Assembly (NCBI GenBank): GCA_917880885.1
Contig: OU862915.1
Span: forward strand, 39,068,676 to 39,132,675
Direction of reading: 5' to 3'
DNA: 64,000 nt
DNA from: Limnephilus marmoratus
Taxonomy: Eukaryota > Arthropoda > Insecta > Trichoptera > Limnephilidae
Shown: positions 1 to 64,000 of the stretch, piece after piece
How positions within the stretch are numbered: the first letter of the stretch is position 1
Layout: every line of letters starts with the position of its first letter
The notes under the pieces: generated by a model
What the model was told of the DNA's origin: nothing
What the model saw: only the letters and a program-made list of their open reading frames with translations
Databases searched by the model: none
Translations under genes and position numbers: made by a program

Positions 1-775
1 ATTGAAGCGATTACGCAACCTTATCGCGTACCTACTCAAACGACTTTTAACATTTTTCTTTAAAAATGTACGTCACAGAGTCTTTTAGCCTTGGAACTAT
101 TACTTCTAAAAATGAGAATTTGAGAGCGAGAAAATTTAATAAATCGAACTTAATAAATAAAAAATTAACGCAAATTTCACACTTCTTTCAAATCTGTTTG
201 AGAGAACTCAATTACCGGCACATTTACGGGCTTAGGGAAATTATCCATAGAGTTCACAGCAATTTCTGTAAGTGGCTAACTTCACACCGATCTTTTCGAA
301 ATTGGAATTTTAAACAACGATGATTCGATATTCAAGAACTTTGGTATGGAAATTCCAGAATGGCTTTTCTTTTGTTTTCTTTACTTTTTTTAGTCGCAAA
401 GGTTTAAATGCCTGAACGAGAAAAAAAAAATTTTTCTCGGTGACGTTTACGCCATATCTGGAAGGAGTTGTAAAGTCATGTCGCAAGGGAAAATTAGACA
501 TTAAAACAAACAAATTTGTCTACAACACCACTGTAGCATCCCACCTGAATTTGCTGCACAAGTGTAATCTTTCTGAGCAATACAAGTTATAAAAATAGAA
601 GTAATTCAGAACAGAGGCATGAGGTTTGTATTGTGCTGTAGCAGATAAACTAGCATCATAGCATAAAAGTAATGCAACGCCAACTCAATAAAGTGTGTGG
701 CAACGATTAGTCTACTTTACCCTAGTATTTGTTTATAAGTTGAAAATAAAATGTTATCAGATTGTAAGTTGAATA
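1..775. other. AT-rich non-coding stretch, nothing recognised
   Basis: Short open frames here are no longer than chance allows in AT-rich DNA and show no motif. I see no terminal repeats or tandem structure. Confidence 0.5.
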
Positions 776-789
776 ATGTTAGAATTAAT

Positions 790-999
790 AATTCAGTTCA
801 TTGCTATCCTACGAGAAACTGCGACGATTTTAAGCTTCCTAAAACAAATTGATTGGGAACACAAAACAATATTTATTATAAAGGTTTTAACATGTTCAAT
901 GAACTCCCTGAACATATTAAGGAAGCTAAAATTTTTGCAGTTCTTCGTGGGTTATATCTCAATATTGTGAAGTCCAAATTTGAGTACGAAGGTAGTAGA
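790..999 (+). pseudogene. 3' end of a CR1/L2-like LINE reverse transcriptase ORF (remnant)
   Basis: The + strand reads RNCDDFKLPKTN, a stop, then YKGFNMFNELPEHIKEAKIF. The pattern of a basic stretch, then F/YKG..LFNELP..IKE, is typical of the extreme C-terminus of CR1/L2/jockey-type LINE ORF2 proteins. Only about 60 codons remain, with one in-frame stop. It runs directly into the foldback element starting near 1008, which probably inserted in or next to it. The clade is inferred from one motif only. Confidence 0.45.
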
Positions 1000-1007
1000 A
1001 TAATAAT

Positions 1008-1862
1008 CGAAAACTTGACCGAAACAGAACTTTCCACCGAAACCGATACTTTTTTAGACATGTTAAAAATCGATTGTTTACTGTTATTTGGCTTATTTTT
1101 TTACATTTATTCAGACAGTTAAAACGTGTTAAATTAAATAATTAATAAAAAAACAATATAATGAATAACTGATTACTTTGTATAAAACCACTATTTTTAA
1201 AACAATATCAACATGTTTCGACAACAATGTTGTCTTCATCAGGATATGTTACTATATACATCATTTTTCATATATTATTCATTATATGAAAAATGATGCC
1301 ACAAAGTAATTTTGCGAAGTTTGAAGAAGTAAAAAAACAATAGTTGAAGTATGTGAAATTATAATGTTTTTTTTGTATGACATCTATAAAACAAACAAAT
1401 TTTATAAAAAATAACAAAACATGTTAACTACTTCTTGTAACAAACATTTGTCAATAATCAATACTAAAGGAAGGACCTCATTAATTGAGTATTTTGCTGA
1501 TGATGGCGGTTGACACACGAGCCACGAACTCACCCGAAGACAGCCAAACGAGAAGTTCCAAGAAGTTATTTTGTTATTTTTTATAAATTTTTGTTTATTT
1601 TATAGAAGCAATATAAAAAAAAACATTATTTTTTCACATACTTCACTCATTGTTTTTTATTTATTTAATTTAACACGTGTTTACTGTCTGAATAAGTGTA
1701 AAAAGTAAGCCAAGTAACAGTAAACAATCGATTTTTAACATGTCCAAAAAAATTTCGATTTCGGTTACGGTAGATTTTCTGCTGAAACCGAAACTGATGC
1801 CGAAACTCGATTTTGTTGCCGAAACTTGCCGAAACCGAAACCGAACCTTCGGTCGGTCACTA
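1008..1862. mobile_element. Non-autonomous hAT-like foldback element with long inverted arms
   Basis: The ends carry GACCGAAAC (1017) and GGTCGGTCACTA (to 1862), like the better preserved hAT copy at 58858-59797. Subterminal DNA is full of CCGAAAC motifs. The arms are long inverted repeats: 1047-1157 pairs with about 1655-1755, and 1342-1435 pairs with about 1563-1650. A 7/8-match target duplication is possible (ataataat 1000-1007, atactaat 1863-1870). No transposase frame is present. The left end is degraded, so that boundary is approximate. Confidence 0.5.
1158..1329. mobile_element. 172-bp insertion inside the foldback's left arm, 12-bp target duplication
   Basis: The left arm is interrupted between two exact copies of taaaaaaacaat (1146-1157 and 1330-1341); the right arm lacks this segment. 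The insert contains TTTCGACAACAATGTTGTC and a perfect 16-bp hairpin (CATCATTTTTCATATA with its complement, about 1260-1300). It resembles family F (33.4 kb). Its mobilising machinery is unknown. Confidence 0.6.
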
Positions 1863-2140
1863 ATACTAATGATAATATAGCAATTTTTCTTTTACCGAAA
1901 TAGTATGAGTTACAGGAAATTGGAATAATTTGTTTTTATTGTTTTGAATTCAGCGAGTAGTTAATCTTTTTACGTAGTGTTTATGTATGCAACCTATTAC
2001 CAGAAAAATATTTTCTGGTACAAGGAGGGATCTTAGTAGGCTCTTAAGGGTAAAGTTCATAATCTCAATATCGTCGCTTTTGTTAACTTGTTTTTTCGAT
2101 GCGCAGCACTACGAAGTAATGCAAAACCAAGTGTTTTCAG

Positions 2141-2740
2141 TTGAAAATTCGTTCGCTTAAAAATATTATACATGCTTTAATTAAATTGTTCATCGCTCCT
2201 AAAATATATAATGCTCTGAGTACTGACATAAAGTCAAGTAATTCTAATTCTCTTTTTATAACACGTGTACAACATTGGATTTTTGAAAGGGGACGAACGT
2301 ACTTTAAAGAATTCATGAGTTCTAACACTACATTTTAATTATTAATTTTTGCATTTCAAAATTATTATTTCTATTTTTATTTCTATTTTTCTTTAAAATG
2401 TTGTTATTTTTTTCTCTTAGTTTTTCGCTAAATTTATTTATGTTTTTAATTTTGATTTATATACTTATATGTTTTAATTTATACAGAACACTTGAGTTCT
2501 TAACATTTAATTTCAATTTCAAAATTTGAATTTGAATTTTCATTTTTATTTCTACTTTTCTTTAAAATATGATCTTTTTTTTCTCTTTAGTTTTAAGTAT
2601 TTCTTAATATTTTTTGAAATGTTAAAATATTAAATGTACGACTACCACAACACGGGCTTAGCCTAATGTGGTAGCCAAAAAAAACAAATATCTGTTACTA
2701 ATAAAAAATGTATGAAATAAAAAAAATAATAAATATTGTG
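2141..2740 (+). pseudogene. CR1-like LINE: ORF2 C-terminus plus 3' UTR (remnant)
   Basis: A 65-codon frame ending at 2338 reads KIYNALSTDIKSSNSN, then FERGRTYF, the tail of a CR1/L2-type RT protein. About 400 bp of AT-rich 3' UTR follow, including a partial direct duplication (about 2365-2440 resembles 2535-2600). Near 2641-2676 there is a stem-loop: CTACCACAACACGGG, then CTTAGCCTAATGTGGTAG. It ends in an A-rich tail near 2710-2735. This 3' stem-loop style is known from CR1/L2 LINEs; clade assignment is inference. Confidence 0.5.
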
Positions 2741-2744
2741 AAGC

Positions 2745-3432
2745 CCAGGAAAAAATCAGGCCTTAATAATAAAGCCCAAAATATCCTACAGTGAACTTCT
2801 TTTCAATTGTGGTTTTATTGCATAATTTGAAAATCTTGCTTTTTAGAAAATGATCGGAAAACATTTGAATATTTAGTGCGATGTTTTATTTTGCACAAAT
2901 CAAAACAGGCGGCTGACGTTTAGCGAGAATTTTAACTCTATTGCCATCTACACAATGAGTGTTATTGTTAGTGGACCGATTCCGAATGTTACAGGACGTG
3001 GTGCATCGCCTTAAGTAGTATTATTATTCCTGGCATGTGCCTGTTCCGATACACTTTCACCATTTCGAGAGAAAACACATTTTCCGATACATTTATTTTT
3101 GCCGAAAAAACACTCAATATCGCGCTTTAGTTCGCGAGTTGCCTGGACAATTTCCCTTTCACCGCATTTTCTCCTTGGTTGGATAGGATTAGAAATAAAT
3201 TTAAAAACGGAGGAGGATGTATTAATAGGGAGTTTGTCTTGATTGCTTTTTAAATGAATCTTTTAATACTTACAATAAAATTTTTAGGCCAGTTGTTTAT
3301 GTCTAAATTTTTATTTCAGAAAAAATAAACAATCATTCATTTGTTAAATATCATATGAGAAGGAATCATGTTTTCAAGCATACCGAAACTTTTTGCTTCG
3401 TTAATATTGTATGTTAATATTATATGTAACAA
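2745..3432. other. Non-coding, nothing recognised
   Basis: AT-rich sequence without motif-bearing frames or obvious repeats, between a LINE remnant and a SINE-A copy. Confidence 0.4.
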
Positions 3433-3438
3433 TCAAAG

Positions 3439-3579
3439 ACGGCCGGCGTGGTCGAGGGGTTAGGCTCTTGTCTCGCAATCTGAAGGTCGCGGGATCAAAT
3501 CCCAGTTTGGGCAAATAACTTTTATTTGATTAATTTGTGTTATTTCACAAAAAATGTATTTAAAATAATTATACATATT
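3439..3579 (+). repeat. SINE-A, tRNA-derived 5' half (split copy)
   Basis: The tRNA-like head carries an A box TGGTCGAGGGG (3449-3459) and a B box GGATCAAATCC (3492-3502), the internal RNA polymerase III promoter. It is followed by the family's TTTTATTTGATTAATTTG tract. The copy stops at 3579 and resumes at 4125, separated by a truncated LINE. The full-length relative is at 44289-44719. Confidence 0.8.
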
Positions 3580-4124
3580 ATATAGAAGAATAAGTGCGAC
3601 AAGCAGTGAATTGCGTCCTCTCTACAGCTCAGTGATAAGAAAAGCCGAGCTCAGCATCAAGACAAAGATGGCAGTGTTTAAAACGGTATACCGCCCGACG
3701 CTCACTTACAACACACTCTAGAATCCAAGCTGCCGAAATGAGGTACTTGAGAGGAGTGGCAGGGGTTACGAAATGGGATCATATAAGATACTCGACGATC
3801 CGAGATGATCTAAACATTGAACCATTGCTACTCTTCATAGAAAAATCGCAACTGAGGTGGCTTGGGCATGTACCAAGAATGTCTGAAGACCAAATTCCGA
3901 GGAAGATACTGAGTGCGATTCCAGAGGGTAGACGTCCAGTGGGCCGCCCCAGACACAGTTGGGCAAGGCAACTCCAGAAACTGTGTGAGGAGAGGCTGGG
4001 TCTACCATGGACAGAGGCCGAACAATCAGCACAAGACAGGGACGTATGGAGGAGCCTTGTGGATGCAATGGGTCCCCGACCCGAATAGGATAAGGGGAAG
4101 ATGATGATGATGATGATGATGATG
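3580..4124 (+). mobile_element. 5'-truncated RTE-type LINE inserted into SINE-A
   Basis: This insertion is flanked by a 9-bp direct repeat, atacatatt (3571-3579 and 4125-4133), where SINE-A should be continuous. A protein fragment at about 3600-4088 reads FKTVYRPTLTYN, then MRYLRGVAGVTKWD, LRWLGHVPRM and GRRPVGRPRHSW. This is the C-terminal region of an RTE-type endonuclease/RT. A deletion with frame change lies near 3717-3725. The 3' end is a short ATG/GAT microsatellite rather than poly-A, as is common for RTE LINEs. Confidence 0.8.
3738..4088 (+). pseudogene. RTE LINE ORF2 C-terminal fragment (116 codons)
   Basis: This is the open part of the truncated LINE. LRWLGHV and the Gly/Arg-rich GRRPVGRPRHSW are hallmarks of the region after the RT domain in RTE proteins. 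The first Met is internal to the ancestral ORF, so it is not a translation start. Endonuclease and RT domains are missing because of 5' truncation. Confidence 0.75.
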
Positions 4125-4520
4125 ATACATATTGTATTTGCGGCACGTTCTAGAGTGGAAGATAATCTCAGTATCGCCCTTGTGTAAGACCACCATTCAG
4201 AATTGAAACGTTGCTTGTTTAGCCGTGTTTGGTGACGAGATCTTAATAGCCAGGAACTTCTCCTCATTCATTAATTGTTTTTGTGTTTCATTCGTAGAAC
4301 TCCATTTTAATTTTTAGAAATTAATTAAAATTAAATTTGATCAAATTCAAATTCAAATTTAATTTTAATTAAATTTCTTAAAATTAAAATTCCCCTCATT
4401 CCTCTTCCCTATCTCCTTCCCCTCCCTAAGAACTTCAGCCTCACAACATACACCAATTAAAGATGACGTAGTCTCAATGGCTCTAGACGGGAGCAGCCTT
4501 GTGATGAATTCACATTTTAA
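4125..4520 (+). repeat. SINE-A 3' half (split copy)
   Basis: It continues the copy from 3579: TTTGCGGCACGTTCTAGAG, AGTATCGCCC, GACCACCATTCAGAATTGAA, and the terminal CTAGACGGGAGCAG near 4482. It carries a second insertion at 4270-4393. Confidence 0.8.
4270..4393. repeat. 124-bp AT palindromic insertion within SINE-A, 8-bp duplication
   Basis: Exact cctcattc copies at 4262-4269 and 4394-4401 flank sequence absent from other SINE-A copies. Its core is palindromic: AGAAATTAATTAAAATTAAA near 4316 mirrors the tract near 4356-4381. A tiny foldback or MITE is plausible, but its termini do not identify a superfamily. Confidence 0.45.
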
Positions 4521-4782
4521 AAAAAGTACCCAATGCGTTTATTTAATTGTCTGTACGCCAAAAACATTTTACATGACATTTTGGTTATCATCCTTAATTT
4601 TTGGTTGAAGTTTAGCTTTTGGTTGCCTTTTGTATTACCTTTTAGTAGTGATTGTTTTTTTTTCATTTGAAAAAATTACATTATGTTGATTTCTAATCGG
4701 AATGGTCGCCATTATATACCTAAAATTTGGCAATTAGATTTTGAAAAAAAAAATCGTGATCACAGCAAGATAGTAGATACTC

Positions 4783-4965
4783 TCAGTATCGCCCTGGTGA
4801 AAGATCAACATTCGGAATCGAAGCTTTGTTTGAAATGGCTTTATCCTTATTTAATAACCAAATTTGAATAACCAGGTATTTCCCAAATTTCTTCAACTCC
4901 ATTTTATTCCTTTTTCCATAACATACTCCTATTGGGGTTGCTATAGTCCCATTGGTTCCAAATGA
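4783..4965 (+). repeat. SINE-A, 5'-truncated and diverged copy
   Basis: It matches the SINE-A body (CTCAGTATCGCCCTGGTG, ATTCGGAATCGAA, AATAACCAGGTATTTCCC, CCTATTGGGG) but lacks the tRNA head and has lost the CT-rich part. Confidence 0.65.
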
Positions 4966-4979
4966 TTATGAAGAGTTGA

Positions 4980-5155
4980 TTTAATTGGCTGAGTTGGCAT
5001 CGATTTGGCTCCCAGCCAGGCGTCGCGTGTTCAACTCCTTGGCTTGCTATGTCCTCCATCAATGCAAGCAAAATTTTCCGCTCACTGTGGTGGCAGTAAG
5101 ATATTTTCTAATATTGTCAGGTTATTCGGGAATGTTAGTCTTTAAAAAAAAATAA
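4980..5155 (+). repeat. SINE-B copy (tRNA-derived)
   Basis: A-box-like TTGGCTGAGTTGGC and B-box-like GTGTTCAACTCC (about 5030-5041) are followed by the family body CTTGGCTTGCTATGTCC, CTGTGGTGGCAGTAAGA and an A-rich end. It matches the minus-strand copy at 47905-48097. Confidence 0.6.
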
Positions 5156-5478
5156 TAATTACTGAAACAAAATACTTTCATTTCATTTTGTTATGTATAA
5201 GTACTCTATAATTAGAAAGCATCCGAAATGAGAGGAAAATATTTTCCCCATTTTCAATTAGCCCAATGATTTCACCCCAAATTTCAAATTGCACCCACCA
5301 AACAAGCAGGCTTGAATAATACATATCTGTGGAAAGCAATCACTTTGTGGTTCCACGTTTTAATTGAAAATTTAAACGAACTTTGTCCAATGCCGTATTA
5401 TTGTTTAAATTGGTTATTAGTAGTCATACTGATTAATAAAGTCATAGATGATAATGGTAAAAGAAATTATGTAAAGTT
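5156..5478. other. Flank of LTR element, nothing recognised
   Basis: AT-rich sequence. It ends at the TG start of the 5' LTR. Confidence 0.4.
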
Positions 5479-6575
5479 TGTTATGAAAATAATTTATTGT
5501 TCAAAATTACCCCAGGGTTATTAATATTTGTCTATAGTAATAAATTCAATTATTTTACTGGCCGCTTATAGTTTCACCTTTTCTCCGAGTAGTTGTATTT
5601 TCGAACAATAGGGGGATAATGATCGTTTTCCAGCACTTTTTGGATTCGCTTCTTTAGGGCAGGACGTGAATCCGACAGTCGACAATGTGGATTTAAATTT
5701 ACTTAAAATGTAAAATATTAATCGGCGGGTTTTTTTTAATTATTATTTCAATATGTGAACGTTAAGTTTCCTTTTATTCTCAGCCGGTACAAGGTTATCG
5801 CGACTGGAGAATTCTTATTTACGGGTATAATGGCGGTTTGATAGCCAAGTTCAAGCATAATCTGCGATTATATTTACCATCCGTCATTCGACGAGATGGA
5901 TTCTCAATAATACAAAGGGACACAAACCGTCCGTTTAGTCCCCGCCGATTCTTTCCACAACCTGATGGGCCTTTTACCAACCACATGATGGCGGACGCCA
6001 AGGGCATGGCGTTCCCATACTCCACAACTACCCCAGATGGAGGGAGAAGAGCGAGAAACCTGGCGATGATGCAATAGCAAGGGAGGAACGGTCCCCTGGC
6101 TTTGCATCCGGATTCGACGCGGACGTCATAGGTTTTTAGCTAGGATGTAGATATAGTATGGTCCACAGGTACGCATATACTTTCAATATATAATAATCTT
6201 GTTATACATCCACTCTTTTATTTCTTATTCCCAAGCTTCACAACCTTGAATAAAATAACAGTGCCCACGCTCTGATGGGAGTTTTTTCATGCCTACCGAC
6301 ACAGTCAGCATATCTCGTACCTACGAGATTTGGCGTCCAAGATCCCCTGGGATTAAAGCTGATAACTGTGTACGTTTATGTTTTACCCTGTAACTGTATT
6401 TGTAACATTTAATGCACCCACTCAATAAGAGGTGTATATGATATGATAATATCACATAGTAGGTACAAAGATCAACACAACACTTTCCAGTGCCTTACCC
6501 TGATATTGAGATAACCCTAATCAATCTGTACCACAACAAAGTACCCAACCACTCCCTTTCTCTATAACCATAACA
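5479..6575 (+). repeat. 5' LTR
   Basis: It starts TGTTATG and ends CATAACA. It contains AATAAA near 6249 (possible polyadenylation signal) and a GC-richer segment, 5838-6077, with overlapping open frames on both strands. Relative to the 3' LTR it lacks the 26 bp present at 9975-10000 and has a longer CT-rich end (6551-6565). Confidence 0.8.
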
Positions 6576-6594
6576 TGGCGCACCAACTGGTGAT
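6576..6594 (+). promoter_or_regulatory. Primer-binding site
   Basis: TGGCGCACCAACTGG lies immediately after the 5' LTR. The leading TGG is complementary to a tRNA CCA end, as expected for minus-strand priming. The tRNA identity was not determined. Confidence 0.6.
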
Positions 6595-8215
6595 AACGAA
6601 TATATTTTTTTCATTGTTGTGAATCTTGGAAATGTTAAATTCATTATATAAGCATGCCCTTAACATATTTTTAAATTTGCCCAATGTTATGTTTTGTTTT
6701 GTTTTGTTTTAAAATATTAGGGTCACAAATTTATTTTATACCTGTAATGATTTTTTTTCAATGTTTTTAATTTGAAATGTAGTGTGCATAATCTCAAATA
6801 CCTACATGTCAAACATAACCTCAATTGATTTGTGATTGTCATTTTATTAAAATATGCTTAGAAAATGGAAATTGGTCATAGACAATATGCATTATAGAAC
6901 TCTATAAAAAAAAGAAATTCTAATCCAATGAATAGTGGTTATTTTCAGAATAACATAAATTATCTATGGCAATTTCTTGCTTTCAAATTTACCTATGACT
7001 TTTTTCAAATGTCAAAACATTGTTATGTTTTTATGCTTCCAAATGCTTAACAGTTTAATTTTTCTAAAACAATTATATTATGAGTTTTAATAAGAATATA
7101 AAGTTAATATCAATAATAATGCAAATATTTATAATGATTTATTGTCAACTAAGTGACATTTTGTTCATGATTACGGAGGTACGTACATTCATCAAATCAT
7201 TGCAGTAATATTAAAAACGTTTTAGTTGAAAGGTATTAGTTAAAGTATTACAAACATTTTAAAATACATTTGAACATTATTATTCAAGCTTTATAAAATT
7301 ATATTATGCCGGTATTCATACAAACCGTCATTTGTCAAATATTTGTCAAATATCAATTGTCAAATAACATGATGAAAACAAATATTTTGTATTATTATGC
7401 AATTTCAAAGATAACCTTTATTAGGGAATCATTTATAAAATGTATTTTTATTCCAAACTGTTTAATTAGTTACGAGACGAGATTAATGTTATTTACAGCT
7501 GATATCTGTCAAAATTTATATTATTGATTGTTTATTTACAAATAATGTCAAACTGACATCTTAAATACTTTTGAATTTATAACAATTGTTATGTGTACGC
7601 TAATGTCAAACTTGATATTTCAAATTATGACGTTTCTAATGCAATGAATTATTAGTAGGTCATATTAAAAATATTCATTTAAATGAGCAACATACATATT
7701 CATTTCAATGGAATATATATTTTATTAATTTAAATGGGGTACATACATATTCAAATAAAATTTCATATTTTAATTTTTAAATGAAAACAGGGTTATCGAA
7801 TAAAATATTTTATGTTTCAATTTTAAATAGAGGGTTGGCGCAAACCAATATTTTCAAACATCAGGGTTGCCAAAATTATTTATTTTTTTAATTTAAAACA
7901 ATAGTTATCAATAATATTTGTCAAATCAACAACAACGTTCAACAGCGTACAACAACAATAACATCAACAATAACAACAATAACAACAACAACAAAAATAA
8001 CAACGTTTATTTTTCTTTTTGAATCAAGGGCATCATTTTTAATAACAATTCTGAGAATTGTTTTGAATTTAAGTACAATCAAGCAATTGTCAACGGTGAC
8101 ACAAGGAATAATGTGATATTTATTATCATTCTTTTTATATATAAAGGACAATATTCACGAAATGTGATAAGACTTCGAGAAATTATCGGACAATGACGAA
8201 ACGTCATTATTATCA

Positions 8216-8635
8216 TTGGAGGGGGGTTGACGGAGGTATATTCGGTCTGATCAACTAGATCCTGGTGATCAACTTACCATTCCTAATGGTCCAAATTAGT
8301 TCCAAAGGTAAGGGTGGGCTTGTACCCCAACCGCAACGTATCGATCCGGCGTCGATTACGTTTACCTTACATGACAGACAGAGGGCGAGAGATACTTGCT
8401 GTCTGCTCATCAGGCCATGAGTTGCTGACTCAGGTAGGGAACATGTGTGCTACATCGTCAGTAGGAGGGCAGTGGATCCGTTGCCTGTAGACGGAGGATA
8501 CCTATGGGAGGCGGAAGGATTGCCAGCCACTGGTCCATGTGCATACTCAAAGTACTGCGTGGTGTGAAACTTGTTTGAGTGGTTCGGGTTGTTCTTGGAG
8601 TTTTATGACCAACCCTGACACAACATTCAACAAGT
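8216..8635. other. GC-richer island inside the LTR element interior
   Basis: Base composition contrasts sharply with the surrounding AT-rich cargo. It contains GATCAACTAGATCCTGGTGA-like inverted motifs and no long frame. It could be packaging or leader sequence, captured host sequence, or another insertion. I do not recognise it. Confidence 0.4.
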
Positions 8636-8924
8636 ATTCATAAACTCTATTTAAAATCGAGTTTTATGTTTTTTTTTCACACGGTACTATTTGTAGTGAT
8701 TTATGGTAAATCACATAATTATTTTCTCAAATATAACAAGTCTAAATAAATACGTGCACACCTTTATATTGTCGTAATTTATGCTCTATGTCAGAGCCAA
8801 TAAAATTCTAGCCCATTAAAATAGTCACACATAACTCAATTACATCATGATTCTTCAAATCAAGTATCAAGCATCATTGAAATAAGACTAAATAAAAGTC
8901 TCATTCATAAAAAAATCTATTAAA

Positions 8925-9135
8925 CAAAAAAATGTCTCGTAACTTATCAAAACTGTTGTAAACAAACAAAAAAAAATGTAACTTATCAAAACTCTCGTAA
9001 TCAAAACTGTTGTAAACAAACAAAACAAAAAAATATGTAACTTATCAAAACTCTCGTAATCAAAACTGTTGTAAACAAACAAACAAAAAAATATGTAACT
9101 TATCAAAACTACGATAAACAAATGAAAAAAATATA
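8925..9135. repeat. About 3 tandem copies of a roughly 60-bp unit
   Basis: Units contain ATGTAACTTATCAAAACTCT followed by CGTAATCAAAACTGTTGTAA and an ACAAACAAA tract, repeated near 8935, 8977 and 9036 with a degenerate fourth. The minus-strand open frame over it is a product of this repetition. Confidence 0.75.
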
Positions 9136-9165
9136 TGTAACTATTAAAAAATGTATTATGTACAA

Positions 9166-9216
9166 AAACAAAGCAAAACAAAACAAAACAAAACAAAACA
9201 AAACAAAACAAAACAA
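9166..9216. repeat. (AAAAC)n microsatellite
   Basis: AAAAC-type units repeat about ten times in the LTR element interior. Confidence 0.9.
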
Positions 9217-9610
9217 TTAATTATGTATTGTAATTGTATAATTTTATCTTTTTCCAACTTTTATTATTATTTTTATTTTCAACTGTGAGACCTAGTTAGT
9301 ATAGGCAGGTTTTCTTTTTCATGTAAATTCAGTGAAAAGTGAAGGTTGTTCAACCATTATAAAAAGTGTTTATAATCCGATAACAGGATGAAGTGATGCC
9401 ACAGAGCATAATATAAAAGTGAATGATTGAAATGGTATTTTCACTACAATGTCTTTTTATTTTTGTAATTAACTACAATGATTATTGTTTTTATTTCTAT
9501 TGTATTTCTGTTTTGAAATTTATTGTTTTTAGGAACCGGTGGACCAACACAATTGTTAAGCTTTTTAGTCAGCATAGGAAATAGGTATGTTCGGGGTCGA
9601 ACATTTACGC

Positions 9611-9624
9611 GAGAACGGGGAAAA
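9611..9624 (+). promoter_or_regulatory. Polypurine tract
   Basis: GAGAACGGGGAAAA is nearly all purine and directly abuts the 3' LTR start (TGTTATG). This is where plus-strand DNA synthesis is primed in LTR elements. Confidence 0.65.
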
Positions 9625-10734
9625 TGTTATGAAAATAATTTATTGTTCAAAATTACCCCAGGGTTATTAATATTTGTCTATAGTAATAAATTCAATTATT
9701 TTACTGGCCGCTTATAGTTTCACTTTTTCTCCGAGTAGTTGTATTTTCGAACAATAGGGGGATAATGATCGTTTTCCAGCACTTTTTGGATTCGCGTCTT
9801 TAGGGCAGGACGTGAATCCGACAGTCGACAATGTGGATTTAAACTTACTTAAAATGTAAAATATTAATCGGCGGGTTTTTTAAAATTATTACTTCAATAT
9901 GTGAACGTTAATTTTCCTTTTATTCGCAGCCGGTACAAGGTTATCGCGGCTGGAGAATTCTTATTTACGGGTATTCCAGTGTAGAATCCCGTGGTGCGAT
10001 AATGGCGGTTTGATAGCCAAGTTCAAGCATAATCTGCGATTATATTTACCATCCGTCATTCGACGAGATGGATTCTCAATAATACAAAGGGATACAAACC
10101 GTCCGTTTAGTCCCCGCCGATTCTTTCCACAACCTGATGGGCTTTTTACCAACCACATGATGGAGGACGCCAAGGGCATGGCGTTCCCATACTCCACAAC
10201 TACCCCAGATGGAGGGAGAAGAGCGAGAAACCTGGCGATGATGCAATAGCAAGGGAGGAACGGTCCCCTGGCTTTGCATCCAGATTCGACGCGGACGTCA
10301 TAGGTTTTTAGCTAGGATGTAGATATAGTATGGTCCACAGGTACGCATATACTTTCAATATATAATAATCTTGTTATACATCCACTCTTTTATTTCTTAT
10401 TCCCAAGCTTCACAACCTTTAATAAAATAACAGCGCCCACGCTCTGATGGGAGTTTTTTCATGCCTACCGACACAGTCAGCATATCTCGTACCTACGAGA
10501 TTTGGCGTCCAAGATCCCTTGGGATTAAAGCTGATAACTGTGTACGTTTATGTTTTACCCTGTAACTGTATTTGTAACATTTAATGCACCCACTCAATAA
10601 GAGGTGTATATGATATGATAATATCACATAGTAGGTACAAAGATCAACACAACACTTTCCAGTGTCTTACCTTGATATTGAGATAACCCTAATCAATCTG
10701 TACCACAAAAAAGTACCCAACCATTACCATAACA
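9625..10734 (+). repeat. 3' LTR
   Basis: It has the same termini as the 5' LTR. It contains the extra 26 bp 9975-10000 and the same bidirectionally open segment (10010-10249), which differs from the 5' LTR frame by two amino-acid changes on the + strand (P to L, A to E). Confidence 0.8.
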
Positions 10735-10967
10735 GGTTGGTTTAAAACTAGATAAATTCTTACCTGGAGATTAAAATCACGTATCATGTAATAAAGAGGG
10801 TTAATAGGGTACCATTCATCTTGGAGCAATGGCATCTCTTATATTTCTATTTTTCCCTTTCCAGTATCGCTCAGATACTACCTTCCCTTTTAACCGGAGA
10901 TCGGCCATCTCCACCCAGCAGTTTAAGTAATACAAAATGGTAACAGAGACTCAAAATCATATTATAG

Positions 10968-11122
10968 ACCGGTCAGTGGCTGAGTTGGATTCGCGTTTGG
11001 GTCCCATTCAGGCGTTGTAAGTTCAGTTCCTCGACTGGTTCAAGGCCTCCACCACGATACAAACAGCATTTCCCTTTTACTGCAGTGATAGTAGGAGATT
11101 TTCATGTTGACAAAAAAAAGCA
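10968..11122 (+). repeat. SINE-B copy (tRNA-derived)
   Basis: It reads GTCAGTGGCTGAGTTGGATT, TTTGGGTCCCATTCAGGCG, AGTTCAGTTCC (B-box region), ACTGCAGTGATAGTAGGAG and an A-rich end. It is diverged but aligns along the full family length. Confidence 0.65.
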
Positions 11123-12259
11123 TTGTTTTATAAATTAAAAATGGTAACTGCGTGCCTTTTTAAGTGCAGGTCGATTAAAAAATAATTCTACCAGGATAAC
11201 CTAATTTGTGTGATGTAAAAAACAACTTAGATATCGCTCAAAACTCTCGTTTGGGGGAGGGGTATTACCCCCTCCGGTGCGGGATGGTTAATGTCTTTAT
11301 TTTTTTAATGAAAATACTTTTTATATTAATTATCAGTAACTCGCTAAATAAGGTATTTGTGCATACGAAACTAAAATGTGTGTTCAACCGAACATCACAT
11401 AGTGCATAAAAAAAATATATCTCTAAGGCCAAATCAATAAATGTCGATTATATTTTTATCATTCTGAACACGGGCATGTGCCTAGAATGGTGGTTGAAAA
11501 ATCCCCAACTTTTGTAAAAAAAAAATTGATGAAAACTTAAAAAAAAAAATTGATGAACGTTTTAATAATTCCTGCTAACAATTTTTAGCAACTTTTAATT
11601 TTATCGTTAGGAAGGTAAAATTTTGTTAAAGAAAACTTTTGGTATTAAAAAAAACGAAAACCTTTAAGATCCATCAAACATAGATCACAACAAAAATGTG
11701 CTGCGCTGCGAAGATGAAGTTTTTTCTACATTTAATGCGAGACATAACCACATTTTTCGGGGGTTTGCCGGAGGCACACACTTTAATTTATTTTGGGCGA
11801 ATTCGTAATTGAATTTTCATATTTTTTCCATACCTCACAAGGGATGCAAGTTATTTATATTTTAGATTAATAAAAAAATATATTTGTTTACACGATTTCT
11901 TCACTTACGTCGTTAAGATTCCCACATAATTTTTCTTCTTCTTTGATAGGGCAAATTCGACAGTAGGTCCGTCCAATACGGCTTCTTTACTTATGTCCTT
12001 GATTCTGAATACATTTTAGGGTATAGTGTTGCCTTAAAGGGAACCATGAAATTTTATGTATATGTATAAGACAACCGTTATTATTTTCAGCGGATGATTC
12101 AAAACTTTGAAGAAATACTGAAGTTTTCCACTAAACCCTCTTTTGTAAAACAGAACTGAAACCAATGAATTCTATACACCGCATTTTTTGGATATTTTAT
12201 TTAGCCAAGGGGGCAGTTCGAAAAAGCTCACGGCCGCAATTAATGTGGAACTCCCAATG
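11123..12259. other. Non-coding, essentially unrecognised
   Basis: No motif-bearing frame. Around 11465-11512 (GGCATGTGCCTAGAATGGTG) there is a short match to the opposite strand at about 41690-41735; I call this family G. Otherwise nothing. Confidence 0.4.
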
Positions 12260-12267
12260 ATTTAGAC

Positions 12268-14161
12268 CACAGGTTTTCAATCTTGTTTCACCCACCGCCC
12301 CTATGAAAACATTTTTTTTTCTAGAGCCCCTCAATGATTTTTACTTTTACTCTTTTTATCTATTTCTACTTAAAAAAATCAATTCTTTTGTACCGCTTGT
12401 ATTCAGGATATAGTGTCAATTCTAATAATAATACACATAAGATGATAATATTAAGTAAAAAAAATTAAAAATTTTAATGTCATCGAATTTAATGTTGGTA
12501 GATCTGAATGGGTTCCATGCCAACTCAGAATGAAACCAACTCAGAATCACCTCAGAAAGGTCATTAAAAGCTATGAAAAAATAATTTTAAAATAGCCGGT
12601 AATCTTAACCTATTCAACCATTTTTTAACATCACTCTTAATGACCTTTCTGAGGTGGTTCTGATTCTGGTTTCATTCTGAGTTGGCCGGACACCATCTGA
12701 AAGTGATGGAATCTTTCAGATCATGTTTCATCTACTTCCCGATCTACCGAAATATGTGAATCTTCGCACACATGATAAAAATTATTACAATACATGCAAT
12801 TACTACCCACGGTAAGGGTAGGGCCCACTGCCCTCTTTGAGAACATTTTTTTCTAGAGCCCCCCTTTCAGGGGGAGGGAGGAGGGGGGCTCAACTGATAC
12901 GGAATCAATTATTCGATTATAAATATATAAAATTATTTATTTATTTTGAAAAACATTACATATTACATTGTTATAATGATCTTTTGGCTGTCCAACTAGG
13001 CAATTTGCCCGTTTTAGAACAATCAAAATGAACAGATTTTTTACATATTATTAGTGTATTGACTATAATATTGTCTTATACTTAAATATAACACTACATA
13101 AATAATATTAAGGTTTTGATGGTAGATACAAGAAGTTACTTATCTTACAAGCGTAAATTTTATATTTAACAATAAAAAATAAAATATAGAGAAGAGAAGT
13201 AAAAAGAACATTCCAAAAGAAAAATAAAAAAGTGTTTTAATACCTTGTAATATTGTAATTCCTTTTTGTTTAGCAAGTTAAAAAATCAATTCTTTTGTAC
13301 CGGGTTGCTTCCTCTTTGGTGTCAATTCTTAATAATAATAAGACACGTACATGATAATATTATATAATAAAAAATTTAACATATTTTTGCATCCAATTTA
13401 ATGTAAATCTGAATGGTTGGGCGTACAAAGATGGCTGCGACAAATTTCTCCTTCGCAAAGCGGGTGCGTGTGCTTATGCCAAAATTAAATAAGGTTCACT
13501 AAATAACTGCCCAAAATAAGGAAGGTTAAAAAAGGGATGCCAAAAACTCACCAAATTGCACTTCATAGTCCGTTCAGATTTTTATAGTCCACTTTAGGCC
13601 GCTGGTTTTAGTCTAAAGTCTAAAGGGTTCACAATTCACAATACACAACACGGCATTCTCCACAGCCGCGGCGGGAAAACTTAAATTAATGTATCGGCGG
13701 GCGGTTTCACGGGCAAAATACATGTGGCTTAACAATACACAATATCAGCGGGCAAATCAATCCAAATAACCAACGATGGATAAATCCAAATAACACACGA
13801 GGTGCTGGCCAAAACATGCACACTTACGTGAGGCGGGAACAACAATAATTGACTTCCGCGCAGTTACAGGCGGTTCACAGTTTTTGTGTGTGACAATAAC
13901 TTAGGCACAAGTAAAGCGAACAAAGTTGTTTGTCACTGCACTTTGTTTTTGGCAATTTATAGGTAGGAATAAGGGCTTGATTAGCGTGATTTCTTTGTCT
14001 TTTTTAGAACATATTTTTTACCAGCCCACGCCCTCAACGCCCATTTCAACGCCCCTTATGCCATCTCAGCGCACCCTAATTTTTTCTGCGTCTTCTAACG
14101 CCCCCCCTAAAAGTCTCAAACGCCCTCAAGGTGGTTTTATCGCCCACGTTGAGAACCTATG
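12268..14161. mobile_element. Non-autonomous hAT element, 8-bp target duplication
   Basis: The target duplication atttagac is exact at 12260-12267 and 14162-14169. Terminal inverted repeats are CACAGGTTTTCAA at the left and CATAGGTTCTCAA (reverse complement) at the right, matching the usual hAT CA.NGGTTCTCAA style. The 1.9-kb interior has no transposase. It includes a nested foldback (12519-12687) and an internal direct duplication (12363-12513 and 13279-13422). CCACCGCCCC and GAACATTTTTTTCTAGAGCC motifs recur near both the left end and 12838, suggesting fusion of two related copies. Confidence 0.8.
12519..12687. mobile_element. 169-bp foldback element
   Basis: The two arms, about 49 bp each (12519-12567 and 12639-12687), are near-perfect inverted repeats beginning GCCAACTCAGAATGAAACCA. 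The loop is about 70 bp and AT-rich. A DNA-transposon MITE is likely, but no clean target duplication is visible. Confidence 0.75.
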
Positions 14162-14169
14162 ATTTAGAC

Positions 14170-15600
14170 TACGAATTTCTAACACGACCTTCAGACCATA
14201 TTAAACAGATTCTTTCGTCGTTTATCTCATGGGTTGTTATTTACACCGGTGCGAGGGGGGGTTGTTCTTTTCCCGGTAAGTTTTATCTTAGAGATCATCG
14301 TTTAATGCCTGAGTCACCCCCGCACGCGAAGTCTTCAGTGTTCAGTCGCTCTCATAAAAACTAAACCATCGTTTAGATCTGAACGCTCCGGTGAGAGCTT
14401 TTATATCGAAAGTGTTAGCCGAATGGGGGAGGAGGTAAAATAACAAATAACACGAAGATGCAGTAAAATCTAAAAAGACGTGTGAAGAGATCGACTTTGA
14501 ATTGAACTGTGCTGACTCGCTGTTTGACTAAAATGAGTCAATCGTGCAGATTGTGGAAAAATCCTGGCATGATATTGCACCTCTAGCTTTTTTATGTGAA
14601 TACCTCAGAAAAGTCCTTACTGCTTCTAGCCATCTGAATTCTGTGGGACTATGGCATCTCCAAATAGGTTAAGCTGTGAGGCTGATAGTGGTAAAGAGTA
14701 AGAGAAAGGTGAGAAAGCTGGTCTATCAAATCGTGCATCACGCATTTTAAGTTATATTTTGCAAAAATAAAACCATGTTTGTTATTTTGGTTAGGTGACC
14801 AAATGACGGAATTATATTCTAATTAGCTACGAACTAATGAGACAAATAAAATTTTCATGACAGGAAGTGAATTCAGTAAAAATCAATAAAATCTTTAAAT
14901 CTACTGTATTAATTATGGTCTTCACCATGATTGATAAGTAGATGATGTTGCAAAAATAAAAAAAAGTTACTCTATTACTACATAGTCGTCACCATGACTG
15001 AAATGATATGGGCAATCTTAAGAGATTTTGCCCGAACAAAACCTACTCTATTACAGTCACCTCCGCAACTGAATTGGGCTTTGTAGATGATTCTGCACAA
15101 CAAAACCTTCTCATTTTAGTCATCATTGTTTATTTGTTGCTAAAACGGAATTTAGCGTTATAAATAGACGTCCGAGGTGGTTTTCTGTTAGTTGCTCCAC
15201 GGGCGGTATAGTACAATAAGGCGGTACTTGGGCAGCAGTGCCCTCAGAATTAATCATTCTCCATTGTATGTTGGGTGATCAAAATTCTCAAACTTCTTCA
15301 TTTCGTACATTTTCATACATTATTAATGCTACCCTCGATGCCATAAGGGTACAAAACACAAATAACCAATATCAAACCATTTCAGAAAAAAATACAAATT
15401 TATGTAGGAACATGTTATGAATTTTATACCAAAAAGTTCTTTCTACGTATAAATTTTTCGGTTTGTAATATTTTTTTTGGCAGGCTTCTACATTTGCAAT
15501 TTTTAGCACTCTTCAAGTCATAAACTATCGAAATCATAAAGTGGTATGGTATAGAATGGGCGCTTTTAATGACGATCCACGATTACGGAAAAGGCAATAA
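14170..15600. other. Non-coding, nothing recognised
   Basis: Mixed-composition sequence without motif-bearing frames. ORFs up to 77 codons lack any family signature. Confidence 0.4.
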
Positions 15601-15609
15601 ACCTACGTT

Positions 15610-16110
15610 CCTTGTCGCAATAATGCTGTAGCTCTTTCAAAAAATGAAATACACAATGTACGTAGGTCTTGTTTCCTCCAAAGGAAAAAACTAACCATTT
15701 TCTTGCATCTCTCTCACACACCGCCCCGTGACGTCTCTGTAGACCCCTGCAACACTAATAGCAGAGACGATAATTTTGAAAGTATGGAATTTAGTTACAT
15801 TGAAGTGTGAGTGAATTCCAAAAATTCAAAAACGTCAAATTTAATGCGCCGATAGTTTTGTTTATGTTCTTAAACATATAATGCTGCAGCTCTTTCCTAC
15901 ACACTAAATAACAACAGTCGAAAATGAGACAAACGGTAAACGTACGTCTGCACCCCCCCCCCCCCCCCAAAGGAAATATACAATCATTATCATACATCTC
16001 GCTCACACGTATAAATAAAATGAAATGCCACACCCGTCGCCGTAGCTGAGCCCTAATAAGATATATCTGTTTCTTCCAAAGGAAAAAGTAGTACTTTGGA
16101 GGAAACAAAC
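15610..16110. repeat. Two diverged tandem copies of a short repeat, with a 16-C run
   Basis: AATGCTGTAGCTCTTTC (15622) and AATGCTGCAGCTCTTTC (15881) head two segments that both continue to CCAAAGGAAA, CATCTC.CTCACAC and CCGCCCC/CCCGTCG. Near 16070-16107 GTTTCTTCCAAAGGA pairs with ACTTTGGAGGAAAC as a hairpin. A run of C occupies about 15953-15968. Confidence 0.5.
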
Positions 16111-16117
16111 ACAAGCA

Positions 16118-16254
16118 TTTTGTGTGACTCGTCTTTTGTCTTTATGGGATGGTTTGACATCACAAAAGGCGTTAAACAAGGCTGCGTAATGTAACCGAGG
16201 TTATTCAATATACACATTACACATAGATAATTGTATGCAAGAACTGAAAGAGAT
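16118..16254 (+). pseudogene. RTE-type LINE RT fragment, left of the I-type LINE insertion
   Basis: The frame reads GWFDITKGVKQGCVM, a stop, then PRLFNI, the RT motif around G.KQGCVMSP.LFN. It breaks at 16254 and resumes at 21695 in the same element (ELKEIGREIE, then YADD). The 13-bp aactgaaagagat is duplicated at 16242-16254 and 21695-21707. This is the older host element of the nested insertion. Confidence 0.75.
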
Positions 16255-16480
16255 GAACTCGCAACAATAACATTTGGCTGTCATCAGTTTTTTTGTTTTG
16301 CTCTTTCAAAAAATATTCTTAAACCAATCTTTTTATTGTGTTTTGGCTGTAAAAAGTTTAGTGTGTTGGAATCTTCTCCCCCCTGATCTTCCAGGAGTCA
16401 CTTCTTGCTGCTCATTTTCAGATATTTATATAATTTTTTTACTTCTGTCTCTTTTTATATAAGCTGTAATTTTTTGAACA
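16255..16480 (+). promoter_or_regulatory. 5' UTR of the I-type LINE (probable internal promoter region)
   Basis: The sequence between the target duplication and the ORF1 start. LINEs of this type carry an internal promoter here by family knowledge; no specific promoter element is certain. Confidence 0.45.
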
Positions 16481-17905
16481 ATGGAGGAGGATTTCCCTCC
16501 TGTACCCCTTACAAAGCCCCCAGATCCCCCTCCTGACCCTCCAGATGGAGACATTTCAGATAAAATAGACTTTTCAGAACATTCAAACATTTCAGACAAT
16601 GAATCTGTCATCCTAACCTCAATTAAAAAAAGAAAATTTAGTCCCCTTTCCCCAAAAAAACATGATTCGCCTTTGTCTTCTCAGTCCCCTCCAGCTCTTC
16701 CTCAACCTCCTCCAACAATCTTTTACTCTACTCATTCCCGTGGCCCCTACATTGTATATGCGCAAAAAACTGAACAAGGTAAAACCATCCATCCTCTTGA
16801 ATTTGGTAAATTTCTTTCAAATAACAAGAACCTTTCGATTAAACCTGGAGGTGTTAAAGCCGAGGGTCGCTTCCGAATCTCTGTTGAATTCCTGTCAGGT
16901 TCAGCCGCCAACAACTTTATCAAAAATATATTTATTTCATCTAATTCTAAATTCAAGGCGTACATCCCAACTTTCAATGTCACTCGAATGGGCCTGGTCA
17001 GGGGTATCTCGACCGATCTGTCCATTCCAGAAATCCTATCCTCACTTTCAACCCCCCAACATATCGGCAATCCCATAAAAGCCAGGAGGCTAAATTATAA
17101 GGACACCTCTGAGGGCATCGTTTCCTGGAAGCCCTCCCAATCTGTCGTCATCACATTCGAAGGACAATCTCTTCCCTCCCATATTTATTTATTTTTCAAC
17201 TCCTTACCAGTTGAAATGTACACTTATCCCACCACTCAATGTTTCAACTGCTGCCGTTTTGGTCATACCAAAGCTGCATGCAGATCCCCTCCCAGATGTT
17301 TCAAATGTGGAGAAAACCACTCGGCTGACCAATGTTCTTCTCTCTCTTCACCTAAATGTTTTAACTGCTTAGGCGCTCATTCCGCCATTAACTTTTCTTG
17401 CCCCGAACAATCTCGCCAAAAAAATATAAAAATTTCTATGGCCTCTGAGAACTTGTCTTTTCTGCAGGCTTCTAAATTATTCCCGCCTGTCAAAAAATCA
17501 TTTTCCGAGGTTTTAGCCAGTAACTCTTCATCCAACCCTCTCGCCACCTCCTCAACATCTTCCCGTTCAACAAAATTCACATACAAAAACCCTATCTCTA
17601 AACAGGCTCGTGGATACGATCAGCAACAACACAACTCACTTCTCTTAAATCCCAATGGTTCTCCTCTTTCACACGCCACAAATGGGTGCGCAAACAATTA
17701 TAATTCATCTTCAACAAACTATCAAAAGCTTTCTGAACAACTCTCCCAAGATAATTCTTCATTTATTCAAACTCTTATTATGCTTCTAATTGACCTAATT
17801 TCTTCTCAAACTAATCTACCGTCCAACGCTGCTTCTATTATTTCCACATTAAAATCATTTATTCAAAATGGCTCTTCAAGATGTCAGAATTCTTCAGTGG
17901 AATAG
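16481..17905 (+). CDS. LINE ORF1: Gag-like nucleic-acid-binding protein with three zinc knuckles
   Basis: This intact frame encodes 474 residues. The N-terminus is Pro/Ser-rich. Residues about 100-235 resemble the RNA-binding region of I/jockey ORF1 proteins. Three CCHC-type knuckles follow, beginning near residues 254 (CFNCCRFGHTKAAC), 273 (CFKCGENHSADQC) and 293 (CFNCLGAHSAINFSC), and then a Ser/Asn-rich tail. ORF1 proteins coat the element RNA to form the retrotransposition particle. The start is the first Met after the 5' UTR (ACAATGG context). The 3' end overlaps the ORF2 start by 38 nt. No lesions are seen. Confidence 0.9.
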   Translation: MEEDFPPVPLTKPPDPPPDPPDGDISDKIDFSEHSNISDNESVILTSIKKRKFSPLSPKKHDSPLSSQSPPALPQPPPTIFYSTHSRGPYIVYAQKTEQGKTIHPLEFGKFLSNNKNLSIKPGGVKAEGRFRISVEFLSGSAANNFIKNIFISSNSKFKAYIPTFNVTRMGLVRGISTDLSIPEILSSLSTPQHIGNPIKARRLNYKDTSEGIVSWKPSQSVVITFEGQSLPSHIYLFFNSLPVEMYTYPTTQCFNCCRFGHTKAACRSPPRCFKCGENHSADQCSSLSSPKCFNCLGAHSAINFSCPEQSRQKNIKISMASENLSFLQASKLFPPVKKSFSEVLASNSSSNPLATSSTSSRSTKFTYKNPISKQARGYDQQQHNSLLLNPNGSPLSHATNGCANNYNSSSTNYQKLSEQLSQDNSSFIQTLIMLLIDLISSQTNLPSNAASIISTLKSFIQNGSSRCQNSSVE

Positions 17906-19628
17906 CCGCAGTGCTATTTCTAACAAATCAAACCTTCTTAACCTATAAAATTCAAACCTTATTTCTGTGGCTGCTGTCTCGGAGACATGGTTTACTCCAT
18001 CCACCCACTTTAATGTGGGAGGGTACTCCTGTCTCCGCGATGATCGCCCGGAAGGTACGGGCGGTGGTGCTGCCCTTTTTATTAAAAAATCCCTTCCGTT
18101 TTTCCCAATAAATAATATCAAACCCCCCAATGCTGACTTTCAAATGGTTGCAGCTAAAATAAAGGACACTTCCTTTGTTTCTATCTATCTTCCCCCAACA
18201 TCGCACTTCAATAAACAAGCGTGGTTGCAAATTGTCCGTCAACTAAGCCCTCCTTTCTATTTATTGGGTGATTTTAATGCCCATTCCCCCGTCTGGGGTT
18301 CTGCTTTCTGTGATCGAGACGGTCGAAGTGTGATGGATTTCCTAGATGAATCCAACCTTTTTCTTTTGAATGACGGATCTCCTACTAGAATCTCTCGCCC
18401 CAACACAAACCCCAGTGCAGTGGATCTCTCCATATGCTCTATTAATCTGGCACCTCTCTCCTCGTGGGTGGTGTCCCCCGACCCCTGCTCCAGTGATCAT
18501 TTCCCGATCACCATCACTTATCAAACTTCTTTCCATTCAGAAAAGGCCCATATTTCGACAAAGATTAAAACAAAACACACCAAATGGGACGAATTTAACT
18601 CACATATGGATAAGTTTATACAAAATTTATCCTATACCGATACATTATCTGTCAAAGATGACTACGATAACTTCAAATCAATGCTCGTAACTGCAATCAA
18701 TAAATCAAATCCTCCCCCTAAAACCAAATCTCTCAAAAAACTTCCTCCATCTCCCTGGTGGGATGAGGAATGTTCCAAAGTAGTGAGAATTCGGAAAGCT
18801 AAATCTCTTTCCTATCGTCACAATATGACTATGGAGAACTATCTCATATACAAAAATGCCGAAGCCAATGCCAAAAGGGTATTGAGGTCAAAAAAAAAAT
18901 CCGGGTGGTACAACTTCTGCAGTTCAGTATCTCCGAACACTCCAATTTCGGAAGTTTGGTCTATGATTCGAAGATTTCGATCCTCCTTCGGTCCAACATC
19001 TCCTCGAGCTTCTCATTCTAAATGGATAGACGAGTTCTTGGACAAAATTGCCCCCCCTTCTGTACCTAACTTAGATGAAATAACTCCAATCCACAACACT
19101 CCTATGTCTGATCATTGGCTTGACTCTCCATTCACTTTAATTGAATTAAAAAATTGTTTATCAACAGTCAAGGACTCATCTCCAGGCAGAGATGGTATAC
19201 CTTATAGCATTATCAAAAATAGTAATGATAATGTTCTAAATCACTTTTTAAGCATCTTAAATAAAATCTTCCAGACTGGCATAATACCTGATGACTGGAG
19301 TTCTCAAATAATCATCCCAATTCTAAAATTAAACAAATCACCCAATTCTGGATCCAACTATAGGCCAATTGCTCTTTTATCCACCCTTAGTAAAATTTAT
19401 GAAAAATTAATTAAAAACCGGTTAGAATTTTTTGTCGAGAGTAATCATCTTCTCTCTCCATCCCAATTTGGATTTAGGAAAAAGAAATCTACACAAGATA
19501 ACCTCGCCATCATCAGCACTGATATTAATTTATCCATTTCTAACAAAGAAGTATGTCTTGCAGTCTTTATAGACATAGAAGGCGCCTTTGACAATGTTTC
19601 CATCCCAATTCTTAAAAAAAACTTTTAG
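17868..19628 (+). pseudogene. LINE ORF2, first part: APE-type endonuclease and N-terminal RT
   Basis: Translation should start at the ATG at 17868 (MALQDVRILQWNSRSA), overlapping ORF1. It meets an in-frame TAA at 17946 and is open again to 19628. Endonuclease motifs are QWN, SETWF, GDFNAHSPVWGS and SDHFPI. RT motifs follow: GRDGIPYSII, NYRPIALLSTLSKIYEKLI, SQFGFRKKKSTQDN and FIDIEGAFDNV. The frame is lost in the A8 run at about 19613-19620, where the open frame shifts to the one that begins at 19646. Endonuclease nicks target DNA and RT copies the RNA from the nick. Two lesions make this copy non-autonomous as it stands. Confidence 0.88.
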
Positions 19629-19645
19629 GCCTTGGCTTACCCCTC

Positions 19646-21607
19646 ATGTTTGTCCAATCTATTATTAATCTTTTTCTCGATAGGAAAATTTTCATTGAGC
19701 TACCAGATGTTACTCCTCAGAGTAGGTCAATTTGGAAGGGTTTACCCCAAGGCGATGTATTATCCCCCTTACTGTATAATATATACACACACGATATGCA
19801 TGTCACCATTCCCCCTCAAGTAAAAGTTGTTGAGTTCGCAGATGACATAGCTTTCTTCTTATCATCCAAAATCATTCCTTCCGCCGTCAAATATCTTAAT
19901 GAAGCCATGGATGCCCTTTGCACATGGCTTACTTTAAATGGTCTTGAACTTTCAGTACAAAAGAGTCAGTGTGTTACCTTCTCAAATCGTCATAATAACC
20001 CCCCTGTTCAAATTTTATTTAAAAACTCTCCAATCCCCAATGCTTCCGAAGTAAAATTTTTGGGAGTAACATTTGATAGGAAACTTAAATGGTCTTCCCA
20101 CATTAATAATATAGTTACTAAATGTGAAAAAAATTTAAATATTATCAGATCATTGACTGGCGTTTGGTGGGGTGCTCATCCTATCTGCATTAAGTTGCTC
20201 TACAATGCACTTATTCGAAGTCATCTCGACTATGCCTGCCCACTTTTTAGTACTGCATCCAAAAATGCACTCAGTAAATTAGACAAAATTCAATCTAAGT
20301 CATTGCGAATAATAACTGGCGCGATGCAATCGTCGCCCATCAATTCCCTTCAAGTAGAATGTTCTGATCCTCCTCTTTATTTAAGGCGTCAATTATTTGC
20401 TGACAAATTTGTTCTTAAATGTTTAAATTCTAAAAGTCATCAGATTATTCCCAGATTCTCGTTGTTCAACGACTCAACACATTCATCTACAATCAGAGCT
20501 CGAACTAAACCTCTCCCTGCCATCTGTAAAAATTTTCGCTCTCTCTCAGAGCTTCAAATTATCAAAAATGATCTTCTTCCTTTGTACAAATTAAAATATA
20601 GTCACGTCACCCTATCCCCAACGATTTTAGAAGGGATCGGCATCCTTAAAAGTCATTCCAATCTCCCAGCCCGTACTGTCAATAATATGTTCAATGACAT
20701 TATTTCTTCTAAATGGCCCAACTCTTCTCTTTTATTTACTGATGGCTCCAAATCTCCGGACTCTCCTAACTGTGGTATTGGTATTAACGTTTACCACAAT
20801 AATTCTAATGAAAGAATATTTTATTCAATTTCAAACCAATTTTCAATATTTTCTGCCGAGTGCATTGCGATTATTGAATCTCTCAAATATATAATAAAAA
20901 ATAATTTTGAACATTCTCTTGTTCTCTCTGACTCTCTCAGTTCCCTCCAAAAACTTAAAACAAGTCCTCTTCTTCATCCTGATGATCACTTTGTATGTCT
21001 TATTCGAGTATTGATAACCTCCATTCAAAGCTCTGGAAAAACTGTCACTCTGATTTGGATTCCTGGACATGTTGGCATAGTGGGTAACGATATTGCTGAT
21101 TCCTTGGCAAAACAAGGAGCGTCTAACCCTACCGTTACCCTCGTAAACCATATTCCCCTGTCTGATATTTTTTCCATCATCAAAGATAGATCCCGCAATG
21201 ATTGGACAGAGCATTGGAACATTGCTAGTCAATCCAAGGGTGCCCGCTACGCCTCAATACAAAGGACTATCCCATCAAAACCGTGGTTTCAAAAATTCCC
21301 CCATTTTTTCAAAAAAGAAATCTCCTTACTTATTCGTATGAGAATCGGACATTGTTCCGTTCCTTCTCACCTTTATAAAATTCATGTGCTTGACTCCCCA
21401 GATTGTACGTTCTGTGGTCTAGATGTGGGAACTTTAGATCACATATTTTTTGATTGTCCCTCTCTAAATAAATATCCTCTCTTCTATCAAGCGTTATCAA
21501 AAATTGCCTCTCCTCCATTCAACATCTCATCTCTTCTAAGTCTGAACTCTACTCCAATCTTCCTTAAAATTCTGAAATTTGCACATTTAAATAAAATTAA
21601 TATATAA
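19646..21607 (+). pseudogene. LINE ORF2, second part: RT core, RNase H, C-terminal zinc motif
   Basis: A 653-codon open frame continuing ORF2 after a one-step frameshift. The RT catalytic block is GLPQGDVLSPLLYNIYTHDM, with FADD at codons about 64-67 (FADD instead of YADD), then FLGVTFDRKLKWSSHI. RNase H spans about codons 362-495: FTDGSKS, SAECIAIIESL, LSDSLSSL, WIPGHVGIVGNDIAD. The C-terminus has CTFCGLDVGTLDHIFFDC. The Met at 19646 is internal and not a natural start. RNase H downstream of RT supports membership of the I group. Confidence 0.88.
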
Positions 21608-21694
21608 ATTCACCTTTCCTTTCTCTGTAATTATAAATGATGGCCTAGAACACCCTTGAAGGGTGAAAGCCAGAAATAATTGAAAAAAAAAAAA

Positions 21695-22566
21695 AACTGA
21701 AAGAGATTGGGCGTGAAATTGAGTAAACTGGAAGTATGTTGTATGCTGATGATGCGGTGCTGATTTCTAACGGTATGGAAGATCTACAGTCTCTCGTGTC
21801 TAGGATGAACGAAGTACTATGTATGAAGAATGAGTCATGGTATTTGAAAGAGAGAGTATGAAAACAATGTGCAACATAGTTGTGAATGATGAGTATTTGG
21901 AGCAAATGGACGAGTTTGTGCACTTGGGAAGTATGTTTACGAGAGATGGGAAGGCTGATAGAGATATCGAAAGGAGGGTAAATGCAGGCAACTCTATTAA
22001 TGGAGGACTGAACGCCGTTGGCGCCAACAAATAACTGTCCAAAGAAGCGAAGTTAGCCGTCCATAATGGAGCTACTGCTACCTATCCTGATATATGGCAA
22101 TAAGGCATGGAACTGGCAGAGGAAGGACGAAAGTAGACTGAATACTGTAGAAATGAGATCCCTGAGGCGTTCGTGTGGTAAAACCATGTACGATCGTGTG
22201 AGAAATGTGGAGATCCGCGAAGAGTGCAAGGCTGATGTAAGCGTAATGAGTAAGATTAAGAAAGGGACGATCAGATGGTTTGGGCATGTGGAGCGAATGA
22301 ACGAGGAAAGGAGTGTAAAGAATATGACGCAAATATCGATGGTAGAAGAAGTCGGAGACGCCCAAGGAAGACATGGCACGACCAAATGAATCAGATACTT
22401 GAGTCGGGCCATGTGAAGAGTCGGAATAATAGAAGAGCATGCATGAGACGATGTATGAATGTGAACGAGGCAGGTAGTGTGTGCCAAGATTGAGTTGTTT
22501 GGCGGTCCGTCCTCTCTGCCTACCCCTGCGAAGAAACGGGGTGATGGTTCGTTAGTTAGTTAGTTA
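21695..22566 (+). pseudogene. RTE-type LINE, RT to 3' end, right of the insertion
   Basis: It continues the fragment ending at 16254. The frame runs MQELKEIGREIE, then MLYADDAVLIS (catalytic YADD near 21742), FVHLGSMFTRDGKADRDIE, RLNTVEMRSLRRSCGKT, IRWFGHVERMNEER, GRRSRRRPRKTWHDQMNQ and RNNRRACMRRCMNV. Several stops and frame changes break it. It ends with a GTTA microsatellite (about 22551-22566) rather than poly-A, as RTE LINEs often do. Further copies of this family are at 28612-28897 (minus), 30330-31245 (plus) and 46598-46895 (minus). Confidence 0.8.
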
Positions 22567-23244
22567 TCTTTTGTCTCACCATTATTTAATGTGTAAGAGC
22601 GAACTGCAGCATTGTAGCGATAAGAAACGTAAATTTATTTCTTTTTTTTGCCGTCACGGTACCGTAAAAGTGAGTCGTCGCGGTAATAATAAAAGCTCTT
22701 AATATATTACATAGGTATTAGTTTACTACGTAATATTATAGTGGGCGGTTTGTGTTAGGAATCTACCCTTCCGTTAGTAATCCGGGGCAAATGAATAATT
22801 CATATAATGTTAATCAGGCTATATTGTATATGGAAAATGTTGTTCTTGGCCATAAATTTGATCCTTGAGCTCACGAATCACAGCAGTGTCGATGAATGGG
22901 CTGGTTTGCGTCTCGGCTAATTTGGTTTCAGAGTCCTTCTTCTATTATCTATTTACCTATGTCTGTGGTGGGCAGCCTGGCAATGTTTTTATACAAATCT
23001 ATGTTTCATTTCGAACTTTGTGACATGACCTTCAAAATGTGAGGAAGATTACTGAATCCGAAAAATTATCCCGCCCTTTTTTCCACCCATTATTTAAGAA
23101 TTTTGACATTTATTAATGAAATTTTGCACCAATGATTTTCAAAATAAGAGTAGTTTTAAAAAATAACATTCAAATTAAGAGTAGAATTACTTTTTTGATG
23201 AACGTTATGACAAAAATGACATTAAATTTATTTTAAGAATTATT
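22567..23244. other. Non-coding, nothing firmly recognised
   Basis: About 22895-22990 has a faint resemblance to the SINE-B body (TCGGCTAATTTGG, CTGTGGTGGGCAGC). Otherwise no structure is visible. Confidence 0.35.
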
Positions 23245-23467
23245 ATAAACCAGCTTTTGCCCCGGCTTCGCTCGCATATTCGTCCCTCCCTCCCCCCTAC
23301 CCAACCCCGCCCCTACCCCCCTCCTCCAACCAACTCCCCCCTCACCATTCCACCACCTTCCTCCTCCCCCTCCCCTCCTCCCCACACGTTACATTAATTT
23401 TTCACGATGCCCCTATTAAAACGTAACAAATACGCTCAGTTTCGCATTTATAATATTAGTATAGCTG
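23245..23467. repeat. Interspersed element with CT-rich centre (same type as 42799-43306)
   Basis: It begins AAACCAGCTTTTGCCCCGGC and CTTCGCTCGCAT, has a CCCTCC-rich centre, and ends GTTTCGCATTTATAATATTA. The start and end modules (GCT..TGCCCCGGCTTCGCTCGC; ATTTATAATATTAGTATAG) are a common pattern in insect genomes. I do not assign a family name. Confidence 0.5.
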
Positions 23468-24450
23468 TTGGCTAAGGTCAAAATGTAGATTTGTACCTAT
23501 TTTTTACATATTAGAATTTTTGCTATCAAAGGAATTTCCATAGTAACCTAAACAAATAACAAAATGACAGCGCACGTCAAACAATTACTTAGCAACGCTT
23601 TGCTTTTCATCCGGAAATAAACGTATAATAAATGATTTCATAACAACAGAACTTACCAATTTATACAGCCTATGTTACTCGCAAATAATGTAGCTTTCTA
23701 TTAGTGAAAGAGTTTTTTAAATCCACTCAGTATTTATTGCGTGAAAGAGTAACAAACATCCATAAAAACTTTCTCCTTTATTATATTATTAATTAATAGG
23801 ATGAACATGTAGAATCTTCCCTCTTGACCACAATCAAAATCAACATCAATCACAGTCTAATAAGAAACCCGAAACTTTCCATATTCCTTTTCAAATGACC
23901 AACTCAACTTCTTTCAACCTCTTGCGCGAATATTTCCACTGTAACATACATAAATCTGTGGCAAGATTTCGGACGTATTTAAAAATAGTGATTAATTTAT
24001 GAATGATATCGAATGGTAAGGTGGGCGGGAATTTAAAAGGTTCTCCCATCACCTTAGCGTAGAAAGAGCCCATGTTACAACTCCTCCTTTAACAGGTCTC
24101 TGCGTCTGATATAACAATATAATATATTTCTGTTATAGTTTGAAAACTGAGTTTTAGTCTTTTTTCCATACCAAGTCTTCCTCAGAAAAAAAATCATTTT
24201 GCGGTGTGTAAACGACTTCGAGTGGTGAGCGAGAATTTCTAAAGTTCTCTCGTCACGCGAACAGAGAGTTAGTGTCTAACCTCTTAATTTCAATAATGAG
24301 ACAACTTAAGATGTATTGGAATTTTCCAAAGGAGTTATAAGTTCGAGTGATTACTAATTGATTTATTTAGTTACCGTTAATTTTTTCAATGAATGTTAAT
24401 CTGGACACACATTATTACTAGACTAGGCTATTAGTAAAACAATTAGACTG
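23468..24450. other. Non-coding, nothing recognised
   Basis: AT-rich sequence without motif-bearing frames. Presumably intronic DNA of the dpr-like gene whose exon lies at 25154. Confidence 0.4.
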
Positions 24451-24454
24451 TTTA

Positions 24455-24845
24455 TACCTATTTTAGAAAAGCCTTTGATACAATTTCCCATCAAATTCTT
24501 ATACGGAAATTAGGAAAGGTGTTAGAGCTTTCTTACTGGTAGACAACAAATTGTTAGAATAAAATCTCCCTGTCCAAAAAAAAATTCAACAAGTGGAGTT
24601 CCACAGGGTTCACAACTGTGCCCAATTTTATTTATAAATGATCTTAAAAAAATATTTCATGACGCATCTATCTTACTTTTTGCTGATGACTTCAATTTTT
24701 TTTTATTATTATTAAAAAAAATAACCTTTGCAACATTCTTCAAGATAATATCAACAAATTTTTATTTGGTACAGTGAAAATAGACTTTTCTTAAATATCT
24801 CAAAATGTCAAATATATTTTCTCAAATAAAGAAATTCAGTTATCT
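24455..24845 (+). pseudogene. Reverse transcriptase fragment of a jockey/CR1-type LINE
   Basis: Fragments FRKAFDTISHQIL, then (after a frame change) SGVPQGSQLCPILFINDL and ILLFADDFNF, are the A, B and C blocks of a non-LTR RT. They are followed by ENRLFLNISK. Frames are broken by A-run indels. It lies within the putative dpr intron, about 300 bp upstream of an exon. Confidence 0.7.
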
Positions 24846-24874
24846 TCGATTCATAAGCTGTTCTAGTGTTCTGC

Positions 24875-25080
24875 CACTGCGACGAGCGGACTGTAGTAGC
24901 CCACCCAATCTTACCGATGCCTTCGGCCATCTTCGTAACCATTCGTACCTAAAACACGAACGGCGATGGATGGTACTCTTCTGATTTCCAAATCAACTGC
25001 CATCTGTTGGGATATGTCAGATCTTCGTTTTACAAACCAAGCTATCGACATCTGTTGAAAGTAGCTGAAACTGGTTAACG
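24875..25080 (+). repeat. Family D interspersed repeat
   Basis: It shares GCCTTCGGC, TAACCATTCGT, ACGAAC.G.GATGG and TCTTCTGA-like segments with 48180-48310. It ends about 75 bp before the splice acceptor at 25153. Its nature is unknown; it is probably a short non-autonomous element. Confidence 0.45.
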
Positions 25081-25153
25081 TTACGACTTCTTCCTCGATA
25101 TATTTATGTGTGTGTACTTGTGACTTATTTAACAACGTGTTTTTCCATTGCAG

Positions 25154-25290
25154 TGTGAAGACCGAGTTGCAGAACAGCGGCGCGCTGTCTCGACTGTACA
25201 TAGCCAACGCGGCGCGCAAGGACTCCGGCAACTATACGTGCTCGCTTGATGACGTTTCCGCCACTACCGTATCCGTGCACGTGCTCAGAG
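25154..25290 (+). CDS. dpr-like: dpr-like gene, penultimate coding exon (end of an Ig domain)
   Basis: This 137-bp GC-rich exon lies between a strong acceptor (TTTTTCCATTGCAG, ending 25153) and a GT donor at 25291. Its first base completes a codon. It then encodes VKTELQNSGALSRLYIANAA, RKDSGNYTCSLDD and VSATTVSVHVLRG, with the last Gly codon split. DSGNYTC is the Ig-domain cysteine motif; SRLYI.NA and VSVHVL.G are typical of the second Ig domain of Dpr proteins. These are neuronal cell-surface proteins that pair with DIP partners in synaptic specificity. The phase fits the exon at 33933 exactly. Upstream exons are not in the window or were not recognised. The specific paralogue is unknown. 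Confidence 0.85.
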
Positions 25291-25387
25291 GTGACAATAA
25301 TCTTATATGTAAAGTTGAATACGTGTATTTTCAACCCAAAGTGTTGAGAAAAAGGAGAACTTCTATGTTCTTTTTTTAGGGCTTGTG

Positions 25388-25640
25388 AATATTTTATGGT
25401 TTTTCTCAGGGCCTATGACATATTTGGGGAACCTGTGTGGAGGGTGTTTTTGAGGAAAGAAGGAGAGGAAGTTCTGGGAAGAATAAGAATATGAGGAATG
25501 GGTAGGAATCTGAGGGTCAGTGTGTTCAGGAATACCTATGAATCCATCCCCCCACTGCGGTGCAAGGCTACCACTCCAGAGAGTCCGGCCGGAGAGATCA
25601 AAAGATTCAACTGGCCCCCTCGATCCGACGTAGATGAGGA
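25388..25640 (-). repeat. Family X, 3' part
   Basis: On the minus strand it runs from TCCGGCCGGACTCTC and AGCCTTGCACCGCAG to CCAAATATGTCATAGGCCC. It lacks the family 5' end. It lies about 100 bp inside the dpr intron. Confidence 0.7.
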
Positions 25641-26109
25641 ATAAGTAGGAATCAGGCGGGGAATACCTATTAATGAACTTCGTTTGGAATGGAGTGAAAT
25701 TAATGTGGTCCTCCTATTTTACAGTTATTTACCTTTTTCGACTAGGTGAAGGTTCTCTTTTTTACCGCCGGAACTTCTGAACTTTGGCACAGGTCGCCTC
25801 AAATTGTTCGCTAGGTTTGGGGGACGTGGCTAAGGATTATTGAAGAGTGGGGGAAGGAGACAGAACAGACAGTGAAAGGAAACATGTCGAAGATGGGGCT
25901 GAAAGATAATATTTTTTTGTTGACAATGGACATATTATTATTAACGGATTTCTTTATTTCTAAGGCTTCTAGATTATCTAAACGTTTTCCCATATTATTA
26001 GTAAGAAGAATATTTATCCCTGTATTTTTTCAAACCCATGATTATTTGCAAAGTTTAAATAATCTTCGATTCTAATGTCGAAATTAAAAGTTATTTTCCA
26101 GTTTTTAAC

Positions 26110-26466
26110 CGCCCGTGTTCCTGGGGTGAGGTTTGTCCGGGGCTTGGCAGCGGGTGCGTCTGCCCACCAACTGCGTAGCAGGCCGGATCGGGAGATACTG
26201 ATTGAGTGAGACCTTTAGATCTCTCCAGCAGGACTCTTTCAAAACACCGCCTTGCACCGCAATGGGAGGGTTGGATTCACACGTCCGTGATTCCTGGACA
26301 CACTGTCTCCAGAGTCCCACCCAACCCTCAAACCTTTTTCCATCCCAGAACTTCTTCTCCAGCATTTTCTAAAAAGACCCTCCACGCAGCATCCCTAAAG
26401 TTGTCATATGAACGTCGAAGGGAATTATTTTCCTCGTGGCCTCCTGTACAGAATTAACGTAAAAAA
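26110..26466 (+). repeat. Family X, 5'-truncated copy
   Basis: GTTCCTGGGGTGAGGTTTGT through GCCGGATCGGGAGA, CACCGCAATGGGAGGG and CGCAGCATCCC to the 3' TTATTTTCCTCGTGGCCTCC and an A-rich end. Confidence 0.75.
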
Positions 26467-26599
26467 TTATATTTTTGATACTGACTATTCGTGGCGTAAA
26501 TTCATTGAGTATAATAATATATTAAAAAGAATTGGCCAGTCTGGAGATGGCTTTAACAGGCTGAAACCGGTTACGGTCACAAATAAATAAAGTGAAAAA

Positions 26600-27435
26600 A
26601 AAAATAATTGATGAAGTTAAAAAAAATGCTGAAAATAAAAACTGCCGTTTTTATCCTTTGAATTGTGACCTACCAGAAATTTTAGTTTTCTGTTTCTGTT
26701 CGTAATCAATTAAAAAAATCCTAGAATGTCATATTTATACAGCGCCCTTGAGGGACGTTTTTCACGAAAACTTTAACTCGACAAAAAGTTTAAAAACTGT
26801 CCTATTATTATTGTGAAAGCCGGTTCATTACCATTAACCTTGTACGCTCTAATTTTCCCATTTAAAACACGCCAAATGTAAAGGCTAAAGGAAAAAAATT
26901 AAAAAAGGTCAAACGAAAACCTCACCAAACTATATATTTGATCCGATATAAACCCAAAACAAAACAGCTTTCCTGAAAACGACTTTCATGAACGACATCA
27001 AAAAATATGTACAAAGATCATAAAATGATTAAATCGTTAAAAACATCAAAGTACTAATTATTTTGTATAATACGTTTCAAATTCACATTTACGATAAAAA
27101 CTTTTAATGCTGACTTAAAAGTTACTGGCTTAATCACGAATTCTGTGGATTTTCTAAGAATCTCGTATTAAACTTGGTTCGTAAATTAAGGAAAATATAT
27201 TTTTTAAATTTATTTCTTAACAGAAATTTTATTTCTTAGGAAAAAGAACAACAGACAAAATAGCCTGATATAGCAGACCGTAATTAAATAATTGGTTTTG
27301 TTATGGATCCTTGAATGAATTTTAAGATAATTTTATTTGTTTTGAATTCTTTTTAACATACTTTTCTGTGGTTCCTTTTTTCATCTGGTCACACTTTAGT
27401 CGGTTACTTTTTTTACAATAGCTCCACTCAGACTT
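26600..27435. other. Intronic AT-rich DNA, nothing recognised
   Basis: Just upstream (26520-26590) the motif CTGAAACCGGTTACGGTC resembles ends of common insect interspersed repeats. Beyond that, no structure is seen. Confidence 0.35.
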
Positions 27436-27758
27436 CTTTGAAGATCATGTGTGGAGGATTTGTTTAGGGAAAAGAAGGAGAGAAAGTCCTGGGAAGGAAA
27501 AATGTATGATAAATGCATAGGATGTCAATGTTTTCAGGAGTGACGGACGTCCGGCTGGAAAGGTCTAAGTTAAGTCTCCTTCAACCAGTCTCTCACGATC
27601 CGGCCCGCCACGCGTTAGGTGGGCAAACGCTTTGGCCACCCCTGTAAGTCATCAAACGGAGCAAACCACTTGGGGTGACCAATGGCAGAGTTGTTAGTTT
27701 ATTTTCCAATAAATGGTTCCCGGGGCGGCTGTACCCAAACCGGTCTCCCAAATTAAAA
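27436..27758 (-). repeat. Family X, nearly complete copy with internal deletion
   Basis: It reaches the family 5' end on the minus strand (TTTAATTTGGGAGACCGG at 27758) and includes the CCACTTGGGGTGACC and GATCCGGC blocks. About 100 bp around the central Ser/Pro block is missing. Confidence 0.75.
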
Positions 27759-27769
27759 TACTTTATATT

Positions 27770-28610
27770 CCTCATGGGAATCTATAGCTACGGTTTTTAA
27801 ATACCCGGTTTCGACACAGATTTCTAAATCAATTTTTTTGTTTTTTACTGAATTTTTGAAAAATATTTATTTTGGAAAAGGCGGCGGGTTTTATATTTTA
27901 ATAATGACTTGTTTTTAGCCAAATTTTGTAGTTTATGACAGAAATGATTCGACGGATTTGAAATTACATATTTTTTCATGTAAATTCAAATTAGAAAAAT
28001 TGTGTAAATTTTGTATCCCCAAAACTCAGTGCTCAGTTTTTTACGCTTCATATTATCAAACATTTGCAAATATGACTATTATTAGTAAATATAACTAGCA
28101 TCTATCTTGCAACGAGTTAAAATAATCTTCAAACTAAAAACATTTCTTTATCATTTCTTCAAAGTTTATGTCGTAAAGCCGTTTCGTCCATAAGCTACTT
28201 TAACTGTGCTATTTTGTCAACTCCCCTTAATAATAATAATAACTTTCTTATCCGGAGAAGGCACAAATTATAAATTAGCCCGCGGCAAGAAATCGTACAA
28301 CTTTCGCCGTTCTGTTGAGATGCTAAGTCGATTGGCGAAATGGGGGAAGGTCCTCCAAAAGTAGAATTATTACTAGAAGAAGGTCCTTCTTATCAAAGTC
28401 TTCTTTATGTCTCGAGTTTCGCGGCTTAGGAAGGCTTAGAAATGTTAAATTGGAAAATTACTAAAATGCGCGTCTTATGTTGAATTTGACGTATAATGAG
28501 AGGAGACTTTATCGACAGATACTCTTAGTATTGTCATGAATGTCATGATGTTAAATAAAATATCATGGTTATGATGAAAATCGGGACGGTTTAAAAATTA
28601 TAACTTTTCT
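27770..28610. other. Intronic DNA, nothing recognised
   Basis: AT-rich, no motif-bearing frames, no terminal repeats seen. Confidence 0.35.
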
Positions 28611-28611
28611 A

Positions 28612-28897
28612 AACTAACTAACCATTACGCCGTTTCCCCGCAGGCAGAGAGGACGGACCGCAAAACAACTCGAGCTTAGCACTCACTCCTTGCCTCGTTC
28701 ACGTTCATACATCGTCTCATACATGCTCTTCGATTATTCCGACTCTTCACATGGCCCGACTCATGTATCTGATTCACTTGGTCGTGCCTTGTCTTCCTCG
28801 GGCGTCCCCGACTTCTCCTACCATTCACATTTGCGTCATATATTCTCCATACACTGCTTTCCTCGTTCATTCGCTCTACATGCCCAAACCATCTGAG
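28612..28897 (-). pseudogene. RTE-type LINE 3' fragment
   Basis: The minus strand reads MNEESSVWRIYDANVNGRRS, RGRPRKTRHDQVNQIHESGH and RNNRRACMRRCMNVNEAR, matching the family member at 21695-22566 and ending in the same GTTAG tail (28612). 5'-truncated. Confidence 0.75.
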
Positions 28898-29724
28898 CGT
28901 CCCTTAGGTCCCGAAATTCAAAAATTGTTAAGAGACAAATTAATCAGGTTTAACCCATGTGACACTGAATCACTTCTACACATAAAAATAAACATTTCAC
29001 CACCGTCTACATACCTGACCTTATGATAGGTACGGTCACGGATAGGTCACGGTGTCCGAAGCATTGGCTAAAGAAAAAGTAAGCACTACACGACATGTTA
29101 CTTCAAATAAATAACGTTTATAAAATGTTTCGTTCGTTAATAAATTCCCTATAGGTAATTAATTTATTTACTTATGTGCTAAAAGTATTCAATATATAAT
29201 TAACTTTCCCCGTGTATGAGGGAAATTCATCGGTCGTTTTGTGTTTATTTTGTCGTCAAATGCCTTCTTCAGTAAAAAGCCTCGGTAACAGGAAGCAACA
29301 ATGGAAGTGCCTGTACTTGTTGTTCAAAGAAAAATTTTCAGACGTTTCTTTTCATCTTACGTATACCGCTGTAAACATCGACACAGCTTGGGGAGGTTAA
29401 AATTCTGCAAACTAAACAAGAAAACCATTAAAGTGTGAAGAATATTAACAAACTTTTACAAAAATTTCTTTAAAAAACTACGAAATAATTTCCACGATGT
29501 AAATTGTATCAGTCACAATGGTAGGACTGATAAAAAATTATATATAAATGGACAGAGTGCATTATCAACTAGAGGTACTTTAAACATTAGAAGCCCTCGG
29601 GTCAAGAAAAAAGCGAGAAAAATATGTACATATTTCTAATTTTCTCTCATTCCATAAACCGATACCAATTTTTCTCAGAATTCGTAAGATTTTTATCCGG
29701 TTTATTTATTTATTTTTTAAAACT
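28898..29724. other. Intronic DNA, nothing recognised
   Basis: No motif-bearing frame or repeat structure seen. Confidence 0.35.
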
Positions 29725-29870
29725 TATTTAGAATCGTTGTGATTTGAAACTCGATGAAACGGAAACGAGCGACACTAAAAAGAGACAAACTATTATATCT
29801 ACAGGATTTAGCCTGCGAGAGGAGACAGCAATAAAATATTTATTTTGTTCACGGGTACTCGGTTCCAATG
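29725..29870. repeat. Family E interspersed repeat
   Basis: GCGACACTAAAAAGAGACAA and flanking TCGATGAAACGG recur at 50940-50980. ATCTACAGGATTTAGCCTG recurs in altered form at 51683-51705. Confidence 0.5.
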
Positions 29871-29894
29871 TAAAGCGATAAATTCACAGTCCCA

Positions 29895-30020
29895 TGCAAA
29901 CCTCCTTCGGTGCAGTGGTATAAAGAACCTCAAGAATCTCAGCGGTCAGATATTCAGGGACCAAGGTTCAAATCCTACGAAAGCCAAAAAATAAAAATAA
30001 TTTCTAACTTTCTTCAGACG
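29895..30020 (+). repeat. tRNA-like SINE head
   Basis: A-box-like CGGTGCAGTGGTATA and B-box GGTTCAAATCC (about 29965-29975), followed by an A/T-rich tail. Not part of SINE-A or SINE-B by its body. A degraded tRNA-derived SINE is likely. Confidence 0.4.
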
Positions 30021-30329
30021 TGTGGGTACATGTAGGCAGTGGTGTAGCGAGGGGGGGCGGTCTGTTATTTATATTTTCGTAACTCTATGGCTCGGTAGGT
30101 CTTTGATAGGCGGTCTAGCTTATATTCTGAAATTCTCTAGCCACCCCCCCCTCCCCCCATCCCAGGTTGGACCAATTTTATGAAGTCGAAATTAGCGTTA
30201 TAGGGGGGGTGACACTACTCCCCGGTACCCTAATATAACAACTCCGGTTCGACATTTCGTGGAAGGATCCGCGCTCATGCGAAATCTGGAGGATAATAGC
30301 AGTATCAAATTCGACCACGATCTTGAAAC

Positions 30330-30630
30330 GGATAAGGAACGTAGAAACAAATTTACGGACGGATTAAATGCCAAACCTAAATCAGGACTTTGCTGAGATT
30401 TCTGTGGCGTATGTGTATGTACGACCGCATGGCAAATGAGGTGATCTGGAAATAATGCTAGGACAATGAAGCATTATAAATAAGTTTAAGAAAGGGATGC
30501 TTAAATAGTTTAAACGTGTAGGATGGAAAGAAGGCGACGGAGTGTCAGAAATAATTGACGTGCAAGTAAAAGAAGTAGAAAAATGACACGGTATCAACAA
30601 GTGAAACCAATATCGACAGTTGGTCAATGA
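30330..30630 (+). pseudogene. RTE-type LINE fragment, left of a family X insertion
   Basis: A highly decayed copy of the family at 21695: TTTCTGTGGCGTATGTGTAT aligns with CGTTCGTGTGGTAAAACC, and AAGAAAGGGATGC.TA.ATGG and AAACGTGTAGGATGGA follow. It continues after 31074. Confidence 0.6.
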
Positions 30631-31074
30631 TCAATTTGGGATGCGGTGTGGTATCGCCGACCCGCATTTATTGGATAACCAATACCTCTGCCATAGGTCA
30701 CCCCAGGTGGTTCGCCACGTTTAGTAGGGGTAGATTTAGCAGTTCATCGGGTAAGGTGTATTCAGGCCTTGACAGCGGATGCGCCTATCCATTAACAGCT
30801 TTGTGGGCCGAATTTGGAGGGGCCGGTTCGGAGAGACCCTTTGACCTCTCCGGCTGGTCTCTATCGACTCATTGCCTTGCACCGCAGCAGGAGTGATGGA
30901 TTCATACATTCATCACTCCTGGACACTTTGACTCCTAGATTCCTATCCACCCCTTATTCCTTTTTCCTACCCAGAACTTCCTCTCCTTCGTTCCCTTGAA
31001 AAGACTCGTCGCACAGCATCTCCAAAGATGACATAGACGTTGGGGACTTCCCGTGAGAAGTTACTATAAAAAAA
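30631..31074 (+). repeat. Family X, full-length copy inserted in an RTE LINE
   Basis: It starts TCAATTTGGGATGCGG and ends in an A7 tail (31067-31074). It includes TTGGATAACCAATACCTCTG, CACCCCAGGTGG, CCTCTCCGGCTGG and CACAGCATCTCCAAAGATG. The RTE sequence resumes directly after the tail, so X is younger than that RTE copy. Confidence 0.8.
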
Positions 31075-31245
31075 TAGCAGAAAAGTCGGCGACGAACCAG
31101 GAAGACGTGGCACAACCAAGTCAATCACGAACTAGAGTTGGATCACGTCAATATTCATAGAAAAGTATGTGCAAGACGATGTATTAACGTGAATGAAGTA
31201 AGGGGTGTAAGCCAACGTGACGTGAAAAATGGCGTGACGGTTAGT
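31075..31245 (+). pseudogene. RTE-type LINE fragment, right of the family X insertion
   Basis: AAGTCGGCGACGAACCAGGA, AAGACGTGGCACAACCAAGT, TGCAAGACGATGTATTAACG and TGAATGAAGTAAG match the 3' region of the copy at 21695-22566 and end at a GTTAGTAAATTA tail. Confidence 0.7.
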
Positions 31246-31397
31246 AAATTACTTATTGTCATTTCGTTGAGGTTATTAATATTATAATATAATAATGGTG
31301 CCCAATGTTTTAATTATCTGATTCATTAATCTTTTAACGTTCATTAACACGCGATGTTAAATATTTATACACGTCAAAATGAGCTTTTATGGATTCT

Positions 31398-31676
31398 AGG
31401 AATTGAATCCACGATGCCGGGGTGGGAAACCACTCAAAAAATCAGATAAATTAAAAAATATGTTGCCTTTTAAATAAGAGATTACTATTTTAGTTTTGCG
31501 GCTCGAATAGATCCCCAAAACCTACGAACTCAAGGATTAATGAAACTGTTTTAGCCAATAAACCGTGGAGGCTCTATTTAAAAGCAATTACCATTCATTC
31601 TCCTCTGACATATTGAATTATCTCGCTTTACCGATATTATCCTCTTCAATTCCTAATGCGAAATGAATTGAAAATT
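31398..31676 (+). repeat. Left arm of a perfect 279-bp inverted repeat
   Basis: By base-by-base comparison this arm is the exact reverse complement of 32577-32855, with no mismatch or gap. Outer end AGGAATTGAATCCAC, inner end GAATTGAAAATT. It lies in the last dpr intron. Confidence 0.95.
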
Positions 31677-31984
31677 TATATAATCTAGGCCTGCTATAAA
31701 CTTTCGATTAAAACTCGATCTATAATAATTATTAAGTAAAATTTACTTCTTTAAACATCATAGACAAATTTTAAAGTAAGCTAACCATGTTAGTGTATTT
31801 TATAGTACATTGTACATATTTTGAAACCTTCCGAACTTTACATCAATTTCTAGAAAATTCTACGCACGCTAAATCAATAAATAATGATACAGGGAGTGGT
31901 GTTGACAACTTCCTACTAACGTTCATTTTAGTGCGTGTTATCCAGTTTTTAGCGAATTTATGGACTATTACCTCGTAATCTTGA

Positions 31985-32330
31985 TCAACTGTTGGCGTTG
32001 ATTTAGATACTTCTTCTTCTTGTGCCCTGTCCAACATGATAGCCAACGGACGTTGGCTATCATGTTGGCTATGCGGACTTTGTTTACTACGGCCCGGAAC
32101 AGCTCTACGGTCGATTGGCCAAACCACTGTCACAGGTTTTTCAGCCACGAGGTTCTCCTTCTTCCAGGGCCCCGTCTTCCGGCAATCTTTCCTGCATTGT
32201 ATGAGATGCAAGATCTCATACTTCTCTAGATGTCTCATCACATGTCCAAGATATTGAAGTTTTCCGATTTTTATAGTTTTAATTACTTCTTTTTCATTCG
32301 AAACATAAGATATTCATTCATTCTATTTAG
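31985..32330 (-). pseudogene. RTE-like LINE ORF2 C-terminal fragment
   Basis: The minus strand reads GKLQYLGHVMRHLEKYEILH, LIQCRKDC, WPIDRRAVPGRSKQSPHSQH and DRAQEEE. The YLGHVMR..KYE.L.LI block and the acidic end after IANV are typical of a LINE ORF2 tail also seen on the plus strand at 39260-39675. About 15 residues near the end are disturbed by the hairpin duplication. Confidence 0.65.
32031..32068. repeat. Perfect 18-bp stem hairpin, 2-nt spacer
   Basis: CCAACATGATAGCCAACG, GA, CGTTGGCTATCATGTTGG. It sits inside the loop of the 279-bp inverted repeat and inside the LINE fragment, and probably arose by a local inverted duplication. Confidence 0.9.
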
Positions 32331-32576
32331 ATACTTGATTGATTGAAAACAACCTTTGCACCATTCATTCCGTAATATTTGATCCTCAAATCGTGCAAAA
32401 AAATTGCAATAGGTGGCACGCGAGCTGTTTGAAAACTGAATGTATGGAATGCGGGAGGGTAACTCGGTTAGGGAACGTACCCATACTACGTGACACGTTT
32501 AGGGGGGGGGGGGAGTCTTCAAAATGTCACGCTCCATACAAATAAGCGGCGGGTTGCTTAGGTTTTTGGTCACAAC

Positions 32577-32855
32577 AATTTTCAATTCATTTCGCATTAG
32601 GAATTGAAGAGGATAATATCGGTAAAGCGAGATAATTCAATATGTCAGAGGAGAATGAATGGTAATTGCTTTTAAATAGAGCCTCCACGGTTTATTGGCT
32701 AAAACAGTTTCATTAATCCTTGAGTTCGTAGGTTTTGGGGATCTATTCGAGCCGCAAAACTAAAATAGTAATCTCTTATTTAAAAGGCAACATATTTTTT
32801 AATTTATCTGATTTTTTGAGTGGTTTCCCACCCCGGCATCGTGGATTCAATTCCT
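32577..32855 (-). repeat. Right arm of the perfect 279-bp inverted repeat
   Basis: Exact reverse complement of 31398-31676. At its outer end the sequence continues for about 110 bp as SINE-B (TTCCTCGGCT onward), whereas the left arm stops within that motif. The right copy is therefore probably the original and the left one the inverted duplicate. Confidence 0.95.
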
Positions 32856-32940
32856 CGGCTAGCGAAATTACAAGCAACCTTTTTCACTTATTGCAATGGT
32901 AGCAGTTTTTCGAGTGTTGTCAACTTATTTTTCTTTCTTT
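32815..32940 (+). repeat. SINE-B copy, cut by the inverted-repeat breakpoint
   Basis: TTTTTGAGTGGTTTCCCACC, GATTCAATTCCTCGGCT (B-box region), TATTGCAATGGTAGCAG and GTGTTGTCAAC match the family. The head is shortened. Confidence 0.6.
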
Positions 32941-33077
32941 AAAAACGTCTTTTCTGGTGGAAATAACGATCGTCTAGCACAGTAAAATCGGTAAGTTTAC
33001 AATATCAGATTGATAGACGTAACTACCGACGATTTTGTATCGATTTCCCGATCACGGTTTTACTGGTGACAGCCGAA

Positions 33078-33369
33078 TCGAGGGTCTTTTGAGGGAAAGG
33101 TAGGAGATGAAGTTCTGGGAAGGAAAAATGTATGAGAGGTGGGTAGGAATATGGAGATCCACCCATCCCACTGCTGTGTGAGGCGACGGGTCGAGAGAGT
33201 CCGGCTGGAAAGGTCAAACGCATCCGCCACCAAGACCTAAAAAAACCCCTTGAACCCGGGAACCCCTGCTAGGGTCACCAAACGTAGCTAGCCACTTGGG
33301 AAGGATGTTGGTTATGCAATAAATGGTTCCTGGGGCGGCGCGGCGGTCCCATACCGGCCGCGAAATATA
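33078..33369 (-). repeat. Family X copy
   Basis: GGCGGCGCGGCGGTCCCATA (5' end on minus) through CCACTTGGGAAGGATG, GAGAGTCCGGCTGGAAAGG and GAGGGAAAGGTAGGAG. It lacks the last part of the 3' end, with the stem-loop. Confidence 0.75.
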
Positions 33370-33404
33370 CTCATATATGTAAAATATTGACATATGTAAA
33401 GTTG

Positions 33405-33820
33405 ACCAGTTTCGATTCAGTCTGAACCTTCCTCAGGGCTTTTTTCGTTATTTGTTTTTGGGGTGTTATGCCGTGTTGCGCTACCTCCTTCTTGAGCCAA
33501 CATTTCGGACAACGTTGTAGTGTGCATCATCAGGGCAGATTCGGCAAATCCGGTAGATGTGTGACACATCTATTTGAGGGCTGTATTTAATTCATGACAT
33601 TATGTTTTTACGGCGTCCGAAACGTTGTCTAAAGAAGGAGGTAGCCCAACACGGCATAACACCCAAAAACAAATACGAAAATACTTTTGGCCGTGAAAAT
33701 CTTAAAACGTATCTTCCTCAGGGCTATATAAAAACATAATGTCATGAATTAAATACAGCCCTTAAGTACATACTGCTCTGAGGAAGGATCAGGTTAAACC
33801 GAAACCGATTGGTGTTGGAA
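33405..33820. mobile_element. Compound foldback (family F) just upstream of the dpr acceptor
   Basis: Three inverted pairs are visible: 33408-33440 with about 33779-33815 (GACCAGTTTCGATT / CCGAAACCGATTGG, CCTTCCTCAG / CTGAGGAAGG); 33442-33508 with 33616-33684 (about 90% identical); 33577-33613 with about 33727-33763 (near perfect, TTAATTCATGACATTATG). The last two interleave. A related piece lies at 40305-40395. It ends about 115 bp before the splice acceptor. Confidence 0.7.
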
Positions 33821-33932
33821 ATAAACTGGCTTTCAAACTAAATATTCATTTTCATTAAAATTTCAAAATATGTAATTAATTTGTAAAATTTGTTTTATCT
33901 CAATTGTAAGGTTTGTTTGTTTTTCTTTTCAG

Positions 33933-34009
33933 GAGAAAACCCCCTGGCAATGCAAAGAGGCTGCGCTTCCCTCTTTATTCCACCTCTTCTTCTTCTAATG
34001 GCCAGCTGA
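33933..34009 (+). CDS. dpr-like: dpr-like gene, terminal coding exon
   Basis: The acceptor TTTTTCTTTTCAG ends at 33932. The exon's first two bases complete the Gly codon begun at 25290, then encode ENPLAMQRGCASLFIPPLLL LMAS, with stop TGA at 34007-34009. GEN/H-P-x-AMQ after the last Ig strand is a hallmark of Dpr proteins. The hydrophobic LFIPPLLLLM end suggests a GPI-anchor signal or short membrane tail, so the protein would sit outside the neuronal plasma membrane. Frame and phase agree exactly with the exon at 25154-25290. The coding region ends here, so everything downstream is 3' UTR or intergenic. Confidence 0.85.
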
Positions 34010-34250
34010 CAATTAATATCACTGGCTGATCACGGTTTCCAAAATCAATCAGTTTGGTGATATAAAAAAGAAAAAAATTAAAGGTGATTTTTTAAAACAT
34101 TCAGAATTAACAAGTTTATGATTACATCGTGATGTATATAGTATAAACATATAAGGTTGGTCTTATTAACTTATAAAAAAAATCTGACAAGCTGTTTTTT
34201 TATTATATAATATCTGTAGGCATTTTAAAATAAATATTTTTGCTTACATT
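34010..34250 (+). other. dpr-like: Probable 3' UTR of the dpr-like gene
   Basis: AT-rich sequence after the stop. An AATAAA at 34229-34234 is a possible but weak polyadenylation signal in such AT-rich DNA. Confidence 0.4.
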
Positions 34251-34499
34251 TTTTTTCATATTTTCACAAAAAGAAGTGCACTCGTGCCAATTACTGAATG
34301 GATTATAAATTATAACCCGGCGTTGTCCGTGTTTCCGATTCTTATTTTTTTTTCATTTAATATTTTTAGGTAAACTATAGGTTTGCCTTTTAATTGTTTA
34401 AAGGTGTTCAAGTACTTTTTAAATGATTTCATAATCCATTAAATATTAAAATTTGTTAAATTTTTTTTTATAACTTTTAAAGGTTATGCTCGTTAATGT

Positions 34500-34665
34500 C
34501 TAACGGTCGCTATTGGTTACTGGCCGAGTCGGTTATCCCTGAGTGTTTATCCTTGAAGATAAAAGATCCACGGTTCGATTCCCTGTTGCGACCGTTACCT
34601 TTTTATTTTTCTGTGTCTTGTTCTGTTTCATGTTTCGTTTAGATTAATTATTACAGTCTTCTTCT
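34500..34665 (+). repeat. SINE-C, tRNA-like head with 9-bp acceptor-type stem
   Basis: AACGGTCGC (34502-34510) pairs perfectly with GCGACCGTT (34588-34596). A-box TGGCCGAGTCGG (34521-34532) and B-box GGTTCGATTCC (34572-34582) sit at spacing that allows a long variable arm, as in Ser/Leu tRNAs. The tail TTACCTTTTTATTTTTCTG, then GTTTCATGTTTCGTTTAGAT, recurs at 49755-49830 without the head. Likely a SINE rather than a functional tRNA. Confidence 0.55.
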
Positions 34666-34864
34666 TATAATTAAATGTTATTCATTTAACATTATATTGT
34701 TCATACTCCTTCAGAAATTAGTAACTTTGGGATGTTACGTTATTAAATATAATACTGTAACTTTGGGTGCATAACTTTATTAAAAACCAAAAGTGACATC
34801 CTCAAAGTAATAGTAGGTATTTAATTTTATTATTATACGAATAACCTGATTCATATTAAAAAAA

Positions 34865-35515
34865 CAGTACACACTTTAATGAAGGCCGATAAATACCCAT
34901 TTTAATAGAAGGCATTTGAAACAATATACCCGCTGATGGAAGGAATTTATTACAATACTATACAATTTAATGGAAGGAATGCAATACAGCATTACACACT
35001 TTAATAAAAGGAATTAAATACAACATTACTCATTTTAATAGAAGGCATTCGATACAACATTAAACACCCTCTAATAGAAGAAATTTAACACGATATTAAT
35101 AGAAGGAATACAATACAATATTAAATACTTTAATAAAATGCAATAAATACGACATTACTCATTTTAATAGAAGTCATTCAATCCAAAATCCCTGTAAAAG
35201 AAGAAATTTAATACAATATTACATAATTTATTAGAAGGAATACAATACAACTTTACATACAAAACATACTTTCAATACAAAATTACATACTTTTATAGAA
35301 AGCCTTCAATACAAAATTACACCCTCCAAGAGAAGAAATTTAATCCAACATTACACAATTTATTAGAAGGAATACAAAACAACATTACATACTTTAATAA
35401 AAGGCATTCAATACAACAGTACACACATAAAACAGAAGGCATTCAATACAAAATTAAACACTTTATTAGAAGGAATTTGGGACAACATTACATTACATTT
35501 TACTACGAAGAAAGT
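34865..35515. repeat. Degenerate satellite of about 35-40-bp units
   Basis: Roughly 16-18 irregular units built on TTTAATAGAAGGCATTCAAT, then ACAACATTACACAC, drift along 650 bp. Unit length and sequence vary, and no clean spacers exist. It lies about 0.9 kb downstream of the dpr stop. Confidence 0.75.
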
Positions 35516-35654
35516 GGAGTGGCTAAGGATAGACAGTACCATTTTTGAAATGGTCCTTGGTCCTAAATAATGACCAGAAAAGTGGTTTAAATCGGTAAAA
35601 GGGTTTAGGATCATAGTATAGAAAACACACAGCCAGAAGATGTTAATGTTAGGG

Positions 35655-35735
35655 TTATAATTAAGGTATTACCATTCCCTCAGGTGTACCTCAAGGCTCC
35701 TTATTGGGACCTCTGTTGTTCTATTTGTAAAACAT
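35655..35735 (+). pseudogene. RT motif remnant
   Basis: ITIPSGVPQGSLLGPLLFYL followed by a stop is block B of a jockey/CR1-type RT. Nothing else of the element is recognisable nearby. Confidence 0.6.
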
Positions 35736-35739
35736 TTTT

Positions 35740-36905
35740 ACGTATTTCTTGTAAATTTTTTTATTGAGCATTCGTATTGTAAAATAAAATTTCCCTTTTT
35801 ATTGCTAAATAAACCACAAGAGTGTGACGGTTAAGAAAATTATACTTGTAAATATGAATGAATTCGTGTTATAAAATTATATTTAAGGAATATATATGTA
35901 AAAAAGAGTAATTGTCATATTAAACGAAAAAATCCTATTGCTGATACATTATAAGATGTTAATTTTTTATACTGTATTTAGAATTTTGTCCATGATAAAT
36001 TATTAATTAAGAACATTTTTGCAATATACTCCGAAGAACTCAGTCATGTAAATTCGAATAACTGTTTAGTTTAATTATATAATATTTTTATCTTTTAAAT
36101 ATCATAATGTATTAAAGACATCATCATTAATAAAATAAAATGTAAATATCTGCCATAACTATGTAATTGTGTATCTTAATAGTAAACTGTGTATGTAATA
36201 TTAAGAATTCTACCTTAAGAATATTTGTGTGATGTACAGATTAAATTAAATAAAATTATAATTGATTACTTTGTTTTTATTTCATTTTGTGCAATATTCT
36301 TTTACGCCACAACACTTCAACATAAAAATTGTGAAAGATATCTTAAAACACATTCTGGTTTCAGAATTTTTAAGATTTGTTGGCCCGAATGCCTTATTCA
36401 GGTTTTCACATAATACTTTTTTTAAATATTTTTGTTATTATATCGAATGCCCAACCAAATTACCTACAGCATGCCCAACTACGTAATAAATTCTACAAGT
36501 TTCATAAAACGTTTTTGTATTTTCAGCCCTGAAACTTTTCCTGGAGTGTTGACCTGAATAGATTTCAAGGTATCGAAAAGGGGGATTTATTTTGAAGGGG
36601 TTTCCGTTTCTAGCTCCAATAAGGACTTAAAACAATTTTTTTTCGAAAATAACAAGGAGGTAAAAAACTACTCAAAACATCCTACAGCAATATTCAAGAA
36701 AAAATATACTATGAAAAGCAACTATTTTAACCCTATGATAGGTATATATAGCTACTGCTGCAAAAATATTCAGTATTGCAGTACCAAATTATACAAATAT
36801 ATTTTTACGTTCTTTATTATAGAAGAACAGTTTTATTTTCTTTTCTTTAAAAAGAAAGACAAGTATTCCTGGGTAAGCATAACCAGACAACGCTTGTGCA
36901 AAAGA
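35740..36905. other. Intergenic AT-rich DNA, nothing recognised
   Basis: No motif-bearing frames and no terminal repeats seen. Confidence 0.4.
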
Positions 36906-36906
36906 C

Positions 36907-37251
36907 GACCCAAGTGATTCGCTACGATTGGTGACTTAGCAGGGTGACCAAGATCACGGGGTGAGGTTTGTCTAGGTTTTGGTGGCAGATGCATTGGCTC
37001 ACGTACTGCATGACGGCCGGATCGGGAGAGAATGTTTGAGAAAAACATTTTGATCTCTCCAGCCGGACACCCTCGACCCATCGCCTTGCACTGCAGCCGA
37101 AGAGCTGGATTCAAATGTCCCTCATTCCTAAACACATTGATACCCCCATACCTTTTTCCTTCTCACCTTCCAAAGGAATACAGGAGCACAGCATCCCCAA
37201 AGACGATATAGGCCCTGAGGGAATTTGTAATGTGGAGCTATTGTTAAAAAA
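36907..37251 (+). repeat. Family X copy, 5'-truncated
   Basis: CCAAGTGATTCGCTACG, GACGGCCGGATCGGGAGA, CCTCGACCCATCGCCTTGCA, CACAGCATCCCCAAAGACGA and TAGGCCCTGAGGGAATT, with an A-rich end. Confidence 0.75.
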
Positions 37252-38020
37252 TAAAAAATTCATTTAAAAGCTTGAAAAACTCTTACCACCGTTTTAAACG
37301 GAAGATATTATTTGTGTATTGATGGAGAACTTAGCTACGAGAGAAACTGAACTAACGACGAAAAACCAGATGCACTTGTCAACTCAGCCACTAACCGGTC
37401 TTTTTTTTTTATTCATTTTTATGTTGCTTAATTACTTTTCACTCAGCAATCCAATGAGAAAACGTGGCCTTCGAAAGCCTTTACTTACGCAGTTGCTAAA
37501 GTTCGCACGCAATTTATAAACGAAGATATTGTACGTTTCCTCAGAAACAAATTGTTATCTTTTACAAAACTTTGCATCTTTCCCCAGCTTCCTTCGAACA
37601 GTGCGGCCATTCAAAGTAATGTGGAAAATTTTCTTTTGTGCGGGAATGAGCCCCGGTTTCGCTTTAACCTCTTATTTTTCCCGGGAAAGGCGAATTTTCC
37701 CGTTATTCATCTCGCTGTGGGAAAATTCTCTAAGTGCTATACGTCTCACGATCTTGTTGGAGCAAATGTGTTAAGTACGTTCCAGTGAAAAACACCCATG
37801 TTTACAAATCGTTTTATTTGCACGAAGGATGTTTGGAGAAATAGCCTACTAATCTGGCTTTCCAACGTGATTTTCGAGCAAAGTGGAAATTATGATGTTA
37901 AACTGAGAGGTTTTTTATGGGAAATATAAAAGTAGGCTGCCTTCTTCGGATACCTCTGGAAGAAGAATAACAAGAATATATGGCAGAAAGGGGATGGATG
38001 GACGACTTCAAGGAATTTCT
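37252..38020. other. Intergenic DNA; short SINE-B trace only
   Basis: About 37375-37400 (TCAACTCAGCCACTAACCGG) matches the minus-strand head of SINE-B. The rest shows nothing I recognise. Confidence 0.35.
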
Positions 38021-38467
38021 TTTCAATTTGGAAGGTGGGTATGGGTACTGCCGCCCCGGGATTGGATAACCAATATCTCTGCTATAGGTTACCGTAAGTG
38101 GTTCACTGCACTTGGTTACTTAGCAGGGGTGCCTTTGTTCGTAGAGTTAGGTTTGTTCGGATCTTGGGGGCAGATGCGTCTGCCTACCAACTGTGCGCCA
38201 GGCCGGATCGGAGAGACTGGTTGAGGGAGACCTTATGACCTCTCTCAGAACATCGCCGCAGCGGAAGGGATAGATTCTTACATCCGTCACTCCTGGACAC
38301 ACTGACCACCCGATTCTTTCCCACCCTCAAACTTTCTTCCTTCCCAGAACTTCCCCTCCATCTTTTCCTAAAATGAAACTCCACACAGCATCCCCAAAGA
38401 TGATATGAGCCCTGCTGGGGGGAATTATTTTCATCAGGACCTCCTGTGTGGAGCCAATGTAAAAAAA
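38021..38467 (+). repeat. Family X, full-length copy
   Basis: It starts TTTCAATTTGGAAGGTGGG and ends TCCTGTGTGGAGCCAATGTA plus A7. It contains all family blocks. The 3' stem-loop is degraded (GCCCTGCTGGGGGGAATT). Confidence 0.85.
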
Positions 38468-38602
38468 GTAATATGGATACATGCCAATAGCAATTGGGCT
38501 TTTTGATTTGAAGCTTATGTAGTGAAGGGAAGTAGTTTTTGATATTCTTCAATAATGTAATTTCATTGAAGTAATTTCTTGGGGTTCGAATTATGTTGCC
38601 GA

Positions 38603-38880
38603 ATGATGAAATCCAGGAAAGCCTTATTCCCGAAAGTCGAAAGCCTGATTCCCGGAAGACGGAATCCCAAAAGCCGGTATACCGAAAGCAAATGTTAAAA
38701 AGTTCTACACATCGAAGATTGTAATCCCGCAGATATTAAAGAAAAATAACGATCAGAAACCTTTGGGGTTTGAGTCATGTTCCCGAAAGACGAAATCCTT
38801 AATGATGAAATTGTTAGAATTCTGAATGACCGACTCCCAATGAATAACATCCTGAAAGCTGTAGTCCCGAAGTTTTAACA
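38603..38880. repeat. Degenerate minisatellite of TCCCGAAAG-type units
   Basis: Motifs such as TTCCCGAAAGTCGAAA, TTCCCGGAAGACGGAATCCC and AGTCCCGAAG recur irregularly every 10-25 bp. Too irregular to define a unit. Confidence 0.5.
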
Positions 38881-39255
38881 AAAAACTCTACTAAGATGCA
38901 GGTTAGTAACTAACAATTATCGAAAAATATATAATAAAGGTGTTTTTTTATGTCACCTGTCTGGATTTTATCCTTTGAAAATAGTTTGTGCCCTCTCTAT
39001 AGGGTTCCATGACAGTTGATCCGCTGAAAGTTGCCCCCCCGGCGTACTTATATACAATATGCAGACGATTTAGGGAAAATACGGTGTTCCTAATCACACA
39101 AAATATAACTAAATGACCCCGAAGAGATGTGCAGAGAGGATGCACCGCCGAATAACAAACGTAAAACATATTTTCATTCAAATGCATCAAGTAAAAATCT
39201 ACTTGTCAATATACTGTGAAGTATAGCACACAAATACAAAAAATCGATACTGTAT
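38881..39255. other. Intergenic, nothing recognised
   Basis: An 80-codon minus-strand frame has no recognisable motif. No repeats seen. Confidence 0.35.
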
Positions 39256-39259
39256 GTAC

Positions 39260-39675
39260 ATCCAGACCCAGATGTAGAGGTTAGGTGCAGAATTGAAGCA
39301 GCAAGAACTGCATTCAGTAAAATGAAATCCCTCTTCTTAAATTCTTCTTTTTGACATGATCACCAACACATGAATTCTCAGGCGGGCCAGAGCAGGTAGA
39401 GAACTGCTTACATTGATAAAATTCAGCAAGATTTCATATCTGGCTCACGTACTTCTAGGAGAGAAGTGTCACTTGCTCCGATTAATATTGAAAGGCAAGA
39501 TAGAGGGTCGCCGAAGGCCTGGTAGGAGACAAATGTCTTGGCTGCGAAATGTATGAGAGTGGAGCGGCATTAGAAGTGTGGAGGAGCTATTCCGGGCAGC
39601 GCATGACAGCGGGACATTTTCCAGAGTGATCGCCAACGTCGGGGGAACCTGATAGGGCGCACCAAGAAGAAGAAT
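39260..39675 (+). pseudogene. RTE-like LINE ORF2 C-terminal fragment
   Basis: Broken frames read HPDPDVEVRCRIEAARTAFS, KISYLAHVLLGEKCHLLRLI, LKGKIEGRRRPGRRQMSWL, EELFRAAHDSGTFSRVIANV and end in an AGAAGAAGAA tract. It has the same ORF tail type as 31985-32330 on the other strand. Stops and at least one frameshift are present. Confidence 0.7.
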
Positions 39676-39679
39676 GCAC

Positions 39680-40300
39680 GATCGTTTGATATTCATGTCA
39701 ACTTATTATTAAGGGTATTTTTAAGATCGATTTTACTGATTTTACTGATCGATTTTACTTTGAAATTGCTAAATAATGCACACAAAAATAATAATTTTAT
39801 AGTGAATGTCATTTGTGGGGGGGGGGCAAATGACGGTGGAACAACTGTTGGGTCACCCTCTGTATAGAAAATAATACATGATGCGTTATAATAAAATCAT
39901 CGCCAAGATCAACTCGTTGTACGGTCGTTGTAAGTCGTAACCGCTTTTGAATGAATGATGAATACAAACTTTTTCCATCCATCATATCAATAAGATCATC
40001 GCAACATTATTTATTGACAAATAATTTCACATTTATACCAGACTAAAACTTTACAGTCTCATGGTGATATACTTGAAAATCCATAAAATGCTAAAAGAGC
40101 CGTCGAACAATAAATAATTGAAGTACCTATATCCAGTGAAATAGAATATTTTCATTGTCTTGTACTGGCTGGGAAGTTTAGCTTTGTGTTTATATATCAG
40201 AGTTTGATTTTATCGGTATCTACAGGGTGAGATTATTCATTTTAAACATTATATATTTTTTTCTAGAAGATGAGCAAATTAACCAGTAAGACTTCTGATA
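39680..40300. other. Intergenic, nothing recognised
   Basis: No motif-bearing frame or repeat seen. Confidence 0.35.
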
Positions 40301-40304
40301 CGAT

Positions 40305-40395
40305 TTTAGATTTTCACGGCCAAAAATATTTTTGTTATTAGTTTTTGGGGTATTATGCCGTGTTGCGCTACCCCCTTCTTTAGCCAACGTTTCAA
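40305..40395 (+). repeat. Family F fragment
   Basis: TTTTGGGGTATTATGCCGTG, TTGCGCTACCCCCTTCTTTA and GCCAACGTTTC match 33455-33505. TTTTCACGGCCAAAAATA matches the reverse complement of about 33693-33712. Confidence 0.65.
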
Positions 40396-40807
40396 AATAA
40401 AAAGTAGGACTTCTATTTTCAATTATTCCTCGAATTTAACAGAATTTGAAAAACTAAAAAAAATATTTAATTAAATCATGATACATGAACTGTAGTTATA
40501 TTTCAACCTTTAAAATTATGATTCAAATATCTAAAATAGCTTTAGTTGGAAATGACTTGTCGTGCTTAAATTTTGTTCGGACATGGTAATTATAGAGAGA
40601 AAAACAGTGGAACTCATACCGTAGTTCACCATTTGAGTTATTTTTATTGAATGCGTATACAAACGGACGTCCGGCCAAAAAGCTAAGATTTGCAATACAT
40701 AAAACTATCCGTAGTGAAAAATGAACACAAATCTATTGACATCTCTCTCTCTCGGCGAATTACTTGCCACTATTAGTCAACGTATTTTTTTTAACTTAGC
40801 GCCACGC

Positions 40808-41222
40808 AGGAGACCCTGAGGAAAATAATTCCCTTCAGGGCCTATGTATCTTTGGGGACGCTGTGCGGAGGGTTTTTTTGAGGAAAGAAGGATATGAAGT
40901 TCTGGGAAGAAAAAAGGTATGAAGGGTGAGTAGGAATCTGTGGTTCAGTATCTCCAGGAGTGACGGATGTATGAATCCATCCCTCCCACAGCGTTTTTAC
41001 GAGAGTGTCCTCCTGTGGCTAGTGAGGTCAAAAGGTCTTCCTCAACTAATGATGCGGCCTGCCACGCAGCTTATGGGCAGATGCATCCACCCCCAAGACA
41101 CGGACAAACCTCACCCCATGAACCCGGGCATCCCTGCTAAGCATAGCGAACCACTCGGTGTGACCTATGGTAGAGGTGTTGGTTATCCAATAAATGGTTC
41201 CCATACCCGCCTCCCAAATTGT
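40808..41222 (-). repeat. Family X, nearly full-length copy
   Basis: From the 3' stem-loop (CCCTGAGG / CCTTCAGGG with an AAAATAATT loop, 40815-40842) to the 5' end CCTCCCAAATT (41220). Confidence 0.85.
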
Positions 41223-42795
41223 GTGCTACTCAGCAAGAACATGTTAATCGATATACAAAAAAAAGTAGATGTTATCAGTTTGTCTCACTTTAAACATGTT
41301 ACATAAAAGTATTTGTAACAAGGTGGGTGCAACTTATTATACACACTTTATTTATGTTTTCGGTATGTGGCACCTCTAGTGCTTGCCCATTGACATTTGG
41401 GCATTGGTAATATTGCGAGCCGTGCAATATTTTGGATTGCAACAGTTGTTGATCCTGGACAGACTTAAAATGAGCAGATTTGAAAAGAAAGCACGCGATT
41501 CTTTGTGTAACAGCCGAGAGCTCAGGGCGGTCCTCTCGACCGCAACCGACGGATCCTTTTTGAAAATCGCTACGATCGTGAGCGTGAACCTTGGACGTCA
41601 TACTGGTCATCTTGAGAGCTGACTGGAAGTCACCCTGGAGGGATGACTTTTTTTTAAGTTTCTTTATTCTTTGAATTGTTCGTTACATGAATTGGGGATT
41701 TTTCGACCACCATACTAGGCACACGCCACGTGATTGGCATCGAGAATCATCCGCCTTTGCTATTTCTGGAGGATCCTTTTGGCTGGGAGCCATTTTGTAT
41801 TTTGTAAGGACTCGTCAGGAACACTATAGGATTAATTTTAAGTTTATTATAATTAAGCGCACTTGAAGTGAAATATCACAAAACTGCGCTATATATATAC
41901 TACGTTATTATTATTATTATTCTCTGGTGTTCTGCCCTTCTCACGATGTGAGATTCGTTTCACAAAAGAAGATTACATCATGCGTCATTTCAACTTACCA
42001 CGGTATCAAAATGAACTATTTAAACGTAAGCAAGCCCAAGCCAGACAGCCTTAGCTTCAGGATGTCACCTTTTAGTCTAATAAATATTTTTGTATTTCCA
42101 ATACCTTCTTTTCTTTGAAAATCATTAACCTATTCCTTCCTATTATGAGTCATTTTTGCTCATAATAATTTACCTTGTACATTGTTGCCACCTCATCCTC
42201 GGCAACAAACGTGAATGAATTGATTTATGGTATTATTAAAACAATATGACCGTGTCACGTTAAGAAGCAGTATAATAGAAGAGTTTGCTTGACACAAATA
42301 ATGCACAGAAATATAGGAGTATATGCTTAACCTGGCGAAGAAATTGTTTAGTGTCTTCACGGTGATTAAATTTTATCCCAAACGTTTTTTTATTCTTTTT
42401 TTTGTTAGAAGGTGTCTTCGAAATGGCTAAATCAGATATATTGTTTAAATGTGTGTACATATGTAGTATGTGGTGTGTAGGTGTATGGACATTAAAATGC
42501 TTTAATTGTATTAGAAAATGATGAATTTCCACAGTAGAATAAAATTAAATAGTTTTGAATTTTTATAATGTAAAAGATCATTTCAGAAATTTTTAAGTAG
42601 GCCCCCAAAGAAACTTTATTTCTGATTCCATCAATTTTTTCGACTTTCGACTTAAATAAAGATAGATACATAAATGCATTAATTTTCTTGTTGTTCATTA
42701 TGTATGTCAAACAGGAGTGAATGCGCGTCGAAAGATTGGTATTTAATTATAACCTCAATTATATTCGCCAAAAGCTGTCTCACGAAAAAAAGGAA
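41223..42795. other. Intergenic, mostly unrecognised
   Basis: About 41300-41640 has balanced composition but no recognisable frame. About 41690-41735 matches family G (11465-11512) in reverse. A short TTA run lies at 41906-41921. Confidence 0.35.
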
Positions 42796-42798
42796 ATT

Positions 42799-43306
42799 TA
42801 TATAGATACTAGCAGGTACCCGGCATGCTTTGCTATGCCATTTAATAAATAAATTGTTTCTCCCCGAGTGTCCTTTCCCATTCGTCCCGTTCCCCTTCCT
42901 CTCCCGCGACCTCTACCCCTCTAGCGTTCTCACTCCGCCCTCCACTTTCTCTCTCCCTACTCCACTCCCCCCTTCCCCCGTCCCGCGAACCCCCCCTCCC
43001 GAGTTCCCCTCATCCCTCCCGGGTTCCCCTCCCCCTCTCTGGTTCCCCTCCTCCACCCCTTCCGCGAACCTCCTACCCGAGTTCCCTTCCCCCCATCCGC
43101 ATTCAGTCACGGTGCATTCAGTTTTCAAACAGCTCGCGTGCCAATTTTTTATACAAATTTCATAATGCCAGATCTCACCAGTAGTTTTATACAAACCTTG
43201 TCCTAACAATAACGAACACAACAAAAAAAGAATTATCCAATTTGGTGCAGTCGTTCGGAAGTTATGCGCGTACATACATTTCGGTGATTCATTTTTATTT
43301 ATATAT
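42799..43306. repeat. Interspersed element with CT-rich centre
   Basis: It starts TATAGATACTAGCAGGTACC and CGGCATGCTTTGC and ends GTTATGCGCGTACATACATT, TCGGTGATTCATTTTTATTT. The centre (42880-43090) is C/T-rich with imperfect repeats of GAGTTCCCCTC. The segment TCAGTTTTCAAACAGCTCGC, then GTGCC, also occurs inverted at about 32412-32440. A widespread insect repeat type; family not named. Confidence 0.55.
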
Positions 43307-43402
43307 ATATATATATAGAAGATAGAAGATAGAAGATAGATAGATAGATAGATAGATAGATCGATAGATAGATAGATAGATAGATATATAGATAGATAGA
43401 TT
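43302..43402. repeat. TA / GATA microsatellite
   Basis: TATATATA followed by ATAGAAG and long GATA runs. Confidence 0.95.
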
Positions 43403-43404
43403 AC

Positions 43405-44285
43405 CATTTGTGAAAACGCTCATCGATTTCGTAACGTTATGTTTTTAACACTAATAATTGCTGTATTTGGCTTGGTTAACAGAAGAGAATACATGAGACA
43501 ATTTGAATGAAGCAAGAAATGCGGGCGAATACAGAATTATTTATATCTTTGCCTACCTCTTCTTATCTTCTACATACCCTAACGAAGAAATGGAGTGTTG
43601 TTTAGGTTAGGTTTACAAGTTGCTTGTAATAATTGTTGCTTTTGGCAATGTTTCACCCTGGATATGAGGCGGCCACACCGCGATCTGCTTTTATTCGGGA
43701 GCACACAACATATACGCGAGAGCGCCATCAATAAATCACAGCCTGAATGTAAGCAAGACAAAACCCCATAGCTTATGCAAATCCAAGGATGAGGCACCCC
43801 GCCGCCTCCACTGAGAAGAAGTGTGGATCAGGGTTTGCACCGTAAACATATTGGAAGAATTCAGATGGTCAAATTTATGTGTAATTTTATGCGATGTCTA
43901 CAAAAGGATTCGAGAGTGGGTTAGACAGTAAACTTTCCGGATCAGTAGAGATTTTGATGGGTACTTTCACCATTTTTTTATTGTCGAAAAAAAAAGAAAA
44001 AAATTACGATGTTGAAGGTACATTTATTTTACTTTTATGTTGACGAATACATTTTCTATAACGATTTAAAATGTGCTTATCGTAAAATTTTCGTTTTTGT
44101 TTGTGATTTCGGCGGCGTTGACGTCACGCCGGGAAACGTTGGTTGCAACCGTCAGTGGCGGTTTCTGTTACCAGTCAGTGGCGGTTTCTGTGTCGTAATG
44201 ACTTTGTTTTCTGTTGGAACCATTTTGGAATGCACGGTTTTTGAAGTAAGTAGAAATAGTTAACCAAAAGTAGTAGTAGTTAACC
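43405..44285. other. Intergenic, nothing recognised
   Basis: A frame at 44009-44263 (84 codons) has no motif, splice context or coding-like composition I can defend. Confidence 0.35.
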
Positions 44286-44288
44286 ACT

Positions 44289-44688
44289 CGACCTCCGTAG
44301 TCGAGTGGTTAAGACTCTTGACTCACAATCCGGAGGTCGCGGGTTCGAACCCGGCATGCGCAAATAAATTTTATTTGATTAATTTGTGTTATTTCACAAT
44401 TAATTCATTTAAAATATTATATAGTATATTTGCGGCATGTTCCAGAGTGGAAGATACTATCAGTATCGCCCTGGTGTAAGACCACCATTCAGAATTGAAA
44501 CGTTGCTTGAAAATGGCTTTAACCGTGTTTAGTGACCAGATCTGAATAGCCAGGTACTTCCCAACCTTCCTCTTCCCCACCTCCTTCCCCTCCCCACTAC
44601 CTTCAGCCTCACAACATACCCCAATTGGGGATGCCATAGTCTCACTGGCTCCAGACGGGAGCAGTTGAGATTCTTGTGCGGTATTCAC

Positions 44689-44719
<31 letters not shown>
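44289..44719 (+). repeat. SINE-A, full-length reference copy
   Basis: tRNA-like head with A box TAGTCGAGTGG (44298-44308) and B box GGTTCGAACCC (44342-44352), i.e. an internal RNA polymerase III promoter. The body carries GTGTTATTTCACAATTAATT, TTTGCGGCATGTTCCAGAG, AGTATCGCCCTGGTG, a CT-rich tract, CCCCAATTGGGGATGCCATA and CTCCAGACGGGAGCAG. A 28-A tail occupies 44692-44719. The long intact A tail and good pol III boxes suggest recent activity. The partner LINE is unknown. Confidence 0.85.
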
Positions 44720-44723
<4 letters not shown>

Positions 44724-45334
44724 TTATGTATGAATAAAATGATTAAACTTGCGCATTTCTAGTACAATGATCAGAATTAGAAGAGTAAACATTAAATCTT
44801 CCGTACATTTTAACGGTATTTATAGTTTGAGAAAATATCACACTGTACCCCAATATTGTGAGTTAAAATTATTATTTTGATTTGTACTAGTTTGATCATA
44901 CAGCTTTTCATTATATTGTAATAAAAAAAACTGCGTTAAAATAATATGGTGTCATATCATACTATATATTGACAGTTATGTGGATATTTTAATTTCAAAG
45001 TTCCGTGGCTCCTGGTAAAGCTGGTGATGCGGGCTTGGTATCCAGACAGAGAAACTTGTCCGAATTCCATGATGCCAGCGCTTATCGTTTGAGAGTTTTT
45101 GTTGCTCGTGAAAATTAATAATTGATCTATAACCAAGATTAACCTTAAATTAGATCACGACGCTCTTATCTCAGAAGTTAAATTATATTGTCTTCCTTAT
45201 CTTTCATCTTTTGTTTTTTTTTTAATCTAACGACCTTATAAAAATGACGGCCTTTCCAGGAATATTCTGATAAGATTTCATGGCCTTGTATATAAATGGC
45301 TTTTGGGTAACGAAATCATAAAATTGTTATACCA
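44720..45334. other. Intergenic, nothing recognised
   Basis: AT-rich, no motif-bearing frame. Confidence 0.35.
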
Positions 45335-45418
45335 CTTATGGTAACCTGTGGCAGAAGTGTTGGTTTCCAAAAAACTGATTCCCGAGGTGGCGGTACCCAT
45401 ACTTGCCTCCCAGATATA
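45335..45418 (-). repeat. Family X, 5' end only
   Basis: GGTAACCTGTGGCAGAAGTG, TTCCCGAGGTGGCGGTACCC and TTGCCTCCCAGA on + correspond to the first about 85 bp of the family on the minus strand. A 3'-truncated piece, unusual for an element copied from its 3' end. Confidence 0.7.
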
Positions 45419-45704
45419 ATTGCTCTATTATTGTTTTTTGCATTATTTTTCTGTTTAAGATAGTGACAACCCTGTTTTTAATAGAGTCGTAGATCTCCCA
45501 AATCAGAATGGAAATTTATTACCGCTTATGCCAGCCGATCAGTCCCAGGGTCGGTGACAATCCCACTCTACTGATATATCTGCTAGGTGATATACATTCC
45601 TCACGTATTGTCTAGAAATATATGTTTATATCCAGATAGTGGTATGTATCTAGTCTAGAATGCTGACTTACATGCGTAATCTAACTTGATGCTTGAACAA
45701 ATAT

Positions 45705-46567
45705 AATTTTTTTTGCTTCGGGTGGTAGAGTCTCTAGACCATGACCCCCATCCCCGCTATCTTGGAATAACTTTGGACAGGAGCCTGAATTACCGGAAAC
45801 ACATGGAAACAGTGGGCAAAAAAACCAGGACAAGACTAAACTTAGTCAATAAGCTGGCTGGTACTAGCTGGGGATGCGACGCCAACACGCTCAGAACGGC
45901 ATCCATTGCCCTGGTTTTCTCAGCAGCTGAATACTGTGCTCCAGTATGGGCCAGAAGCGCCCACACTTCCATGGTCGACGTTCAGCTTAATGCCACAATG
46001 CGAACCATCAGCGGAACCTTAAAATCGACTCCTCTTCCTTGGCTCCCCGTACTTGCAAATATAACCCCGCCAAATATCAGGCGAGAGATTGCAACAATGA
46101 GGGAATACAAGAAGGCGCTGCAAAAAAGCGAAATACCCTTGCACGATGATGTCGTTTCTCACCCGGCATGCCGCTTAAAGTCTCGAAAACCCTTCTGGAC
46201 GGAAGGAGAAAGACTCCTTCGAACACCTCTCACCCCAGAAGATAGGTGAAAGCTTGAGTGGCAATCAGCTAACGTCAAAAACGCCGATCTCGTGCAAGAC
46301 CCCACTGAGAGACAGCCTGGGTTCTCATTGCCTCGCAAACTCTGGACTGCCATCAATAGAATAAGGTGCTCCCATAGCCGTTGTGCTCACATGATGCATA
46401 GATGGGGACTTAAAGAGTCGGCGACGTGTGAATGCGGTGCGGTGCAGACCACCGAACATGTGGTCAACGAATGCCCGCTCCATTCATTCCCCGGCAGGAT
46501 TTATGAGATCCACAGGGCAACGCCTGAGGCCCTAGACTGGCTCGCAGACCTAGATGTCCCCCTCTGA
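45705..46567 (+). pseudogene. Non-LTR retrotransposon ORF2 C-terminal part with a single in-frame stop
   Basis: One reading frame runs through with one TGA (46247-46249). Motifs: RYLGITLDRSLNYRKHME (end of RT), NKLAGTSWGCDANTLRTASI, FSAAEYCAPVWARSAHT, MRTISGTLKSTPLPWLPVL, then after the stop LPRKLWTAINRIRCSHSRCA, HRWGLKESATCECG and TTEHVVNECPL (CCHC-like). It belongs to an arthropod non-LTR family distinct from the I-type LINE at 16.3 kb. N-terminal endonuclease and most of RT are missing. GC content is higher than in the flanks, so it is comparatively young. Confidence 0.8.
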
Positions 46568-46597
46568 CCCCCCACCATACGAAAGAAGAAGTTTGAT

Positions 46598-46895
46598 GGG
46601 CCGCCAAACAACTCAGTAATTCGCATTCAATCACCGTCTCTGGTGTTCTGACTCTTGACATGGCCCGACTCAAGAATTTGGTTCACTTGATCGTACCTTG
46701 TCTTCTTCTGACATCCCCGTCTTCTTCTACCATTCTCATTGGTCCTATTTTCGTTCATTTGCTCTACTTGCCCAAAATATCTAAGCGTCACTTTTTTGTA
46801 ATCTTACTTATTAAGGTTTTGCTCATCAGCCTTGCATTATTTGCTAATATCTACATTTCTAACATGATCATCGATCACACATGGTTTTTACCAAA
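46598..46895 (-). pseudogene. RTE-type LINE 3' fragment, cut by family X
   Basis: It matches the 21695-22566 family in reverse: GACTCTTGACATGGCCCGAC, TGATCGTACCTTGTCTTC, TTCATTTGCTCTACTTGCCC, AACATGATCATCGATCACAC. It begins right after the LINE tail at 46567 and is followed by the family X insertion at 46904. Confidence 0.65.
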
Positions 46896-46903
46896 TACAA
46901 TTA

Positions 46904-47330
46904 ACAATTTGGGAGGCGGGTATAGGTGCCGCCACCCGTGTCATTTATTGGATAACCAAACCCCCTGCCATGGGTCACCTCAAATGACTGGCAGCTTTTT
47001 ATAATTTAGCTGTGGGGACCCGGGTTCATGGGGTTTGGTTTGTCTATGTGTTGCTGGCGAATGCTGCCGCAACGGGAGAGACTGGTTGAGGGAGAACTAA
47101 CCCAGATCTCTCCAATCGAACTCTCACGACCCATTGCCTTGCACTGCAGTAAAAAGGATGGATTCACACGTCCGTCACTCTAGGACACATTGACCCCCAG
47201 ATTCCTACCCACCCCTCATACATTTTTCCTTTCCAAAATTTCCTCTCCTACCTCACCCTAAAAAGTCTCTTTACACAGAATTCCCAAGGATGAAACAAGT
47301 CCTGGAGATTTTTTACTCAGGGCCTCTATT
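46904..47330 (+). repeat. Family X, nearly full-length copy
   Basis: It starts ACAATTTGGGAGGCGGGTAT and includes GATAACCAAACCCCCTGCCA, ATTGCCTTGCACTGCAG, ACAGAATTCCCAAGGATG and CTCAGGGCCTCTATT. The stem-loop is partly eroded. It probably interrupts the RTE fragment at 46598-46895. Confidence 0.8.
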
Positions 47331-47900
47331 ATTCTTTTTTTTCACGTTCTCCATAGAACGGTTATAGGCACCATTCGTATGACGGCATTCAGTCTACATT
47401 CTTTTCCTTCTCTTTGAAAAATAATTTTCTTTAACGTAAGTCGTTCTGTGGAAGCAGGTATAAAAATACCAAGAGAAATCTTTTGTTCTGGAAAATTCAA
47501 GAAAATTCTGGAAAACCGGAAAAACTAACTTCCAGACACTAAACAATTGCCAGCAGGGTGGTGGCACACATCCAGGTTAATGCACTATAAACTGCTCATA
47601 GCCGTCGAGATTGGAAAAAATAAACATGCTGTGTGTATTTCCATAGAGGAAATTCCCTGATAAATTGTAGCGGATTTCCATACACAAATTTTGATAGAAT
47701 TAAGAATATACTGGGGTAAAGAAAATCGTAAAAGTGCATCTCCTAAGATGCTTTAATAATTTAATATTTATAATTAATCCGAGTGATTGAGATTACTTGA
47801 AAAATGTTCGAGCAAACACCAATAAAGATGGAGGTTCGACGATATTACAAGTCGCTTTTTTTACGTTATCGTAATGTTTACAGTGAATATTTAAGTGGAC
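47331..47900. other. Intergenic, nothing recognised
   Basis: No motif-bearing frame or repeat seen. Confidence 0.35.
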
Positions 47901-47904
47901 CAGA

Positions 47905-48097
47905 TTTTTTTTTAAAAGAAAGACAAACATTCCCGGTTACGAATAACCCAACAATGTTTGAAAATCTCCCACTACCACCACAGAAAGCCGAATGTTGCTT
48001 GTGTTGTGATGAAGGACTTAGCCAGCCGAGGAATCGAACACGCGACGCTCGGGTGGGACCCAAACGCTATGTCCACTCAACCACTGACCGGTCGTTG
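47905..48097 (-). repeat. SINE-B, full-length reference copy
   Basis: On the minus strand: GACCGGTCAGTGGTTGAGTG (A-box region GGTTGAGTGG), TTTGGGTCCCACCCGAGCG, GTGTTCGATTCCTCGGCTGG (B box), TTTCTGTGGTGGTAGTGGGA, GGGTTATTCGTAACCGGGAA, GTTTGTCTTTC and an A-rich end. About 190 bp. Other copies are at 4980, 10968 and 32815, with traces at 22895 and 37375. Confidence 0.75.
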
Positions 48098-48179
48098 ATG
48101 TCCGTATGAGATGTTCGTACTATAGGAAGCTCTAAGTTGTTCTAGAGTTGGGTACCCAAACACTATAGAAGGCCAGCGG

Positions 48180-48320
48180 TCAATCATATACCTTCGGCTA
48201 ATTCCATAACCATTCGTGCATTATAGACGAACGATGGTAGAGGACCCTCTTCTAAGGTTCCTACTACTTTACTGATATCTGTTGATGTGGTGTTTCACCA
48301 ACAGTCCTCCAACTCACTTT
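48180..48320 (+). repeat. Family D interspersed repeat
   Basis: ACCTTCGGCTAATTCCATAA, CCATTCGTGCATTATAGACG, AACGATGGTAGAGGACCC match 24905-24980. Confidence 0.45.
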
Positions 48321-49135
48321 GGAAGGAGATATATTCAATAGGTAGAATAATGTTCTTTTCAAATAAATCAAGTTTATTGATACTTCGCATATACAGTGTT
48401 GACGACGATAGTCGACCTATCTAGGAACTGGCTAATTGGGATCTGAGGTGAGAGCAGTGAGAGTGTGAGAGATCTGCTGAAGACTGCCTCTGAGCTGGTG
48501 GACCCTCTGTTGCCCAAAGCCTGTACTAAGAACAGTTCTTAGTACTGCCATCTACGAGAGTAAGCAGGAAGCTTTTAAATACACTACAGTTTAGAAACCT
48601 AAAAACTAAACATATCTGTCTATGCTAACGACATATATTGAAGGATGTTGAAAATGCACGTGTAATGTATACAGATACCACAGTGTTTTTTATCATTTCA
48701 CGGATACTTTTAACTCTTTCAGCACTACACATTTGTAGGTTTTCGCGGTTCTACCTATACAAAAGGTTTTAAAAATTAAAAGTAATTTATTTCAACAGTT
48801 CTTTACGTACGCTTGTACATGAACATTGTGCAATTGAAGTGTTAAATGACGTACGCATTATCTAACTGTTAAATTTAATTGATTCAAAACGACACTGGTT
48901 GAAAAGCGTAAATCCAAATCGAGACAAGAATGCACGTTGCGCATTTTATCAGCATACATGCAAATCATTTTAAAGAGGACATTTATTAATGTATTTGTGT
49001 ACTCCAACAGTATCGAAAGTTTCAAAAAAGTTTTTTTTAACTAGTTTGAAACATCCACTTTCTGTCCCTTCTTATCTCGCAAATACCGAAAGATATTGGG
49101 TGCGACAATTCGACAATGTTTATTTTTTATTTTTT
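48321..49135. other. Intergenic; one perfect 11-bp palindrome
   Basis: GTACTAAGAAC, A, GTTCTTAGTAC lies at about 48521-48543. Otherwise nothing recognised. Confidence 0.4.
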
Positions 49136-49142
49136 TATGAAT

Positions 49143-49535
49143 ACCGCACAAGAGTCCCAACTGCTCCCGTCTGGAGCCAGTGAGACTATGGCATCCCCGA
49201 TTGGGGTATGTTGTGAGGCTGATGGCAGTGGGGATGGGAAGGAGATGGGGAAGGGGAAGGTGGGGAAGTACCTGGCTATTCAGATCTGATCAAAAAGCCA
49301 TTTCAGGCAACGTTTCAATTCTGAACGGTGGTCTTACGCCAGGGTGATACTGAGAGTATCTTCAACTCTGAAACGTGCCGCAAATATACTATACCCGTAT
49401 ATTATTGTAAATGAATTAATTAATTGTGAAATAACACAAATTAATCAAATAAATTTTATTTGCCACGCCGGGATTCGATCTCGCGACCTTAGGATTGCGA
49501 GTCAAGAGCCTTGCCGCTAGACCACGCTGGCCGTC
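49143..49535 (-). repeat. SINE-A, full-length copy
   Basis: From CCGCACAAGAGTCCCAACTG through the GAAGGGGAAGG tract and CTGAAACGTGCCGCAAATAT to the tRNA head in reverse (GGGATTCGATCTCGCGACC; GCCGCTAGACCACGCTGGCC). Confidence 0.85.
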
Positions 49536-49590
49536 ATTTTTCAATGTACTTTAAGACTTTTTTATTTCGTTCTTCAGGTTTCAAAACTTT

Positions 49591-49730
49591 CCAATTTGGA
49601 AGGCGGGTATGGCTAGTGCCACCCTGAGAACCATGTATTGGATAACCAATACCTCTGCCACAGATCACCCCAAGCGGTTCGCTAAGTTTGATTACTTATC
49701 AGGGGAGCCTGGATTCACTGGGCTGCATCT
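49591..49730 (+). repeat. Family X, 5' part only
   Basis: CCAATTTGGAAGGCGGGTAT, TTGGATAACCAATACCTCTG, CCCCAAGCGGTTCGCTAAG, ending near CTGCATCTGCTC and running into the SINE-C-type tail at about 49755. Confidence 0.7.
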
Positions 49731-49749
49731 GCTCACCTATTTACTTTTT

Positions 49750-49835
49750 ATCTGCTGACCGTTACCTTTTTTTATTTTTCTATGTCTCATTCTCTTTCAT
49801 ATTTGCGTTTAGATTATTATTAGTGTTTTATAACG
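49750..49835 (+). repeat. SINE-C tail fragment
   Basis: GACCGTTACCTTTTTTTATT and CATATTTGCGTTTAGATTAT match 34590-34655. The tRNA-like head is absent. Confidence 0.5.
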
Positions 49836-50924
49836 CTGATGGATTTCTTTCGTTTTATGCTCCGATTGGCATACAGGATCGGAGGAATCCAGATTTTTGG
49901 AATTCCGCACATTAAGGGTGCCTACCTATACGGTAGATAGGTGTCAAGTACCGCAATATCGCCAGTCCGTTGCTAACCATCATCGTACATTTCGCTCTAC
50001 GTCGATGTGTTAATTATCCTATCGTTACATAAAATGTAAATCCTATCGTATTATATCGTATGCTTTGTGTGAGCTTCTTAAGTAAATCGACTCGTGACTC
50101 AGATCTCTACCGTGGGTTATAAAATAACCGCTTATGGACACATCTGGGACTGTCACCAAACGGAAACCAAGCCAGAAGACACAACAGCAGTGAGTACCAC
50201 TTAATTGTGAATTACCTATCTTGTTTGGTGGTTGGGCATAACTCATATCGAAATCCATAAGCGTCTTTAAATAGCAAAGAGTAGCCGCAAAGTTGCTCTC
50301 ACCCCCGTGCATAGTCACGAATCAATTAGTGTTATCTTCTTCTCCAATGATATATTATATCGATGGATTTAACCTTCAAAAATTATAAAAAGAGAGTTGT
50401 TGTAATAAAAATTCATTAATTTTTTCGTCCAAAAATAACAAAATTAATGATCTGTTCTCTCATTTGGTCTCACCTTATTAAACTCCACAACTAAGCCTCT
50501 GCGGCCTTCAAAAATGTAGGGTACAATCACATCTACAGAATTATTACATTAATAACCCCAAATACCCTTCTGGTACAAAGGCAAAGGCCTCTCCATAAAC
50601 AGCTTTGTCCATAGAAATCCCCATATTTTAGACCGCTCATTTTCATCTTAATTACCGAATTTGCATATCTATGGACTGGCCAGTAATGCCACGGGTACTT
50701 GGAGAGTATTTCTAACGGCTTAAGTAGGATATAATTATGATTATTGTATTATTATTTGAAGACAGAGGGCGCCCAATGTCGAGCGATGTTCCTAATTCAA
50801 ATATTTTTTTTTTTTTTATGAAATTCTTTTAATCAAATTATTAATGAAAGGTTTAAAAATATTTTATAATGTTAATATTAATTAAAGTTCGAACATTTAA
50901 GATGTGAAAAGTTCTTTAGCACCG
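49836..50924. other. Intergenic, nothing recognised
   Basis: A minus-strand 91-codon frame at 50043-50318 has no recognisable motif. Confidence 0.35.
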
Positions 50925-51020
50925 TTGTGTTTTGAAAATCGGTGAAACGAATAATAGCGACACTAAAAAGAGACAAACACATACATACATTTTATATTTT
51001 AGCACGAGTACCTAGCTCAA
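50925..51020. repeat. Family E interspersed repeat
   Basis: GCGACACTAAAAAGAGACAA and flanks match 29735-29800. Confidence 0.5.
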
Positions 51021-51520
51021 GACATGAGCGCGGTGTATATTCATATTGTCGTACTATCATGTGTATTCACGTATATTGTATCACGTATATGCATATTGTC
51101 GTAAAATCACATAGATTATTACATTCATAAATTATAGCTAATATTTTTAATTTTACTGTTCCTCCTATAAGTGTACTATGTATTAATAGTTCAAACTACT
51201 AAACACATAACCTAACGTAATTTCATATATTATGTTGTAAATCTTTTGTAATTCTTCCATCATGTTATCAGGTATATGTTACACTTTTCAATACTATCAA
51301 CTTACTTATCTCATACTCTGTAAATCTGAATGTATGAAATATTACCAGGTTAATTCGGTAAATCCGATTATAATATAGGTATGCTACCAGATTACCTTTT
51401 CTACTTTGTCACAAAAAATGTATGCGTACTTATATTTATATATATTATATACATTTTCTTTATTACACAGCTTAGTTTCAGAGAAAAATGTTTTTTTTTT
51501 GTATTTGTTATGTAATTATG
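51021..51520. other. Intergenic AT-rich, nothing recognised
   Basis: No motif-bearing frame or terminal repeat. Confidence 0.35.
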
Positions 51521-51534
51521 TATCTACATTTCAG

Positions 51535-51670
51535 GAATAATATTAATATGAACTAAACATGTCAATTTGTCTGTCCTGGAACGGGAAACTTTCCTAGTTG
51601 GACAGGCAAAGCTTTTCAAATTATAATTTGTACTTTCTTTTGTATCTATAATAAATAAATAAATAAAAAT
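51535..51670 (+). repeat. Probable LINE 3' UTR with stem-loop and AAAT tail
   Basis: TGTCTGTCC (51569-51577) pairs with GGACAGGCA (51600-51608). After about 30 bp the sequence ends in an (ATAA/AAAT)n run (51646-51668). Stem-loop plus simple-repeat tail is the usual 3' end of CR1/jockey-type LINEs; the ORF is not retained. Confidence 0.45.
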
Positions 51671-51874
51671 AAATAAAAAATACATCTATAGGATTTAGAC
51701 TGAGATGAATGAGATAGTATAATCGGTCTCCTCTTTGCGCGTTGCTTCGTAGCCTATCGGTCTCCCCTTTGTGGGGGGCTTCTAGCCTCGTCACTCTTTA
51801 ATTTTTTTAGTTTTCTGGTGGTTTCACTTCTACCGCATGTGAATTGCACACTCTTTTTTATGTGAATTTTAATA

Positions 51875-52137
51875 ATTTCCCTGAGAGCCTATGTCATCTT
51901 TGGGGGTATGGTGGGTTTTTGTAGGGAAAGGAAGGAGTAGGAAGGAAGAGTAGTAGGTGGGTAGGAATCTGGGGTTCAGTGTTTCCTGGTCATCCACCTC
52001 CAAGACTTAGACAAATCTCATCCCATGAACCCGGACACCCCTGCTAAACGTAGCGAACCACTTGGGGTGACCAATGGCAGAGATGCATTAAAGGTTCCCG
52101 GGGCGGCGGTACCCATTCCCGCCTGCCAAATTGAAAT
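51875..52137 (-). repeat. Family X copy with internal deletion
   Basis: It reaches the family 5' end (GCCTGCCAAATTGAAA at 52137), skips the middle, and keeps the 3' part (AATTTCCCTGAGAGCCTATG). It directly abuts a SINE-A copy. Confidence 0.75.
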
Positions 52138-52395
52138 TGTGTATACCGCACAAGAGTCCGAACCATCTGGAGCCAGTGAGATTGTGTCATCCCCAATTGT
52201 GGTATGCTGTGAGGCTGCAGGTAGTGGAAAAAGGAAAGGGGCGGGGAAGAGGAAGGTGTGAAATATCTGGCTATTCGGATCTGGTCACAAAACACGGCCA
52301 AAACAACTTCAAGCGAAGTTTCAATACTGAATGGTGGTCTTTGGCCGTACATCAGGGCGATACTGGGAGTCTTCCACTCTCGAAGTTTTTTGGAA
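52138..52395 (-). repeat. SINE-A, 5'-truncated copy
   Basis: ATACCGCACAAGAGTCCGAA, TCTGGAGCCAGTGAGATTGT, TACTGAATGGTGGTCTTTGG and CAGGGCGATACTGGGAGTC. The tRNA head is missing. Confidence 0.75.
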
Positions 52396-52483
52396 GTCCA
52401 CTTTTGTTTAACCAACCCAACGTGACCTAGGCTTTTCCTATTTTTATTTCCTATTCACGATATTTCACTAAGCGTTGACTTGA

Positions 52484-52640
52484 CAGACCAGATCTGAAAA
52501 TCCAAATACTCCCAACCTTCCTCTTTCCATTCTCCTTCCACTCCCCTTACCCTCCCACTCCCCTGACAACATTCACTAAACGAGGATGCCATAGATCCAC
52601 TGATATCCAGCAGTTGGAACTCTTTAGCGGTATCACTGCT
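52484..52640 (+). repeat. SINE-A fragment in opposite orientation
   Basis: GACCAGATCTGAAAATCCAA, CCCAACCTTCCTCTTTCC, GAGGATGCCATAG, TGGAACTCTTTAGCGGTATC. It lacks head and tail. With 52138-52395 it forms an inverted SINE-A pair about 90 bp apart. Confidence 0.7.
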
Positions 52641-52644
52641 AACT

Positions 52645-53104
52645 TCAATAAATAGGTAAATACAAAAAATATTTTTTCAACAGAGGAGACCACAATTTAT
52701 TTCCCTTTAAAAAATGATAATAAGACCGGCTGGACGATTAAAAGAAAAATGCGCTGTGCCATTATTATTTTGTAAAATATTGGGGCATTAATAATAAAAG
52801 GAAATGCTCCGAAAAGCCGGCAGAAGAACCCGGAGTTAAAGTGGATCCAGTTTATAATGCCCTTATAAATATTCTCGTAATCCTTTTATATTTTTGCGCC
52901 ATGAATATATCCGGTACTCAGCTAAAAATTTATTTATTTATGCAACGATTTCATTTACAGAAATATTATCGTGGCAGCCTCACACCTGCGATACTGTGGA
53001 AGGCTCTATTTCAGCGATCGGAAATTGGCGACCCGCGAAACAAGTACGGCAAGCAAGGAGAGTCCCTGAGCGGACAATTATTCCTTCCCACGGTACTTGG
53101 CACG
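52645..53104. other. Intergenic, nothing recognised
   Basis: No motif-bearing frame. The Ser/Pro/His-rich frames further on come from the minisatellite. Confidence 0.35.
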
Positions 53105-53110
53105 GTGACC

Positions 53111-53311
53111 CGACAATTCGTCCTGCGACAATTCATCCGGCGACAGTTCATCCTGCGACAGTTCATCCGGCCGACAGTTCATCCTGCCAACAGTTCATCC
53201 TGCCGACAGTTCATCCCGCCGACAATTCATCCGGCGACAATTCATCCTGCCTGATCATTTAGAAGATTTTTATTAAGTAAGTATGCAAAGAGGATATACG
53301 GCCGTACAACC
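53111..53311 (+). repeat. Left arm of foldback: 15-bp minisatellite plus unique end
   Basis: About ten units of GACAATTCATCCGGC / GACAGTTCATCCTGC type (53111-53252), then a unique stretch TGATCATTTAGAAGATTTTT, GTATGCAAAGAGGATATACG, GCCGTACAACC. It is an inverted counterpart of 53786-53987. Confidence 0.85.
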
Positions 53312-53380
53312 AAAATCGATATACTTATATCTGAAGGCATCTTGAGTGGAAATCCGCTGTAAAAATATTTTTACTAAATA

Positions 53381-53399
53381 GGTTAGGTTAGGTTAGGTT
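53381..53399 (+). repeat. Interstitial telomeric repeat, short
   Basis: GGTTAGGTTAGGTTAGGTT, the insect telomere motif TTAGG, followed by a T run. Inside the foldback loop. Confidence 0.9.
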
Positions 53400-53685
53400 T
53401 TTTTTTTTTTCCTGAATGTTCTTTCTATTATATACCTTACACTGCGGAGTAATTCAGTTTGAAAAACAGAATTAAACCAAACGCTTGTACGCACCGAATG
53501 TAATCAGATTTATTTATTTTTTTGTGCAAATTTGTGCAACTTGACGTGGATCGAAAGGAAAAATATTTATAATGAGTTTAGAATGAATTTAAATGCGAAG
53601 GAATTTAATTGTGATTGAAGCTAAACAACGGAATATTATTTTAAAATTTCTTACTGTTTGCTTTTCGGCTGGTGAAAGAACACTC

Positions 53686-53790
53686 GGTTAGGTTAGGTTA
53701 GGTTAGGTGAGGTTAGGTTAGGTTAGGTTAGGTTAGGTTAGGTAAGGTTAGGTTAGGTTAGGTAAGGTTAGGTTAGGTTAGGTTAGGTTG
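53686..53790 (+). repeat. Interstitial telomeric repeat array (TTAGG-type)
   Basis: About 20 GGTTA units with only occasional variants (GGTGA, GGTAA). It directly abuts the right arm of the foldback. It is internal, so not a chromosome end. Confidence 0.92.
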
Positions 53791-53987
53791 TACGGCCGTA
53801 TATCCTCTTTGCATACTTACTTGAAGAAAAAATCTTCTAAATGATCAGGCAGGATGAATTGTCGCCGGATGAATTGTCGGCGGGATGAACTGTCGGCAGG
53901 ATGAACTGTCGGCAGGATGAACTGTCGGCCGGATGAACTGTCGCAGGATGAACTGTCGCCGGATGAATTGTCGCAGGATGAACTGTC
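53786..53987 (-). repeat. Right arm of foldback: inverted minisatellite plus unique end
   Basis: GGTTGTACGGCCGTATATCC, TCTTTGCATACTTACTTG and TCTTCTAAATGATCAGGCAG mirror the left arm, then about ten GGATGAACTGTCGGCA-type units. Unit order differs slightly from the left arm, showing expansion after inversion. Confidence 0.85.
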
Positions 53988-53989
53988 AT

Positions 53990-54547
53990 GGAACCACTTG
54001 GCACACCATCGGTCTTCAATATTTTTTTTCATATCTAGTTCATGTGAAGAAAACATAAATGTAAATGTTTAAGGCCCGCAATGCCCGAATGGATTTCAAT
54101 AACAAACTAATTAACCCGGCCGTTTATTTTATTTTCATTTATGCACATAGATTTCTTTTTCCCACTTACTAGACAAAGTCTGTTCCGAGGAGGGTAAATA
54201 ATATATTATGTTTATTAAAAAAGATATGTATCAAAGTAGACACGTAAATAAAAACATACAAAAAGAAAAAATAAAAAGACAATAATAAATATTTAAATAT
54301 TAAAAAAATAATATAAAAAGATAAATAGATAAATAGACAAAAATAAAGTGAAAAATTTAAATAAAAATTTTAAAATATATCCATGTATGTACACACATGA
54401 ACATATACATATGCTTTTTTTTCTATATTTACATGTGTACATATACATATGCATATACACATATGCATACATACATAGTGATGTTATATTAAATATTTAC
54501 ATTTGATTTTTGTTATTTGATATATTTTCGTAAAAAGATTGCATACG
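53990..54547. other. Intergenic, AT-rich; ACAT/ATAC-rich tract
   Basis: About 54380-54480 is rich in ATACAT and TGCATA steps. No frames or terminal repeats. Confidence 0.4.
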
Positions 54548-54549
54548 TA

Positions 54550-55216
54550 TAGTCTGTCAAAAAAGAGTAGAAAATATAAAAACTGGAACTACTAAATTTG
54601 TAGACTGGCAACACCAATTTAACTGTCAAATATTTTTTTGAAGTGCAATGACACTGAATGTATAGAACACAGTAAACCACATTTTAAAATACATTTTTCT
54701 TCATGACATAAATTTGATTAAAGGGTGATTTATAAAGCGATTTGCTTTAATTTAATTTAACATAAATTTGAATTTAATAATAGATAGAAAGGAAGAATCC
54801 CTAATGGTGAGTTTAGTTACACTACTTTTAGATCTGAATGAGTTAAATATATTCAGATCTAAAATTAAAGACATGATATAAGCCCAGGCAACGCTAGGTA
54901 CTTTATCTAGTATTAAATAAATGTAAGCAATTTTTAAACTGTGCTTTATATTTTATTACATTATAGTTTTTCTTCATTATGTTATCACAAAATTGCAAAA
55001 GTATAATAATATACCTATATGCAATTCTAATTTTGAGATCGGCGGGTATCTATACTGCAATGTAAAAAATATTTTTTCCACTATTATGCCTTTTTAATTT
55101 TTTATAAAAATGTAGGTTACACAGCTTTACTTTAACACCATGAGTGATGTGTTTAGTCTTGCCATTTGATCAACAATGGCGCCTTCATATATTTTCTACT
55201 CTTGTTTGACAAACTG
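54550..55216. mobile_element. Tc1/mariner-type MITE, about 30-bp inverted ends, TA target
   Basis: Left end TAGTCTGTCAAAAAAGAGTA, then GAAAATATA. Right end in reverse CAGTTTGTCAAACAAGAGTA, then GAAAATATA. TA dinucleotides flank both (54548-54549 and 55217-55218). The 667-bp interior has no transposase frame. Superfamily is inferred from the TA duplication and CAGT-like end. Confidence 0.75.
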
Positions 55217-55218
55217 TA

Positions 55219-56694
55219 TTTTAAAATTCACATGGAAATGAGAAAATATAAATACAGTAGTTACACGATAATTAATATTGTAAATAAGCAGTACCCTGAA
55301 TATTTTGAAATAATATAATTTCGTGAGGAAATTATGTGAAATGTGTCTATCATATGTTCATGTGTTAGTTATTTAGGATATTTTGAATGTCTGTTCTTTC
55401 CTTTTCAGCCAACCATATTATACTAACTGGTTAGTCGTGATATTTGAAAACATGTAATGGCCACCTATTTTTTTCGCCTACGGAGCATTTTCCGTATCTG
55501 GTATCGTTCGTATATATACAAACAATTTCGGAATGTTGAAGATCCACCCACTTTCATAATTATAAGTGGAAAATGTAGTTTCTGCGTTGTTGAAGGGCTA
55601 AACTAGAAGTAGAGGATCGAGCCATCAACGCCCGAATGGGAACCAATGACTACCATACTACCAACCAGTTGGTCGTGATATCATATTCAAAACATGAATT
55701 TCACATAATTTTTATCGCCTGCGGCACTTTTTCATCTGCTCTATCTTACTTTTTTCATGCATAAGGGGGAGGGGCGTTGAAAAAATTATTCTTCTGATAA
55801 AGTTGGGATCCTTTGCGCAATACACTGCTGCTAAATCACGATGACGACGGGCGATCTGTCAGACGGGCAGGTACAAGCGCGCTGACCACGCACTGACTGT
55901 GCAGGCTCGCACGCGCACGTTTGACGTCACCGTTCACGTGGCCCCTCCAAAAATATGACAATTTTATACGGCCCGTCACCAAAACTATTTTCCGACCGCT
56001 GCTCTATTTAATCATACAGGCCAACTTTTTTCGTACTGTCGCTGCTTGAATCCCTAGAGAAAGGTTATCTTCTTGCAATTCAAGTAGGATAGGAGGCCCG
56101 ACTAGAAGACGACATCTCCGGAAAAAAATTAGAACTATGCTTAACATAATATTACGATAATGCGAAATGACGATATAATCTTCTGCGTTCAGAGCCTTAG
56201 CGTTCTCAGCCACGCTTGTGCCTGTGATCCTTATTGCCTTTGTTTTTTTTTCTACTACAAGGTTGTGGCTATTACGTTTTATTTTATGTCTTCTAATTTT
56301 GGTGTCTTATCCTTTAAAAATACCACTGTTGAAGACCATGCTGTTGAACTTCATATTGAGTTAATTTAATATTAATTATCATTCAATCTCATTTATTGCT
56401 GCCAATTTTCTACTTTATTAATATTTAATTCACTTTTAATGGCAGATTTAATTCAGTACCTTAAAATTAACAGTCACAAAGCTATAATGTAAGCCATGTC
56501 CTCTTTCTATGATTATCATATGTCAATATTATAAAAACCATAACCGAGTTTATTTTTAATCCTTTTTTCTAAGAGGTCAATAAACAACTTTTGCTTTTGT
56601 CTTTTTCGACAAGATATTATTATTATCGCCAACCTTTTTCCTAAACACTCTTTGTATTCTGATGTTTCATACAATATCCCTCCACCTAACTATT
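55219..56694. other. Intergenic, nothing recognised
   Basis: Includes two similar sentences around 55410-55460 and 55650-55720 (AACTGGTTAGTCGTGATAT.. / AACCAGTTGGTCGTGATATC), a possible old duplication or a short repeat. No coding motif. Confidence 0.4.
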
Positions 56695-57188
56695 TTTTTT
56701 TTTTTATTTGAATTTTATTTTAGTAATTTGTACATTTAAGTTTACAAATTTCTAATTGATTATAATATTTCATATTGCAGTTTTTTTTTAATTATAATAT
56801 TTTAAATTCACAAAATTTTTTGAAATCACAAAATTTTTTGTTTTTGTTTTATGTAGCTCCTACAATCCATCTTGAACTTTTCAATTGGTGAGGACTTAAG
56901 AGTTTCTGGTAGTGTGTTATATAACTTAATTCCTTTGTACAGCAGACTGTTTTGCGTATTCGTTTTGTCCTTTTTGTTTAATCTTATTTCCTTGCAAGTC
57001 CTTGTGTAATGTCTGTGAATGTCCTTATTGTATACGATTTTATTTGTGAAGTATTTTGGTAACATGTTGTTTAATATTTTGTGAATAAATATCAACGTGT
57101 TCAAGGTCAGTATTTGTTTCACTGTTAACCAATTAAGTTCCTTTAACCTATGACTATAATATTGACTTAAATGATTGCAAAATTTCAC
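56695..57188 (-). pseudogene. LINE ORF2 C-terminus plus 3' UTR, minus strand
   Basis: An intact 120-codon frame (57188 to 56826) reads LSQYYSHRLKELNWLTVKQI, FIHKILNNMLPKYF, NKDIHRHYTR, LLYKGIKLYNTLPETLKS. This is the C-terminal region of a CR1/jockey-type RT protein. A T-rich tract near 56692-56704 (poly-A on the minus strand) probably marks its 3' end. It lies head-to-head with the plus-strand LINE beginning at 57184. Confidence 0.75.
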
Positions 57189-57766
57189 TTAAAGAGGTTT
57201 ACCAATCCTTAAATAATCTCTCTTACAAAAAAAGTACCGGACCTGATGGCATTCCAGAAATCTTTCTAAAAGAATGTAATTTGTATGTTGTTCAACTTAT
57301 CACTTTCATCTGGAACATTTTCTGACTCATGGAAAATTTCATATATCCGACCCATTTTTAAGTCCGGAAACAAGTCAAATATTGGAAATTACAGACCGAT
57401 ATCAATTATATGTAATATTCCAAAAATATTTGAATCGATAATTACAAAGAAAATCACTCCTATTTTCAAAAATGTTCTAATTGAGGAACAGCATGGATTT
57501 AGATCGGCGAAATCTACAACAAATTTACTTTCCTTTACAAGTACCATTGTGAAAGCCTTAGAAGATAATACTCAGGTTGATGTCCTCTACTCTAACTTCT
57601 CCAAAGCCTTCGACAAAGTTAATCACCGTATCCTCATGGCCAAACTTTATGCTATAGGCATTAGAAACCCTCTGTTATCATTCTTTCACTCTCACTTGAC
57701 AAACAAAGGGTTGAAATAAATAACTTTGAATCCTTTAACATTGATGTAACTTCCGGCGTTCCCAAG
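57184..57766 (+). pseudogene. CR1/jockey-type LINE RT, part 1
   Basis: VYQSLNNLSYKKSTGPDGIP, frameshift, then LSLSSGTFSDSWKISYIRPI, NYRPISIICNIPKIFESII, EEQHGFRSAKSTTNL, DVLYSNFSKAFDKVNHRIL and (next frame) VTSGVP. RT fingers and palm up to block B. It is interrupted exactly inside the GVPQGS motif by a family X copy. The catalytic-region FSKAFD replaces the usual DFSKAFD (N in place of D). Confidence 0.8.
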
Positions 57767-58112
57767 TTTCAATTTGGGAGGCGGGAATGGGTACCGCCGC
57801 CCCGGGAACCTTTATTGGATAACCAACACCTCTGCCACAGGTCACACCAAGTGGTTTGCTACGTTTGGTGATTTAGCAGGGGTGCCCGGGTTCATGGGAT
57901 GAGGTTTGTCTCGGTCTTGGAGGTGGATGACCAGAACACACTGAACCCCAGATTCCTACCCACTCTTTAAACCCTTTTCCTTCCCAGAACTCTCCTCTCC
58001 TTCCTTTCCCTAAAAAACTCCCACACAGCATCCCCAAAGATGACATAGGCCCTCAGGGAAATTATTTTCCTCAGGGCCTCCTGTGTGGGTCTCATGTAAA
58101 AAAAAAAAAAAA
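57767..58112 (+). repeat. Family X inserted in a LINE RT gene
   Basis: It starts TTTCAATTTGGGAGGCGGGA and ends CTGTGTGGGTCTCATGTA plus about 15 A. It has an internal deletion after GTCTTGGAGGTGGATG. The 3' hairpin is present: GCCCTCAGG, AAATTATTTT, CCTCAGGGC (about 58050-58078). Both boundaries are clean because the LINE frame resumes at 58113. Confidence 0.88.
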
Positions 58113-58857
58113 GAGTCCATTTGGCCCCGCTTTTTTTCAACCTTTTTATTAATGATATGTTTATTAATTTTTTCTCACACACGTTTCTGGCTATTTGCTG
58201 ATGATAATAAGATTCTTAAGATTATTTAATCCCACCTTGACTGTTTACTATTTCAACTTGATATTGATTCATTTAACGATTGGTGCAAAATTAACTGCAT
58301 GGAAGTTAATGTTGATAAATGCAAAATTTTGTCCTTTCATAGAACTAAGAAACCTATTCAGTTTTATTATAAACTAAATAGTGTTTGTCTATCTACTGTC
58401 ACATCTATCAAGGACCTTGGAGTCACTCTAGACTGCAAACTTTCTTTCCGTGATCACATTATAATATCGTAAATAAATCACTTAAACTACTCGGCTTCAT
58501 TCATAGAATTACCTCTGACTTCAAAAATATAAGTACACTTAAAACTCTTTACTGTTCGCTGGTTCACCCTCACCTTGAATATGCTAGTGCCATTTGCTCT
58601 CCTTTCTATGCTGTCCACATTTGTCACATCAAATCCGTACAACATCGTTTCCTAATAGGAATTGCTTGAAGGTTGGGTCTTGAAAGAGGCGAGTACTCAT
58701 ATAACGATATCGAACATATCTTAAACATTTCTTCTTTAGAAAAACGTAGAAAAGACTCTGATCTAATTTGCACATTTAAAATTATAAACAGTATTACTGA
58801 TACACCTGCATTATTACAACTCATCCAGTTCAACATACCTTTCCGTAGACTCCGAAG
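58113..58857 (+). pseudogene. CR1/jockey-type LINE RT, part 2
   Basis: SPFGPAFFNLFINDMF, FLAIC.DDNKILKI (YADD region, damaged), FNDWCKINCMEVNVDKCKIL, IKDLGVTLDCKLSFRDHI, LLGFIHRITSDFKNISTLKT, HPHLEYASAICSPFYA, LGLERGEYSYNDIEHILN and LEKRRKDSDLICTFKIINS. Several frameshifts. It continues after the hAT element at 59798. Confidence 0.8.
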
Positions 58858-59797
58858 TAGTGTCCGACCGAACTTTCGGATTCGGCCTAGTTTCGGCCAA
58901 AAAACGAGTTTCGGCTTAGTTTTGGTTTCGGCCGCCATCCAGCCGAAACTACGACCGAAACCGAAACTGAATTCGGGAGGTTTCGTTCTGCGATCGGACA
59001 TGTTCGGTTGCCAATATGACCAAAGTTTAGAAGAAATTATTTTGTTCTTAAGATGAAAGATCTTCATTTAGTTAAAGAGATAACGCATATTTTTTTCATA
59101 CATTATTATTTGCCTTAAAAATATTTTTTATTGTAGGTAGGTAGGTACTTTTTAATTTTAATTGTATTATAGTAGTTCATTAAAAAGAGTATTATTTGCA
59201 TTAAAATATTTTGTTATTGTAGGTAGGTAGGTACTTTTTAATTTTAATTATATTGTAGTTTATTAAAAAGAGTGCCATTCAATATGACCAAAGTTTAGAA
59301 GAAATTACTTGGTTATGTGGTTAAATACAAAGTTTTTGTATTAATTTTATAACAAATTATTTTGTTCATAAGATGAAAGAGTTTTTTTTAGTGTACCTAA
59401 ATAAATTAGGTTTAAAAAAGTAATTTTGTTTTCTAACTTTTATTTTATGTTGTTTGTTAATAATGTTCAAACAGGTAATACCTACTACTTCTTTTTTTAA
59501 TATTATTTACGTAGCGATTTACGATTACGATTTCAAAAAGCATAAATAATTTATTTGAAATAAGGAGTGATAATTATGTTATGTTTATTTTAGTTCAAAT
59601 ATCAGAGACTGAATGATTAATATATGATTTAAAAATAAAGGCTGATTGATTAAGATTGACTATTTTTTTCCACGAAAACATGACCTTATATGGAAGTTTC
59701 GGTTTCGGTTTCACGTTTCGGCCGAACCTGAGACCGAAGCCGAAACTTAGTTTCAGTTTCGGTTTTGGCCGTAAAAACTAGTTTCGGTCAGACACTA
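58858..59797. mobile_element. Non-autonomous hAT element inserted in the LINE, 8-bp target duplication
   Basis: TAGTGTCCGACCGAAC at the left and TAGTGTCTGACCGAAAC (reverse complement) at the right are the terminal inverted repeats. ctccgaag is duplicated exactly at 58850-58857 and 59798-59805. Subterminal TTCGG/CCGAA motifs are dense. The 940-bp interior is AT-rich and contains an imperfect direct duplication (about 59104-59180 and 59190-59275; CAATATGACCAAAGTTTAGA at 59010 and 59280). No transposase. Confidence 0.9.
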
Positions 59798-59895
59798 CTC
59801 CGAAGTAATGAATTGCTGTTCCTCAATCAACATTTTACTAATTATGGATACCATTCTCACTTATCCAGAATGTCGAGGCTTGTCAACGCAAGTCA
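59798..59895 (+). pseudogene. CR1/jockey-type LINE RT, part 3
   Basis: [20 protein letters not shown] and SRMSRLVN continue the frame that read PFRRLRS before the hAT insertion. It ends at the ATGG microsatellite. Confidence 0.7.
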
Positions 59896-59897
59896 AC

Positions 59898-60022
59898 GGA
59901 TGGATGGATGGATGGATGGATGGATGGATGGATGGATGGATGGATGGATGGATGGATGGATGGATGGATGGATGGATGGATGGATGGATGGATGTATGGA
60001 TGGATGGATGGATGGATGGATA
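59898..60022. repeat. (ATGG)n microsatellite
   Basis: About 30 GGAT/ATGG units with one GTAT interruption, followed by GATAAATA-rich decay. Confidence 0.97.
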
Positions 60023-60720
60023 AATAGATAAATGGATAAATGAATCAATTAATAAATGAATAAAAAAATAAAGAAAAAGATAAAATGATAAATAAATAAA
60101 ATAAGTCCTAAATTATAAACATACATTATTTATCAGATTATAAACAAGTTTGACAAACAAAGTCGTTTAATCTAATGAAGATCAATCTCCATCATACATT
60201 TACATCAAGAGACTTCAGTTTTCAATCCAAAACCTTAGATTTGCGTCCCTTGGGGCAGAACTGAGGACTGGCGTACCAAAACATTGGTCCTTCGAGCCGG
60301 ATTTGAACCAGCGGCCAATTGATTTGCAGTCCAACTTCTCCTAGTTTTCAGTTAATTATAAGAGCCCCCTGGGCTCTCAAACGCCTCTTCATTAATGGGT
60401 GTTCCTTGGCCACTAATATATTCTATGTACTACAACCTACAAGCATCTTTTCCTTCTCAATCAAATTCGGAATAATACCTTTTTTCTTAAACGCACACGC
60501 ACAGGATGGCGAGCGTTCATTCAAGTAAGGTGTTTGTTCTGAATGGTGGTCTCTCGACAGATAAAGTTACCGAATTCGCCCCACCCACACATGTTTCTTT
60601 ACACTTGATTTCAACTTATTATTTCCTGCTGGAAGTATCTATTTAAGTCGAACTAGACGTTAAACAAAGAAAAAATAAGATTATTAGGTTTTTCTATTAT
60701 TTAGTATGTTCGTAAATAAT
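60023..60720. other. Intergenic; possible minus-strand tRNA-like SINE head
   Basis: About 60255-60330 in reverse contains GGTTCAAATCC (B-box) and CCAATTGGCCGC. No clear A box or body family. The rest is unrecognised. Confidence 0.35.
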
Positions 60721-60724
60721 AATG

Positions 60725-60800
60725 TTTGTAAAGTTAGACATGTGTACAATAAATGTATATAAACATCTGCAGAAGCCCTACGGCCGTTTAATAAATAAAT
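60725..60800 (+). repeat. Possible LINE 3' end
   Basis: GCAGAAGCCCTACGGCCGTT followed by TAATAAATAAAT resembles the 3' termini of jockey/CR1 LINEs. Weak evidence. Confidence 0.3.
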
Positions 60801-61144
60801 TAGTTGGGATTAATTAAATAATTTATACAATTTTACTAACTTTCAAACTTATTTGATTGACCTTTACCATCTCCCACGACATGAATAGTTTTTTCTCCTG
60901 ATAATTAAATTAAAACCAAGCAAGTAACTTATTTTTTTTCGTAAAGCGTGAGATGGAATTCAACTACTTTACCGGCTCAAATTTACACTATACTAGGTTT
61001 ATATACCTACATTATTTTAATTTTTTTGAAAAAATCCGGGAGATAAAATTTTAAATTATGTTAATGTTAATGTTATTGAGTAATTATTCTGTTTATGCTG
61101 TTTCATCAGAATGATAATATTTTCAAAAAGAAAAGTTATTTTTG

Positions 61145-61215
61145 ATAAGCTGGATCTCGAACTGGGTTCTGGTTTCAGAGACAACGAAAATTACCACTCT
61201 GCCACCGATGTCGTC
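61145..61215 (-). repeat. tRNA-like SINE head
   Basis: In reverse: TCGGTGGCAGAGTGG (A-box region) and AGTTCGAGATCC (B-box). The body is not recognised. Confidence 0.35.
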
Positions 61216-61439
61216 AAATTGAACACCAATGGTATAATTTAAACGGTAAGAAGACTTCATATACACTTTAAAGATTTTTTTTCCAAAGATACTATTTAGA
61301 TTTCATATAAGATTCGCTGCGATGTATCTTTAGGAACAGACGGAAAAAGAGTGAAGACATTAACCGGTACATAATATTAGCATTATAGTTTTAAAAAACA
61401 TTACAAATTGACCTAATAATTATAACAATAATCAAGACC

Positions 61440-61633
61440 AGAGTTAAGATGGCCTCTCGGAAGCTGGAAGTACCGCACAGGGCCCACAGATACTTTAATA
61501 GTAGCAAGTGCACTCCACGGTTGAATTTGGCAGCTACCTATGGTCTAGAGCCCCAAATTCCTTAAAAAAAACCTCAGCTCTGTGCAGAAACGGGCGGTCC
61601 GTTTGATAGATTCTCCTTTTTTTGTTTATATGC
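61440..61633 (+). pseudogene. Non-LTR retrotransposon RT tail, part 1
   Basis: KMASRKLEVPHRAHRYFNSS-like residues and SVQKRAVRLIDSP, typical of jockey-type ORF2 after the RT palm (LQ.RA.RLI). Interrupted by a SINE-A copy and resumed after 62033. Confidence 0.6.
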
Positions 61634-62033
61634 ATCCCGCACAAGAGTCCCAACTGCTCCCGTCTGGATCCAGTGAGACTATGGCATCCCCGATTGGGGT
61701 ATGTTGTGAGGCTGAAGGTAGTGGGGAGAGGAATGAGATAGGGAAGAAGAAGGTGGGGAAGTACCTGACTATTTAGATCTGGTCACCAAACACGACTAAA
61801 GCCATTTCAAGCAACGCTTCAATTCTGAAAGGTGGTCTTACACCAGGGCGATGCTGAGAGTATCTTCCACTCTGGAACGTGCCGCAAATATACTAGATAT
61901 ATATTATTTTAAATGAATAAATTGTGAAATAACACAAATTAATCAAATAAAATTTATTTGCCACGCCAGGATTCGATCCCACGACCTTCGGATTGCGAGT
62001 CAAGAGCCTTACCGCTGGACTACGCCGGCCGTC
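61634..62033 (-). repeat. SINE-A, full-length copy inserted in a LINE
   Basis: CCCGCACAAGAGTCCCAACT to the reverse tRNA head (GGATTCGATCCCACGACC, CTGGACTACGCCGGCCGTC). TCTCCT occurs at both junctions, a possible short target duplication. Confidence 0.85.
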
Positions 62034-62430
62034 TCCTATCTTAACATACAAATTGCAATATTTAGAGCAAAGATGTCAGGTGGGAATGCTGTTCTTATTC
62101 TACCGGTATTTCAATGGAAGATGCTTCGAGGCATTGATTCCTTCGGTACCGATGCGAATTCGGGAAACACGCTAAACACGCGCCCAACATTTGTACACGG
62201 TCGCCATTTGCACATGAGAACGGGTATTTCTATGACTCGTTCATGAGTTTAACAGCTCGGCTGTGGAACAGTTTGCTGGTCTCTGTGTTTCGTCCCTCCC
62301 ACAACATGGTCTGTTTGAGACCCAGATTCACTCCTTCCTTTCCACAAAAAGACCCTCCGCGCAGCATGAGGTAGATAGGCCCTTAGAGAAATTATTTTCC
62401 TCCTGAGTGGAGTTCCTAACATTCTTAATC
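62034..62430 (+). pseudogene. Non-LTR retrotransposon RT tail, part 2, with family-X-like 3' end
   Basis: FYRYFNGRCFEALIPSVPMR, then a frame reading YDSFMSLTARLWNSLLVSVF and RPSH, the classic C-terminus (FYRYF.G.C..EL; R.ARLWNSLP..VFP). After it come TCCACAAAAAGACCCTCC, GCGCAGCATGAGG and GGCCCTTAGAGAAATTATTT, TCCTCCTGAGTGGAG. These match the 3' end of family X including its stem-loop, in eroded form. Confidence 0.65.
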
Positions 62431-62862
62431 TTTAGACAGCTTTACTGATACATACAAACGCTACGTACTCGTATGTCTCCTGACAAATTTAACTTTTGGA
62501 ATGTAGCAGTATCATTTAGTTAATAATTCACCTTGAGATAACCAAAATAATTTGACTAATACCATTTCTTCCGCCCACATTAGTAATTTCATTAAATTAA
62601 TTCTGGAAATTAATCTATTTCTCCGAAAACGAAATAATCAACTTAAATCCACTATCAAATTATTATTCCCGGGAGAGCGGATGATGTCTTTTAATTATTA
62701 CGATGGAAAAGTTACACGAATCGACACAGTTTTTGAACCATTTCATCATAAATCAAAATGATGACAATTTAGCATTGTATTGTTTTCGATCTGACCGATT
62801 CAATTAGAAGTTGTTCAACTTTTGTATAGGTACTCGAACATGTTAAGTATCTAACTTTTTCT
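62431..62862. other. Intergenic, nothing recognised
   Basis: No motif-bearing frame or repeat. Confidence 0.35.
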
Positions 62863-62865
62863 AAT

Positions 62866-63261
62866 TGTCTTTGGAGATGCTAAGTGAAGGGTCATTTTAG
62901 GGAAAGGAAATAGTGGAAGGAAAAGGGTATGATGGGTGGTTAAGACTCTCTGGGTTAGTGTGTCCAGGAGAGATGGACGGATGAAGCTTTCCCTCCCACT
63001 GCGATGCGAGGCAATGGGTCGAGAGATTCCTGCTGGAGAGGTTAAATGGCCTCCCTCAACCAGTCCTTTCCAGCTCGCCACGCTGTACGTGGGCAAACGC
63101 ATTCACCGATACCTTGAAAAACCACATCCCATGAACTCAGGCATCCCTGCTAAGTCACCAAACTTAGTGATCCACTTGGGATGACTTATAACAGAGGTGT
63201 TGTTTATCCAATAAATGATTCCTGTGGCGGCGGTACCCACACTCGCCTCCTAAATTGAAAC
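62866..63261 (-). repeat. Family X, nearly full-length copy
   Basis: From AAAGACAATTAG and TGCTAAGTGAAGGGTC (3' side) to GGCGGCGGTACCCACACTCG, CCTCCTAAATTGAAA (5' end, 63259). All internal blocks are present. It lacks the stem-loop. Confidence 0.8.
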
Positions 63262-64000
63262 TTTAGCTTCATTTACATTCAAACGTCATAGAGAAAGAGT
63301 TAGTATAGTGTAACGTAATTATTTTCATGGTTCTTATTCAGTCAGTACTTGCTCAGAAAGAGTATTATTAATTTCGGGTGCCGTTGGAACGATTGATAAC
63401 AAATTCAAATTGCCTGGACGGTTGCTCGATTGTTTTTGAAAAAAAATGCAGAAACAGTTGTAAGGGTGACGTGAGGACATAACAATGGACTGGTCGGAAG
63501 TTTGATTTGTAAGGAGTTTTAATACTCGTAAATGATTGTGTAAATTTGCAATATTATGCGACTACACCTTAAAATTAGTGCTGTGAAGAAATATTGCTTG
63601 ACGCTCGTAATTTCGCGGCAAACAACCCACCGATAAATAGCCATTGGGATTTACTGATCACAGCTTGATACATTGATGTTTTGGTCGGGCGTGTTTACAG
63701 CCACGTACAATCCAATATCACCGAGGACAACTTTGATGAAGATTGCAGGCGCTTCTAAAATGACATCAAAATCTAGAACTATCCTTTCAATGCTCAAATA
63801 TGGCCATTGGACGCATTGTGATCAGCGGGCCTTTGTGGATGGACTGGAATCTTGGATGCTTCACGGTGTCATGGGCTTGCGAAGCGGCAGCTCTGGGGCT
63901 CTTCTCCAGCTATCTGGAGCCCTTGTCGCTGAGGTTAGAAGAGGTGCGCCATTTTAACTATGGAAAGCTACGAATGATCATTTGGAGTGGATTCTACTAA
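63262..64000. other. Unrecognised end of window
   Basis: Balanced composition after 63650 (GC-richer, GGAGCCCTTGTCGCTGAGG etc.), with two overlapping plus-strand frames (94 and at least 66 codons, the latter open to the window edge). No family signature or splice-bounded exon that I can defend. Confidence 0.4.

Follow-up and report, generated by a model that had tools for sequence, protein, structure and literature searches.

The window, a 64-kb stretch of DNA (C10:39068676-39132675), holds the last two coding pieces of a dpr-like gene and, in the intron between them (25291-33932, 8,642 bp, with GT...AG borders), both arms of an inverted repeat. The two coding pieces join in frame (VLR to GENPLAMQ...MAS*). 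In a PDB search, the joined piece matched Dpr4 (6eg0, E 9.1e-7), which was alone among 16 matches in having a stretch that passed independently; by whole-sequence E-value, CEA 1e07 and the opioid-binding cell adhesion molecule 5uv6, both also Ig proteins, were marginally better than Dpr4. A Pfam search of the 70-aa piece gave no match. The gene is best labelled dpr-like, on the basis of the Dpr4 match and of a C-terminal motif that we take to be dpr-type, and it is on this motif that the name dpr leans. About 0.9 kb downstream of the stop codon lies a diverged tandem array of 34-bp units (34939-35492).

An earlier note on this DNA had described two 279-bp arms that are exact reverse complements of each other around a 900-bp spacer, and remeasurement returned the same arm coordinates, length, identity (100%, 279/279), spacer and intronic location (Table 1). 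The arms were said to end about 1.1 kb before the terminal splice acceptor; the distance from the right arm end to the acceptor is 1,077 bp.

Table 1. Coordinates of the inverted repeat, the contents of its spacer and the flanking coding pieces in the window.
Feature	Coordinates	Strand	Description
dpr-like exon	25154..25290	+	End of the second Ig domain; Dpr4 match (PDB 6eg0); splice check
Left arm	31398..31676	+	279 bp; putative source copy; exact reverse complement of 32577-32855
Spacer (RNA loop)	31677..32576	.	900 bp; holds the LINE tail and the broken MITE
Presumed non-LTR retrotransposon 3' tail	32008..32330	-	Frame break and stop, GAA-rich end; approximate bounds; translation GKIAGRRGPGRRRTSWLKNL*QWFGQSTVELFRAVVNKVRIANMIANVRW
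MITE 5' part	32469..32573	+	TIR MITE, TIR AGGGAACGTACCCATACTACGTGAC; cut at 32573, right before the place of the second G-run
Filler	32574..32576	+	AAC, 3 bp; between the MITE break and the right arm
Right arm	32577..32855	-	279 bp; putative derived (inserted) copy; exact reverse complement of the left arm
Last coding part, dpr-like gene	33933..34009	+	Stop 34007-34009; joined reading frame ends GENPLAMQRGCASLFIPPLLLLMAS*

The arms and their flanks

A pair of this length cannot be due to chance, since the longest exact inverted match was 14-20 nt in Markov-simulated windows (n=20) and the runner-up in the real window was 82 nt. The earlier note had set the pair apart from all other repeat pairs in the window, which were said to diverge by several percent; this stands for pairs of at least 80 bp found by BLAST, the scope to which it has to be narrowed, with the next best pairs at 96.1% and 95.9%. 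Across 264 kb examined piece by piece (the window and 20 stretches of 10 kb, half of which adjoin it), the 31398/32577 pair was the sole inverted pair of at least 80 bp with more than 98% identity, a single case that gives no rate because the set takes in the ascertained pair.

The window carries several other repeats. An inverted repeat of 205 bp and 96% identity at 53110-53987 has a 16-bp minisatellite facing opposite ways on the two sides of (GGTTA)n of about 21 units, and so amounts to an interstitial TTAGG-type repeat framed by inverted minisatellites. A direct repeat of about 1.1 kb (5479-6551 and 9625-10723, 95.9% identity) has its two starts about 4 kb apart. A dispersed family at 44296-44709, 49119-49526 and 61617-62024 is perhaps a tRNA-derived SINE; the start of the copy at 44296-44709 matched the Rfam tRNA model weakly (29.9 bits).

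We searched the arm against the window's own genome, 1.63 Gb in 67 contigs. Two matches were returned at E<=0.001, both at the locus itself, in a search that skips very common words, which makes the absence of repeats strong and not absolute. Because these matches are the two arms alone, the arm is, judged by its sequence, no visible repeat family. A query that took in the left arm together with its outer flank and the adjoining part of the spacer (31216-32008) had no matches but itself and the right arm (2 candidates, both scored), so the left arm looks like native intron DNA. When compared locally with 200 kb at higher sensitivity, the left flank gave one 38-nt match at 82%, and the right outer flank (32856-33060) had no further match in the genome search, in which 40 of 1,479 first-look candidates were scored.

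The arm ends are abrupt. All four inverted flank alignments, outer and inner, scored below the shuffle mean and gave no homology past the arm ends. A direct comparison of the flanks was likewise below the shuffle mean, and no exact target-site duplication adjoins the unit. Within the arm, the 8-mer GAATTGAA occurs at 31400-31407, 31645-31652 and 31665-31672, once inverted, and thus near both arm ends; 0.2% of window segments of arm length share some 8-mer likewise. Besides an inner 10-bp inverted repeat, the arm thus has an 8-bp direct repeat near both ends, and as much is seen in 124 of 62,607 segments of the window and in 3 of 7,250 of the intron. These inner repeats first pointed to one ancestral site of 14 bp with two microhomologies, an idea that was dropped, the inner right junction being occupied by the MITE break.

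We also considered the arm as a viral or bacterial piece and rejected it. A 15-mer gave 12 matches in viral_contigs, none extending beyond 27 nt at 89%, while a 22-mer had no match in viral_contigs, a 20-mer none in genome_contigs and viral_contigs, and a plasmid search none for the arm. No RNA family was found in the arm at gathering scores (a sub-threshold snR75 match, 14.8 bits, E 4.5, reaches the inner end), and no tRNA gene was found in it.

The spacer and the MITE break

Two mobile-element pieces lie in the spacer. The first we assign, by a motif, to what is presumably a non-LTR retrotransposon. This LINE tail has translated similarity to another copy at 39494-39638 and gave no Pfam match. 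Long non-LTR retrotransposon frames also lie at 16478-21604, where an ORF1-like frame, with zinc knuckles by eye and no Pfam match, is followed by endonuclease, RT and RNase H across two overlapping frames.

The second piece is a MITE that stops short. A complete copy (L020) measures about 170 bp. A genome search with 32330-33060, in which 40 of 1,479 first-look candidates were scored, returned 46 rows: one each for the window and the left arm, 38 for MITE copies and 6 for short pieces within the MITE 5' part. All 38 copies end their match at query position 244, which is window position 32573, and the 18 copies that were fetched past this point all run on into a G-run and then TTAAAAATTGCAAAAAGTTGGTCACGTAGTATGGGTACGTTCCCT or near it. 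At the break the window reads GGTCAC-AAC-right arm; the filler AAC is absent at the corresponding place in the fetched MITE copies and is not arm sequence.

A further set came from the pattern GGTCAC followed by A or T, which had 137 matches, including the window's own, against 0 for the control. We fetched 20 of the 137, namely the first ten of each kind (A or T); the 3' TIR was present in 20/20, with a strict, immediate G-run in 13 and a later-starting or interrupted one in 7. By a common looser test, 40/40 fetched copies that reach the break continue with G-run and 3' TIR (33/40 by the strict G-run test, the 7 failures having a G-run with an early interruption or with its start 1-3 bases farther on), although these 40 were chosen by match, which biases them toward intact copies, and five share flanks (L038/L044; L054/L056/L057).

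A 200-kb sample taken irrespective of the MITE held two other copies, L020, which is whole, and L023, which is cut 11 bp earlier than the window's. No close local inverted copy follows the L023 truncation; within 30 kb, a direct match of 106 nt at 69% and one match of 23 nt were all that turned up. Elsewhere in the genome, one copy of the same family (L036, G000:C28:13418170) sits inside a TTAGG-type tract, with the start of another copy close by.

Origin of the inverted repeat

We propose that the repeat is probably a recent templated inverted insertion, made when a break in a young MITE, itself lying in the last dpr-like intron, was repaired. A break would have arisen inside the MITE within this intron, and repair or replication synthesis would have reached ...GGTCAC in the element before switching to intron DNA about 1 kb upstream, with the left arm as template. 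From there, 279 bp would have been copied in reverse orientation to give the right arm, and the copied strand would have been joined farther downstream, with loss of the MITE 3' part and with 3 bp (AAC) left at the junction. The insertion itself presumably cut the MITE, and the pathway was presumably MMBIR-like switching or polymerase-theta-type joining. Polymerase-theta inserts in C. elegans are mostly tens of bases long. In other copies, the second G-run starts at the position of this break; that it acted as the trigger is speculative.

The locus has the features of a templated insertion: an exact reverse complement of nearby DNA that is no independent mobile repeat, beside a disrupted recipient MITE. 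Where microhomology might mark such an event, the inner junction bears the 3-bp filler. The earlier note had listed a very recent inverted duplication among its alternatives, and that reading is now favoured by an arm found nowhere else in the genome, by its sharp ends and by a right arm that takes the place of the MITE end. The duplication looks recent because the arms differ at 0/279 positions (95% bound 1.07%). It would have come after the insertion of the young MITE, since the arms have no difference and the MITE differs from the consensus of 18 fetched best-scoring relatives at 2/108 sites plus one gap position, a figure biased low by that choice.

The direction, with the left arm as source and the right as derived, we infer from the sequence; both outer flanks look unique at search sensitivity, and polarity is indicated by the MITE alone. 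Against it, a 6-bp direct repeat, TCTAGG, of which one copy overlaps the left arm's outer edge and the other starts 8 bp past the inner edge, could hint at an insertion on the left. It also counts against the templated insertion that the MITE cut could be of earlier date and adjoin the arm by mere chance, since truncated copies such as L023 exist; by our rough estimate this has a minimal chance.

The order of arm, spacer and inverted arm is exactly what a 900-bp microinversion with one staggered breakpoint would yield, a 279-bp overhang being filled in so that the same DNA lies at both segment ends, and a staggered-break model of this kind is among those that PMC7584159 describes for Drosophila inversions. 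A microinversion that cut the MITE should, however, have put the missing half across the other breakpoint, and the exact 3' TIR core of the MITE is absent from the 64-kb window. It would therefore need an added deletion or an older truncation, and we consider it unlikely, while allowing it some weight. Gene conversion between the arms, another of the earlier alternatives, would presuppose an older inverted repeat and the later removal of all differences between its arms by conversion or by template switching from one to the other, and inverted-repeat arms are homogenised elsewhere, in cases treated in PMC8604942. The perfect tract here has no diverged homology past it on either side, though, and the right arm edge is 3 bp from the break in a young MITE. 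This disfavours conversion, which we judge distinctly improbable.

The overall layout would also fit a non-autonomous 1,458-bp transposon with 279-bp terminal inverted repeats (Foldback, MULE, P/Galileo or Polinton-like), and Galileo bears long terminal inverted repeats according to the account in PMC4168063. The idea is largely refuted by the lack of other matches to the arms in the genome search (E<=0.001); the unit is, moreover, not bounded by a target-site duplication, and its spacer is a patchwork of a LINE tail and a partial MITE. We give it next to no credence. An assembly error, that is, a chimeric or mis-resolved join, is decidedly unlikely for a genome of 1.63 Gb in 67 contigs, with a contig of 59 Mb here, which suggests a long-read assembly, and a cut MITE with a 3-bp filler resembles a biological junction.

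Possible hairpin RNA and known systems

In the predicted fold of the unit, 279/279 arm positions pair with their exact partners (-724.5 kcal/mol), as those of any perfect repeat would. A transcript through the intron would carry a 279-bp perfect stem as a consequence of the arm sequence. Such a stem may be a source of siRNA (hpRNA) or an ADAR substrate, and the default is that the inverted repeat is neutral. A third role raised earlier, as a promoter of circular RNA, is disfavoured: both arms lie in one intron with no exon recognised between them, and exon circularisation is for that reason not supported. The long 900-bp spacer may explain the persistence of the repeat, as palindrome instability declines with lengthening spacer in the systems that PMC7999016 covers.

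A selected hairpin-RNA locus, its stem diced into regulatory siRNAs, would be compatible with any origin. The complete pairing of the arms in the predicted fold speaks for it, as does the gain of many hpRNAs in D. simulans that PMC10317233 describes, and the repeat is a long inverted one able to form dsRNA. On the other side, the genome search revealed no second arm match that could serve as a target at its sensitivity (E<=0.001), the arm has no long open frame, and a mutational origin suffices without function. We think such a locus very improbable. The same low standing goes to a broader idea, that the G-runs of an abundant young MITE are weak points whose repair seeds long perfect intronic hairpins, with a share of these hairpins going on to be siRNA or ADAR substrates of genes like dpr.

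The locus suggests that no selection is needed for a long perfect hairpin to arise, one repair step in a mobile element with a template in the same intron being enough. With the arm and the recipient both identifiable, direction and age become testable in a population. It also advises caution, for perfect intronic inverted repeats need not mean function, whether as hpRNA or circRNA.

The kind of mutation proposed is known, and its length here appears unusual. Template switching creates hairpins, as PMC8794818 relates, and PMC4654259 and PMC7368036 both document break repair with templated inserts. In great apes, the four-point template-switch mutations treated in PMC7954356 likewise insert the reverse complement of nearby DNA at one site, often leaving a perfect inverted repeat and a hairpin. 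Those events have a median of 12 bp and a maximum of 128 bp, with the template within 100 nt, whereas here 279 bp would have come from about 1 kb away with loss of recipient DNA. By our comparison this reach beyond the short ape switches counts against a templated insertion; the present copy exceeds the ape events in length, and its recipient can be read.

Closer in size are the breakpoints of the D. subobscura O7 inversion, where PMC7584159 describes inverted duplications of 534/540 bp, explicable by staggered breaks or by MMBIR with end joining; the duplicates are of some hundred bp as here, whereas no chromosomal inversion is seen at our locus. The C. elegans G-quadruplex deletions with polymerase-theta inserts of PMC4654259 share with it a junction at a G-run edge, a deletion and a templated-looking insert. 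In those deletions, as that source presents them, the 3' junction is fixed and the loss extends upstream from the G-rich DNA. Our locus instead retains the 5' side and lacks the G-run and the 3' side, and it is this opposite polarity that leaves the G-run trigger a speculation. Drosophila hpRNA loci, in the account of PMC10317233, resemble the locus in being long, near-perfect inverted repeats able to give dsRNA; ours differs in lying within an intron of a coding gene.
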